From positions 8,437,047-8,501,046 of the forward strand of contig OZ024786.1 in assembly GCA_964017065.1 (NCBI GenBank): a stretch of 64,000 nucleotides of DNA, given 5' to 3'. The notes under the pieces are model-generated. The model searched no databases, was not told where the DNA came from, and saw nothing but the letters and a program-made list of their open reading frames with translations. Below are positions 1 to 64,000 of this stretch, in pieces. Made by a program: the position numbers and the translations under genes. Position 1 is the stretch's first letter. Each line of letters begins with the position of its first letter. This DNA comes from Haliclona indistincta. Its lineage: Eukaryota > Porifera > Demospongiae > Haplosclerida > Chalinidae.

Positions 1-3000
1 TTGGTTTCAGGGACGTACCAAGAACGATATTGACTGCGTAGCTCAAACTTTCCTCGTCCTATAATCGCTTTCTCAACTTCACGCTGTTGATCTTCAATTA
101 ACTGCCGTAACTTGGTCAGAAATTCTGAAAGCTCACTCTTTTTGTAATTGACCTTGTGTTTCAGCAAGTAGTTTGCTGTCTCTGACGCATTAGTTGTAAA
201 TGCTGTTGGTGGCGAACCAAGCCCACACTCTTCTCTGACCACTGCAATCATGGAATCCCGTATAACTGGCATTTTGAAGGTTTGAAACCAGTTAATGAAA
301 CCCTCAATGTCGCTTGCACTAGTGTGTTCAGAATTCCTCCATTTTTCCAGCAACTTGCCTGCTTTCTCTTCAAAATCTTCTGTGTCAATGGAGTCGACAA
401 GCCCCTTAACATAAACTGATCCCATTTTCTTTCCAAAGATGTCATCAAGCATCTCATTACTAAGGTGTGAAGAGATATTGTACTCACAGAGCTTGTCCCT
501 TACATTTCTACGAACATGAATAAAGCATGTAAGATGCTGGGCGAAGCCAAATTCATGTTTAAACGCATCAATTAACGCTAGCTCTCCATCTGTTCCTATC
601 GCTCGGACGCCTGCCAAATCTCGACATTGCCCAACAATAGTAGAAGCAAAAAAAAGATATGTCGAAAAAGATTTTTTGTAGTGAATACAAGCAGGACCGA
701 CGAGCACAGGTGGTTGCTGGAATCGTTTCGACTGAAGGAATAGGTGGCGTGTGGTGATTAACGTCACATCAAAATCTCCAAGACAAAACGTGGGGTCAAC
801 CGTTAAAATGGAAGACTCGAAAGAAGAAGTGCAAAATCTGGCAAGATCATGAAGCTGTGAATTAGTGGCAACTACAACAGCAGGTTCAGGAGCTGCATTA
901 ACGGCTCTTATGAATTTATGTGTGGGATCGTCAGAATAAGCTTGTTGCATAACTGAAAAAAGCTCGTCGTCAGCTGCGCTAGAGACAGAGTGTTTAACCT
1001 TCTTTTTAAAATTAGACACCTGCTTAGCATCTCGGGGTAATTTGCCTGGAGCAGAGGCACCAACAATCCCACCAGCACTCACTGAAACAGTAGACACAGT
1101 ATCATCAGGTCCCAGAGTGAGACATTCTTCCTTTATTCGCTGTTTAGTGCTGGCCCATGTTGGATGAAAAGGAATATGTGACTTTGAATTTCCATGCTTT
1201 TTGATGGAAGGTGTGAATCCAGGTGGAATGCGATAAACAACCAAACAGAGGTGATGTGGAGAATTTTTAGCATCTGTATGGTTAGAAAAAAAAGTGTTTT
1301 CAAAGTGAATAATGAAAATCAATAACTAGAAAAATAAAGAACTGTGTGTGACTCTAACGACACATGCACATTATAAACAGACAAACTCAAAAACTTTTAA
1401 CCCTCCCGCATAATGCGCATAATTTATTATAAAATATTGTTCTGTGTATACGCAATGCATATCTGAGATCGAATACAAGCTATCACGCGATGACCATCTG
1501 TTCAAAACTATATACCCTCCACAAGTAATAAAAATTACACTTTAACAAAAATGGAAGAGGTGGCGATTTCAGTAAAAAGTATGAAAACAAGATTGCTGTA
1601 AAAGGTAAGTAAGCAAGATCGGTAAAGAAGAGAGCATATAATAATAATTTAGCCATAATGCTACACAAGCACGCTATCCAAAGTGGTCAGTTTAGGGAGG
1701 TAGCATAATGGCTAATAGTAATTACTGCAGCAATATTGTTTGTTGTTTTCATGTTAATGTTAACCCTAATTTACCGCATTCCACAGACATCCTGTTTTGT
1801 TATTGGGTGTCAGTGAGATAAGCTTAATTGTTGTACTCCCATGGAGAGTTGGTATATAGTCTACCTTTCTGTTTCCAAAAAGCACCGTACATGTAAATCA
1901 AGCCCCCTCAAATAGATGTCGACACCAAGGGTATTTCCAAAAAATAAAAAAACGCCTATTATTATTATTTTTTAATGCACTAAAATATAATTTTAGATGC
2001 CTCCCTGAAAACCACTGCTATTAGGAAATAGTCACTCCTATTATTTCAAGGAATTTTGGTACATACAGCACAGTTATAACTATAATATTATGTGAAAACC
2101 ATGAATAATTATGATTACATGCTTTTGTGTAGCAATAATAATTAATGAGCCCAATCATGTGTGATAAATATATACTCACCACTTAGAAAGGCAATCATGC
2201 GTTTGAATTGTTTGTTCGAAGGATGCACACTATGAAGTCGACGAAGATACATCACATTGTCGCCTGACATACCAGGAGCACGCTTGTCCACTTGTACACC
2301 GTTCTCGTCTATCTTCACCACAAAGGGTTGTGGATGGGATCCCGAGTGGTTCCACACTCCAAAGTTATCGCTTTTTATGTCTTCGGGTGTTTCTAGCTTT
2401 GTAACATCGATGACATATGTAGAGCTTTCGCTGATGTTGGTAGGTCTGGAACTACAAATTTGGCTAGGATCCAGATTTGGGTCAAGAAGAATCTTTATGA
2501 CCGTTTCGGCTGAGTATTTTTGTGGGGGATGCTCATAGACAGGATAAGCTGTGCTCGATTCATTACTGTAAAACACAATAATGATAAACCTTTTTGAACA
2601 CTTTGCTTTGGTCATGTACATGTGAAAGGGTCAGTGGAAAAGGGGATAAGTCACATAATTTTTCAAAAAACAAGGGTTAAAAGTTTAAGTTATTAAAACC
2701 TGCTATTAACGGTAACTCTGAAATATTGCTTGCCAATTAAAATCTTAGCTAGCTAGCTACTGGAAACTTAGAGCACAGCACTAGACAAAGTTTTACAATC
2801 AAAAACTCAATTTTGATAAAATGTGAGTTATCCCCTTTTTCCACTGACCCCTTTATGTATACTCAGATTACTCACCTGCTAAACTTGAGTTTCTTGCTTG
2901 GGTTTCGTAAACGCACAGTTAAATCATCATCACTGCCATCCCCTAGTAACATTAACATTAATTAAACTATAAGCAATATTGTTCGTATAATACTATACCT

Positions 3001-3241
3001 TCATATAATTGCCGCTCATGATCAGTGTGCTCGAAGTCCTCCAGTGAACTATCAAGATCTTCAACAATAATTCTACAGCAAAAAGGATGCATGTTGACTT
3101 ATACTGATCTTTATTCAATATGAATACTTACCCATGACGAGGTGTTTCAAGAATTTTTAATGGAGAACTGGAAACAGATTCCCCACACAGAGACTCACTG
3201 TCAGAGTCTAACAGAATCGGCGAGGTGGCTGAACCACTCAT
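1..3241 (-). CDS. MULE-type DDE transposase-like protein, five exons, 3' end off window
   Basis: Five exons read in one frame: 3241-3132, 3072-2999, 2942-2876, 2565-2180 and 1273 to beyond base 1. All introns are GT-AG and phases match at each join, giving about 636 codons without a stop. The start is the ATG at 3241, followed by a Ser/Asp-rich N-terminus. Exon 5 carries the MULE layout: VDPTFCLGD (first Asp, about residue 372), GTDGE followed by a Cys/His segment (second Asp, about 441), and TNASETANYLLK (Glu, about 576). The family cuts and inserts DNA in the nucleus. A related but broken copy is at 23913-26945, whose C-terminus has a SWIM-like finger, so this gene probably continues off the left edge. 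No terminal repeat is visible upstream, so a domesticated host gene is possible. The assignment rests on motif recognition. Confidence 0.75.
2628..2851. mobile_element. MITE inside intron 3 of the MULE-type gene
   Basis: The intron ends are near-perfect inverted repeats: GGGTCAGTGGAAAAGGGGAT at the left and its complement, with one extra base in the A run, at the right, continuing for about 35 bases. The interior is AT-rich and non-coding. No clear target duplication is seen. The intron that hosts it is otherwise ordinary. Confidence 0.7.
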
Positions 3242-4023
3242 GGTATGGCAGCTGACTGTAACACCTCCGGCACTGACAGGTACAAATAGCCGCGGGTAGA
3301 AGACCTGATCGATCGCGAGTCACAGCTATAAAGAAACTTCTCCACGACACTTAGCAAGTTTAGATCACAAGTTCAAGCTATTAAAGCTGTCAAGGTCTAT
3401 ATATAGCTTGCACGGACGCCAGGGACTACGGTCAGTTTACTTTAGCAGCTGCAGTGCTTTAGAAAGATCTAGACACAAGTCACAAGTCCTCGCACGTGCA
3501 GATCAAACTTGCACGTGCAGAAAGAAGCGCGGCTGCCATGGGCCCTGCGTGCACAGCTGCATAGCTATGGTTAACACACTACGTGCTCATATTCCATGCG
3601 GCATACCGTGCTGTCTAGACTGTACTGTTCGTTCGACGAGGGATCGCTCTGTCTCATCCTAAGATAGAGGCGCGGACGGCCACACCCAACTAAATAAAAC
3701 TCGGATCGGTCTCTTGTGCTGTGCTTGTGCCTTCAAAAATGTCCTTACTATACCTTGATTCAAGCGTAACTTTTTACACTTCCTAGCACTGCACTTCGAG
3801 AAATCGCGAGCACAAGATCGTTACGCATCGTGATGTGTGAGCTATGATTGAGCTGCTACATGATGCACGCACTTCGTCCATTGCAGATAGAGTCCCTCAG
3901 GCCTGACTATGCATGTATAGAGACCGTCACATGCTATGAAGCAAGTTCTGTGCTGTCTGGTACTTTCTGTGTGACAAAATAAGTTTGCTCATTAATATTC
4001 ATTAAACGAGGACCCGTAAAAAT
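3242..4023. other. Upstream non-coding stretch
   Basis: This lies 5' of the MULE-type gene and 3' of the Helitron remnant. It is more GC-rich than its surroundings and probably holds the promoter and leader of the gene that starts at 3241. I see no TATA box, repeat or convincing reading frame; the 84-codon plus frame at 3408 has no recognisable content. Confidence 0.4.
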
Positions 4024-7000
4024 TGAATTCTAGATACAAAAATTGGAGTCCAGTAGTCCAGTCCAGTATTCCAGTCCAGTAGTCCAGTCCAGCGAATAGT
4101 GACGGCCCCTGGAATATGCTTCAGTGTATGTGCTGAGTCCATCCAAAGGATCTTTCAGATCACGAAAAGGTAAATGTATCATTAATTTTTGCTGACAGTA
4201 CTGCTCAAATTGTGGGCTATTTGGGTCATTAGCACAGTATGGTCTAACTACAACTACTACCTTCCTATCCCTGTGAGTAGGCTCATCACCAAGGTCATGT
4301 GGCATGGTGTAATGTTGTGCGAAGTCGTACAGACTAACATGTTCATATGTAGCAGATGCAGGTCTAGCCTTGTAGTGATCTGAGATATTTAGTGTAGTAG
4401 CAGGATTTTCATCATCTAGTTCATCCTGTACCGCTCTACTACCATCAAGACTAAGCACAACAAACTCAAGGGAACACATGATCAGTGTCTACATTAGCCC
4501 TCCATGATGACAGCTGCATTTTATTGTAGCTGTTAACTAATGGATCGTTTCTAGCTGTATTTAACTCCAACTCACCCTCAGTGATATCCAGTGTTGTCTT
4601 TTCTTGAAGTGGCTTGGGATACCCAAATCTACAAGCTTGCTTACCATTTTTTGTCCTCAAGCAGTATGCTGGTGAGCACCTGGTGTGTCTCTGGCACGTG
4701 GCTATCAGCTCAGCAAGATCCTGCTCATAATCTGTTACTTGTGAAAATGCCTTATTACACACATGTGGGTTTGTCTGTGGTGGGCACGAAGGGTCTACAC
4801 TACCGGATTGCATGGCATGGTTACTGGTGGTCACTACTGAGTCTATGTACTGTATAATGTTGTTTGTGGTGACGGTGTCTGCATTGCCTGACGCAAATTC
4901 TTGTTCAATGTGTGGTGCATTTGGTAGCCATATGTACATGTGGACTGCCACGATGCTGCCATTCAAACCTTAGCCAGTAATCTGTTGCTCCAAGAACATC
5001 AGTGTAAAAATACTTGAGGTATATCTGAACACGTTGATAAAAGAACCAGTCTGCAATAGCTGGATTCTCCGTCAGTGCTTGTTGTCGTCTCCTAGGATTG
5101 GTAGGGTCATCAGGACACATCAACTCGGCAAGCTCTGGCCATTGTAGATCAGCAGCACTGTGGGTAAAGAAGACAGTGGGTAGACCTAGAGCATCAACCA
5201 TGGATATGAGACGACTACGCTGTCGGAACCAGTATGCAGATGTTCCTCTGAGTGTGTTACCGAACTGTATTACCTGTTTAGAAAACCTCTCCCCTTGTTG
5301 GTCCACCATCTCCTTGAGATCCTGAACAGACAACTGTGCATCGTATGGATGCTGTTTAATGTAGATCCTACCTACCTGTAAAGCACGCCATCTCATCTCG
5401 GTGTTGAGTGCAAAATATCGGAATTGTGGGTGTTGTGCGAACCTACCATCCCGATACATGAGAAGGTGTTTGAAGTAATAGCCTATTGTAACATGTTGCG
5501 TGGTGCACTGAAGTCAGCAGCACCTGTGGGGAAGAGTGTGGGGAAAGCTCGTGTCATGTAACCCTCAGTTCGAAACTCATTTATGGGCATGTCACCTACC
5601 TGTGGCCAGGACACTGGCTGTGTGTCTTCTTGAATTCTAGAAACACTTTCTCTAACTATCTCTTGCTGTGTTCCTTGCCTAGGCATCATGGGAACAAATG
5701 TACCTGGAAGATGTGATGAGTAGAGTTCCGAGGTCTCCTCACTCACTGCAGGCTCCTCTTCACTGTCTAGTGTAATGCTGGATGGTGTAATATCATCATC
5801 TACTGGTAGCTGAGCTAGTATTGCCTCATCTATTAGTATGTCCCTGTAGTATGTGTTGTGGTGTTTTAACCACAGCAATTGTGTAAGTATTCTAGACCTA
5901 CGTACTCTAAAATCTTTATGTGATCCAGCAGCACCTTGCCTACGTACAAGGAGCACATCTAGCTGTGATGGACTACGTGGAAGTGTGTTAGTAAATGTAG
6001 TTATATCTTGTGGTAAGTTTATGATGTGTCCACTATATCCAAACTGATTGTGTTGTAGGTGGTAGAGTGACATGATGGGCATCACAGAAGAGATCAAGAT
6101 CTCTTCCACCTGTGTGAGACCCTGCAGCTCCTGAGGTACCACTCCAGGATCCATCCCGTTGTCAATGTATGCTTTTTAGTGCTGACTGTGTGTAGAATGG
6201 TTTAAAAGGCTGGCCTATGAAATTATCAGTGATTACCTCAGACCTTGAGGCTCTTGTGTGTTCTCTAACATATTGTAACCTAAGACTTCGTTGCTCCTCA
6301 CCCTCTACAGCTCTGTCCTGTTGTGCGTGTAGTCTCATGTTTTCCAGTCTACTCTCTTTATGTTCAACACTCTCTACAGCTCTCGTTTGCTGTGCATGTA
6401 ATCTCATGTTTTCTAACCTAGTGTCCCAGTGTTCAACACTCTCTACGGACCTACTCTCACACTCGTATACTCTCTTTTTCTGTAGCTTGGTTGTGCGCTT
6501 CTCTGTAGCACTTGTCACACGCTTTGTGTGCCGCTTCCCTCCACTATTACACACGTCTCTCTCTCCGGCAGACTTACCTGGCGTTTGCTCTGCTGCCTTT
6601 TGTCTCCGGTATTCTCTCTGGTATTCCCTTTGTCGCTCCAGTTGTCTCTCTCGTTGATCGGGTGACTCTGCAGCTCGTTGTCGTTTTCTAGAAGTACTCT
6701 TGTCTTGTACAAGTTGATCAAGGTGTTGTCCAGACGTTTGCAAAGATTGTTGCTGTGCTGTCTTATATAGTGGCTTTAGACATAACTTTAAAATTGAAAT
6801 TGACAAGCGCGTGCGCCACATGCCTATGACATCATGCGTATGCGGGCGTTTCTCTCGCGGGAACATAGGGAGGACAAACGCACCACGCGGCCAGATACAT
6901 ACAAACATTCCCCGCGACGTGGGACGCACATCACCATCAATGTGGGGCTTGCTCAGGCTCGCCCCAATAAAATATAGAACACAAAAGCACACACAAACAC

Positions 7001-7060
7001 ACAATGGAACACAAAAGCACACATACATAACAGAGACAGTACTAAAGTGATCGTTGTCAG
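4024..7060 (-). pseudogene. Helitron Rep/N-terminal region, broken and truncated
   Basis: Consecutive minus frames (about 6790-6162, 6154-5508, 5507-4940, 4966-4490, 4479-4030) read as pieces of one Helitron protein in the correct order. The first is a basic QREYQREYRR-type N-terminus with repeats near SRLENMRLHAQQ. Then come a PGVVPQELQGLTQVEE block, a FRYFALNTEMRWRALQ block, and the HUH nuclease motif RGSPHVHM near 4940. After that lie a Cys/His block (CRFGYPKPLQ) and a later VLSLDGSRAVQDEL block. Helitrons move by rolling-circle replication using this HUH/Tyr nuclease fused to a Pif1-like helicase. Here at least three frameshifts occur (about 6160, 5508, 4945). The segment that should hold the catalytic tyrosines is missing after SWRANVD (about 4490), and there is no helicase. 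Short CCAGT-rich repeats end it at 4047-4095. Confidence 0.8.
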
Positions 7061-7076
7061 CTACAGCATGTGGGAA

Positions 7077-8035
7077 TCATTGGTCAATCGATGAATTACC
7101 CTGACATTGTCGGGACACTTGTATTCGCCGATTTCCCATTGATTCCCACTTCCTGAGTGCTGAAGTAGGATCCCAGTCTTCCACGGAAGGTCCTTTACTA
7201 GAAACTTGCATTAGACTGTCTAGTGTTCTAGTTTTTAGACGGTTTCGTTGACCAGACTTGATCCTCTTCATAGCCGAAAACAGACGTTCAACTTGAGCAC
7301 TTGATACAGGTAATACAGCAATACGGGCTAGAATGCTTGAGATCAGTGGATAAGCAACTGTTATTGTTTCCCTGTTGGCAGGAGAATACATCACTTTTAC
7401 AGCTACCTCTAAGGCGGCGTTTACACGACAACGCTATCGGGTGAAAACGAAGACCTTTGTATCCGTTTTGGTCGTGCGTTTGCACCAAAACGATGAAAAC
7501 GCATAGGTAAAACGGAGACTTATGAAAACGGAGACCAAAGTGGAGACCTCGAAAACGGAGACATGAAAACGCTCGTGTAACTTTTTGTATGAGCGTACCT
7601 CAGCCTTTATACTTGCGAAGAATGCTTGGAGGAGTCTTCAAACAGCATCTATCAACAAAGAGTTTCTTCTTTCGCTTTGGTTCGTGCATACAAACGAATA
7701 ACAGCGTGCTCGCCTAAAAATGCCACACCCACATTTCATACAAAACGGTGTCGTGTAAACAGTTAAAACGCTGCATCTGAGTACGCATACATTTCCCCGT
7801 TTTTGGACTGATCGTTGTCGTGTAAACGCCGCCTAACAAAGGATTTGTAGCCAGTGTATTCCTGCCATAACTTGTGGCCATCAATTTGCAACCAATCCCC
7901 TACTTCTAGCATGTGAAACGGCGTTACATTAGATGTACCAACATTTCGTGGATCAAAATAGCCAAGTAGTGAAAGTGTTTTTATTTGAGGAAACCTGTTC
8001 TCCAAATTTGCTACAATAGCATGGTTCCGTACAAA
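7077..8035 (-). pseudogene. hAT transposase C-terminal fragment split by a MITE
   Basis: Two blocks read in family order. 8035-7837 contains LENRFPQIKTLSLLGYFDPRN, and 7410-7077 contains the hAT dimerisation segment (VLPVSSAQVERLFSAMKRIK). They resemble the C-terminal third of ZNF862-like hAT proteins. The MITE at 7413-7833 sits between them. The N-terminal two thirds, including the catalytic core, are absent, and a tandem-repeat element begins at about 8033, so the fragment is dead. The hAT family moves by cut-and-paste with 8 bp duplications; no ends of this copy are visible. Confidence 0.8.
7413..7833. mobile_element. GGCGGCG MITE, copy 1 (421 bp)
   Basis: The element starts GGCGGCGTTTACACGACAAC and ends in its complement. 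TAA stands on both sides (7410-7412 and 7834-7836), consistent with a 3 bp duplication of the PIF/Harbinger type. It interrupts the hAT fragment. A shorter relative is at 13722-13912, sharing interior sequence around CATCTATCAACAAAGAGTTT. Confidence 0.8.
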
Positions 8036-8283
8036 ACTTCACTAAATGAAAAAATTGCCTACACTATTTGGGGGAGATTTAGTGCCCTATGGCATTAAAT
8101 CTTGCCAATAACACTTGTGGGATTGGTCACTAAGCAGCTGCACTAACTGTTTCCTCCACTATGTAGGGAGAAATTAGTGCTAGGTAGCACTAAATGTGTC
8201 CTACAATAATGAAGGGGTATTACAGTGGTGGTCACTAAATTTTCCCTACACTACTATAGGAGAGAAATAGTGAACACAGCATT

Positions 8284-8745
8284 AAATCTTTCCTACAGTA
8301 ATGTAGGGGAGAAATAGTGCAGCCCACATTAAATCTTGCCCAAGAGGGAATGAATAGTGAAGAGGGCATTAAATCTTTCCTACAGTAATGTAGGGGAGAA
8401 ATAGTGCAGCCCACACTAAATCTTGCCCAAGTGGTGTAGGGAATGAATAGTGAAGACGGCACTAAATCTTTCCTACAGTAATGTAGGGGAGAAATAGTGC
8501 AGCCCACGCTAAATCTTGCCCAAGTGGTGTAGGGAATGAATAGTGAAGACGGCACTAAATCTTTCCTACAGTAATGTAGGGGAGAAATAGTGCAGCCCAC
8601 ACTAAATCTTGCCCAAGTGGTGTAGGGAATGAATAGTGAAGAGGTCACTAAATCTTTCCTACAGTAATGTAGGGGAGAAATAGTGCAGCCCACACTAAAT
8701 CTTGCCCAAGTGGTGTAGGAAATGAATAGTGAAGAGGGCATTAAA
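8284..8745. repeat. 93 bp tandem repeat, about five units
   Basis: The word AAATCTTTCC recurs at 8284, 8371, 8464, 8557 and 8650; spacing is 87 for the first unit and 93 thereafter. Because 93 is a multiple of three the array stays open in frame and gives a false repetitive protein of 31-residue periods on the minus strand. Confidence 0.9.
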
Positions 8746-8969
8746 CGTGAAACATCCAAGGTGTAAACATGAACTATCTTCTTGGCAAAGCTCACAACAT
8801 TAGCTAGGGGACTCAGTAAAACATGGAAAGTGATTCTGGAGTCTGGAACGTAATAATTTGAGTGTCTACATGTGTCACTGCAAAACAGACCATGGACTGG
8901 AATGGCACCATTATTGCATAGTCTCGCACTAGAAACTACTAAACCCTAAACCCAAGACCCTAAAAACCT

Positions 8970-9117
8970 TCGCCTAACTGCGCAAAGTCGGGAGGGGCAT
9001 CCTAAACCGGGCCTTCGGCCCTTGCTAAACCTAAGGATCGTCGGGAGGGGCGTCCTAAACCGGGCCTTCGGCCCTTGCTAAGCCTAAGGATCGTCGGGAG
9101 GGTCGCCCTAAACCGGT
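8970..9117. repeat. 53 bp tandem repeat, three units
   Basis: GTCGGGAGG recurs at 8987, 9040 and 9093. Each unit contains the hairpin GGGCCTTCGGCCC, so the array would form regularly spaced GC hairpins. It sits in the centre of the tandem-repeat element. Confidence 0.85.
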
Positions 9118-9214
9118 TAGTAGTGTCCTAGAGAAATCAAAACTTAGTTGTCACTTAAGATGCGACTTCAAAAATGCCGCAAGATAGTGTTGGGACAATA
9201 GTGTTGGGACAAGA

Positions 9215-9375
9215 TTTAGTGCAACTGTGCACTAATTGCGTCCTACACCACTTGGGGAAGCTTTAGTGCAACTGTGCACTAACTGCGTCCTACACCACTT
9301 GGGGAAGCTTTAGTGCAACTGTGCACTAACTGCGTCCTACATCACTTGGGGAAGCTTTAGTGCAACTGTGCATTA
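9215..9375. repeat. 47 bp tandem repeat, about 3.5 units
   Basis: TTTAGTGCAACTGTGCA recurs at 9215, 9262, 9309 and 9356, exactly 47 bp apart. Each unit contains the imperfect palindrome TTAGTGCAACTGTGCACTAA. It is related in vocabulary to the 93 bp array at the other side of the element. Confidence 0.9.
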
Positions 9376-9516
9376 AATCTTCCCTAAAATACCTGGGAAA
9401 GATTCAGTGAACAGATATAGCGCAGCATCCCACAACTGTTATGGGAGAGAATTAGTGACTTGTGGCACTAAATCTCTCCTACATACTGTAGGCGAGAAAT
9501 CCCCAATAGTGAAATT

Positions 9517-10545
9517 TTATCCGGACCCCCTCCTTTTGACTTGAGCGTAGCGGCCCTCTGTTTCTGTAAGAGCTCTAGAGGCACATTCCACAGGTTTCCA
9601 GGCAGAATCTGATGTTTGGCTCTGCTGCAACACGGCTCCTAGCCCAAATGATGATCTATCTGCAGACACTTTGGTCTCGACCTGAGGACTATAGAGAGCA
9701 AGCACTGTGGGTTTAGAGAGCTCCTCTTTTAGTTCTTGAAATGCTCTATCTTGATCTGGACCCCAACTCCATGAGTTCTTAGTGCTTAGTAGATCACCTA
9801 GTGGCTTAGTCAGCTCTGATAGTCGATGAGAAAACTTTCCTAGGTGATTAACCATTCCCAGGAAGCGTCTGCGTCTTAGAGCAGGAACTCCATCAGGAGA
9901 TGGCATCAAAGCAATTGCTCTTGTTTTCTCTGGATCAGGAGACACTCCGTCTTGGTTGAGCACGTGACCAAGTAACTTTAACTCCGTCTGCTGAAACAAA
10001 CACTTTTCCATGTTGAGGGTAGTGCCTGCCTCTGCCATTTTGTTCAGCACAGCTCTTAGTCTGAGATCATGTTCCTCCTTATCTGCTGCAAAAATGAGAA
10101 CATCGTCAATCAAGCAAACAACTCCATCCAATCCCTCAAACAATTTACCCATACGTTTCTGGAACAACTCAGGGGCACTAGACAAACCAAATGGCAACTT
10201 ATTGAAGTGGTAATGCCCAAATGGTGTGAGAAATGTAGTAAGTGGTCTGGACTCAGGACTCAAAGAGATTTGCCAGAAGCCACTGTTAGCATCTAGCTTA
10301 GAGAAGATTTTAGCACCCGAGAGTTGTGAAAGAATTGACTCCACCATCGGCAAAGGATGAGGCTGTCTCTTGACGCTCTCGTTGAGTGGTTTCAGATCCA
10401 TACAGATACGAATTCCTCCTGACTTCTTCAGTACTGCAACCATGCTGTCACACCATTCGGTGGATTCTTCTACATTAAAGATGACCCCGAGGGTTTCCAT
10501 CGTTCAATTCTTGTTTACTTTGTCCTGGAGGGGTCTAAGCCCTGA
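9517..10545 (-). pseudogene. Gypsy (Ty3) pol fragment: reverse transcriptase and start of RNase H
   Basis: A frame of 327 codons reads as Gypsy reverse transcriptase. GGIRICMDLKPLN and FSKLDANSGFWQISL lie in the fingers/palm (first catalytic Asp). The active-site box is VCLIDDVLIF, where most Gypsy elements have YxDD. After the connection domain, an RNase H-like start reads FGLGAVLQQ. The enzyme copies element RNA into DNA in the cytoplasm. The frame ends near 9517 where the tandem-repeat element begins, so most of RNase H and all of the integrase are missing. Upstream it continues into the foldback at about 10540; gag and protease of the same element resume at 13914. It is a dead copy cut into pieces by later insertions. 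Confidence 0.88.
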
Positions 10546-12062
10546 CTAAGATTTGTATGCATTTAATTTAGGAGAGGATAACTCAACTGTTTTAGGGTAA
10601 TTTGACCCCAAGGAATAAGATGTGATATGTGCCTTTTTGTCTATCCGCTGCAAAATACCCGAAATTGACCACGCCTTTTTTATCGGCATTGTCACTAACA
10701 ATAATTGGTCTATCTTCTTAACCATTCTAGTAACATACATTCTGGCAACTGTTCTAAGGTAATATGACCCTAATGAATGTATTGGGATGTGTGCCAAAAA
10801 CCAATATTCACTGCACAAAAAAGCAAAAATGGCCACACCTTTCTCTGAAATGCATTAGCGTCTCTATTCTAATGAATTTGATTCTGATGGTTTAAAACAG
10901 TACAAGTACAGGGTATTACTAACAAAAAGGCACAATTTATTAACTTGAGGAGTCACTTAAACATAAAAATTAGGCAGCATTTAGTATTACAAGAATGATG
11001 TTTACAAAAATTTAGTTATTCAGTGATAGGGATTTTGCAAGATTCACCTCCTTTACACTTGCAGTATTTGAAACACTTGATTCCAGCTACCCTGCAGCGA
11101 CAACCATTCTTGTGGTAGCATTTGCCACATGTACAAGTATCAGGAAGGTCTTCAGGCTTGGAGATAACAATAATTATCAGGAACAATTAAAATTAATTTT
11201 CTTTCTTCACAGAAGCGAAAACATACGACTCAGCGTTCATTTCTAAACTGGCATCTTTAAGTGGGCTTGTATCCATTGCTGTTGTTGATAATAAATTATA
11301 TGCCCTTTGAATATGCGTTCATGCATTGGCTGATGTGCAGAGAATTTTCAAAGTCCGTTTTGAGGGAATTGCTATTAAAAGCAGCAAGATGCAAGTCATC
11401 AAAGTAATGTTTCCAAGTCTGTTGTTGGCTTGAGACACCTTACTAGAAATTTTCTGCCATCTGAATCATACTCTCTGTCAACTCCAAGTTATTAAAGTTC
11501 TGTAACATAGGCAGTGTTATTGTTGTGGATAGCTCTCATTGCTGTGTGCTTCAAGTCGTAGAAATATTGCTAGTTGAATCGCATCCAGTCAGACCATGGA
11601 GCTAGTGCAGGGAGACACCTTGTAAGCTTGTCCCCAGTGCTGTGCAGATGTCATGTGACACATGAGGAAGCAGATGATAGGGTGATGTACCAACAGGATA
11701 TTCTAATCAGGTTATCTTCCTGCACTCAATGCCGGCTCTGACTGGATGTGATACAACTAGCAATATTTCTACGACTTGAAGCACAGCAATGAGAGCTATC
11801 TACAACAATAACACTGCCTATGTTACAGAACTTTAATAACTTGGAGTTGACAGAGAGTATGATACAGATGGCAGAAAATTTATAGTAAGGTGTCTCAAGC
11901 CAACAACAGACTTGGAAACATTTAATAACCTGTGTCTTGCTGCTTTTAATAGCAATTTCCTCAAAATGGACTTTGAGACAATTCTCTGCACATCAGCCAA
12001 TGCATGAACGCATATTCAAAGAGCATATAATCAACAACAGCAATGAATACAAGCCCACTTAA

Positions 12063-12979
12063 GGTAGTACAGACGCGAAAGTGTAAATTTTGAAGAATTT
12101 TTTTGTTTTTGGTGTATCTCAGAAAGTAAACTACCTGTGCACAGCAGATTTGCAAATATGGTTGTTTAGAGTATATAGCATGTCATTAAAGAGCAAGAAG
12201 TAGTGCCGATTAATAATACAAAAAAACAGCAACAGTTTAAAGACACTGACTGATTTTGACTATTTTCTGCCTAGCTATTGCCAGAAGTACTGTATGCCAG
12301 TACATTGAACAGAAAACTTAGATAAGCTAAGTTGCTAACTTTTCACCAGAAGCCGCCTCTCTAAGATAAACCACAACCCTTTGACTTCTGTTAAGAGAAG
12401 ATTGGCCGACATTTTTTCAACGGATCAGCTAGCTTCTCACACTAAAGACCTTGTGGCGGCTTCTGGTGAAAATAATGCAAAGTCGACGAAGAATCCATGC
12501 TGCAACTCTTGGGCACTGTCGAAACTCCATCGCTGAGTTACAGCAAGCTAAAATTTGGTGGTTTCTTGTAGGTCGGTTCTTTCTCTAAGCAGTCAGTTCC
12601 ACGCGCACATTTTACTCGAGACTCTATTTAATGGCACAAGCAAACACTCAGCTAATACTGTTCCAAATATGGAAGCGTGGTGTGGCCTGTGGTTTGGCTT
12701 ATAGTTGCACTTGTAACAGCAACTAGTTTGCCTAGCAACCGTTTAGCCAGCAAGAATGCAATTAGCGCTTGTGAATCTAATTATTATTGCGTGAATATAA
12801 TTATTTTGATTGTGAATATCATTATAAGTGACGTCCTTAGCAACGATTTGTGCAGTATATCTAAAAAACCAACCAGTATTCTCCACTGTAACTCTGGAAT
12901 TATACTTACCAGTCTTAAATTAACACATGGTATAAAATTCATAAAAATTAAAGAGATGAATTTTCGTGTCCGTGCTACC
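12063..12979. mobile_element. TTAA-flanked non-autonomous element (917 bp)
   Basis: TTAA stands immediately on both sides (12059-12062, 12980-12983). The ends are inverted repeats: GGTAGTACAGACGCGAAA at the left, complement of GGTAGCACGGACACGAAA at the right. Removing it restores the pairing of the foldback arm. A TTAA duplication is typical of piggyBac and Kolobok; no transposase is present. A smaller MITE is nested inside. Confidence 0.8.
12340..12472. mobile_element. 133 bp MITE with perfect ends
   Basis: It starts TTTTCACCAGAAGCCGCC and ends with the exact complement. The interior is short and non-coding. It lies within the TTAA-flanked element, three insertions deep in the Gypsy copy. 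The target duplication is unclear. Confidence 0.7.
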
Positions 12980-13721
12980 TTAAAGATGCCAGTTTAGAAA
13001 TGAACGCTGAGTCGTATGGTTTCACTTTGTGAAGAAAAGATTAATTCTAATTGTTCCTGATAATTATTGTTATCTCCAAGACCTTCCTGATACTTGTACA
13101 TGTGGCAAATGCTGCCACAAGGATGGATGTCGCTGCAGGGTAGCTGGAATCAATGCAAGTGTTGCAAATACTGCAAGTATAAAGGAGGTGAATCTTGCAA
13201 AATCCCTATCACTGAATAACTAAATTTTTGTGAACATCATTATTGTAATACTAAATGCTGCCTAATTTTTATGTTGTGACTCCTCAAATTAATAAATTGT
13301 GCCTTTTTGTTAGTAATACCCTGTACTTGTACTGTTTCAAACCATCAGAATCAAATTCATTAGAATAGAGACGCTAGTGCATTTCAGAGAAAGGTGTGGC
13401 CATTTTGCTTTTTTGTGCAGTGAATAATGGTTTTGGCACAAATCCCAATACATTCCTTAGGGTCATATTACCTTAGAACAGTTGCCAGAATGTATGTTAC
13501 TAGAATGGTTAAGAAGATAGACCAATTATTGTTAGTGACAATGCCGATAAATAGGGCGTGGTCAATTTCGGGTATTTCGCAGCGGATAGACAAAAAGGCA
13601 CATATCACATCTTATTCCTTGGGGTCAAATTACCCTAAAACAGTTGAGTTATCCTCTCCTAAATTAAGTGCATACAAATCTTAGTCAGGGCCTCTACTAT
13701 AAGGAAGTCTTCTTAAAGTTA

Positions 13722-13912
13722 GGCGGCGTTTACACTTATGAAAACGGGGACCAAAGTGGAGACTTTGAAAACGAAGACATGAAAACGCTCGTGTTACTTT
13801 TTGTATGGGCGTGCCTCAGCCTTTATACTTGCAAAGAATGCTGGGTAGGGTCTTTAAACAGCATCTATCAACAAAGAGTTTTTGGACCGGTCGTTGTCAT
13901 GTAAACGCCGCC
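13722..13912. mobile_element. GGCGGCG MITE, copy 2 (191 bp)
   Basis: Its ends match the MITE at 7413-7833 (GGCGGCGTTTACA and complement). Flanks are TTA and TAA. It lies between the gag-protease half and the pol half of the Gypsy copy, close to the foldback, and has lost about 230 bp of interior relative to copy 1. Confidence 0.78.
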
Positions 13913-13913
13913 T

Positions 13914-15222
13914 AAAATAGCGTAAGGTTGGGCATCTGAGTCAATATTGATTTTGTATGGCTCACCCAGACTACCAAGTCCATGAAATATTCCAGGATAT
14001 TGAGAGATGATTTTGTCCCGGTAGCTCTGCTCCACTGAATCCAAACGAGCTGCTAGCAGTAACGCTTGAATTGCAGGTAGACCAAGTAGGTTACTCTTGA
14101 GCCCTTTGACGACAAAGATGTCTTGTTGTATTGTCTTCTCCTTAACTCCAAGAGTCGACTTGAACTGTCCCAGCACCTTGAGACGAGAATGGTCAGGTCC
14201 ACACAACACTCTGCTTGCAGTGTTGAGGTGGATCCCTTAGAGTTGGCTGTAGGAGATATCAGAAATGGCTGTAACCTCTGCACCTGTATCTACTTTAAAT
14301 GTTACTGCCTGCTTGTCAACAAATACTGTCACATTCCAAACTGCAGGTCCAGAAGTCTCAGCAGCAGTCAGTGAATCGAGGAAACCAGTATCCACTGGAA
14401 CATCTTTGCCCTGTCCAGCACCGGGTTCTAAAGAGACATTAGAGATGACGTTCTTTGGAACGGCATTGTGCGCTGAAGTGTCCTCGCTTTCCGCACTTGT
14501 GGCACTCCGCGTCTCTAGCTGGACAGACTCTTCTACTGTGAGGTTCTTTACCGCATCTCGTACACACGGACGGCGACGACTTCTGGTCACGGTCGTTCTT
14601 CCGAAATTGAGAACGTTGACGATGTCGTTGAACGTGTCTGTCACCACCACGAGGAGTTCCACGCTTGTCCTTCTTCTAAGTTACTGAGTCAACCTCCACA
14701 GGATTGTCGCGACTGTCACCCGCAACGAGTTTCTTGTGCTTCTCTTGCACAGCCTCTGTCTGGAGTACATACTTCTTCAGAAGCGTTGTCCAATGTCAGC
14801 AAGGGGTCTAGTTGCATCCTTCTTGATAACTGTGTCGTGAATCCCAACCACGAGACGGTCACGAATATCTCTCTCCTTTTACGTCTGGTCTGTGTAGCCG
14901 CACTTTGCTGCATGAGCGTAGAGAGCCAGAATGTGCTGTTCACCTGTCTCACCAACTTGTTGCTTCCTAAGGTTGAACTGAGCCCGCTCAAGTCGAACCT
15001 ACCTTTCTCTTCCGCTGTGATGCTGGTTGTCTCCAGTACACCCTGAGCGTCTGGCCCCATTGAGTATAGCAGCATGCTTATCTGGCGTTCTTCGCTCTCC
15101 GCGATAAGTCCAGAGGCAAGCCTAAACTGGTCGATCCTCTGTTTCCACCTTGGCCACTGTTCTGGATGAAGAATGCTGAACTGCTCAAGGTGTTGTAGCT
15201 GTAGAATTCCTGCCATAGTCAC
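13914..15222 (-). pseudogene. Gypsy gag and protease region, frameshifted
   Basis: The start at 15222 or the internal ATG near 15216 opens a gag-like frame (LEQFSILHPEQWPRWKQRID). The frame breaks near 15010, and the later part reads through 14662-14237 in another frame. A CCHC zinc knuckle, CHKCGKRGHFSAQC, is at about 14500 and its frame stops near 14435. The protease box FKVDTGAEVTAISD lies in a different frame at about 14275. A conserved pre-RT block (QYPGIFHGLGSLGEPYK) follows at 14015-13940. Gag packages element RNA and the protease matures the polyprotein. A gag-pol frame change at the knuckle is normal in this family, but the break near 15010 is a lesion. The downstream pol half is at 9517-10545. 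Confidence 0.8.
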
Positions 15223-15238
15223 GCACCGCTGCCACCAT
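15223..15238 (-). promoter_or_regulatory. Possible Gypsy primer binding site
   Basis: Just upstream of gag, the minus strand reads TGGTGGCAGCGGTG, which begins with TGG as expected for pairing to a tRNA 3' CCA end. It directly follows ...CTACA, a plausible LTR end. I cannot name the tRNA. Confidence 0.4.
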
Positions 15239-15930
15239 GTAGCATAACACAGGGTTAGTATGGATTATGAGAAGAAGAGTGACAAGAAGAGAAGAAGAGT
15301 GACAAAATAGAATGAGCAGTGTCTATATGACAAAACTACAATAAACAATATCAGAGACGTGTAGGCATGTGACAATCGACAATGGCTCATATTATTAACA
15401 CTCTAGAGAGGTATCGACACAATGCAGTAGAGAGTAAGGTCAACTCTCCACATAGTTGATCATCAATAATTCAAACGATATTGACAAGCTGATATGCAAC
15501 ACCAATGACCTAGGTGAAAACTGAACTCTAGGTATTAGAAAAGAACAGACACATGCCATCAAGGTGTACAAAATGCAATTTGTAACAGCAGCTAGTAACA
15601 ACTGAAAATACAGCAGGAATCTAAGAACCCAAAAGGAACATAGAGTGATCGGGTAACACTAAGACATAAACCGCACTGTGAAGGAATAATATTTTAGGTA
15701 AAAAAGAGACAGGGCAAACAAGAACTAAGACCCATACACAACCGTAAAACTACAGCAAAGATTATTCGCCAATAGCAACCATTTAAATTAAAAAGCAGGC
15801 TGTTGTGACCAGACAATGGTGTGGTGTTCTTTAGTGTCCGTGTAACATACTTCTCCAACTGTCAACATAACATTGCTGTGTTTTATCTGTGCTGATACAG
15901 TCAGATCTGGGCAGCCCTGTTATATAAAAA
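15239..15930 (-). other. Probable Gypsy 5' LTR and flank
   Basis: By position this should hold the 5' LTR of the Gypsy copy: its inner edge reads CTACA on the minus strand just before the primer site. No second LTR is present in the window to define the outer boundary, because the 3' half of the element is gone. It has no coding content and is AT-rich with a few GAAGAGTGACAA repeats near 15270-15300. Confidence 0.35.
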
Positions 15931-16574
15931 AATATTAATATAGAAAATTTTTAGACCATAGTTCAACGAAATTCTGCAATGTGATTGGTCAGTTGGAGGC
16001 TACGTCATTTCAAACCGCTGGCTAGGTCATAATGTAACATGGCGACTATTTTAGCAAGGCATAGAAATACTACAGCTAGAACTCAAACAAAGGTTGGTTT
16101 TAAGTACGTTGCTTTAGCTTTGGAAAATATTCATATACCCTCGGTACATGAGATATATACCATGCCATTTTCCTTGATCTTTGGGTGAGGTGGGGTACAA
16201 ACTGCATTATTAATGTGTACATGTAACTTACTCTAATGGTGAATTCCACACTGTCATCTCGTTTCAAATAGACGTTGACACCACCTATATCATGGTAAGT
16301 GCCTGGATTGTATCATTATAGAAATTGTTTTGAAAAGCCCCCAATAAAAAAACTTACATATCTTGAACAGAGTTTAACAAATGAAACACAACATGCTTGG
16401 CATATCCATTGGCATAGTTGTAATTGGCTAGAGAGGCGTGCTTCTCAAAAGCCATTAATTTTCTGGGCTACAAAAATGTCCAAAATTAGATTAGATAACA
16501 AATAGCAGGTAATTATTATAAGTAGTAAATCAGTAATGCTACAAGGCATGCTGGGTATTGTGAATTATGTATTA
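15931..16574. other. Non-coding interval with a dispersed repeat word
   Basis: At 15973-15999 the word TGTGATTGGTCAGTTGGAGG matches the repeat at 46926-46952 and 47043-47069 except for small changes, so this is part of a dispersed element. The rest shows no supported gene; the 68-codon plus frame at 16299 has no recognisable feature. Confidence 0.5.
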
Positions 16575-16729
16575 CTTAATGTAGGTAAGGAGTGCTCTAC
16601 GAGATTCATAGCACGAGGGGTGTGGTTGAGAGGCTGATACAGCACGAGGCGAAGTCTAGTGCTGTATCAGACACGAGACCACAGCCCGAGTGCCATAAGT
16701 CTCGTAGAGCACGACTTACCTACATTAAG
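16575..16729. mobile_element. 155 bp palindromic MITE
   Basis: ACTTAATGTAGGTAAG at the left is matched by its complement at the right, and the pairing continues through TGCTCTACGAGA. A second internal pair (GCTGATACAGCAC and GTGCTGTATCAG) makes a nested hairpin. There is no coding sequence. Confidence 0.75.
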
Positions 16730-17226
16730 TGGGGTAAAATATATGCACGCTCTTTAGCGCCCCCGTCGAGGCTACAACGGCGAGTAGAACGCGCGCACCG
16801 TACAATAAGTTCGTATTGAATGGATAATAGCACGCGGTGGGCGGGTCTCACGAAATACGTGATGTACAGGAAGCGCGATAGCTTCGATCTCGCCCGCGCA
16901 TATACTTTAAAGTAGTGGTAATTCAACTTACTAGTGACAATGGCACAGTCCCCAAACGGATCACATCAAATTGAACTTTAGATAACTGACTAGAAAAGCT
17001 GGACCGATCCTTTCTTCAATTAGAATCGACCTTTGTTCAAGCTACAATAAAATTAATACATGCTATTACCGTTAGTGGGTAATAAAGATATCTTACTATA
17101 TCTGAGTCGGAATAAAAAAATGCCTGTTTGCGTATCTTGCCTCGAAATCATCGAGAATACAAGTGGAGGTTGAGGCTTGAGAATCATGTGAGACTTTGTA
17201 AAAATCATGACGCTTTCAATTTATGT
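16730..17226. other. Non-coding interval
   Basis: No supported gene. The two overlapping small frames near 16600-16926 come from the palindrome and its GC-rich flank. It separates the MITE from the 5.25 kb transposon. Confidence 0.4.
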
Positions 17227-17829
17227 ATAATGCACCTATCAATGTCACGCCCCACTCCCCCCAATAGGGGGAAGGTGGGGATTTGATCGTTGGTGTTGTC
17301 AAATGCCCCCCACCTGGGGGAAAATTTGAATCAAATCCCCCACCTGGGGGACAATTTGAATCAACCCCCCAGGGTGATCGACGCGTTTTGAACTCAGCTC
17401 TGAAATGAACAGCGGGCGTTCACGCGCGAAGATAACCCCGGCATCCATTCCGCGATCCGCCACGCGCGCAGTAGGAAAACAGTTGCCACGTAAAATCTGT
17501 ATAATACTCCGCGGTATTAGTTACCGTGTGCCAGAAAAGATCGCTCTGTAGGGTGGCAAGACGCTAAAGTCATGTGGATCCGTCGCTCGACAAAACAGCC
17601 ACAATTTCTCGCAATCCGTTCTGCCACGATACTCGATCGTATGAATATTGAGCTGCATATTAACTATGACTTCTCTTTGTGTAGATTTTGGGAATGATGA
17701 CTGAGCAAAGTTCCAACAAGAAATTGCAGACTAAGAATCAACTAACTGGCTATAGTTTTTATTCTGAAGAATTTTATGTCTATAAAATCAAAATACTACA
17801 ATCATGTAGCTATGTAAAAGAAAACATTA

Positions 17830-20800
17830 TTAATACTGCTTTTTAGCTTGTCTAGTTAGGCGTGCTTTCTGAGCTCCACGCTTTCTGTTTTCTTTAACTG
17901 TGTCAAGATGGTCAATCCAAAATTTAACCTCTTCTGCAGGAAGTAAAACAGATCTTGCTAATTCATCGATGTCTGCAGTCTCATATACATTGTCTTTTGA
18001 TTGTAGGAATTCCTTGATGACTAGAGATGGTGGCTTTAGCATATGGTTGGTTGCTCCTCTGATGTTCTGTAAGTTTTCATTGGGTTTTAGGAAGTGACCA
18101 CCGCAGATTCCCTTGCAGTCAGGACAATTAGAGTTACCCCATGGACGTGACGGATCAGGTACCGGCAAGGGGAAGAAGTCAATGGTTGGGCCACCTGAAT
18201 ACCAATGAGGTAATGCGGGAGGTTTTCCTTTTTGGCACACCGGATGGGGGCAGTCGGCTTCATAGCAACAACGAAGAAAGAATATATACTGAGATGGAAG
18301 TCCATGAACCATATGACGATTTCTGATACCCCATACCTTGTCAAATTCACTGTGCATTTCAGGATAGCTTACTTGAAGATCCTGCTTTTGTTTTTTATTA
18401 CCTTTGAGGTACACCAACAGCTTTTCTCTCTTGTGCATGTACTGATCAGAATTAGCACCTTTGTAGAGATGGATTTCTGCACTTCCACAAGATGCACGAT
18501 CGCACCTTTTGATATACAAATCAATGGCTGTTGATAAATTTTTATGAAGTATGTCTTGGTCAATCTTTCCAGTCTCAGTACTAAAGGGTAAACCATGAAG
18601 AGTAGAAGGAATAAAGAGATTACAATGAGCACGAGGCAAACAGCCGTTTTGAAGTTCAACCCTATTTAGGTAACTTGAACCGCTGCTTCGAGTTGTGACT
18701 AATGTTACTACATTGGCTTGTAGCAGGTGTCTTTGCGACCACCAATATTGCACTTCTTCGTGAGAAGGACCTTCATCATTCGCTCCATCAACCCTGATAC
18801 ATACAATAGGTTTTTGATGGCCTTGAGGAGTGGAACAAAGTGATGATAATTCTGGCTGTTTCAACACCATGTCAAAATCTGCAGCATGTTGAGCAGGGGA
18901 TTTAAGAAATAATAGTTGCGCCTTAACGACACCTGCACATCGTTCATCTGTGGTCTTTGTTGCTGTAAAATTGTAGCTAGTAACTTGCAATACCGAAGGG
19001 TATCGGTTAACATAATCAGTATAGGTAGTTAAAATTTCTTTTCCTCTCACAGTAGGGTTTGGAAATTGATGGTGAGTTGTAAGAGTATCAAGTCTGAAGC
19101 CAGATGCATCGTCACGGTTAACAAATAAAATGTCAGATCCATCTGTAAGTTGAAGAATGTTAAGATACCGATACAATGTGTTGCTCCAATGTGTATCTGG
19201 GTTATATTTGAGCATAAATCCCTTTCTAGCTCGACGACTCACAACCTGTGCAACTCCTTTGTAACGCTTGGCTGAAAGACGACGTTTGTTCCTGGCAACG
19301 CAGAGCTGTACGACAGTTCCATATGAGAAGTGACGGTGATAAACGCTTTGAAGGTGCTCTTGAATTCTTGTGTAAGTACACTTCTTTTCGACTTTTATAT
19401 TGCCATCAAATGTATATAAGCATACCCGTGCGCCTCCACGCGTCTGCCCCTATGTTGCAGTCTTCAACGTACTTCTCAATTGTTGTTCCAATATCAGGGT
19501 AAGTTGCGGTAATACTAGTTAGGCTTTTAGACTTCCTTCTTTCTAAGAAATGCTGGTCAGCTATCATCTTTGCTCTCCTCCTTCTAGTCTGCCTCTTGAT
19601 GGCTGCTACCTTTTTGTCAACAGCTGCTTGGAACTCTTTACTATGAAGTTGAATATCATCGACAGGGTCATCTGGTTCTGAATCGGTTACGATTTCACCA
19701 TTTAGGACACGAGTATCTCTGTCTCTGCTGTAAGTATAAAGGAATTCATCTGCTTTGTATGCTTCTTGTGACAGTCTAACCATATCCATTTCATTCTCAG
19801 AAAAAACTGATGAAAGTTTCAGACATAATTCATCAAAGTAGGCGTTGATATCATTCTCTTCAGAAAATTCACACTGAACTTGCTCACAAAACTCAAACCA
19901 GTTATAGTTGCTATCTCTCAAAAGATTGACCAAACAATCAAACTTGCTGTTGTCAAAACTCGCACTAGAAGTGTTGGGCGATTGTAGTTCTATCTCTTCT
20001 TCATCACTTGAATCAGATGTCAAAGCAGCTGCCTGTATTTCAGCTAGTTCTTGACATGACCTCTTAATGTGTTCAGCTTCTTTGATACATCTCTCTACTT
20101 CTTTTGCCCTCTGTTCCATCTTTTCAAATCCAAATTTCTTTCTGGCTTGTGATTGAGTCATCCCTGTGGCCTTGTAAACAGCGTAGCGAAGGCATTCACG
20201 CTCACGACTGGATTGTCCTAATAGAAGTAGACTGTTCATATCTTGCTTGGTAAAGAGTGAAGGAGCAGACGTGAACTTCATATTCAAGATTTCTCTAAGT
20301 TTGAGGTAGTCAAATCCATTTACAAATGCAGTTACAAGCAACTGTGATGTGCCATCAGATGGATTTCCCACTCTAATACATGCCAAAGGAATTTTTAAGA
20401 CCTGATTTTTAGCATGTGTTGCTTGGTATTTGACATGAGGAAAGCATTCTTTGAAAAGAGCCGATAGTGAACAGATGCCCTCTATTATAACCATCTGTGC
20501 TGCCTGACTTAATAGAGCACACTCTTGACAGTTCTTGTGGGTTACTTCACAATAAGATTTACAAACACGGGAAAATTCAGAGAGAGTCATATCTAGTTTG
20601 TTATAATACACACCGTCTTCAGCTACTATAAAAGATTTCGGCATTTTCTTAAACTCATTATAAATAGGTAACAGCACATCAACTGGCCTCCCTGCAGAGA
20701 GTTCACAGGGAGGCCGATTCAAAAATGCGGAGGGTCTGTGGAGTCAAAGCAGGGAGGTGTTGACGAGTATGATGAGGTTTCAATATCAGACGCAGTAGCA

Positions 20801-21723
20801 CCACTAAAGAAGCGAGATGTGGAACAAGCAGCAGGACAAGGAGTTGTGGCCTGAGCAGAGCTAGCTGTATAGGCAGTGCTGTTTTCATCAGGAGAGCTAC
20901 TATTACAAATCGAAGCAGAAGAAGCCACATCAGGTATGATGGTTGAAGCAGGATGAGGAGTTGTGACTTGAGCAGAACTAGTTGTACTGCAGCAGGAAGT
21001 GTTGGTTTCATCAGGAGAATGACTATTAGAAATTGGAATACAAAAGAAAGGAGGAGAATTTATGTCAGGTGTAGTAGAACGACTTAGTGTGCTGGTTTCA
21101 CTTGTTTCAGAAGGATAAGCATCACTATCAGAAGACCAAGGTATTGGAGATTGTTGCTTTTTCTTGCTGTACCACTGAGCCTTTTTTCCTTCTTCTCCAA
21201 AGTAAGGAATTCTCTTTCCAATTCACGTCTCCTGCATTTAAGCTTCTCAATCTCACCAGCAATTGAATCACAAACATCGAATTTCCTTTCATTCACTTTT
21301 TGCTGCAGAAGCTTCTCCTTGATGTCTATGCGAGAATTCAATGTGTTTAATTCTTCTTTGATTTCATTGCTTCTTGTGGCACGCAGAAATTTGTCCAGCT
21401 TTGGACGCTTTGGTCGACTAGACTCTGTGGTTTGTGAGTTACCAAAATGTTTTGACCTGGATTTTTTTTTCCTGTACTGATAACCACTGTCATTAACACA
21501 AGATCGAGACATATCCAAAAGCCTGCCCCTTTGAGTAAGCAAAGTAGGGTTCTCTAAGCATAATGCTATCGCAGCTTGATTGATGCAATCCTGATATGAA
21601 CCAGCTTTAACATTTTGATGATAGATTGGAGCTAGCTTTCTTATTTCCGACTCATTTGCAGCCAGTGAAGTTGAATCCTACATAAAAGGAATGAAATAAA
21701 GCACATAATTGCATGTACACAGT

Positions 21724-21784
<61 letters not shown>

Positions 21785-22238
21785 CTCATTTGCACTGCTG
21801 ATAGATTTATCAAACACCAAATGACCTGGTGCCACGCCCTGACATGCCCCATCAGCTGAAGACTGTACACAGATACTATCACCGCCAGTTGTGTTCTGCA
21901 TTAAGAATTAATTCAATAACAGCATCATATATCACCAGACATAATGATAATACCTGATGATGCTTGTTTGAAGATGAAGCCGCGGCATCACGATCAACTA
22001 CAATCACTTGAATAACAGATCTATCAGGAATTGCCTGGTCAAGGGCGATATCAACAAATAGACCCTGCCAAGTTTCATCTTTTATTTGTAACAAAAGTGT
22101 TTCCTCATTGTCTATAAGATCCGAAAAAGCAGCACGCACTTCTGCCTCAAGATCTCCATGAGAGCCACCGTAGATTAGTTTGATCGGTCTGCGCCTTTCT
22201 TTGTGACACACCAAAACAGTTACGGTTTGTTGAGCCAT
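17830..22238 (-). pseudogene. Putative transposase of the unplaced family, three exons, three frameshifts
   Basis: Exon 1 is 22238-21954, exon 2 is 21895-21785 and exon 3 is 21677-17830. Both introns are GT-AG and phase 0. The product would be about 1,400 residues. It starts with a PB1/ubiquitin-like segment (about residues 1-90) and continues with a Ser-rich linker and a coiled-coil, Lys/Glu-rich stretch. A low-complexity Ser/Thr region follows, then a helical region, and the conserved C-terminal domain. That domain contains NRDDASGFRLDT, CIRVDGANDEGPSHEEVQYW and SYLNRVELQNG, which I read as a candidate Asp-Asp-Glu triad, plus a Cys/His cluster CPDCKGICGGHF. Exon 3 needs three small repairs: an A run near 21186, a T run near 20725 and an extra TATA near 19424. 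These could be true lesions or assembly errors. I recognise the conserved domain from other invertebrates but know no name for it. Confidence 0.72.
21729..21780. repeat. (AC)n microsatellite in intron 2
   Basis: About 26 uninterrupted AC units. On the coding strand this is (GT)n starting directly after the exon 2 donor, so the donor site GTATGTGT merges into the repeat. Length variation here would not touch coding sequence. Confidence 0.95.
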
Positions 22239-22487
22239 GATCTACAATCTAGATAATGAGGAAAGGGTCACACGCAGCCGTGTGGCGCCGTCAAACACAG
22301 TCATGCTCGGTCATGCTTTACCTTGACAAAGATATTCCAATTCACGCGCGTGCTTGTAAATTTACGTATTCTTGGAAGTCCGGTCAAATGCCCCACCTTT
22401 AGGACTACTCCCGCGTAATAATCCCCACGTTGCCCCAGTACTGCCCCTATTGGGGGGAGTGGGGCATGACATTGATAGGTGCATAAT

Positions 22488-23429
22488 AGCACTATTATAC
22501 TCAGGAAAAGTGAAAAAACCTGTCTGCTATCGGCTCCTTTTACTAGGAGGTGAAGACGATTCAGCCATATCGCACTCGAAATGAAGCCTGAGCTCAGCAC
22601 AGGTGTCCGGGCCAATGTCGACGTCCCTCACAGTGTCATAACAGCGCGTACATGTACGTCTTCTAGCTAGCTTGGTACGGTTCAAGTATAAATGCTGTGA
22701 TACGAGCAGCTAGCCAGCTAAAGAGCATTTATCGCGTGGCAAAGTGCTTACGCATGCGCGTGTGTTTAGCTGGATTCTTAGTACACAATCTTTTCAGCGT
22801 CTAGAAGACAAGCTTCTTTTCTTTCTTTGGTAGGAAAACGAATGATGAGCCAATTGGAAAAGAAGAAAGGAAGGACGGTGAATTCCTCTGGAGAGATTTC
22901 TGCAAATCGCAATCATGAACAAGAAGCAGCAACCAGAGAACTGCCTCGAATCACGTCACTGCAACCTCGCCGACACCATCTCGAGCATGCATTGGATAGC
23001 TCAGGCTACGACACTTCACTGTTTACTCATAACAGATGCCATGCCACTATGACTATAACGGCAGAGCTAGGTACTAGCGAATACTTGAGAGTGACTGAGT
23101 TCTGTACCAAAGCCTGTAGTGACTCTGACTGTGCTTCCCATGCACACCCGAGAAGCGACGGCGTGTTGCCGTTATGCAACTGCCAGTTGAGCCTGCTTCT
23201 CTGTGCAGGGGAAAATTCCTGTGTCTATCAGCATTATTTTTTAAAACAATGTTGCTAACTCATATGTTCCAATCAGGGTATAGTGTGTGTGAAGGGCTGG
23301 GTGTGGATTAAAGGTAGAGATTGTTTGTAATGGATGTAAGAAGGCTTACCTTCGACTGTTCCCTTATGATAGAATCATCCCGTCGTACGACGCTTGCTCT
23401 ACAAGTAGCATTCTATGCTTCAGGATGCA
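22488..23429. other. Interval between two transposons
   Basis: A 143-codon plus frame at 22827-23258 is open, with a Lys-rich start and a Cys-rich end, but I recognise no domain and see no splice or family support, so I do not call it a gene. The rest is non-coding. A run CTTTTCTTTCTTT precedes the frame. Confidence 0.35.
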
Positions 23430-23912
23430 CACATGCTCGGGACGCTGTAAAATGCGGAATAACGGAATTGCGGAATAGCGGAATAACTATTGACCACGCC
23501 CAGTTACCTCGCCCAACGATTGACACATGTTCCGTCTTCTAGCAACGCTGTGATTCTTCCTGTTTTGCCGTCCAAGAAGCTTGCTACCGTGTTCCATCGT
23601 TTTGTTTGATCAACTCTACGCACTGCTAGTTAGCCTTGCTGCAGACGATCGGCCGCGCTGGATCTATAAATGCAAGGGGCGTGTAGGTAGGCGCGGCTAA
23701 CTAACTAACAACAACAAGAGGACCTCCCTGGCCCTGTGCGCTGCTAGAGTCTGCTCTCGAGTTGACCGTAATGCCGTTGTGCAGAAGCGTAACTAGCTGT
23801 AGAGGAGACGGTGAGATCGCGACCAACGAACGACTGAAAGAACGAACACTTCACGAACAACTGAAAAAAACAACAATAGTAATGTGTTCACAAGTTTAGT
23901 CAGTACGTGTAA

Positions 23913-26900
23913 CTACAACTGAAGTCCGAACTGTTGAAAGATAAGCTGCTTGCTTACAACTGACAGCCTGCTTTGCACATCATATGGAACGACAACATTC
24001 CTTGGGTCTAACACTCCTCTCCAGTTCAGTTCAATACAGAAAAGCTGACAATGATAGTAAGCATTACCGAACTTGCTCATTGGTAGTCCCGATTGAGGAT
24101 GAATGAATTTTCGATTCTCATAGTGCTTTACCACCACATCATCAAATTGAGTAAACTTGGAGTGGCAACCATTGCAGACTCGGATATTGCCAGTTTTGAA
24201 GCACAACACGAATTCTTGAAGCTGGCCAGGGATAGGAGAGGCTGTAACCAAGAGTAAATAATAGAAGAGAGAGTATACAACTCCAATATACCCGTCAGGG
24301 ACACTCTCGGGAAAGTAACGTGACCAGCACGCGAGTAGATGACGTTTATCGGTATCAATTATTCATCGTGTAACGTCATCACTTAGTACGCGCGCCCGCG
24401 ATCGCGATTGCAACAGCACTTCAGTTGAAAGTCAAAGCTACCATTTTCATTGACAACATGTCGGATGCATGCTGTAGAGCCTGCAGGTGGATGCCAGTAC
24501 CACAGTTTGGAGACCACCAGAAGATGGGCTACCTTGGCTTTGGTCACGGTGCCGCCCACACGAAAGTCACGCCACCCGCTATATTCTTTTTCTCCAGCAG
24601 TGTTTAAGGCAGAAATAAAACTATCTGGTGAAAGCGTGGTTGCTCGCTTTGCTTGCGGAGCGGAGTCGCTTGCTGCTTCTGCTGTTTATAGCTTTAAGGT
24701 GTAGGCGGAGCGACAACAAGCTACGTAGGCAAGATTTTTACTGCCACATATACGTCAGATTACGTCAATTTGCTCGCGTGCTGGTCACGTTACTTTCCCG
24801 AGAGTGTCCCTGACGGGTATATTGGAGTTGGATACTCTCTCTTCTATTATTTACTCTTGCTGTAACTGGTGAAGTAGAAGGGGCAAGTGGGGGAGGAGTG
24901 GGAGGAGTGATGTCATGCACTGGGCATAGTGTGATACAGATTGAGATGAGGAGGCTTGCTGAAACTGCGGCAAATAAGTAGGAGAAAACGAGAATGATGG
25001 TCCATCGTAGGTTAGAGGTAATGGGATACTGGTGTTCACAGGAGATATGGAAAACGGCGATGGATTAGAGCCAGCTGTATTGCCAGATGTGCAAGCACTG
25101 GAATTGTCTCTTGTCTTTCCAGGTAAAACGCCTTTGTTATTACTTGTAGGTGTAAGTGGCACTCGGTTCTCGTCTGTTGGTATTGATTTAGTTCGAGATC
25201 TTTTCCTTGGTGCTCTTCCACCTTTGCGACCTGCTCCTGCCGGCATTCCTTCTAAAGCCAGTGGTGTCATGTTTATTGGTTGCTTTCCTCTTGACTTGTT
25301 ATACCAGTCTAAGAACTGTAGTAAGTCGCCATTTGATTCCGCTGCAGCTACTACATGTGAACATACTGCTAAGGATTTGTGTTGCAGACAACTCTCATCT
25401 CATTTATATTGGCTGTTTTTCGTGACAGTAACCAGGTGTGGGCTAACTTTAGACATAGACTTTACCATTCGGTCTTTTTTGCCGCACCCAGGAGCAAAGG
25501 TGACAGCATTAGAGTCAGATTTTAACATAGCTGCCTTAGTCCAAATACCTTCAACCGTTTCCTTGGGTAGTCGAGTAGCTACAGTAGCATCTTCACACGA
25601 TACAGACAAAGAATTTATTTGTCCCAGCTGAAACTGCCCAACAGTAATGTCATGAGACTGAAGAGAATGCCCCGGTTGACTTGAAAAGCTTTCTTGATCC
25701 ATTTGATCCATTTGACGAACTGAACATGTTTTAAATTTCTTCAGGTGCTGTATGCGCTGTTCTTCAATCATTCTAAACCACTTATCCTCTGCAACTGCTA
25801 AAAAGCTGTATTCACTTTGCAGCCGAAACCTTCCACAGTTAGTAACAGCCTTCTCTACCTCGCGCTGTTGCTGTTCTACCAACTTCTTCATCTTGTCATT
25901 AAACATTCCCCATTGCTGTTTTTTTTTGTAGTTGATAGTTTCCTTAAGGAGTGAATTGATAGACTCGTTATCATTGGTGTAGTATGGCTTAGGAGGTGAA
26001 CCCAAGCCAGTTTCCTCCCTTAAAGATCGCAAAGCGTATTTTCTGAACTCTTTTGCCTTGTGCTGTGAGAACCAAGAAAAAAATTGTGGCTGATGACTCT
26101 TCCGGTTAGAAAAACTTGTTGCTCTCGTTGATTCCAGTTATCCTCCAAGGATGACAACAGCTTATCATACTCTTCTGTACTGCAACAGTCTACAAGACCT
26201 TCATGGTAAGTGCCATCTGGGTATGTATAACCAAAGATATCATGGACATATTCCTTAATAGAATTCGAGGAGAATTCTTTTTCACGAAGATGCTTTTCGA
26301 TGTTTTTTTGTAAATGGCGAAAACAACGTAGTTGTCGAGCATGAGGGAAACTTAGAGATAAAGCCTCTACCAAGCACTGTTCACCGTCTGTACCTGTAGC
26401 TTGAACTGAACTGACAGCAGGCTTCAAACCAACAAGTGATGAGCAAAACTAATGGTAATTCCTGAACTGCTTTCGGTAATGAACAAGCATTGGACCCAAG
26501 AGAATTGGTGTTTGTGAAGTCTTGGCGTCTTGAAGAAGATGTCGGTAAACAGAAGGTGTCACACTAAAATCTCCAAGACAGAATGTTGGATCCACTCCAA
26601 AGATACTAAAGCAATAAGGATCACAGCAGAATCGCTCCATGTCAAGCAGCTGCTGTTCAAAGCATAGAATAGCCATAGGCTCAGGTGCACATGTAACATC
26701 TTGAACAAATCGTCTCTCTCTTTCCATACTCTTACACTGTTCCATAATTAGATACAGCATGTCACGCGTTCCTGACAAGGAATACAAAGGAACCTCTGGA
26801 CCAAGACTTTTCATTAGCTCTTGTTGAGATAATTTACGCTTGATGTTGTATGCTTGTGTCAAGCTTCTTGGAAGCTGTCCAGCACTAGAGGCATGAACCA

Positions 26901-26945
26901 TTCCTCCTTTAGACTCAAACACAACATCCGTGTCAATCGTTGGGC
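23913..26945 (-). pseudogene. MULE transposase, decayed copy
   Basis: Blocks at 26922-26449, 26427-26020, 26032-25400, 25399-24867 and 24241-23913 follow the gene at 1-3241 in order. They include GVDPTFCLGDFSVTPS (first Asp), ATGTDGEQCLVEA with CFRHLQKN (second Asp), and TNDNESINSLLK (Glu). Downstream lie a SWIM-like finger (SLAVCSHVVAAAE) and a Pro-rich tail ending in a CNGC finger. Lesions are a frameshift near 26445, another near 26095, a TGA exactly at the first SWIM cysteine (about 25400), a frame change in the Pro-rich tail, and the 611 bp insertion at 24249. No product is expected from this copy. Confidence 0.85.
24249..24859. mobile_element. 611 bp MITE with long inverted ends, 7 bp duplication
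   Basis: The ends CAAGAGTAAATAATAGAAGA and complement pair for about 87 bp with one mismatch. CTGTAAC flanks both sides (24242-24248, 24860-24866). It sits in the Pro-rich tail of the broken MULE transposase, so it is younger than that element. There is no coding sequence. A 7 bp duplication is seen in P-like elements, but the ends do not identify a family. Confidence 0.85.
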
Positions 26946-27005
26946 GTGGTCAATAGTTATTCCGCAATTCCGTTATTCCGCATTTTACAGCGTCCCCACA
27001 TGCTC

Positions 27006-27852
27006 AGTACTATCACACTCATTAGGTGTTTAATTGCAAGCTGTTACATATAAACCATTTTATGACAAAATCAATAATTATTAAAATTGCAGTGTAAAGA
27101 AAAGCAACAATCCGAGTTAGATGTTTTTGTTGGCCACTCTTCACTGGCCCTCGCCACAGATGGCAGTCACAGTTGCAGTGCAACGTAAGCTTCCTGTCTT
27201 GCTCTGTCCTTGTAGTAAATGGGATACTCTCTATGACATGTAAGCAGTAGACTCCCATTACACCTTTTTGGACTAGTGATTATACCTAATCCAGCATCAT
27301 CACCAACTAATTCATGATTACATGATTGCTGACTTAGTGACTAGAGTGCAGAGTATATTGAAAATAAAACAACAGTGTTTTTTGTGCTATGTAAACTGTA
27401 CAGTGCAACCCCTCTAATCTGGACCCCTGAAATAAGGACACCAACAGTAATCTGGGCCCTACATGTGGTCCCAAATCAATGTAAAAAAACCTCTGAAATA
27501 AGGGCACCTTCCTAATCAGAACACTATTCCCCCCCCCCCCCAAGGTGTCTGGATTAGAGGGGTTCCACAGTAGAGGCTGCTGTAGTCTTACTGTAACACC
27601 ACCTGCGGAAATCTCTTCCAAATATGAGTGAGGGACAATTAGCATTATTCATCTGATACTTTCATCATAGAGTATCCTGTGAGCTCATACTTGCTGTGAA
27701 TGTATTCTCCATTATTCTACCTATGAGAAAATACTAAGTAAAATATTCGGACTTCTTTCAAAAATAACCCCTCTCCTACCTGATTTTATAAACAAGCTCA
27801 TAATACAAGAGGTCACTTCAGTAAGAATCACACATACACTATACGTAACTAC
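27006..27852. other. Non-coding interval
   Basis: Apart from the MITE at 27401-27570, I see no supported gene. A 78-codon minus frame at 27258-27022 contains a CNCDCHLWRG cluster but no family I know. Confidence 0.35.
27401..27570. mobile_element. pogo/Tigger-type MITE, TA duplication
   Basis: The ends are CAGTGCAACCCCTCTAATCT and the complement of CTGTGGAACCCCTCTAATCC. TA lies on both sides (27399-27400, 27571-27572). The words CCCCTCTAATC and GGACACC are characteristic of pogo/Tigger terminal repeats. The interior is AT-rich, with a C14 run near 27528. Confidence 0.85.
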
Positions 27853-28272
27853 ATGACTGGTGCTCTGTTGTATGTAGTACATGTGTGTATGAGAGGAGAG
27901 GATGATTTAGTAGAGGGTGAGTTGTATAAGGGTACAGCTAAGTCAGCTGAGGGGTATGCTGCTGATGAAGCATTTGGTATGGCAAAGGATGATGGTATGC
28001 ATGTAGAGGTGCAGTGGCAGGATGCTGACTCCTCGTCAGCTTCCTTTCGTAAACACTATCCCGACGAAACCAATTCATGTATAGTGCTTTGTGCTGGTGA
28101 TGTCGGTCGTTGCCACACGAAGGCACTCACAAACTATCGCAAAAGAAGAGCGTTACTAAACGATACAAGAGCATTACTAAATGCTACAAAAAGGTGCAGA
28201 TGCGGTTCCACTTCTCACCTGCGTACAAGCCATCGAGACTGTCGTATGAACAAAGGTAAGACAGTTAAGTGA
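27853..28272 (+). pseudogene. Fragment of a Cys-rich transposon protein, copy A
   Basis: The 139-codon frame joins three pieces of a larger family seen in invertebrates. One is a segment with HVEVQWQDADSSSASF, a likely catalytic-type Asp cluster. Another is CAGDVGRCHTKAL. The last is a C-terminal zinc knuckle, CRCGSTSHLRTSHRDC. The middle of the family, present in copy B (45124-46170), is missing and replaced by RALLN repeats, so this is an internally deleted relic. The two copies also share downstream sequence after the stop. I believe the family is a Mutator-like or related DDE transposase, but I am not certain. Confidence 0.6.
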
Positions 28273-30010
28273 TTGTTCTTTTGTATGTGCAACTTACCAG
28301 GCATGGTAATTGTATACATTAGAACAATACAGCAAGACATTATTTGTACCTGTTTGCAGTATGTCAGTGTACAAATTCTTTGCTGTTTCCCACTATCAGA
28401 TGCAACATGCAAATACATGCCCTTCATAATGTGAATAAATAATTATGGTTGTGTTCTAAACAAGCTAGCCTCTGTAATCCACTGGACACATCATGAAACT
28501 TAGGATAGGAATTTCTTTGCAATTGATTTTAGCAGTATCTGGACAACCCTGTATATAGAAAGTGTGAACACTGAAATTAAGGGTCAAACTATTAGCTGAT
28601 TATGGGATACCATACATGAGCAACCATGTATTGGAGGCAACCATGCTTGCTCAAGGCATGGTCATGTCATGCATGTCATGTCATGCCAACTTATTTTACA
28701 AATATAATTTGAAGGATTCATTGTATTGTGAACAAAAATGCACTAGGGATATTCTTTTGTCAGTGTCTATCAGAATTTGCCTATTTTTGTGATAAATAAA
28801 TGGACCAAAAATAACCGCCTCTCCTACCTTAGGATGTGTCACAGTCAGGAAAGTAACTTGGGTAATAGTGTGGAGCTAGATAAAAAGGCATGGCATTCAA
28901 TTGTGCAGTATTTGTCTTTTCTATAGTTCAGCAATACTTTTCAACAGGTCATTGTATGCTCTCAATATGTATTTAGAGTTCTGACTTAAAGTGTATAACC
29001 GAGCGGTTTTAAATTAAAAACATTTCTGATGAGTTCCACAATGTGTACATATTAAAATAAAAGAACCACTGGTTTCGAAATTTTTCTTGCAATGAATACA
29101 TGAAGTGATCGTTTGTTTCATTAATAGCAATTATTGTTGCATTAAGAAGTTGAGTGTCTTCTTCTGCTTCATCAATGGGTTGTAACAAGTCAATGTTTTG
29201 TATTTCGTCAATTTGTTCAATAGTACCTCCAGATAACGGCCAGCTGGACAAGAAGTCTAGAACGTATGGCTTTTACACGAGCCGGCATAATAAGTTGAAT
29301 GAACGAACGTTGAACTTCAGAACTTGAAGACTCCGGCATAATTTATTATGCCATGTGACGTGTGGGCATGTGTGATGGGTGTGTCTGTATTCGTGATACA
29401 TAATAATTATAGCTCGAGCTGTAGGCCTTCGAGAGAATTTCGCCGGACTTACCAGGCTGTTTTGTAGTACAAACGAACTCACTAGCTGTAAGGCAGTCAG
29501 CTGTAAACTTTTTTGTCTTTATAGGAGACCAGATAGCCGGGATCAGCAATCAAGGCAAGCAGATCACGCCATAACTCACAAACGGAGCTTTAGAACTAAA
29601 TTCAGTTCTGAGCAATAAGCGATATCTACATGTGTTGCTGATATCAGCGCCTTAATTGCTGATACCAACTGTCTTGTGCTAGAATCACTCTCACCGGAGC
29701 AAAAAACACCGCTTGTTTGGTCAAAACAGCACGTGTGAGACAAAATTAGTGCACGTATGGCTGCTTTTTATGTCAAGAAGCCCCTGGAGACCCAGTGGTG
29801 CTAGGTAATCCCGCCATAGCTCTGCTTGGCGGGGCCGCAGGCCCCGCCAATGGCTCGCCATCACACCCCACATAGCTGTATTTGGTCTATAGGTGAAATA
29901 AACTATCTTCGAATTTTAACGCCCACTTCCGGTGACGTCAAACTTGCCGGGCGACTATAGTCGCCCGCCGCTTATGAACGGTTAATAACAACAGATAAAA
30001 CCCATTATAC
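28273..30010. other. Non-coding interval with short palindromes and a dispersed repeat
   Basis: A dispersed repeat at about 29455-29690 (CAGATCACGCCATAACTC, TACATGTGTTGCTGATATCAGCG) resembles 49600-49760. Small palindromes are GGGCGACTATAGTCGCCC at 29949 and GGCGGGGCCGCAGGCCCCGCC at 29829. An 80-codon minus frame at 29251-29009 is acidic and unassigned. If the gene ending at 30011 continues, its next exon is not visible here. Confidence 0.4.
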
Positions 30011-33000
30011 CTGCATCAACTCCTTCTTCCTCAGTAAAAGTGATTGACAGCCTGTCTGACAGAAATTGCGGATGGTGAATTGAATTCTTGTAAAAAGCTG
30101 AGGCTTGACGCCACAGATTGTGACGATCAATATTCAGGTCGTAGTATTTATTAGTTAGAGTTTTCTCAGAAATATGCACAAGAAGTTCATCAAGTGTACA
30201 TGTGGCAGGCAAATCAGGATCATTGCAAAGTAGCGAGACCGAGCTGGAGGATTCACCACTGCACGAAACTGTACTGGCTGCCGTATCAAGAAGACTGTCC
30301 ACTGCATAGTTTATGTCTCCATTATATTTTGCCAGTGCTGCTTTGATTTGTTCATTGCTATATTTATTTCCCAGTGTAGTATGGATTTTTGTAATAGGGT
30401 CCTCATCCTCCTCCTAAAGAGAACAACAAGGTTATAGTACATGCATGCATGTGCATACATGAAAGTCAGTCAGAATTAATGTGCACATATGATTATTATT
30501 AATTTTACCTTTTGGTAATACATTCTCTCCTTAGTCTCTACTATCTGCCTTTCTTCTATCTCCACTCTCTGCTTCTCATGCCCAAAAATATTAGTATAAT
30601 TTATTAATTTTATGAACAAAATTAATGACATACCATAACTCCAGTACTATCTTCACCACTACCTGTTGCATTCCCATCATAGTATACATGAAGAGTATAC
30701 AGACATAAACACATTATTGGAACTTAGACCATACCATGTGACTTTCGACCAATTAGATCGCTCAAAAAGTGTGCATTAAATAGCTGAATGCACACTTAGG
30801 CACACTTATTAACAGTCGGGTCGCCAAAGTACCGGAAGTCCAATGAAACTAATACAAATTTATAATCAGGCTGAGGCGTTCTTAGACAAGCGTTGAATTA
30901 TTCATGAGAAAACTAAACAGCTCGTATCTATCGTTCTATTGCTTTATTTACTGCTAGTTTTGCAATAAAGCATGTTCAATGTCTGGTCTATCGATAAACA
31001 CGGCCAGCTGTTCGTTTGATAAAATAACAAACGTGAACCAAACGTTGAAAAATTCTTCCTATCTTCAAAAGATTGCGTGGGGAAAAATTTTATCAGCAAC
31101 CCAGCACTATTCTGATGCAACCAAACAATAGCACACACATTGATCTAAATAATATCCAAAATTGAAGTTGTTTCAGCATGCACTTACATAAATATGAGCG
31201 CTTAAAGTACGCTAGCGCTAACGCGGTATTCGACCACGCCAAGACCACACTAGCTGTGATCTCATGCGTGCAGCCAACTATTACTAAGGTTTGCTATGAA
31301 AATAATTATAACAATAGTACTGTATAAACAGCTATTCTTATGTTTTATGAAAGCAGGTAGATAATAGATGGCCACAAGAATCAGAAGACGGTTGTCCTAT
31401 GATGCTGGTGGTAGTCAGCCGGTCGTTGGAGAGTCGAATCAAGTACGTGTATGTACACTTTGTAGCCAGCAACATCCACTCACAAGCCAAGTTCACACAT
31501 GGCAAAACGAAAGAGCCCGTGAAGAGGCTCTAAATCTTGGTATTGTACCAAGCGACATAATATGCCGCGCATGTCATGATGATATCCGTAGGATTTCCGT
31601 TGATCCCAGTCACGTCCCTAGATGGGAGAAAAAAAGAGAAACGGTAAAATGCTGTGTACTTGGCTGTACAGACACATGCCACAGCAAACTACATGTGCTT
31701 GATGTCAACCAACACTTGGATAAGTTACACAAAGGTGACAAAGAAGTACAATTTGCTGAATCGCAAAACATACCTTTCCCAACTCCCCTTTGTAGCCGTC
31801 ATTACCACTTTGTGTACCAAGCAATCCAACCACAGCAAAGACAATGTGCTACATGTGAAGTGTACGTAACGCACGATACATCTAGGCATTGTCCAGATGC
31901 TGACAAAATCAAAAAGCACCTGCATGAAAATGCTGGTTTTGAAGAATCTCATTTTAAGGGGTATCTTGGTAACTCAGATGAAGACCTGCAACACAGAGAT
32001 TGGCTGGAGGACATTAGGCAAAGCATGTGGGCAAGAATCAATTTCGAAGACGAAATGATTCCATCTACAGAGGCATTATGGCGACATTGGATGCGGTCAT
32101 GTTGGGTGCTAGACATGTGGAGACAGGCTGACAAAAACACCATGTCATTAGCTGAGCTAACTATGGCTGGAGTATCACAGATAGTGTCCTTGCAGTTGAT
32201 TGGGACAGCAATGAACATGAAGAGGCTGTCAAAGAAAGAGTATTGCTATTAACTAAAGGCTGCAAGTGTAAGACTGGTTGCATGACACGAAGGTGCATGT
32301 GTAAAAGAAAAGGCCAAAGCTGCTCTGAAGGCTGTTCTTTTTTAAACTGTCTAAATCTACAAGCACAAGTAGAGATCACTAATGATAGAGAAAGTATGGA
32401 TATTGAAGACACCCAGGAGTTGGATTCGGATTGGTCAGATCTAGACAGTAGTAGCGAGACAGATGATGAATTTGACTCATGAATGTACATGTAAACAGTA
32501 TGACAGTGCCTTTATTAACAGTATTACTTATTGTATGTATCATTTTCAACATCATAAATAGTATGACAGTGCCATTTATCCTCCATTTCTATGTTACTTA
32601 AAAATAATTCACAGTTGTCATGCTTGTGACCGTGGGGAAAAATTTTATCAGAACAAATACGCTCTCAAAACAGGTAAAATACTTCATACAATAATCAATG
32701 CACAACATACCCAAGATTCGAGTTGTTTCGCTACATCCCCGGAGTATGAGAGTATCTTCTGTTCGACTCCCTTAAGACGCCATGTTGAACTCCTGTCATA
32801 CCCGCGACGAAAACGCAGAGCAAAAGCCGAATGAAGTCAAAATAACTTGAAGAAAATAAGCAAAACTTCCTCTTAGAGCTTTATGACAATGATTCCAGAG
32901 ATCTAATCACACGTACAGTGTACAGCAAACCGTTCTTTACAGGCAACCAGACACAGCCAAAACGCGCCATTTTTGTTGTTTATGTTGACGTCATCGTGAT

Positions 33001-34228
33001 TATAAATTCTTCGCTTGGCGACCTGACTGTTAACGCGCACTTTATTAATGCACACTTTTAGGTAAACAAAGCGAAACAAAGTAAACAAAGATCGGTCGAA
33101 AGTCACGCAGTATTGTCTAAAACGTTTAGACCACACTAGGCGGTGCATTACGCGATATAAAGCACTCGGGCGTCGTCAATAACGGTCTCGAACGTGTGAT
33201 AACGCACTCGCCTAGTGTTGTCTAAATATTACATAATATTGTATATTTACCTCAGCCAAAGGTCCTCCTTCATGTTCACATGGGATTTCAGAGTTTACAG
33301 AACTGTCTTCACTTGAGACCTACTGGAGGAATAATTAGTATACCTGTGTAAGCAACATGTAGACTCACTAGTAGAGCTTCTTCTTCATCATCTAGCTTGT
33401 AGGTCCTTTTGATATAAACATCTCCATTTCCAGCAATTTGTTTCAGTTTGTCACCTGTCCACTCACTTCTCGGATCAACATTGGGCTTCAGTAACTTTCC
33501 ATTCACTGCTTTTAGAACCTCAAATCTACATGACATAATTATTATTAATTGTACGGCAGGGTTACCACATGTACCTTGGATTGGAAGTGGCATTTCTAGA
33601 TTAATTTTTTCGCCGAAGGCTTGCTCCACTGCAGAGCGAACTTGCTCCTCGTTCCACAACGTGTGGAAGTTGACCAGATCAACAATGAAGCCGTACTCAT
33701 ACAGTTCTTGTCTTCGCCGTCCACGCAGAAGATTAACATCGTCGGCCTCAGCCATAATAACTGTCTTAGTAAACCAACTGCCGGTGGGAAGTTGGCGGCG
33801 TTTCCCTGAGCTGACTGTTGCGACGGACGGGCGCCAGATCTATAGGATGCTAGCCGGCTGTATGGAGGGATACGCTGGTACGGCTTTGGTGTACTGGACT
33901 GCACCGTGGGAGATTGTCAACTCTGTTGAGAAGGATCCGTAGGAGATTGCCAACTCTGATGGCCGGGATCTTGTTGCTGCTGCACTGGTTATGGTGATGC
34001 GGATGCAGTTGCGCCAAGTGAGCTGCGGAGAAAACGAGTAACTCCAATTCCACCTCTGTCGCGGACTGCCGCACGCGGTGTTGTTCGCGTCCATGTAGTC
34101 ATGGTGGACGACTGCAGTCCAGGATGATGCTGATTGAGTGAGCCGGGTACAAGATGATATGCAACTTGTGGATCTCGATGGCCTTCTCTTAACCTTTGAA
34201 TTGATTCAGCAAGTGTCGGCTGCGGCAT
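30011..34228 (-). CDS. Spliced gene with UBA/CUE-like and HECT-start-like segments (exons incomplete)
   Basis: Exons I can support are 33755-33369 (start MAEADDVNLL, or further upstream with a Gln/Ser/Pro-rich leader from 34228), 33319-33251, a short one ending at 30634, 30574-30509, and 30413-30011. Each has GT-AG borders, and phases agree where adjacent. 33755-33369 carries a conserved-looking block with VDPRSEWTGDKLKQIAGNG. 30574-30509 is a short charged helix. 30413-30011 has a UBA/CUE-like motif (YSNEQIKAALAKYNGDINYA) followed by RLSITFTEEEGVDAG, which resembles the first strand of a HECT ubiquitin-ligase domain. The rest of HECT, with its catalytic Cys, is not seen, so the gene is partial or broken. 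A 2.4 kb transposon sits in the intron between 33251 and 30690. Ubiquitin ligation is an inference from these motifs. Confidence 0.5.
30733..33120. mobile_element. 2.4 kb element with ~100 bp imperfect TIRs carrying a CXC gene
   Basis: The left end contains TTAGACCATACCATGTGACT and TTCGACC. The right end, on the opposite strand, contains TTAGACAATACTGCGTGACT and TTCGACC. Further in, both share GTGTGCATTAA and AACAGTC(G/A)GGTCGCC. Inside, the word GTGGGGAAAAATTTTATCAG occurs as a direct repeat at 31078 and 32632. The cargo is the CXC-domain frame at 31368-32482. The exact termini and target duplication are unclear. It lies in an intron of a minus-strand gene. Confidence 0.65.
31368..32482 (+). 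pseudogene. CXC-domain transposon protein, internally deleted
   Basis: The first frame (31368-32252, 294 codons) has paired cysteines (CTLCSQQHP, CRACHDD, CCVLGC, CSRHYH) typical of a zinc-binding N-terminus, then RHWMRSCWVLDMWRQADKNT. A second frame overlapping it by a few codons carries LAVDWDSNEHEEAVKERV and a CXC (Tesmin/TSO1-like) motif, CKCKTGC.TRRC.CKRKGQSC.EGC, ending in an acidic tail at 32482. CXC motifs bind DNA. In relatives these parts flank a long central domain; here the join is abrupt and a frame change lies near 32190. I therefore read this as a deletion derivative of a larger transposon protein. Confidence 0.65.
33126..33226. mobile_element. ~100 bp MITE with TTTAGAC ends
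   Basis: TTTAGACCACACTAGGCGGT at the left pairs with the complement of TTTAGACAACACTAGGCGAG at the right. It directly abuts the right end of the 2.4 kb element, so one of them inserted next to the other, or they share ancestry through the TTAGAC word. Confidence 0.6.
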
Positions 34229-35817
34229 TGCCGCAGTGGCGGGTCGCCTACTATGATGAGTCCTATTACTGTGACTGGCAGGGCGATAGATGTTAGGGAA
34301 CGCGTTTTCCAGTTCTGATCATGCAGACTCGGAAGTACTTCTCTCAGTAATTAGGCCACTGTTTGTCAACTTTGATTTTTTATTTTCTGGTCACCCGCCC
34401 ACATGAAATTTTTATGCCCGCACTAATTTTTCAAGACGTTCAAGACGCCGGCGAATGGAGGATAACCCAGGTAGAAAAAGACGGCTACTCCAGGCTCTGT
34501 TGTAGAGCGGCAGTTAACTTCAATAGTCGCACCTGATGCAGTGGATGATTTCCGAGTCTGGAAAGTTGAACTTCGTGATGTGATCGTTTCTATTTATTGT
34601 TTTGAGGCACAAACTGGGCAGTGTAGTAGCACTGTATCCAATCAGAACACATGACCTTTCTGCTTATTATTTGAGCATGTCAATATGTTATATGAAAAGT
34701 GTTGCTAAACAATGCTTAGCAACACTGACAATGCTACCTAATGTCTCCAAAGATCAATTGAGAATTCATTACTCACAATGTTAGCACAAAAGGACAAATT
34801 CTGGCATACACAATAATTTTGATTAAGTACAATGAAGTAAAACTTAGAATTCAGGCATAAATAATGCACAATGAGAACAATGCTCTTTTTCAAATAATAA
34901 AGTAAAGTAAAAAAGTTTTATAAAAAAAACAAAAAGTGTAGGTTGTGTGTAAGTGTAGGTCCACAGAAGCTGCTGCAGTGGTACCAGAAGAATTTTTGCA
35001 GTTAATGTAACTCCTATCATATCATACTACAAGATAGTCGTTTTATATTAAAGTTAATCATTTTCAATTTCAATATTTTTACTGTTGATAATAATTATTA
35101 TTGTTAGTTGAGTTGATGAATACTGTATGGAAAAATAAAACAATAGAAATGCAGTTTAGGGTTTATTGATAAGATTGTGGCAAATAGAGATTGAAATTTT
35201 TGGTCATGTGAAGTGGAATTACATTTTACTCTTGTGTAGTGAAAAAGGACAGAAGGATGTAATCTGTGGGCAACCTATGTCAGCTAGCAATCAAGTTGTG
35301 GTAACCAGTTGTTTATTCATTCTTTGCACATTGTGTGAATTCAATTATAATATTATGTGCAGTAGTTGTAGAGATGAGTAACTGCAGGATCAGAATGGTT
35401 TTTATTCCTTGAAGCATCAACTGATGTCATGTCACATTGCTAGCCAGTCCAAGAACAAACCCTGATATTCTACGAATCAAATTCCATCTCTCAGCATTAA
35501 TTTTAGATCCAAATTAGGGTAGCATCAAATGGTACCAGTGTAGGTATAGCAAGTGGCAGCTAACAAAGAAAACGTGTGTACTATCAAGAACTTGAATGAC
35601 AACAGTTATAATGAAAACAGTTATGAGAACAGTTCAACAGTTTAAACAGAGATATGAGAATAATGACAAGACTTGCAAGGAGTAAATCTCATTGGTCATC
35701 TTTAAACGATTCCTCGGTCATAATATAATAAAGTATAGAATCACTAAGAATCTCAAATTTTGCTGTGTGTAGACATGTATGTCATTGACAGCACACAATA
35801 ATAATACTAGTTCATAC
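34229..35817. other. AT-rich interval between exon groups
   Basis: No supported gene. It contains a hairpin GTGTTGCTAA ... TTAGCAACAC near 34698-34724 and long A/T runs near 34900-34930 and 35030-35140. A 71-codon plus frame at 35166 has no recognisable content. A minus-strand frame at about 34510-34435 with an RRRLERLEK stretch could be a leader exon but is unsupported. Confidence 0.35.
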
Positions 35818-37370
35818 CTTTAGCACTTCCCTTTGAACTTCCGGAATTGGTACTTTTGTACTATCACTTTCTGCACCACGGCATTTATAAACAGTCAATC
35901 AATACAATAATTTACCATATCTGCTGGCATCACTTTCCAATATTAAGGTGCTAACTGTACTACTGCCGCAACTGATATCCACCTCCACATCAATATTGAT
36001 GTCTGATAGGTCTTGTTCTAAAAATAGCAGTAAATAATTATAAATATACAGTAAATATTCTTCCATACTCTGTTCTGCTGCCTCAGGCTCTTTACATGAG
36101 CATTTAGATATGATTGTATGTATCGACCTGAGCATGATAGTAGCTCGTTCTGTAAAGATGTCGATTGCTGATCTTCCCATACTCGTACTTTCTAGTCGAA
36201 GAGTATAGTTCCCTTGTTTTTGCTGTGTTATACCACGTTCTAGTACCAGCTATACAATAAAGACAAACTGAACATGGCCACATAGATTAGATCTAAACCA
36301 ACATGATGTCCTTCCATATAAATACCATATATTGGCACAGAAAACTTGGTGTTGTGTGCAATACTGACCAGAACTTGCCCTACCACGTATGCAAAAAGTT
36401 GCCCTAAGCATGAAGCAGGACAGTTGTTTGTCTTGATTCCTTGGCAATTCGTGTTCTTTAACTATGAATGTAAATGTCAAATTATAATAATACACTTAAG
36501 TGTCTCTTCACCTCAGTAGTTAGTACAACGATGTTTTCCATAGTCATCATTTGCAGTCATGTCTGGGTAACCCTTACAAAATATTATTTTTAGTACAGCG
36601 CTCACTATGAAGCACTCACTGTGAGCCTTTGGGATTTAGAGGGAAGTGAGTCCCTTTTAAAAAGAATATTGATTGTTTCACCTTCTGTTATTGTGCAAGG
36701 ACTTTTTCTATAGTGAACATCAAAAGACAGGGTAGTTTAAAAACCAAGAGTTCATGAAAAACTTTGTTACTTACACCGTCACACAATCCTTGTGATTCTC
36801 ACAGAGTGTATATTCTCTTATGATGTTGACAAACGATCGAATAACTTCTTTTGTCGATCCATTCTTAAAATTCGCTTTCACGGCTAATCTGCATTGGACA
36901 ATTAATGAAGCCAGCATAGAAGGCTGTAAATAGAGCAAGTTCGAAAAAGCAGTGATTAATTGGAAAAAACAAACTTACTCTGCTCTTTAGTCTCTCTCCC
37001 TTACCCACAAGCTCCAATCTACTAATTTGAAGGAACTCAGTATCTTCGAATTCTCGAGCTGTGAGTCACAATCACGACACCTTTCAGAATCATCAACAGC
37101 GAACCATTGATTGAGCCCTTCTAACGGTCCATTGGAGCAGGGATACTCGACTGTATTGCCAAGCCATAGAACAGTCAAGCGAGTCTAAGTAATTACATAG
37201 AAATGAGAGCAACATCCCAGCTCACGCATACAATAAAAATCTCTAAAAGTATAAGGTACATACTTTGTCATCGACAATGAAACTCCCTCCATCATAAAGC
37301 CAAGTCAAAAAATCGTCCATCCGGGCTAACTTGTTGCATGTAAATTTGGCTTCAGTAACTGAGCAAGAGT
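35818..37370 (-). CDS. Multi-exon gene of unknown function
   Basis: Exons with GT-AG borders and agreeing phases are 37370-37264, 37184-37005, 36923-36775, one beginning 36461, 36249-36069, 36017-35916 and 35870-35818. Joined phases run 0, 0, 2, ?, 1, 1, 0; only the 3' end of the 36461 exon is uncertain. Translations are globular and non-repetitive, for example RMDDFLTWLYDGGSFIVDD, LTVLWLGNTVEYPC, GRSAIDIFTERATIML and STKVPIPEVQREVL. I recognise no catalytic motif. It may be the upstream half of the gene at 30011-34228 or a separate neighbour. No start codon is identified, and nothing here looks like a transposon protein, so a host gene is most likely. Confidence 0.55.
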
Positions 37371-39368
37371 CTAGAAAAGTATAGTCACCGTGATTATGAA
37401 ATTTGCCACTAAACATAGGTTAGACCACGAATTGCTATCAGATTCTTCTGTATCTGGCTCAGCAGTCATCCAGTTGATTTCATCTCATTTCGAATTTAGC
37501 GTGAGAGTCTAAAGTGTGAGTACAGCATGAATGCATTCATTTCATGCTCAGGCTAATTCGAAGTGAGATGAAATCTGTTACCGTTGTAGCTTACGTAGGT
37601 CACAATTTCATAACAGCATTTCTCAAGTACCCAGAAGATAAGTGATCTGTGAGTTAAATTTTGATACAAGCTCTTTCGCGTGTGCATGGTGAATTATTGA
37701 ACGAAGTGAATTATTTTCTCATGTTCTGGTGAGCTTCTTGTGGCAGACACTTGTGTACGATAAATCTGCTGCAGAAGCAATGCAAGTCAATTCTCTGCAT
37801 ATCCATCATAATCTACACAATCTACAAACCTGTTCTGTAGTCTGTAGGAAAGGTTATTTTGCAAAACAAAACTAGGCAAGTCATAGTTAGTACTGAGAAT
37901 GTCCGCACGCCTCATTGCAAAACTTGACATCATCACTTCTTGCACAATCTGTATGTTAGGTTCAATGCGCATTAGCTAAAGATCGGATCAAAGCGAATCG
38001 ATCTGCTTACCGCATGTCCGCACTGGTCGCCATTAGATCGACTTGCTGGTGTTGATCGCGTCATGTGACGTAAGCAACAGCAGCCAGAAAACTGGTCTTA
38101 CCACGTACCATCGCTAGTCTGTGTGTTTCGCGCCCTTTCTTCGCTCGAGTGTGGACCAGAGCTTTCTTCCTTAGCGCTGTACTAGCCGCACGTCATGTGT
38201 TTGAGACCACACCCACATCTAATCCAGTTTCAAGTCACTTCAACGCACCTCCGTAGGTGGATTGGGGCAAATGCGCATTGATTCACATAGATTCAGTTTA
38301 GTAAAATTGACGTGTAGTGCGGACGGGATTAAACTGGTTTCGAATGCGCATTGAACCGCATTAGAGCCCTAGTGCGGACGAGCCTTTAGGATACTTCTCC
38401 TTTCATTCATCTTTCAATACTTTGTTTTGTCGCACCATCCTCTCCTATTGTTAAACCATGAATAATAATAATCATAAGCGCAAACTACTACAACCTAACC
38501 ACAGGATGAGATAGAAGATCTTTTGAAGTTGACCCAGGTGCTTTAAGCCGTGTTCGCACTGACAACCCTGGTCTAATCCGGGTTGAAATTAAACCAGATT
38601 TATCCGGGTCGAACTCTGTTTGCGCGCGTCTGCACTCGACCCGGATTGATGTGAGTCAGGTCAATTTTCCACTGTCGGTAGCAGCGAAGTAAGACCATAC
38701 AGGTGATTTTCGCTTCGACTTTATTGACGATTGTGCAGTCTACCAGTGCACTGGTGCTAATCGATTGTGCAATCCTGCTAATCGATTGCGCAATCCATTA
38801 ACACCGATACAGATAACGCCGATACAGATCCGATTCAGATACAGCAAATATCGCCAGATACAGATACTTATGTACAGATATGTATCTGTACCTTTTTTCA
38901 TCTAGGAGAAACAAAAAAAATCAAATACTAGTTATAAACACATTGCTAGAGCAGTATTAGTCAAGTTATCACAAATACAATCAAGAAGTCAGATGTTGAC
39001 CAACCAGCTGGGTGTGACTTCACAATTGAGCAACTTTTACGCCTTCAAGAGCTTTTAGCTTGACCTAACGTGCTGTTTTAGTACAAAAAAAACTCACCAG
39101 CTGCTTTATGTAAGGCAGCCAGCTGTGAACAGTTTTTTCTTCAAAAGACTCCAGATATCCAGGGACTGCCATAAACGTAAAAATCTCATAAAACATTGCT
39201 TCATAACCAAAATTCTTACAAAATGTCTATTGCTTGTGTTGCTTGTTCTGGTGTTTACTTTGTCATCAGGGTGACAGATACACCAATGCATACATACACA
39301 AACCAACCTCTGTGGCTCCGCCCACCAAGGCATAATATACTAGGGCTGTACAGCGGTTTACGAAGATC
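37371..39368. other. Interval rich in MITE-like repeats
   Basis: Besides the MITE at 37477-37577, two GC-richer blocks look like further MITEs: about 37985-38390, with GTGCGGAC words near both sides, and about 38550-38720, with CCGTGTTCGCACTG and GCACTCGACCCGG. I could not define their ends. A 61-codon minus frame at 37972-37787 is unassigned. Near 39270-39345 the word GTGGCTC(C/T)GCCCACC also occurs at 60963-60979. Confidence 0.4.
37477..37577. mobile_element. ~100 bp MITE
   Basis: GATTTCATCTCATTTCGAAT at the left pairs with the complement of GATTTCATCTCACTTCGAAT at the right. There is a short non-coding interior and no clear target duplication. Confidence 0.7.
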
Positions 39369-40240
39369 TTGCATAAAGCAATGAAAAGCGGAAGTGTTAG
39401 GTCAAGTGAAACAGATTTCAAATTTACCTGGCAAAAGAGATTGCGAATGGCCTCGACTTTGTGTGAGCCGTCTAGGAGCAGTGCCTACGGGGAAGATTTG
39501 AGGGGGCAAATGGTCTGGCAGAGCGAGATACTGGAATATTTACAGCAAGTAATTGCTCAAAAGTTAAATGTGCACCAGTCAACCGTCAGCAGAATTCTTC
39601 ATCTATTTCATACAACTGGATCTGTTAGCAAAATGCCGTATCCGAAGGAAAAAGCTTTTAGAAAGCTCACCGACTCGTGCCAACTACTCATTTATCATTT
39701 GGTTGTTCAGCGCTTGGGAATTTATCTTCACGAGATACAGAGCGAGTTGTTAAACTTTGTCCTAGTAGTCTGGCTGTTGAAGGGTTGAACCGGGAAGAAA
39801 TTGGTATAGAAGAAATTTTTATACCAAATGAAGCAGAATCTAATGGACAATAACATATCCAAAATCCACCTGAATCCACTTCGGGGAAAATCTTTTATGG
39901 ACATTTGAATAAAAACCAATTAATTATTCAATGAATACAATCATTTTCTAAATATTTTTTTCCTAATTTGCCATTATATGGAACAATCAGCACTTCCTAA
40001 TCAAGAATAGATCCTGTAGGTGCTAAAAGAAAAATTCTGTTGTGATTGGATGATTAAAATTGCTGTCATAATTATTCAAAACTGTTATCTCCAACGTTGA
40101 ATTTTAGCCGGCACTATCAAAAATCTTTCTTATGAAAGCATTTTGATATCCATAACTATTATTGCATAAGTAAAGTGTTTAGTTATGGAAACTAGTGTAC
40201 ATTTTTGTGATTATTTACATGATGGTGCATCTATTAAATA

Positions 40241-40846
40241 GTAGTTATATACCGATCAGGAGGTGTTTAAGCGATTTAAAGCCCGCGGGCGTAGCCCAAG
40301 GGCTTTAAATGCTTAAACACCGACTGAGAGGTATATAACTACTTTAAACCATAGTGCGCTGCTTGCCTGATGTCTAGCTGGCTATCTTACGTCGCAGGAA
40401 GATCGCAGAGCAGCCCTAGCACCGTTTCTTTGTGGATTCTTGAACGCGGCGGCCATCTTGAAACGCGTGCGGGCTGTAAACGATTTATAGCCCTCATTAT
40501 CGCTCGTTACATCAAAGAGAATTATTCATACTATGGTTTAAATAGTAGTTATATACCGATCAGGAGGTGTTTAAGCGATTTAAAGCCCGCTGGCGTAGCC
40601 CAAGGGCTTTAAATGCTTAAACACCGACTGTGAGGTATATAACTACTTTAAACCATAGTGCGCTGCTTGCCTAACGTCTAGCTGGCTACCTTGCGTCTCA
40701 GGAAGACCGCAGGGCAGCCCGAGCGCCGTTTGTTTGTGGATTCTCGAACGCGGCGGCCATCTTGAAACGCGTGCGGGCTGTACACGATTTATAGCCCTCA
40801 TTAACGGTCGTTACATCAAAGAGAATTATTCATACTATGGTTTAAA
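40241..40846. repeat. Two tandem 303 bp units made of interleaved inverted repeats
   Basis: Each unit has a hairpin AGTAGTTATATACCGATCAG ... GGTATATAACTACT with an inner pair GATTTAAAGCCC/GGGCTTTAAAT. It is followed by a second inverted pair, TTTAAACCATAGT ... ACTATGGTTTAAA. The two units differ at only a few positions, so the duplication is recent. The short plus frame at 40370 is a by-product. Confidence 0.85.
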
Positions 40847-41239
40847 GTGCGTTAATATCTTCTTCTGAGTCGAAAATACTGTTCTCTGCATTTCCACAAC
40901 CTTCTCCTCTGCTGTCTCCAAATGCTTTGGAACACTTGAGTCCATGTTTTCGGCAAGACCACAAAATAATTTGTTCCACAAGAATTTCTTGAAGAAAGCT
41001 TACATTTGCTCAGTACAATTTTTTTAGTGTTTCTGGTGCAGCAGCCATGTCTGTCGTTATTAGAGACAGAATAGTGCCATCAGAGTCATGTGTCCAACTC
41101 CAATGCTAAGGATTCAATTGCAAGCATAAGCTTCTTCTAGAGGATGACCTGCAAATGAGCCCTCAAGCGTGCTGCTCTCTCTGTATATGGTGATAGCTTC
41201 TGTGGGTCAATTTCCTGTTTTCCTTACTGGATGAAACCA

Positions 41240-41900
41240 TGTTCATGACCTTCACATACCGCAAAAAGTTTAAGGAGTCTTCTAGCTTACCACCATATAC
41301 TATAACAATCAGACGAGCACCAGCTTTTCCTATTCTATAGCTGTGACTTGAGAATCACTTATCAATGAAGATATCTGCTGCACCTCTGCATCGACCTGAA
41401 TCTTCTTAATGAGGCATATTTTGCCTTGTCCAAAGGTAGCAGAGGTTGAGTCACATCTACTCCATGCATGTAGAAATAGGAAGTGAGATACTACTAAGGT
41501 TCCACCTTTGGCAACCAAATCACATACGATTATGCTTTAAACTTGCAAGCCTTTCTTTGATTTGCTCTTGGGTTCAGAAAGAAATGCACATCTGCCATGC
41601 TGTCTCTCTAGTGGTGCATTAGCAAAATGAGCACATCTGTGTTGTCAGCAACCACATTGACTTCCTGCCCATGCATCCATTGCAATTTGAAGAACACAAT
41701 TAACTGTTAAAGTGTCAGTAGAGTCAGTGTACATGTGTACTGCCTGACCATCAGATTTTAAGTAACGACTTAGCAGTAAGATAAACTGTGCTTTGTTATC
41801 TTTGTTAGAATACTGATTTGCATGAGCTTTCTATAACTTGAATATCAGTACATGCTTTTTGAGCTCTCTTCTGGTACTCACGCACTGTCTTTGATTGATG
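41240..41900 (-). pseudogene. Decayed XPG/PIN-nuclease-like region
   Basis: Fragments in several frames read in order. First comes a VVADNTD-type acidic motif near 41665, then a segment resembling MADVHFF near 41595, and then HAWSRCDSTSATFGQGK at about 41460-41415. The last resembles the GCDxTSxxxGxGK motif of XPG/FEN-like nucleases, which are metal-dependent and cut branched DNA. Such proteins are common cargo of invertebrate repeats. Stops and frame changes are frequent, so no product is expected. The family call is an inference from motif shape. Confidence 0.4.
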
Positions 41901-42469
41901 GGCTTTGATAGCCATCAAAAACAACAGAGCAAACGTATTTAACACACACATAGCCTACACATACATCTCTATAATAATGTCACTTTCTTATGCATTTCAC
42001 TTTGTGAATCAGACTCTGTGAATCAAGAACATGCTTATTTTGCTTGTGCATAATACATGACCACAAAGAAGAGGTCATGTAATATTTCCAGAAAATAACG
42101 AGCTAAGGTGCAAACTTACAAGATCTTGTTTACAAGATCCAATGAAAAATACAAGTAACATTTTACTGATTTTAAATAACCATAAAAAATTTCCCCAAAG
42201 TGGATTTAGGTGGATTTTGTACATGTAATTAAGTAAAACATTCTGCTTCTTTTGATACCAAAATTGTTACTATACCAATTTCTTCCGCGTTTGACCAATT
42301 TTTAGCCTTCAACAGCCAGACTATAGTTGATGTCAGCATTCCCACAATCTGTCGATTTTTAAATGAGAGTGGGTTTACTAGACAAAGACTCAAGCATGTA
42401 GCATTGCAGCAAGACGCTTTCTTACGGGAGCTCTACATCAGTGATGTGTCATTGTTCTCAACAGATATG

Positions 42470-42556
42470 TTTGTCTTTGTGGACGAGACAGGAGCAGGTT
42501 TGTCTTTGTGGACGAGACAGAAGCAGGTTTGTCTTCGTGGACGAGACAGGAGCAGA
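42470..42556. repeat. 29 bp triplication over the catalytic motif
   Basis: TTTGTCTTTGTGGACGAGAC followed by AGGAGCAGG occurs three times in a row with one or two differences. The two extra units add 58 bp and shift the frame. The repeated segment encodes FVDETGA, the first catalytic Asp of the Tc1-like enzyme. Confidence 0.92.
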
Positions 42557-43116
42557 TCGGCGAAACGTATTGTACAAGTACGGCTACAGCCTGCGGAACA
42601 AGCCAGCTGTTGATCATGCTCTGCTAGTTAGAGGAGAGCGAATATCAGCTATCGTGTGTATGTCGGTGATTGGGATATTAGACGTGAAAACTGTACAAGG
42701 AACGTGCAATGGAGATTCCTTCTACGATTTTGTCCATACACATCTTATGCCATTCAATGGTACTAATCCAAATTCCATCGTTGTGCTTGACAACTGCTCA
42801 ATACATTGTATTGATGAAGTGAAGGAAATGTTTAAAGGAATAGGCGTCTTAGTACTCTTCTTCCACCATATTCACCTGATTTCAACCCGATTGAAGAGGC
42901 ATTTTCAAAAGTTAAAGGTGAATTGCGTACTCACAGTGGGAATGATATAGACTTAGAAACACTAATACACATGTGCTTCGCTACTATCACTTCAGAAGAC
43001 TGCCATGGATGGGTAGAGCATGCAGGAATTTATAATCTGTAGATAGGATTTACATGTTTGTAATATCATAATAAATTGAATTCCACAGTCTACAGTGACT
43101 CTACACAATAATTATA

Positions 43117-43301
43117 CCGTATAGCCGGTTATTTTCATGTAGATTTAATTTTCGAACGGCTGGTGCGTGTCGAAAATTAGATTTCGAAAAATTCTTTTTG
43201 CCTATTTAAAATGTTTTGTGACGTGGCTGTGACGAAAATTAGACCCAGCCAAAATTTGGCTAACGAAATATTTGGCCAGCGAAAAAAAAACGGCTATACG
43301 G
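43117..43301. mobile_element. 185 bp MITE, TA duplication
   Basis: The element starts CCGTATAGCCG and ends CGGCTATACGG, with TA on both sides (43115-43116, 43302-43303). The interior has GAAAATTAGA words in both orientations. It lies just downstream of the Tc1-like gene. Confidence 0.85.
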
Positions 43302-43350
43302 TAATCCACACACAACGTATAATATGACAGAGAGAGAGAGATGACCAAAA

Positions 43351-44352
43351 TCAATGAGAAGTATGAGATAATGATGACTGGTCATGATTGTCATTAAGAT
43401 TACGCAGCGTCATGAGAATGTTTTCCTTTTGTTCTGAGACCTCACTACTACTGAGAATTCCATCATCAAGGAGACTCTGCAGATACCTCAATTGCTGATA
43501 GCATTTCATACGGATCTCAACTGCTGTGTCAGGTGATACAGATTTTGTAGATACAGTAGATACATTTTCCTTTCCTTTAATTGCATCGACTACCGCTACC
43601 GCTGCACTGCTCAGAGCTTCGGATAAATTATCATGAGATTTAGTGAGACGACCTCGCTTGGAAGAGGTACCCGTGAAGGCAGGTATATTGGGTGGGTTGT
43701 GATAGTCACTATGAATTCCAGTAGATATCATACGAGACCATAATCTTAATCGCGGTATATCGTAATCATCATCTTCATGAATCTCCTGCAATTCATGCAA
43801 TACAGTATCGACTTCATTCTCTTTATCTTCCCTATATTCACTTATAGATTCATGTTTTCTTTTTCGACCACTTGATACTTGATTCTTGCTACTAGAAACT
43901 TGATTGCCGTCACACCAAAGTGTAATGCTTTGGTGTGAACGGCTGTTTTAATACATAGTTTTTACATCATCATCAGTTACAATTAACACCTTAGCCTGCT
44001 GATCAAAATATCCTAGTCGTAGGATATTTTGATCGTCGTAGGATATCAAAATATCCTACGTCGTCAGTCGTATTGGGCACATGTTGAGAACACTCTTCAA
44101 TGATTTTAAGACGAATATCTAACGGTGAAGTAAATTTAGATGTAAATCTATTAAGTTGCCTTACGATCACATCACTTTTTTATTAGGATTGATTATTTTG
44201 ACCTTGTATGTGAACTTGGCTGCTGGTGGCGGTGGTGGGTCTGGCTGCTTCTCCGGCTGAACTTGAGGGGAACATTGCACATTGCTATTGATGTGGAAGA
44301 GTCTCGAGAGTATAGCGATTTGCGCAGGATCGAGAGGGCGCTGCTGCATCAC
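43351..44352 (-). pseudogene. Transposon-associated accessory protein, broken
   Basis: The order from the start is as follows. There is an N-terminal MMQQRPLDPAQIAILSRLF and a Pro-rich stretch. Then a middle block with FTSPLDIRLKIIEECSQHVP leads to VGYFD. Then VLIVTDDDVKTMY, and a C-terminal block with RLRLWSRMISTGIHSDY and a QQLRYLQSLLDDGIL helix. I recall this arrangement as a small accessory protein near invertebrate transposons, of unknown function. Lesions are a likely missing A in the run near 44178, a 43 bp palindromic duplication at about 44002-44056, and an in-frame TAA just after KTMY (about 43948). A hairpin CACACCAAAG...CTTTGGTGTG overlaps the region after the stop. Confidence 0.55.
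44002..44056. repeat. 43 bp palindromic duplication inside a coding region
   Basis: ATCAAAATATCC occurs at 44002 and again at 44045, with its complement GGATATTTTGAT between. The added segment breaks the frame of the accessory gene. The structure looks like a template-switch or hairpin-copying event. Confidence 0.8.
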
Positions 44353-44984
44353 TGAGTCAGTCAGGGGGCCACACGGGCTCTGGTTGGCAGTTGAGTAGCG
44401 TACGACAGTACGAAGTTGTTCCCGGGATTACTGTGCACGCGTGTGACAATGAAAAAAGACCTGGATATCACTTGACAAGCTGGAGCGCCGATAAGAGAGC
44501 AGACAGTAGACAGACACAGAATGTACAAACTACAATGTAGAAAGTGAACTGTTCTAGAACTATCACGTGATTATTAGGGAGGCACGGTGGTGACTCCCTA
44601 TGTAGGGTTGAACGGAAAAACAACATGGCGGCTACATACAATGTATTAGCGTTCAAATGCTGATATTTCGCCTCGTGATGAATTCTATACGTCCAAAGAC
44701 ACTTAGATCTGCTATATGGCGTTGCCCCATCTTACAGTAGCAAGGAGATTGCTCGAAATTGTTGCTAAAGTGACGAACCTGGAAACGGTGAAAATGGACT
44801 TTCGTCATCTTCGTTTTCTTCTTTCTTCTTCCACTCGCCTAGCGCCTTTACGCGAGCGGTGCCGAGACCAAAACACTCACGAACAGTCGTGAAACTCTTT
44901 TGGCAGGTGCCTTTTGAACTTTGATTTTAGCGAAACGGCGATATAAATTCAGCGATTTCTCGATCGTGATCCATTGTTAGCTAA
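44353..44984. other. Non-coding interval
   Basis: No supported gene. A GC-rich patch near 44810-44930 and a few short frames have no recognisable content. Confidence 0.35.
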
Positions 44985-46170
44985 GTGCTAGACGCCATTA
45001 TTGTGATTGCGCAATATGCTCGTGACCAAGCAGTGGTGATTGCGCAATACGCTCGTGACCAAGCAGTGGTTAGCTCACGTGACCAAGCACTAGCTTGGGT
45101 ATCGCCGCGCCGTATCATGTATAATGCTTTGTGTTGGTCATGTTGGTCGTTGCCACACAAAGGCACTAACAAAATTGTCACAAAAGAAGAGCTTTACTAA
45201 ACGATACATAAGCAAGCACAAAGAAAGCTTTCCTGAGGTTGAGACTGTAAAATGTTGTTTTGATGGTGGTAATCATAGCCAGGGCTGTGGCTGCATGTCA
45301 GATGGCTTTATACAACAGGCTCGTATCAATTTATTTTGCTGCCTTGTGCAATCAGGAAAAGATCCAGATGCTTTGTGACCTTGGTAAGTACCATGGTCGC
45401 AATATTCACAACTGGGATGGTGGTAACTGTGACTTCCACAGTGAGAATGGTGTACTTGTGGTAGTTGTGAAGAAGACGAGGTAGAGTGTGAAGGTAGGGG
45501 GTATGCAACTAAAAACCCACCCAGCTGCCCTCTACATGCACTAGCCTATGAGATAGAGTGTAAATTAGAGCAGCACGGTCAGATAGAGTGTAATATTAGA
45601 GCAGCATGATCACATAGTGTCATGCACCCTGAGCTTGGTAAGGGCCACTCTAACTTGTGTGAAGAGTCTCATAATGTGTTGATAAGATTTAGATCTAAAG
45701 ATCTCCACCTCCATCACCTACACTATATCACATCCACCAATCTGGGCCTTTGTCAAACCTACCTGACAGGTAAGAAGGGCACAGGATACCACTGGCTGCT
45801 AGATCTACTACTCTCAAGTCACAGAGAGTCACGGAGAGTGGGAAATTAAGAGAGTCAGAGAGAGTGGGAACAAAAAAATTCTGTTCTAAAAAAGTATGCT
45901 TCTGTCACTGACTGTACACTCCGTAGAAGCACAGGCTGGAATTTCTTACAGCAGACAACCCTGCCTTTAAAAGAGGGTGTCCCACTATAAACTAGTCACA
46001 GAGAGTGTACCATGAATAAGAGGTATGCAGATTACAGTGTAGACTCAATAGGTAACTCTACGAGATCTGAGCAAGAAATCACTACAAAAAAGTGCAGATG
46101 TGGTTCCACTTCTCACCTTAGTACTAGCCGTCGAGACTGTCCCATGAATAAAGGTAAGACAGGTAACTAA
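44985..46170 (+). pseudogene. Cys-rich transposon protein, copy B
   Basis: Blocks in order: CVGHVGRCHTKALTKL (45124), SFPEVETVKCC, then SQGCGCMSDGFIQQARINLF to 45378. A frame change follows, then KYHGRNIHNWDGGNCDFHS and a Cys-rich stretch. HPELGKGHSNLCEESHNVL with RFRSKDLHLHHLHYITSTNL lies at 45622-45849. Last is a zinc knuckle frame, CRCGSTSHLSTSRRDC, in 46012-46170. It is the same family as 27853-28272 and keeps the middle that copy A has lost. At least three frame breaks and a repetitive AGAGTCACAGAGAGT patch near 45820-45870 make it non-functional. Near 45004-45070 a 33-34 bp direct repeat (GATTGCGCAATA.GCTCGTG) precedes it. The identity is probably Mutator-like, but not certain. Confidence 0.65.
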
Positions 46171-46232
46171 TAATTATTGTTCATTTGTGTGTGCAACTTA
46201 CCTGCCACTCATGGCAGTAGTTGCATGCTGTA

Positions 46233-46812
46233 TACAATAGAGACATTTAGATTTACACGTTTTTGACCTGTACGTGTACGCGTAACGTGTAGATGACCAC
46301 GTGAGCACCGCCCACTCACGCTACACGGTCGAGCACACGTCAATTTCCCCCGTTCTTAACGTGTAGGACCCCTTCTACAGGTCGGCCGTTTCCCTGTAGT
46401 TCCTGTTGCTCAAGATTCCGTCAGCTCCACGTTTGTTATAGCTAAAATTGTAGCTTGATGCCTGCTCTATATGTTCGACTAGTTAAAGCGCTGATACGTG
46501 CTGTCTGTCACCTGCAGCACTCGACAGAACAGAAGTAACCATAGATTCACTTACCGCTCGCTATCCAACTGCACTGCTGGAAGCTCATCTGTGGCAGCAA
46601 ACTTGTGCTGGCAGTTGTCTATAGCGTTTGAAATCTGTTTCAAGCCATGTCTTGGTGCAAAACCTGGAAGTTTGTAGCTGCCTCGCCACAAGTAAAAACC
46701 ACACCTGTAGAATCTAAATCGCCACTGGAATTTCCCCTGTAACGTGAAACGCGAGTTACAGTTTACAGGTTACACGTTACGCGTAAAACGTGTAAATCTA
46801 AAGGTCTCTAGT
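46233..46812. mobile_element. ~580 bp foldback MITE
   Basis: The ends pair: TAGAGAC.TTTAGATTTACACG at the left and the complement of the same at the right. Both sides repeat CGCGTAACGTGTA words inward, so the ends are long and imperfect. The interior is non-coding. Target duplication is not clear. Confidence 0.7.
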
Positions 46813-46872
46813 AGAACAACCTGTACAGCAAACCGTTTTCCAGCGTTCCTGTTTGCAATAATTTTGTATTTG

Positions 46873-47106
46873 CTGTTACACACGCATAATAACTAGTATT
46901 ATACTACAGCTCAATGTAATTCTAGAATCTGATTGGTCAGTTGGAGGAAAATAAATCTCGTATTATCCGCGGGAACTCGTATTAATCCGCTGTTACACAC
47001 GCATAATAACTAGTATTATACTACAGCTCAATGTAATTCTAGAATCTGATTGGTCAGTTGGAGGAAAATAAATCTCGTATTATCCGCGGGAACTCGTATT
47101 AATCCG
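46873..47106. repeat. 117 bp tandem repeat, two units
   Basis: CTGTTACACACGCATAATAA recurs at 46873 and 46990, and the two units are near identical. Each contains TCTGATTGGTCAGTTGGAGG, also seen near 15980. A short third piece ends with ATTAATCCGCGGGAA at about 47120. It lies just downstream of the recombinase gene. Confidence 0.88.
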
Positions 47107-47224
47107 CGGGAACTCATATTAATCCGCGGGAATAAAGAATACAATAGAAGGCGTGCACGGGCATGCATGATTTGCTATTAGCTAGCTATACATGTAGCTG
47201 TCTCCTGTACTATGCATATGGCGT

Positions 47225-48310
47225 TCAGAGTTTACAGTTGAAGTTGATAGTGATGTTCGAACAGTTTTGGATGGTTACACTGGGAGCCTCGCCGATCATC
47301 TGGCTACTATAGCCCACCGATTGAGATGTGACTGCTGGTACTGGCGTTGGCTGCATTGCTGTCTGTGCAGTGGGTCTCTTAGCAGCAGGCACCATTGCCA
47401 AGATGTCAGACAGGGCCTCCTGCTGATCGGCGCTGGTTCTTTTGTAGCTGCGCACCCCATCCAGACTCCTGTGTCCTGTCCGCTCCATTATGAGCTGCTC
47501 GTCGACTCCATGGCGATAGAGACGCGTGGCTGCAGTGACGCGCAGGGAGTGATTTGTTTTGTACCCAGGAATGCCTGCTTGGCGACACATATCTCTAACC
47601 ATGTTGTCCAGAGTGTGGTAGCCTAGTGGCTTGATAGAGAACCAGCAGTTTGGCTTGGGCTTCTGCAATGGCTGTAAGTAGAACGTTCCTTTTGGGCAGT
47701 TTTCGGGGCAAAGCTGTTGATATTTCCTGAAAACGCTAACTGCACATCTCGCAGGATTTCCTGGGTTGTCGTGCTGAATGACTGTTTTAGGGTTGATCTT
47801 CCTTCCCTTTAAACCTCCTGGGTTATTCTTGGAAATATCTTCCACGTATTGAAGAAAAGGTCGTTGGCCAGGTCTTTCGACGATAGTGATTTGGCATTTA
47901 CTGGCACGGTGGCGAAGCTGCCTGTGTTCATTACCACTTCGCAAAGCGAAATAGATTCCATTGTGGAAAAACACGGTATTTAGCAGTGCCTGGGGAGTGT
48001 GGTCTCCAAGAATGCCTTTCTCCCACAGCAACTCTTCCTCTTCTTCGGTTAATGGCTCTGCCTTTCGAGTCTTAGAGCCCAAGCCAGCAGCTTTTAGGTG
48101 TTTCATTTCCGAGTCCAACACGGTCCTGAACTCCTGAAAAGCAGGATCTTGGAAGAGGTCTAATTGTCGGCCGCTCTGTCTTAGGAAGCGCATTATTCCG
48201 CTAACTATGTGGTGTAAGGTAGCGGGAGGGTAGTGCTGTCCGTTCTCTTTGCGCACCTCCAGTATGAAACGGCAAAGCCAATGCCGCAGTTGGTCATTGT
48301 TGAGCGCCGT
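47225..48310 (-). CDS. Crypton-like tyrosine recombinase (DUF3504-type)
   Basis: An uninterrupted frame of 343 codons from 48256, open a little further upstream (a residue run ALNNDQLRHWLCRF near 48300). Tyrosine-recombinase residues are visible: Arg in FALRSGNEHRQL, the H-x-x-R box in NHSLRVTAATRLYRHG, a His in TGHRSLDGVRSYKR, and the nucleophilic Tyr in that same segment. The C-terminal tail ends in NCSNITINFNC, as in KIAA1958/Crypton-derived proteins. Such enzymes join DNA through a 3'-phosphotyrosine link and move circular elements. The N-terminus is cut where a Copia integrase fragment begins, so the protein is probably 5' truncated. The preserved motif set suggests recent activity or selection. 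Confidence 0.8.
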   Translation of the reverse strand, partial: TALNNDQLRHWLCRFILEVRKENGQHYPPATLHHIVSGIMRFLRQSGRQLDLFQDPAFQEFRTVLDSEMKHLKAAGLGSKTRKAEPLTEEEEELLWEKGILGDHTPQALLNTVFFHNGIYFALRSGNEHRQLRHRASKCQITIVERPGQRPFLQYVEDISKNNPGGLKGRKINPKTVIQHDNPGNPARCAVSVFRKYQQLCPENCPKGTFYLQPLQKPKPNCWFSIKPLGYHTLDNMVRDMCRQAGIPGYKTNHSLRVTAATRLYRHGVDEQLIMERTGHRSLDGVRSYKRTSADQQEALSDILAMVPAAKRPTAQTAMQPTPVPAVTSQSVGYSSQMIGEAPSVTIQNCSNITINFNCKL

Positions 48311-48816
48311 GATAGTTCAGTAGTTCGCTCTTCATAGCCTTTACGCACATTTCCATATCCAAGGAAAGAACACTTCTTGGACTTTGAGTCGAGTTTCCCT
48401 CTTTCGTCTCTGGGTATGTAGGTGTATGCTGCACATCCAAAGACTCGCAGATGCTTTACTCCTGGTTTCTGACCAAACCAAGCCTGATGTGGAGTCATTC
48501 CCTTGACGGTTGAGGTAGGGCTTCTGTTTCTCAAGTACACGGCAGTTGAAATTGCCTCTGCCCAGAAGCTCTTGGGTAGTTTTACATCCAGAAGCATGGC
48601 TCTGGTCGTTTCTACCGATGTTCGATTGAGCCTTTCTGCAGCTCCGTTCTGCTCAGGGGTTTTCGTGATTGTCAGTTCGTGACGAATTCCGCAAGTCTTC
48701 AGATGATCCTCTAGAGCATTAGACACATAATCTCCGCCGTTGTCTGTTCTCAGGGTCTTCAGTTTCCTGCCAGTGCTGTTTTCAACTTCAGCTTGCCACT
48801 GCAAGACCTTCTGCAT
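48311..48816 (-). pseudogene. Copia integrase fragment
   Basis: The frame from 48816 reads as the second half of a Copia integrase core: RTDNGGDYVS (second catalytic Asp) and TKTPEQNGAAERLNRT (Glu). ML-DVKLPKSFWAEA and LRVFGCAAYTYIP follow, then a conserved C-terminal block. The enzyme would insert element cDNA. Sequence before 48816 is unrelated, and after about 48310 the same strand continues straight into the tyrosine recombinase, in another frame. No LTR is visible. It is a dead fragment. Confidence 0.85.
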
Positions 48817-49781
48817 GTTTTCCTATTTGTACTAATTAACAGTCTGTTTTTTCTTACAGAGTGTTTTCTTAATACACTTGTTGACAGGTTCCAAGCTATC
48901 GAAGTCACCATACACTAGAAATACCAGAGAAATCTCTGGTTTAGTCCCTTCTCGGCATTGCCAGGAAGTTCTATTAGAGCTCTACCTACAGTTAGACCCA
49001 CCAGCTGTTAGGCTGGTGCTAGTCATCGTAAAGTTTGCTTCTCTTGTAAGTATTTAAATAAAGCACCAAAGGTGCAGATGCCTCGGTGCTATGCTAGCAT
49101 GCAATTAGTAGATGCTTATGACAGCACATATGCATGCAGTACGTAGATCCATGGAAGCATCAAAACAGTATCATGGAACTTGAGCATGCAAGCAGCAAAA
49201 CTATAGAAGCATGCAAGCAGCAGAACCATGTTAGCATGCAAGCAGCAGAACTATGGAAGCATGCAAGCAGCAGAACCATGGTAGTATGCAAGCAGCAGAA
49301 CTATTATATGGAAGCATGGAAGCCGTAGCAGAACAATGGATTGTAGCAGCATAGAGAACATGTAGCTAAAATGCATTGTACAAGCTGTTGTAATAAAAAT
49401 ACAAGCTGTTTACTGAAGACTGACCTGCATAGACTGTATCAATGCTTGATTGCTCAGGCTCACTCGACGAGCAAGATGAGTCTGAAGACGCTTTCGCTCG
49501 TATAGTTTCATTGCTGCTTATGGAGTCGTATGGTTTTGCTCGCCTGCTGCACTGTCATAATTATATCAAGCGCGATGTTGCCAGCTGTGGACAGTACTGT
49601 CTCTGAAGGAAGCCCGAACGCAAGCAACGGCAGCCAGGCGAGCAAATCACGCCATAACTCGAAAACAAAGCCTTTAATCACAATTCTGTCTTTTTCATAA
49701 ACTACTGAGATCTACCTGTGTTGCTAATTTCAGCGCTTAGTAGCAAGCGGTTGCTGAGACACGCATTGCTAACACACACAC
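48817..49781. other. Non-coding interval with a minisatellite and dispersed repeat
   Basis: It holds the 25 bp array at 49184-49335 and a dispersed repeat at about 49600-49780 resembling 29455-29690. No supported gene. Confidence 0.45.
49184..49335. repeat. 25 bp minisatellite, about six units
   Basis: GCATGCAAGCAGCA recurs at 49184, 49209, 49234, 49259 and 49284, exactly 25 bp apart, with a decaying last unit. Units alternate between AACTATGGAA-type and AACCATGTTA-type linkers. Confidence 0.92.
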
Positions 49782-49795
49782 TAGAGCTGTGAACC

Positions 49796-50463
49796 TAGCC
49801 AGAAGTAATGAACAGATTTCACAAAACCCTCGGCGTGTTGCACATTGCAGAGTTAGCTCCTTAGTTATGGTTTGCAGAAGGAGCTTTGCAGCTAAAGCCA
49901 ACCTATTTGCTATTGAAACTGCACTGCTAAACAGAAGACAGCAAAGTGCTGACCATAAGGTGTGTCAAGTGGGCGTGACCGTGAACACTGACTAGCAATT
50001 GCTCTTGGCTTTTTCTTGAGATGTCTACGCACCCCCAGAGCTGTCCTGCAGTTTAGATGGAATCTACAAGTACCTAGGTAGTCAATTATGGGCGCTTTTG
50101 TCGTCAGAGAGGTCAAAGACGGCCGTCAAGGTGAGCCAGCTATAACTCGAGAACGAAAGCACTTTAGCAAAATCCACGAGTCACATTGCAAGCCATTGTC
50201 ATGCTAAGCCTGTTCATACCTTGACCGAGTTTCAGAAGTGAGCGATGGTCTCTGCAGCTCATTGGACAGAATGAATGAATGAACGAATGACAAACCAAGT
50301 ACCGTAACCCTCGCGCATGCGCCGAGGGTTAATAACCCTCGCGCATGCGCCGAGGGTTAATAACCAGTTAACTATTTACAAATAATTGTCGATTAACCAG
50401 TTAACTGGGTTTAAAAAAAAAAATTTTTTAATACAAATAATGTGAAAATTGTGAATACAGAGA
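49796..50463. other. Extra sequence next to the hAT left end, with tandem palindromes
   Basis: AACCCTCGCGCATGCGCCGA and GGGTTAAT is a near-perfect palindrome present twice in tandem at 50306-50362. The segment between AACC at 49792-49795 and AACC at 50362-50365 looks like an insert, because removing it aligns the left end with the right end of the hAT element. No gene. Confidence 0.45.
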
Positions 50464-51926
50464 TCAATGACGAGCTCTTTTGTATGGTAGAGAGAGAGAA
50501 GGAAGATTGTCATGTAAGAAAAGTAGTGTTTCAACATTTTCTGGGTCCAGTGCTGCCCTCTTGGCACTGACAATAATGCCAGCTATACTAAAAAGTCTCT
50601 CTGATGGAACAGACGTAGCTACGATACTGAGATATTTTTGCGCCATCTTGGCTAAACGAGGGTATGATCGGTGATGTGTTCTCCACCACTCCAAAGGTTT
50701 TTCCTTCAGTTCTGCAACAGGCTCGGCCTTGTAACGAGTCAATTCTCCGACTACAAGATCAGTGAGAGATACTGAAAATGAGGAGTCACAACTAGCATTG
50801 AGAGTACTAAAAGTATCTCCAAGCAGCTTTTCCAAAGCACACTTTTTGGTGGATTGACTGGATTCTGAAACAGCATTTGAACTACTAGTAGACTGGTTCT
50901 CTGATGTGCTTGCTGTAGTAATTGCAGTAGTAGCTGGCTGTAGTTGACTGACAACTATCTCATCCACTAAACTATTTGCAGTTGCCTCTTGCTGATCTTC
51001 TGTCAGGTGAGCCAAGCTTTTTAGGCGTGGGTCTAATAAAGTAGCCTTGTTCATCAGCATGCAAACATCCGGATCTTTGTAACGTGTATTGAAGTCGGAA
51101 GCAATTGCTTTTTTGACGTTACGGATTGCTGTTGAGCTATCAGCAGGCGTGATCACTAACTTAAGCCTTATTTGAGCAAGAAGTGGACCTAGAGTAGACA
51201 AACTTGGGTATTGATCAGCGCTAAGGTAGGCAGTGGCGTCCTTAAAAGGTTCGAGAATCTCACATAAATCTTGCAATAGCCTCCATTCCTCTGGAGAGTG
51301 TTCTAAGTGTAGTAGGCTTCTCTGGTTTTGCAAAACAGCACACACAGCCAGCTGCTGTTCACACAATCTCTCTATCATATCATGAACAGAATTCCACCTG
51401 TGAGATACTCCCTGCAGGTAAGAAAAAATAATTCTGTTGTGTATTCTGTTGTGTATATGTATAATACCTGTATTAATTTGTGCTTTGGTAGCCCAAGCAT
51501 TTCTTGTTTGACTTCAAGTTCTTCAGCATCAAGACGTGACTTGTTAAAATGTGCGACAACTTTCTTTGCACGACCAATTGCTCGTTCTACTGCTGGTACC
51601 TCAAAAGCTTTTTGAACAGAAAGGTTTAATGTGTGGCCAGCACAAGGCAAACGAACTTTGTCTAAGTCTTCCTCTATTGCTTTTACGACATTGCTACCAT
51701 TATCTGTAGTAAACGCAGACACATCTTCATTAAGATCGATGCACCAATCCCTGAGTGAATCACGAATCGCTGTAGATACAAGTACATGGTTATGTGATCC
51801 AGGCATGAAGTGGCATTGAAGAGAATTGTGTTTCATCTCGAAATCTTTGGGAGTAATGTAATGTGCCGTCAAGGAAAAGTAGGCATCACCTGCTCGTGAG
51901 GTCCACATATCAGTGGTAAGTGCCAC

Positions 51927-52056
51927 TGTCTGCGCATGTTCTATTGTTTTGTTTATTCATTGTTCGCACGTGTTGTTGTAAATAATCAGTTTTTTGTTGT
52001 TGGTCGTTCACGAGAGAGAGTGTGAATCCTCTGCGATCGCGGCGAGAGCACATACA
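51927..52056 (+). repeat. BEL/Pao 5' LTR (130 bp)
   Basis: It starts TGTCTGCGCATG and ends GCACATACA. It is identical base for base to 58230-58359. GCCAC precedes it at 51922-51926 and follows the other LTR at 58360-58364. An LTR of 130 bp is short for the group. Confidence 0.95.
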
Positions 52057-52060
52057 TTTA

Positions 52061-52078
52061 TGGTCCACCGAGCCGGAT
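52061..52078 (+). promoter_or_regulatory. BEL/Pao primer binding site
   Basis: Five bases after the LTR, TGGTCCACCGAGCCGGAT begins with TGG and so can pair with a tRNA 3' end ending in CCA. I cannot name the tRNA with confidence. Confidence 0.65.
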
Positions 52079-52596
52079 AGCTACCCAGACTGGCTACCTT
52101 TCGTCACGTTCTCTCCTGCGTTCACTCCCTCTACCTGGAACTATTGTAAGTCGTAAATCGCACACACACTAGTTCTAGTGGACGATCAGACGCTCGCCCA
52201 TCGATATTCGCCCTTCGACTACCAATCGCTGTACTCTGTCGGTACTTGCTTGCTTCATCAAGCCACAGTAACCTGCCTTTCGTTCTCTATCTAGTCACTC
52301 GTTGTCCACGCTGGTCCTCGTCTCTTCGCACGAGGAGCCACGCCCACATCGTCAAGCCACAGCAACTTTCTGCTTGCTTTCGTCTCGCATCTACAACAAA
52401 CCTGTCTTTCTACATCGCTCGTTACCACGATTGTTGCAACACTGTTTCCAGGCACACTCTATTCGTTCACTGACCACTTCAGTACTTGTTTACTAGTATC
52501 CTTGTCGCACTTCGATCGTGCTAATCACGCACAGCTGTCCCTGGCAGCTAACGCCACAATCGGTCGCCATTAACACTTACACCTTTCCTCTCAATC

Positions 52597-55500
52597 ATGC
52601 CAAAGAAATCTAAAAAGCAACCAGCTGAGGAAGACATAGCCCTCACTAGCGCGAGAAGGCGCAGAGGTGTCACGCGTTCGTCAGTCACGCGTCTCATAGC
52701 CAAATTCGAAGAGCTAGAGAACAATGCAGCACTTGACAGTGCACCCAAGCTAGAGGTTGCACGGCAAATCAAAACACGTCTAAGCATGCTCGATGCTGAC
52801 TTTAGAACTCAACACCTAGACGTTGTTGATCTTGTAGAGAGCGAAGATGTGCTAGCTAAGGAACAAGCCGTACTAGATGAACATGACGATCGTGTTACTG
52901 AACTTGCTTCATCGATCCAATGTTTGCTAAATGGTCTAACCTCATCCGCGTTATCTCCCAAATGCTCTCTTGGTCCCGCTAGTGGTAGAAGTGTAGCCTC
53001 CAGACGTCTGCGACAAATCCAAGATCGACTATCTGCTGTTGGTGATAATCTGTCTACTCCATCGCAAGATTATGAGATTCGTCAGATCGAGGAAGAGATA
53101 GCTGACATCAAGCTAGAACTAAGAAGTGTCTCCTCTGATTTAGCCACGCTAAACTTGCCTGAGGATGATGATCTCTTTGAAATCGAGAAACAGATACGCT
53201 CTGTTATCTACGCCCACTCACTGTCAGCTAAGAAGACTCTTGCTGGAATGCGCTCTGCTACACCTACACTCGCTGCAAGCTCATCAGGTGTCAAGCTTCC
53301 CAAGATAGACGTTCCTCGTTTCAACGGCAACGCTCTCAGCTGGCGTTCGTTCTGGGAGCAATTCAACGTCACCATCCATAGTCGTACCACATTGACAGAC
53401 ACAGAGAAGATGACCTATCTCCAGAGTTCAATCAAGGATAGTCCAGCTAAGTCCATCATAGACGGTCTATCACAATCTGGTGACAACTACATTGAGGCGA
53501 TTGAAACTCTTAAGGCACGCTACGACCGACCTCGTCTAGTCCATCAAGCGCACGTCCGGTCGATTGTAGAAGCACCTGGTCTCAAGGATGGCAATGGTCG
53601 TGAGTTGCGTCGTCTCCATGATACTGTTCAGCAGCACTTGAGAGCACTGAAGGCAATGGACTGCGAACCATCTGGTCAGTTTGTCACATCTCTTCTCGAA
53701 CTAAAACTAGACGAAAACACTATGTTTGAGTGGCAAAGGTCGAGTCAAGAGCGCTCTGAAGTGCCACACTACTCTGAACTCTTGAAGTTCATCGACGTGC
53801 GCGCACAAGCATCTGAGGCTAAAGCGCCCATTGTACCAGTAAAACACTTTGTCAAACAAGAGCACAAGAAGCCTGCGTCACCCGTGAAACCAGTTCATGT
53901 AGCAACTCCTTCTGAACTGTGCATCGCTTGCAAGACTACGAAACATCCACTTCATCATTGCTCTACATTTCGCGCACTCCCTCACAACGACATGGTGTCA
54001 CTACTCAAGGCTAACAACCTTTGTTTGAACTGCTTCAAGTCTGGTCACTTTGTGAGACAGTGCCCCTCTCTGCATCGATGTCGACGATGTCAAGGTCCAC
54101 ATCACACCCTCTTACACATTGAATCGAATGGTGGCAATACAGTTCCTGAACCACCACCTCCTCCTCCTGTCAACAATGCTCCTTCTCACGTTGCCACGGA
54201 CCTGAAAACCGATTCGTTATTGATGACTTGTCGTGTTATTGTGAAGTCACCAAGTGGACTCACAACTGAAGCTAGAGGACTTCTTGATTCTGGTTCTTCT
54301 GTGTCCTTCATCACTGAACGACTTGCTCAGCGTCTCCATCTATCTCGTTCACGTCAGTCAGCACAGATCTCTGGCGTTGCTGGTTTATCTCATCACTCAC
54401 CCTCTCAGTCCGTCGCTTCTCTCTCTGTTTCATCCGCTTATTCTCATAGCAAGGAGATCCCTGTCACTGCAATCGTAGTACCAAGAATCACTTGTGATCT
54501 TCCTACTCACAGAGTCTCCATTCAACCAAACTGGAAACACTTGTCTGGACTGCAATTGTCAGATCCCACGTTTGGTAAGCCAGATCGTATTGACTTGTTG
54601 CTTGGTGTCGACGTCTTCTGTGAAGCAATGAAACACGGCCGGCGGAGAGGTACTCAAGGTTCGCCAACGGCATTCGAGACAACCTTTGGATGGGTTCTAG
54701 CTGGAAGTCATGTGCCACAGGTCATACCATCTCATCATGCCATTTCACTGCATACGTCTGCCTTGTCTGGTGATGATCTCTTGAGGAAGTTCTGGGAGAT
54801 TGAAGAGCGAATCAACAACTCCACCATCATGTCTGCTGAGGAGTCATGCGTTGTGAAGCACTTCCAAGAGAACCACACGCGCACTGCTGATGGAAAGTTT
54901 GTTGTTCCGTTGCCCATCAAGCAAGACGCTGGTGTCCTGGGTGAGAGCAGATCCACAGCAGTCAGGAGATTCCTCTCACTTGAACGTTCACTACACTTCA
55001 AGGGACAGTTTGGTCAGTTCGCTGAAGTCATTCAGGAATACTTCGACATGGGCCATGCTGAACGAGTTCCATCCTCTTCCATGCACCTGTCAGCAGAGAA
55101 AACATTCTACTTACCCATGCATGCTGTTCGCAAAAGCTCCAGCACAACAACCAAGATCCGTGCAGTGTTCGACGCATCAGCTAAGACTTCCTCTGGTATT
55201 TCTCTCAATGACTTACTGCTAGTCGGTCCCACCGTTCACTCTACACTGATAGATGTTCTGTTGAGATTTCGTACTCACCGAGTAGCATTGACGACTGACG
55301 TCAGTTGCATGTATCGAGCTGTGTTGCTTCCTGAATCAGATAGAGACCTCCATCGTTTCGTCTGGCGAAAGAGTACTAGTGAGCCATTGCAAGACTATCG
55401 GATGACACGAGTAACATTCGGAGTCTCTTCCTCTTCATTTACAGCTAACATGTGTGTAAAGCAGAACGCTATCGACTTAGCTTCTGAATTTCCTCTTGCG

Positions 55501-58128
55501 TCAAAAGCTGTCCACCACTCCTTCTATGTAGACGATGGGCTCACAGGAGCTGACTCAATCAATGATGCACTAAATCTTCAGAAGGAACTCCAAACCTTGT
55601 TTGCTCGTGCAGGTTTCCACCTGCGAAAGTGGAACACGAGTGAGTCAGCTGTGTTGAAGCAGATTCCAGCAGAACTAAGAGATGCATCAGCTACTCAAGA
55701 AATACGTGAAGCAGATGTATTCACCAGGACTCTGGGGATTGAATGGAGCGCCAGTGAAGACTACTTCAGATTGACAGTCGGTGAAGCTCCATCCTCTGAC
55801 TCACTCACCAAACGCAAGCTTGTATCTGAAATCGCAAAGATCTTTGACGTTCTTGGTTGGTTCGCTCCCTGCATTGTTTCCATGAAGATTCTGCTGCAAA
55901 GAGTATGGGAGAGGAAGACAGATTGGGATGATTTAGTTCCATTTGATATCAAGGAGGCCTGGGAACAGTGGAGGTCAGAGCTTGATACACTGAGCACAGT
56001 TCGTCTCTCTCGCTGTTACTATCTTAAATCAAGTAAGATTGTAGACACTCAATTACATGGGTTCTCTGATGCGTCAGAAGATGCATACGCTGGAGTTGTC
56101 TACCTCAGATCAGTTGATGAATCTAACCACGTCCACATATCTCTTGTCACCTCTAAGACCAAAGTGTCTCCAATCAAGCGTTTGTCAATTCCAAGATTAG
56201 AGCTCTGTGGTGCTAACTTGTTGGCTGATATCCTGAATCATGTGAGTGAGGTTCTTGGCATTCCAATTGATCACATTCACGCCTGGACCGATAGTACTAT
56301 TGTTTTGAGCTGGCTGGAGGGGAACCCACGACGTTTCAAGACCTATGTTGGAAACCGAGTCTCTCGGATCATCGATGTCGTTCCGCCAACTAGATGGAAG
56401 CACGTCACAGGAATAGAGAATCCAGCTGACTGCGCCTCCCGAGGTGTGCTCCCCTCACAACTAGTGGACCACAACCTATGGTGGTCTGGTCCCGAGTGGT
56501 TGCGACTAGATGCACAGCATTGGCCGAAGTCTCCTGGACTCCTTCACTCTCAAGAAGCTGATGAAGTCTATATACCAGTTCCATCACATGTTGCGGTCAT
56601 TCAAGTGGATCCAGCTATCCCTATCGATCGTTTCTCCTCTTTCTCTAAGCTCGTTCGAGTGACTGCTTGGATCAATCGCTTCATCTTCAATTGTCGAGCT
56701 CGTTGTGAGGTATCAACAGTCACGACAAATTCGTCTCATTATCTATCTCTTACTGAGTTGAAGAGTGCTGAACGATATTGGATTTCATTCATCCAGAAAG
56801 AAACATTCTCTCAAGAGATTATCTCTCTGAAGTCTGGCAAGCGTGTCTTGAGATCCAGTTCACTGAAACTCCTCAACCCCTTCTTAGACGACCACGGTCT
56901 ACTGCGTGTTGGTGGCAGAGAGCAACATTCCGCGAGATCTTATGATGTCAAGCATCCTCTGATTGTCCATTCTCGTCATCATCTGGTAAGACTCTTGATT
57001 ATCTCTGAACATGTTCGTCTCCTGCATGCAGGACCAACTTTGTTGTCTGCATCTCTCTCAGCTAGATATCACATTGTTAGAGGACGCAGTGTCATCCGTT
57101 CTGTTACCAGGAACTGTGTCATCTGCAGACGCAAGTCAGCTAGACCACTGCCACCGCTAATGGGACAACTACCCTCAGCTCGCGTGACACCTGACATTGT
57201 CTTCAGTAATGTAGGTGTTGACTACGCTGGTCCTGTGCTAATCAAGCTGGGAGCTGTACGCCGTCCAACTGTTATTAAAGCTTACATAGCTGTGTTCGTC
57301 TCTCTTTCAGTCAAAGCAGTACACCTTGAGCTCGTATCTAACCTGTCCACTGAAGCATTCCTCGCCTGTCTGAGACGATTTGTATCTCGACGCGGCAAGC
57401 CATCTACTATATGGAGCGACCATGGCACCAATTTCGTGGGAGCAAACCGACAACTCAAGGATTTGTATGCGTTTCTTCGTCAACATGAGACTGAACAATC
57501 AATAGCATCATTTTGTGGAACTGAAGGAATCGACTGGAGCTTCATTCCCGAGAAGGCCCCACACTTTGGTGGATTGTGGGAAGCAGCTGTAAAGAGTACC
57601 AAGCGACACCTTTCGAGGATCCTTGGCGAAACGAGACTCTCTTTCGAGGAGTTGTCTACAGTGTTGACTCAGGTTGAGGCCTGCTTGAACAGCCGCCCTC
57701 TCACTCCACTACCTAGTGAGGAAGAGATAAGTGTGCTTACTCCTGGTCACTTTCTCATCGGAAAGCCTCTGCAAGCCATTCCTAATCCTCCATCCTCGTC
57801 TCACTCGATCACCACTCTGCGTCGTTGGGAACTATGTCAACAATTAGTTCAACATTTCTGGAAACGATGGTCCAGTGAATACCTGACCACATTGCAGAAA
57901 CTCCAGAAGTGGCATTCCACCCATCGCAATATCATGCTAGGAGACATCGTTATTATTCGTGATGATGTTCTCGTTCCTGGTCAATGGCCCTTGGCTAGAA
58001 TTACCAAGACCTACCCGGGAGATGATGGAGTAGTGCGAGCAGTGACCGTGCAGACCGCTAGGGGAACTTACAACCGTCCAGTGCACAAGCTCGTACTGAT
58101 TCTACCTCAAGACGGAACTGAACTCTAA
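52597..58128 (+). CDS. BEL/Pao Gag-Pol polyprotein (1,843 aa)
   Basis: The start is the ATG at 52597, with no longer in-frame start. Domains in order: Gag with a coiled-coil N-terminus (1-400). CCHC knuckles, including CLNCFKSGHFVRQC, at about 440-505. An aspartic protease of the DUF1758 type with LLDSGSSVSFI, about 560. Reverse transcriptase with FYVDDGLTGAD at about 977. A Pao-type RNase H with LHGFSDASEDAYAG at about 1,150. An integrase zinc domain (HAGP ... CVICRRK), about 1,470-1,520. The integrase core with VDYAGP, WSDHGTNF and GGLWEAAVK (Asp, Asp, Glu near 1,541, 1,607, 1,659). Last is a DUF5641-type tail to the end. The product makes capsids, cDNA and integrates it. All expected active-site residues that I can check are present, so this copy could still be competent. 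Confidence 0.95.
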   Translation: MPKKSKKQPAEEDIALTSARRRRGVTRSSVTRLIAKFEELENNAALDSAPKLEVARQIKTRLSMLDADFRTQHLDVVDLVESEDVLAKEQAVLDEHDDRVTELASSIQCLLNGLTSSALSPKCSLGPASGRSVASRRLRQIQDRLSAVGDNLSTPSQDYEIRQIEEEIADIKLELRSVSSDLATLNLPEDDDLFEIEKQIRSVIYAHSLSAKKTLAGMRSATPTLAASSSGVKLPKIDVPRFNGNALSWRSFWEQFNVTIHSRTTLTDTEKMTYLQSSIKDSPAKSIIDGLSQSGDNYIEAIETLKARYDRPRLVHQAHVRSIVEAPGLKDGNGRELRRLHDTVQQHLRALKAMDCEPSGQFVTSLLELKLDENTMFEWQRSSQERSEVPHYSELLKFIDVRAQASEAKAPIVPVKHFVKQEHKKPASPVKPVHVATPSELCIACKTTKHPLHHCSTFRALPHNDMVSLLKANNLCLNCFKSGHFVRQCPSLHRCRRCQGPHHTLLHIESNGGNTVPEPPPPPPVNNAPSHVATDLKTDSLLMTCRVIVKSPSGLTTEARGLLDSGSSVSFITERLAQRLHLSRSRQSAQISGVAGLSHHSPSQSVASLSVSSAYSHSKEIPVTAIVVPRITCDLPTHRVSIQPNWKHLSGLQLSDPTFGKPDRIDLLLGVDVFCEAMKHGRRRGTQGSPTAFETTFGWVLAGSHVPQVIPSHHAISLHTSALSGDDLLRKFWEIEERINNSTIMSAEESCVVKHFQENHTRTADGKFVVPLPIKQDAGVLGESRSTAVRRFLSLERSLHFKGQFGQFAEVIQEYFDMGHAERVPSSSMHLSAEKTFYLPMHAVRKSSSTTTKIRAVFDASAKTSSGISLNDLLLVGPTVHSTLIDVLLRFRTHRVALTTDVSCMYRAVLLPESDRDLHRFVWRKSTSEPLQDYRMTRVTFGVSSSSFTANMCVKQNAIDLASEFPLASKAVHHSFYVDDGLTGADSINDALNLQKELQTLFARAGFHLRKWNTSESAVLKQIPAELRDASATQEIREADVFTRTLGIEWSASEDYFRLTVGEAPSSDSLTKRKLVSEIAKIFDVLGWFAPCIVSMKILLQRVWERKTDWDDLVPFDIKEAWEQWRSELDTLSTVRLSRCYYLKSSKIVDTQLHGFSDASEDAYAGVVYLRSVDESNHVHISLVTSKTKVSPIKRLSIPRLELCGANLLADILNHVSEVLGIPIDHIHAWTDSTIVLSWLEGNPRRFKTYVGNRVSRIIDVVPPTRWKHVTGIENPADCASRGVLPSQLVDHNLWWSGPEWLRLDAQHWPKSPGLLHSQEADEVYIPVPSHVAVIQVDPAIPIDRFSSFSKLVRVTAWINRFIFNCRARCEVSTVTTNSSHYLSLTELKSAERYWISFIQKETFSQEIISLKSGKRVLRSSSLKLLNPFLDDHGLLRVGGREQHSARSYDVKHPLIVHSRHHLVRLLIISEHVRLLHAGPTLLSASLSARYHIVRGRSVIRSVTRNCVICRRKSARPLPPLMGQLPSARVTPDIVFSNVGVDYAGPVLIKLGAVRRPTVIKAYIAVFVSLSVKAVHLELVSNLSTEAFLACLRRFVSRRGKPSTIWSDHGTNFVGANRQLKDLYAFLRQHETEQSIASFCGTEGIDWSFIPEKAPHFGGLWEAAVKSTKRHLSRILGETRLSFEELSTVLTQVEACLNSRPLTPLPSEEEISVLTPGHFLIGKPLQAIPNPPSSSHSITTLRRWELCQQLVQHFWKRWSSEYLTTLQKLQKWHSTHRNIMLGDIVIIRDDVLVPGQWPLARITKTYPGDDGVVRAVTVQTARGTYNRPVHKLVLILPQDGTEL

Positions 58129-58229
58129 TTATTGTTTTGACTTTTTGTTTGTCGCGGCCCTTTGGCGCTGCCATTCTATGTTGTAGTATTATTGTAAGAC
58201 CTAAATACTGTCGGTCTTGGCCGGCGGTA

Positions 58230-58359
58230 TGTCTGCGCATGTTCTATTGTTTTGTTTATTCATTGTTCGCACGTGTTGTTGTAAATAATCAGTTTTTTGT
58301 TGTTGGTCGTTCACGAGAGAGAGTGTGAATCCTCTGCGATCGCGGCGAGAGCACATACA
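58230..58359 (+). repeat. BEL/Pao 3' LTR (130 bp)
   Basis: Identical to 51927-52056. It is preceded by a G-rich stretch (GGCCGGCGGTA), a weak candidate polypurine tract, and followed by the GCCAC duplication. Confidence 0.95.
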
Positions 58360-58431
58360 GCCACAGAATCTTGACTACCTATTGCTCCACGCACTGTACG
58401 CTTCAATACTCTGTACTTAGTATCAAAAGTA

Positions 58432-59009
58432 AAGTAAAAAATTTTAATAAAAAACTGAAAAGTGTAGGGATGACTCTTAAAAAAGGAAAGGAACAAGATG
58501 GGATGATGCTTGCAAAAGTAAAGGAACAAGATGGAATAATGCTTGCAAATGTAAAAGTCCCAAGTATCCCTACATCAGCGGCTTGCTGCGACGACGTGCT
58601 ACTGACAAATGCGGAATCCTCTTCCTATACCTTTTATAACCGTCAAATACTTCATCGGACTGCGTCCTCCAAACACAGCTACCTGCAGCTTATTTAAAAC
58701 TGTCAACTACTTCATCGGACTGCGTCCTCCTAAACACAGATACCTCTAGTTATATACAACCGTCAATTACTTCATCGGACTGCGTCCTCCAAACACAGAT
58801 ACCTCTAGTTATTCACAACCGTCAATTACTCCATCGGACTGCGTCCTCCTTCAAGCCGCTGATGTAGGGATACTTGGGACTTTTACATTTGCAAGCATTA
58901 TTCCATCTTGTTCCTTTACTTTTGCAAGCATCATCCCATCTTGTTCCTTTCCTTTTTTAAGAGTCATCCCTACACTTTTCAGTTTTTTATTAAAATTTTT
59001 TACTTTACT
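58432..59009. mobile_element. Foldback with near-perfect 150 bp arms
   Basis: Arm 1 (58432-58579) and arm 2 (58853-59009) are reverse complements over their whole length, apart from slight end differences. They include GTGTAGGGATGACTC and a doubled GGAACAAGATGG(G/A)AT word. The loop is filled by a tandem repeat of about 60 bp. The same short protein-like frame is open on opposite strands in the two arms and is not a gene. It lies in the second insert of the hAT gene, whose other end near 60250 again shows TGTAGGGATGAC. Confidence 0.85.
58637..58850. repeat. ~60 bp minisatellite, four units
   Basis: CATCGGACTGCGTCCTCC recurs four times about 60 bp apart in the loop of the foldback. Units share AACCGTCAA and ACACAGATACCTC words. 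Confidence 0.88.
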
Positions 59010-60250
59010 TGTTCCTGTTACTTTTTTGATCACTATCAGTTTGAACTTATTAGTAGTATTCTATGTTAGATGTTATTTCATTATTACATATCTGTGAGGA
59101 GTATATAGATACTAGTCTAGCAGAGATGTGAACGTGCACAGCCTCTTGAGAGTAAGGAGTGTGGTTTAAATGTTTAATATTACCAATCACAAGAATAATC
59201 ATTCATTGAAAGGTTTAAAATAGTTAAAGAGGTTGAGGACGCAGACAGCATAATGTCAAGTCCAGGTATGATTTGACAACATGATACTTGTTAGTATTGT
59301 AATGGATGAAGAAGAGACTAGCACTAGTACTGGCAATTCATGATGCTGCGAGCCTAAATAGTAGGAGCACGCCTAGTAGAATCTTGTTGATGTCAATATC
59401 ACACTCACAGAGGCTTCTAGTCCTTTGCAACTTACGCTGCGTAGTGTAGGAACCTTACTGTGCGTAGAATCTTGCTGCCGGTAAGCAGGCTAGAATACTC
59501 AGTTGTTCACGTCTGTGTAAGTCAGCTTTAACCCGCCATCTGAAGCGTTAATGAACAGATCAGTGTTATTTAGGGTATAGTACTGGTTTAGACACATTTT
59601 CATACCTCTGGCTTGCGCGCTGAAGCGTCCAGAGCAGAGACAAAACGCAGTAGCGAGATAGCTGCAAACCCGATGTGGGCGGAGTTAATGATAAGAAGCG
59701 ACAAGAGGGTTAATTAATGAAGTCGCTAGTCCAAAACGGTCCAAAAACCATGTTTTTCAAGGATTACTCGCTTCTAGTAGTGTTTGATGCCTATCTAAGA
59801 AGTAAGTGCACTAACCCTGATATATACACATGCGATGGTGCAGGTTTGGTAGTGATTCGTTCACTCATGACAGCGCTATGCTTGTCAAAGAAGAAGAAGA
59901 AGAAGAAAGAAGATGAACAATTCGCGTGGGCGGCGATTTCAGTTTACCACTTTAGAAACGTCTGCCAGGTTCGCCAAAGGTATTTTCTGGCTCAGAACAA
60001 TCGCCTGATCAATCCTAGATGTCTAGAATCTCGAGAAACGCTATAACAGCGAAGATCTGCAAAATCTCTCTGTCTTGATTTTCGTCGTCAAGCAAGCAGT
60101 CCCGGCGACTTTAATAGACGTCCTACAAGCGCTTACACTTCAGAGTCACTTAGAGATAGTTAAAATGCAGTATAGATGTATAATAATAGAGATATGTGCG
60201 AAAACCCATTTTCAACATGAGTAGCCGCCATCTTAATTCGAGGTCATCCC
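59010..60250. other. Body of the second insert in the hAT gene
   Basis: This lies between the foldback and the hAT N-terminal exon. It is AT-rich at the left and has a GAAGAAGAAGAAG run near 59890. A 109-codon plus frame at 59717-60046 has no recognisable domain. The palindrome CATTGCCGATCGGCAATG is at about 60258-60275, at the border with hAT sequence. Confidence 0.4.
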
Positions 60251-60930
60251 TACATATCATTGCCGATCGGCAATGATAATTACATTCATCATTGTTCTTC
60301 TGCAGGGAACTACATAACGAGGCTCAGCTGTTTGCATCAGTTGAAGAAACCCAATGCCATCCACAACATTGACTGGCCTAAGATCACGTGCAATGAAGTC
60401 AGCCACAGCATCTGTCAGCTGTACAGCACGAGCAGAGTGTGAAGGGAGCTTTGTCACTGTCGACGATCGAACGAATGAATCCAATGAAGATTGCTGTTTT
60501 CCTGCTTGTGTACCTGAACTCTCTCCATAAAGTTGACCGTAGATTGTTTCGTGTTTAATCTGTAGATGGTTCTTTAAGTTGGTAGTTCCTCCCCCGTGCG
60601 CAACCTTTTGCCCACAGATCTTGCAAGTAGCCCGGCTTTCTTTGATGAGCTTGCCTTGTTGGTCTTTTATAAATCCAAAATACTGCCACACTGGAGAAGT
60701 CCTGTTTGGAGGAGTCACGACAGTTTGGCTGCTAGTACTAGCTGAAGACGAAGACGCCATATTTCAGTTGTTGCGCAATAGTTAGCACATGCTTAAATAC
60801 GACCATGCGCATGCGCAGTTACGCCCACAATTACCGCGGTAGTAACATTTTAAAATGATTAACTGGTCAATTTGCTAAAACCGGTAAATTAACCGGTTAA
60901 CTGCAAACGGTTCACAGCTCTAACACACAC

Positions 60931-61399
60931 ACACACAAACGAACAGACTACTGTATGCCTGCGTGGCTCTGCCCACCTTGGCATAAATATATTGTACATA
61001 ATTATGTAGTCATTCAACAAATTTGTACATGCTATGGCAAACATCAAGATGTGCAAATTGCCGTTTACCTGTTGTTTGTGTCCGACAGGCCACGATGGCT
61101 GTAAAGCTTTATTTTTGTGAGGAAGGATGAGAGTTCGTTGTACATTCCCAGAGTCTTCCTTTGTTTCCAAACTCTCATTCTTTTGAAAGTGGCATCTTGC
61201 ATCTGCCGTTCTGGCTCTACATCTGTGATAAATACATCGTGTGTAAATCATATCATGTGCAAACAGTATAGTACTCTACTTATGAAGGTAATGTACTGTA
61301 GTAACAAAACAGTTACTGTAGACCTACAAGTACAGCCAGCAGCTTCGCAAATTTTTGTAATAGACCACACATAAATTGGTATACCGTTGTCTTCCTTTT
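60931..61399. other. Non-coding interval
   Basis: It starts with the AC-rich flank of the hAT element. The word GTGGCTCTGCCCACC near 60963 recurs near 39319 with one change, so a dispersed repeat is present. No supported gene. Confidence 0.35.
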
Positions 61400-62380
61400 A
61401 CCTGTTGGCATGCAAACAGTCAGCCAAAATAATTAGAGTTGGCTCCGTCCGTTCAGTTCCCAGCACTGTGGGTGATAGAACGAATCAGAAGCTGGTCTGC
61501 AGCGTCCATCTTGATGTACACCATTGTCTTCGTGTCTTGCCATCAAAAGACAGTGTCAGCTTACTTCGCCCATGAAGTTCGAACGGTCTCCTGTCGTAGC
61601 CGTGAGGTGTCTTATCTGCTGCTTTGAAGTTTAGCTTGGCTAAAGCAGCTATTTTTTTAACTACTGCGCTCCGATGTCTGCACCAGTTCCATAGGCAGGA
61701 AGTTTTTCTTTCTGTAGAGGTACACAGACACTGCGACTACCATTGTCCTTCACTATGATCTGTTTACAATGGTTTTGGTTTGAATCATCTCTTGGTCTGA
61801 ATCATCTGAGAAAAGGAAAGACAGTGTGAGCTGCATCTGGTGTGTGTAGAGCATTTTCCTGCTTGAAGTGGACAATTCTGTTTCTTGACTTCTGGTTAGA
61901 TCCCTTACTCTCTGACAAAGTCTGGTTGCGACAGTTGCTTGACAGATGTCCCAGGTCTTCACAGTTATAGCAGCGATGCGATTGTTGTAGTTCGGTGCCG
62001 GAGACTGAGATGCTGAGGGAGTCTGACAACTCATATTTGCTGATTGTGAGTTCCTGTTGTACTCTCTTCTCCTCTCCAGCTCAGCCTGTCACTTCTCCTC
62101 ATACTACGCTGCAAGACAAGTGTTCTGTGTATGATCTAGCACCAGATACTGCTGGGCTTTCCACCAATCTGTACAGCAAGTCCTATTTGAGTTGTGTCAG
62201 TAAAATCATTTCTCTTGTGTCTCTGAAACACAAATTCTTTCCGACGGATTTAATCTGCCACTGTTTCTAATGTTTTGTGAAATGGCGGAAGTCTTGGACA
62301 CCTACTGTTCTATCTTGTGGCTCCAGTCTACTTTTGAGAGCTGCCACGGCATTTTTCCAGCTCCTTTTCTCTTCTGGTAT
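61400..62380 (-). pseudogene. Decayed Gypsy gag-protease fragment
   Basis: 62029-61802 has a CCHC knuckle, CYNCEDLGHLSSNC. Further along, near 61600-61500, short runs resembling ELHGRSKLTLSFDGKT and YIKMDAADQLL read in shifted frames, as in the protease region of some Gypsy elements. Gag packages RNA. Frame breaks are numerous and no reverse transcriptase follows in the window on this side. It is unrelated in detail to the Gypsy copy at 9517-15222. Confidence 0.5.
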
Positions 62381-62897
62381 GAGTAAGTTCTATTCTTGAA
62401 GAGTTCTGCCTCTAACTAATTGCATCAACAGTTTTTCATTTCTCCGCACTTTCCACACACCAGCTCGTTCTATAGTGGGTAGCAAATCATCTAGGAGCTC
62501 ATCTTGAGTAAACAATTCCACTAGGGGAGCTTTCCCACGCCGACAACATCGGCAGGGACTAGATGTTCTTTGTCTGATGACATGTCGACCTGAGAGATGT
62601 AACTGTGCATCTAGAGCATTGGGAACAAAACAGGAGAACAAGAAGGGGAGAAAATAATCAGAGGGAGGAGGATGCACAGGGTCTTGTGGATCCTTTCTAG
62701 GTGGAGGCAGCTCTAGCCAGCTGTTAGTTGAGCCCCTCGATTAGATGATCCTTCTCGGTGAGGGCAGAGTCTAGTTTCTGCACACGGTCACACATCTGCT
62801 TCTGCAGTTGCTTGAACCGGTGTTTCTCCTCCAGTTCTTCCTAGTGAGCTTTTACTGTATCGTGTAGTTGACACTGAAGTTATCTTTCTCGAGTTGT
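62381..62897 (-). other. Possible upstream gag remnant
   Basis: A 95-codon minus frame at 62677-62390 is open, with a Cys/Arg patch CRCCRRGK and DELLDDLLPTIERAG. By position it could be part of the Gypsy remnant, but I do not recognise it. The rest of the interval is non-coding. Confidence 0.25.
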
Positions 62898-63590
62898 TCA
62901 CATAGCTCTGAGTTCAGAAGTAACGTCGGCAGACTGCATGTCTTGACCGTCGTCTGTGTACACCTCAGCTAAGACACTTGTTTGATCTACCAAGTAGAGC
63001 TTGAGGCCCAGCGTGACTCTATTCTTCTCCTGAATGACGACTTGAACTAGCCCTGGTTCACGGTTTGTGAAGTTATGTATTCTATCCATGTCATTCTGAC
63101 TAATTAATCCATTCTTAAGCCAAATGTTTTTCACCATGTGCTTGGTTATTCTCAAAAAAAGGTTGTGCATTGGATCAATGACTGTAAATCTTACACAATT
63201 AAATTAGGGAAGCAGACTAACTTTAGTGTATCTACTGCCAGTAAACTTTTCAATATCTTCACGAGCACTCTTCGAGTCAGCCATAGACCATTTTATTCCA
63301 TCAGATTTGTGCTCAAACTATAACCTTGGCTCTGAAACCAGAATAATCCATCTTTTTATGTTCTGCTTACGTTTAGAGAAAATTGTTTGCACAGTGAGCA
63401 ACCATGATGTGAACTGTGACTTAGAAATCCGCATAGTTTGTGTGCTGCTGGCAAGTCACAAGCTACACCGAGTAATGCAGCTTTCACCACCTTAGAGTGT
63501 ACAGATGGCGTAGATGGTTTAGATAGTGTTGATATTTGTGTGCATTGGTCAAGTAAGACTTGCAACTAAAGTATTGGTTGCAACAAGCCG
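62898..63590 (-). pseudogene. CACTA/EnSpm (Tnp2-like) transposase fragment
   Basis: 63565-63360 reads VACDLPAAHKLCGFLSHS followed by HGCSLC, the Cys/His block of animal CACTA transposases. After a frame change, 63170-62898 reads IDPMHNLFLRITKHMVKNIW, another conserved box. The order and strand agree. The part after NFTNREPG does not fit the family, so a junction with other DNA lies near 63055. CACTA enzymes cut and paste with 3 bp duplications; no ends are visible. It is broken and partial. Confidence 0.7.
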
Positions 63591-63599
63591 TGATTACAA

Positions 63600-64000
63600 C
63601 TGCTGGTAAATTTATACAAACTTTACATTCAAGGTGAGCTGTGACTTTATTCTTGAGGGTCGTGTGCTCATGAATGTTGGCATGTCAACTTTCTTGTCCT
63701 TGATCTGTAGGTAGAACCAATTATTGAACATTTCCGATAATCATAATCTGTTGTTTAAAATAATGGAGTGTGTGATTGGTGCGTGTATTAAGTGGTCAAT
63801 CAGCATTTCAATAATTATGTCAAAATGAAATATTGGGTATTGGGAAATATTACATTATTAATTTCTTTGTTTAAAAATGAATTTTTATAACTACCAGTAT
63901 AACAACTCTTCATTCTTTTGTGAATCTTTATATCAACAAGACAAAACCTTGCTCTGATAAAACTTCATTTTGTCTTAGTTGAGTAAACATCGTAAAATGT
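63600..64000. other. AT-rich right edge
   Basis: I see no gene, repeat array or element end in this last stretch. It may hold decayed upstream CACTA sequence. Confidence 0.3.

Follow-up and report, generated by a model that had tools for sequence, protein, structure and literature searches.

The DNA transposons of eukaryotes are divided in Repbase into some two dozen superfamilies, 24 by one account (PMC12730594). A 3-bp target site duplication (TSD) of the form TWA is described as the signature of PIF/Harbinger (PMC4482050), and 3-bp TSDs are also attributed to Zator and ISAzo13 (PMC10045372), whereas the duplication of Ginger2 is given as 4 or 5 bp (PMC10045372). Catalytic domains are characterized in similar terms: pogo elements have the spacing DD29-56D (PMC7386202), a C/DxxH motif between the second D and the E defines hAT, P, MuDR, Kolobok and Dada (PMC10045372), and C(2)C and H(3-4)H in the same interval are reported for CMC/Transib (PMC12730594). 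Here we describe an element in the genome of the sponge Haliclona indistincta, lying within a stretch of 64,000 nucleotides that we refer to as the window. We put the probability at roughly 80% that it is a cut-and-paste DNA transposon of autonomous type, present here as a frame-shifted copy, from a lineage that we assign to no superfamily.

Ends, duplications and copies

The element (TGCACC...GGTGCA) spans positions 17231..22483 of the window, 5253 bp in all, with its gene on the minus strand. These limits come from the alignment of the terminal inverted repeats (TIRs) and the flanks, with the boundary taken from TSD statistics over 27 copies; each end lies one base further out than in the original prediction, which had placed the element at 17232..22482. 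The 40-bp TIRs, at 17231..17270 (plus strand) and 22444..22483 (minus strand), are identical at 39 of 40 bases, in agreement with the predicted ends of about 40 bp with one mismatch, and the longer inverted arms 17226-17270 and 22444-22488 are 96% complementary over 45 nt. Reading of the flanks with the 3-bp rule gives a TAA duplication at 17228..17230 and 22484..22486. Two subterminal direct repeats of 30 nt each (17307..17366, plus strand; repeat family D5), 90% alike, are possibly binding sites for the transposase.

Of the 27 paired copies, 26 have exactly the same three bases on each side, in most cases TAA or TTA; 200 shuffled pairings gave 11.1 such copies on average and never more than 18 (n=27). 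Since non-consensus triplets flank both ends in one copy (TAG) and in another (AAA), we conclude that the TSD is 3 bp long and is not the product of a fixed TA context.

Second copies with matching ends, the lack of which had been set beforehand as a refutation, are present in the genome. Three near-identical full-length copies of this young element lie at three sites, with long aligned stretches that are 99.1-100% identical and are interrupted by indels. A whole-genome protein search returned 21 matches, which include, besides these three copies, four long ones at 55-56% identity. Three of these four diverged gene copies, 54-56% identical in protein, have both ends in the DNA fetched, with cognate ends and TSDs of TAA, TTA and TAA, and the fourth has one readable end. 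Most of the derivatives that share the ends are about 300 bp long, and one TIR element of 1154 bp retains only a remnant of the C-terminus of the gene. The most similar protein pair (L084/L085, 94.1% over 406 residues) also has the most similar ends, as compared by eye. Gene and ends thus move as one unit, and the most likely role of the gene is that of transposase, not of captured cargo. Between the window copy and three relatives, pN is 0.315-0.332 against a near-saturated pS of 0.725-0.776, and the protein is thus under constraint. Together, the ends, the TSDs, the copies and the coupling of gene to ends bear out the reading as a DNA transposon.

The gene and its candidate catalytic domain

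The original prediction of a large gene belonging to the element holds in the form of several minus-strand open reading frames (ORFs), which occupy most of the interior; that the gene is spliced is supported as probable. All coding features below are on the minus strand. The first coding exon (MAQQTVTVLVC..., 21957..22238) encodes an N-terminal segment that recurs in two diverged relatives, at 42% and 25% identity. This segment had been likened to PB1 or ubiquitin; Pfam gave no such match, and it is ubiquitin-like by look only. A CA/TG microsatellite in a probable intron (21729..21782) varies in length among the three copies. The ORF at 21084..21677 carries a module resembling NCD2 (NAB conserved region 2; PF04905, E=6e-9, above the cut-off) and a coiled-coil-like stretch. 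The NCD2 match covers residues 29-74, or 21456..21593 as computed from the ORF start, and in each of four copies tested the region reaches or exceeds the cut-off of Pfam. Next come a Ser/Thr-rich ORF (20719..21222), which in the window copy is a continuation in another frame, while two other copies have a single 319-codon ORF across the region, and a middle ORF of 445 codons (19406..20743). Two diverged relatives match most of this middle ORF at 32-33% identity, and a third matches it in pieces at 28-42%. The C-terminal ORF (17830..19449, 539 codons) holds the candidate DDE triad and a Cys/His cluster; in the window copy, the seven codons at its start are off the frame of the gene. The window copy is broken, since its frame changes from one ORF to the next over a region that stays open for 969 codons in another copy. 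From the ORFs, we estimate the full protein at about 1,300-1,400 residues.

Which residues might be catalytic? The three motifs picked out originally are still the best candidates. They place the triad at D114 (NRDDASGFRLDT; 19108..19110, a computed coordinate), D221 (RVDGANDEGPS; 18787..18789) and E265 (NRVELQNG; 18655..18657). All three residues, together with the adjacent D113, are kept in 67/67 sequences of the alignment (the query plus 66 homologs), and the motifs are present in all five copies inspected in this genome. The spacing is D(106)D(43)E, with 43 residues between the second D and the E in 64/67 sequences. The choice of triad rests on order, spacing and the look of the motifs, since D191, H188, H241 and further residues are as invariant. 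Averaged Chou-Fasman propensities, which are weak as evidence, place strands before D114 and D221 and show no clear helix at E265. Judged by sequence, D114, D221 and E265 may be the catalytic residues, in a C-terminal domain that would have an RNase H fold. The Cys/His cluster predicted beyond the triad is there, with C395, C400 and C405 in 67/67 sequences and H402 in 66/67; C442, C445, C449 and H452 are nearly invariant. Many relatives have a PHD finger beyond this domain.

The domain had been regarded as uncharacterised, and the Pfam and NCBIfam results listed contain no transposase match. None is among the 25 of 46 Pfam families listed for 34 aligned members, 17 of which match PHD, and none was found for the five window ORFs at E<=1. 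The window C-terminal ORF matched no Pfam family at E<=10, and three proteins matched no NCBIfam family. A single-sequence search of the PDB gave no match; the 67-sequence profile gave 131 chains, and the 60 listed all align at the PHD end of the profile. A Tc1-type search of viral contigs gave 39 pattern matches and no relative.

We propose that one spliced gene would encode the whole protein, comprising in order the N-terminal segment, the NCD2-like module with its coiled coil, the long middle region, and the D(106)D(43)E domain with its Cys/His cluster; we infer roles for the N-terminal and PHD parts. The protein would bind TGCRCYTATCAWTG-like ends and then cut there, the element would be inserted at a TWA target through joining points staggered by 3 bp, and repair would leave the 3-bp duplication. 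The short derivatives would be mobilised in trans by the same protein.

Placement of the lineage

We tentatively suggest, at close to even odds, that the element represents a superfamily of cut-and-paste transposons not described before, found in eukaryotes and apparently in animals. Its marks would be a 3-bp TWA TSD, TGCRCYTATCAWTG ends and a D106D43E transposase that carries an NCD2-like module at the N-terminus and, in many relatives, a PHD finger at the C-terminus. A family already named in Repbase or Dfam, and merely without a Pfam model, is a serious but somewhat less probable alternative. There are 648 protein relatives at E<=1e-3, so curators may have met the family. Among the 120 relatives listed, none is named as a transposon; just two carry descriptive names, both taken from a chromatin factor. 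No matching description was found among the titles and abstract openings listed from the open-access literature, a survey that cannot show absence.

Slightly less probable again is a strongly diverged branch of Zator/ISAzo13, or of the IS630-Tc1-mariner group in its wider sense. The 3-bp TSD is common to both Zator/ISAzo13 and this element (for Zator, in length only), the spacing of 43 is close to the 42 of one ISAzo13-type protein, and on inspection both have DG at the second D and a Ser/Gly loop followed by N-x-[VI]-E at the last acid. However, the spacing between the first two D residues is 106 here against 92, the protein is much larger, with NCD2-like, Cys/His and (in relatives) PHD parts, and PF07592 is absent among the Pfam results listed. 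A genome search for PF07592 gave no match, its controls being equally silent. Profile-profile comparison by hhalign with ISAzo13 (63 sequences) and Harbinger (29) found no link, and is without power because the control that paired ISAzo13 with Harbinger was equally negative (probability 1.5%). IS630-Tc1-mariner and pogo elements share the short spacing between the second D and the E, and TAA is used by most Fot elements, but TA duplications are general there, in contrast to 3 bp here, and DDE_1 and DDE_3 are absent among the Pfam results listed.

Far less probable is that a PIF/Harbinger transposase encoded at another locus mobilises the element, with the large gene as captured cargo. The TWA duplication is that of PIF/Harbinger, and the genome holds at least 150 matches to DDE_Tnp_4 (PF13359). 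Nevertheless, gene and ends diverge together: the four gene lineages (that of the window and three others) have related but distinct ends, both ends having been seen in at least one copy of each. A comparison of coordinates by eye puts none of 150 scored DDE_Tnp_4 matches (from 327 candidates) inside any of the 27 pairs of ends. In the 30 Harbinger-type loci fetched, the 16 outermost bases of the ends have no match with three or fewer mismatches; 16 matches with four mismatches occur in 12 of these loci. The element's ends are also unlike the 14 Harbinger-type family ends read from 14 of these loci, which start TATAGACG, ATAGACG, ATAGACC, ATAGTTC, AATAGACC or TATACATGG. As in PIF/Harbinger, no long insertion separates the second D from the E. 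DDE_Tnp_4 itself is absent from the Pfam results listed for the five window ORFs and the aligned members, and the five ORFs scanned have no Myb/SANT match.

The 5-bp duplicating family originally proposed is rejected, and with it the duplication length of Transib (5 bp) or Ginger2: ATAAT does flank this one copy on each side of the element as first drawn, but those boundaries give a 5-bp duplication in only 2/27 copies (shuffled mean 0.93, maximum 4) against 26/27 for 3 bp with ends one base wider, and the argument from the rarity of 5-bp duplications falls with it, the TSD being 3 bp and TWA-like.

Other described systems

The lineage assigned here to no superfamily also differs from those with motifs between the second D and the E. 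C/DxxH, as in hAT, P, MuDR, Kolobok and Dada, occurs in 2/67 aligned sequences, at different places, and residue 238, three ahead of the invariant H241, is T in 56, A in 7, S in 3 and C in 1. The motif of CMC/Transib is not found in the stretch from D221 to E265, which is just 40-43 residues long; it has no Cys in the window copy, and Cys in 29/67 sequences at no invariant position.

The NCD2 region is shared with NAB transcriptional co-repressors, which are not known to be transposases, whereas here it makes up the N-terminal part of a protein encoded by a transposon. A weaker lead is that the NCD2 region of NAB proteins and the transposase module may have a common origin; if true, this would connect a family of transcription co-repressors with a transposon protein. 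Should the element represent a further superfamily, 648 protein records would become probable transposases. The near-identical copies, clean duplications and matching short derivatives make this a system open to direct activity testing. Among the systems described, its TSD and spacing recall Zator/ISAzo13 and PIF/Harbinger.

The element, its copies and its neighbours

The element is best delimited at 17231-22483 of the window (contig C4, positions 8437047-8501046), beginning TGCACCTATCAATGTCACGCC..., and its two ends are identical at 39 of the first 40 bases. The inverted ends noticed in the original prediction were borne out, as 45-nt arms with 96% complementarity. When the left end was used as a query against the host genome (144 Mb, 46 contigs), 40 matches were obtained; 40 of 42 candidates were scored, and all counts are lower bounds. 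Allowing up to five mismatches, the DNA around these matches contains 32 forward ends and as many in reverse orientation. Twenty-seven forward ends have a reverse partner, and five are unpaired.

Of the 27 pairs, 26 are flanked by an exact 3-bp duplication if the element starts at TGC; the exception is a copy with an altered left end. The originally predicted 5-bp ATAAT duplication, with boundaries at 17232 and 22482, has to be abandoned, as this arrangement suits only 2/27 pairs. The duplicated triplet is TAA or TTA in all 26 cases except for one TAG and one AAA. Shuffling left against right flanks (n = 200) gave 3-bp agreement in a mean of 11.1 and a maximum of 18 of the 27 pairs, a high background for which the strong TWA preference accounts in large part. 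TAG and AAA are each present at both sides, and hence the outer letters are also duplicated. Three pairs identified later, those of gene copies L083 (TAA) and L085 (TTA) and of C3:1144951-1150661 (TAA), bring the total to 29/30.

There are three full-length copies: the window copy, C4:2093290-2098837 and C5:8219871-8233440. They are 99.1-100% identical across long aligned stretches, differing in the length of a CA repeat and in a few small changes, and they lie at separate sites with TAA, TAG and TAA duplications, respectively. Near-identity at separate sites indicates that the family moved recently. The C4:2093290 copy carries an additional stretch of ~266 bp with inverted ends TATACATGGTTTCG (about 5045-5315 of locus L031); this short palindromic insert starts in the same way as two Harbinger-type loci, L058 and L059. 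The C5 copy is interrupted by ~8.3 kb of foreign DNA bordered by an 11-bp target repeat, ACACCAACGAT.

The window holds other mobile sequences. A second element with terminal inverted repeats (23439-26997; ends GGGACGCTGTAAAATGCGG...) has a 9-bp direct repeat, CACATGCTC, at either side. Duplications of 9 bp are typical of Mutator-like elements. The 245-codon ORF of this element matched no Pfam family (E ≤ 0.01). An 1858-codon ORF at 52552-58128 encodes a BEL/Pao-type retroelement polyprotein (Peptidase_A17, RVT_1, integrase zinc-binding and DUF5641), and an ORF at 47225-48316 matches DUF3504, QRICH1 and phage-integrase, resembling Crypton-type tyrosine recombinases. Positions 50464-51513 match Dimer_Tnp_hAT, the C-terminal part of a hAT transposase. 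A reverse transcriptase ORF adjoins long inverted repeats in nested blocks at 9517-10503 and 10539-13691, the outer blocks being 95-98% complementary.

Coupling of the gene to its ends

The gene of the window copy, on the minus strand, consists of ORFs of 120, 197, 167, 445 and 539 codons, and its reading frame is broken. The second and third ORFs form a single 319-codon ORF in the two other full-length copies, and the last two form a single 969-codon ORF in one of them. Our reading of the sequence places the ends of putative introns before AACACAACTGG and before GATTCAACTTC.

A genome-wide protein search yielded 21 matches, fragments included. Beyond the near-identical copies, four are long, at 55-56% identity: L083 and L085 (C4), L084 (C8), and C3:1145649, of which the two end regions were examined. 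In L083, L084 and L085, as in the window copy, an N-terminal segment is followed by an NCD2-like part, a middle region and finally the DDE part; the L085 gene has stops and frame changes. Both ends are visible in L083, L085 and the C3 copy; L084 shows a single end, next to TTA, and has N bases on the opposite side. L084 and L085 are 94.1% identical over 406 residues and their ends are almost alike, whereas L083 and the C3 copy each have distinct ends of their own. By-eye comparison revealed short elements with L083-type ends and with C3-type ends. In a 1154-bp element the gene is reduced to C-terminal ORF residues 477-538, lying between the ends. This coupling of gene and ends across copies is our main argument that the large gene is the family's own transposase.

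An alternative explanation is that a PIF/Harbinger transposase encoded elsewhere moves the element. Matches to its domain, DDE_Tnp_4, are numerous in the host genome (150 scored of 327 candidates), but none of the 150 falls inside the 27 paired ends, with coordinates checked by eye. Furthermore, 30 Harbinger-type loci, searched with 1.5 kb on either side, contain nothing that comes within three mismatches of the initial 16 bases of the element end; at four mismatches there are 16 matches, across 12 of the 30 loci. Family ends could be read at 14 of these loci, and they differ from those of the element.

Two regions, C3:96537-96725 and C3:150017-150202, match the Cys/His region of the protein at 38-39% and perhaps represent a more divergent lineage within the family.

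Domains of the encoded protein

The N-terminal part matches NCD2 (NAB conserved region 2, PF04905; Pfam cut-off 25 bits) at 21456-21593 of the window copy (36.4 bits, E = 6e-9), and likewise in L084 (40.2 bits, 4.2e-10), L085 (39.1 bits, 8.8e-10) and, barely above the cut-off, L083 (25.1 bits, 2e-5). PF04905 is among the precomputed domains of 17/32 homologs of the L084 N-terminal ORF, one of them 100% identical to the query and possibly the same gene. The transposon module and the NAB co-repressors may have a common origin. Among the literature matches listed (20 of 66), no entry mentioned NCD2. The preceding segment (MAQQTVTVLVC...) can be aligned in three lineages and has no convincing Pfam match; it may be the PB1/ubiquitin-like segment of the original prediction.

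The 539-residue C-terminal ORF has 648 matches in the public protein set at E ≤ 1e-3. Among the best 120, two have descriptive names, both "Chromatin modification-related YNG2" from Paramuricea clavata, and three are labelled "hypothetical protein". From these 120 we aligned 66 with the query and, separately, 33 with the query. Residues invariant in the 67-sequence alignment include D113, D114, K183, H188, D191, D221, H241, E265, C395, C400 and C405. By order and spacing, D113 or D114, D221 and E265 look most like a catalytic triad. In the window copy 106 residues separate D114 from D221 and 43 separate D221 from E265; the latter gap is 43 in 64/67 sequences and 40-42 in the other three. The Pfam results shown include no transposase match, and a crude secondary-structure average gave no clear helix at E265. 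PHD matches (E ≤ 10) occur in 17/34 aligned members, with none at the end of the window ORF. Comparison of the window copy with three relatives gave a proportion of differences of 0.315-0.332 at amino-acid-changing sites and of 0.725-0.776, near saturation, at silent sites, indicating that the protein was kept under constraint. For L084 and L085, dN/dS is 0.315, with two L085 stops within the compared stretch.

Proposed mechanism and relationship to known superfamilies

The data show that the family has ends of its own, duplicates 3 bp of target, spread recently, keeps gene and ends together, and encodes a protein under constraint with invariant acidic residues. We propose that the protein would bind the element ends, and that the acidic triad with metal ions would perform cutting and joining. 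Joins on the two strands would be staggered by 3 bp and the gaps filled through host repair. As a guess, the PHD fingers of relatives might direct insertion toward marked chromatin.

There is a real chance that Repbase or Dfam already names this family. Formal kinship tests were negative and had no power, since an ISAzo13 versus Harbinger control was likewise negative; hence, we file the element under no superfamily. The short stretch between the second and third acids (D2-E) argues against families with C/DxxH or C(2)C/H(3-4)H motifs, as excerpts of PMC10045372 and PMC12730594, respectively, describe them. C/DxxH occurs within this stretch in 2/67 sequences, and cysteine in 29/67, never at an invariant position. 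TWA duplications are typical of PIF/Harbinger according to an excerpt of PMC4482050, and a part of PMC10045372 gives 3-bp duplications for Zator and ISAzo13 too. An ISAzo13-type protein in locus L088 has a D2-E gap of 42 and a D1-D2 gap of 92, compared with 43 and 106 in the element.
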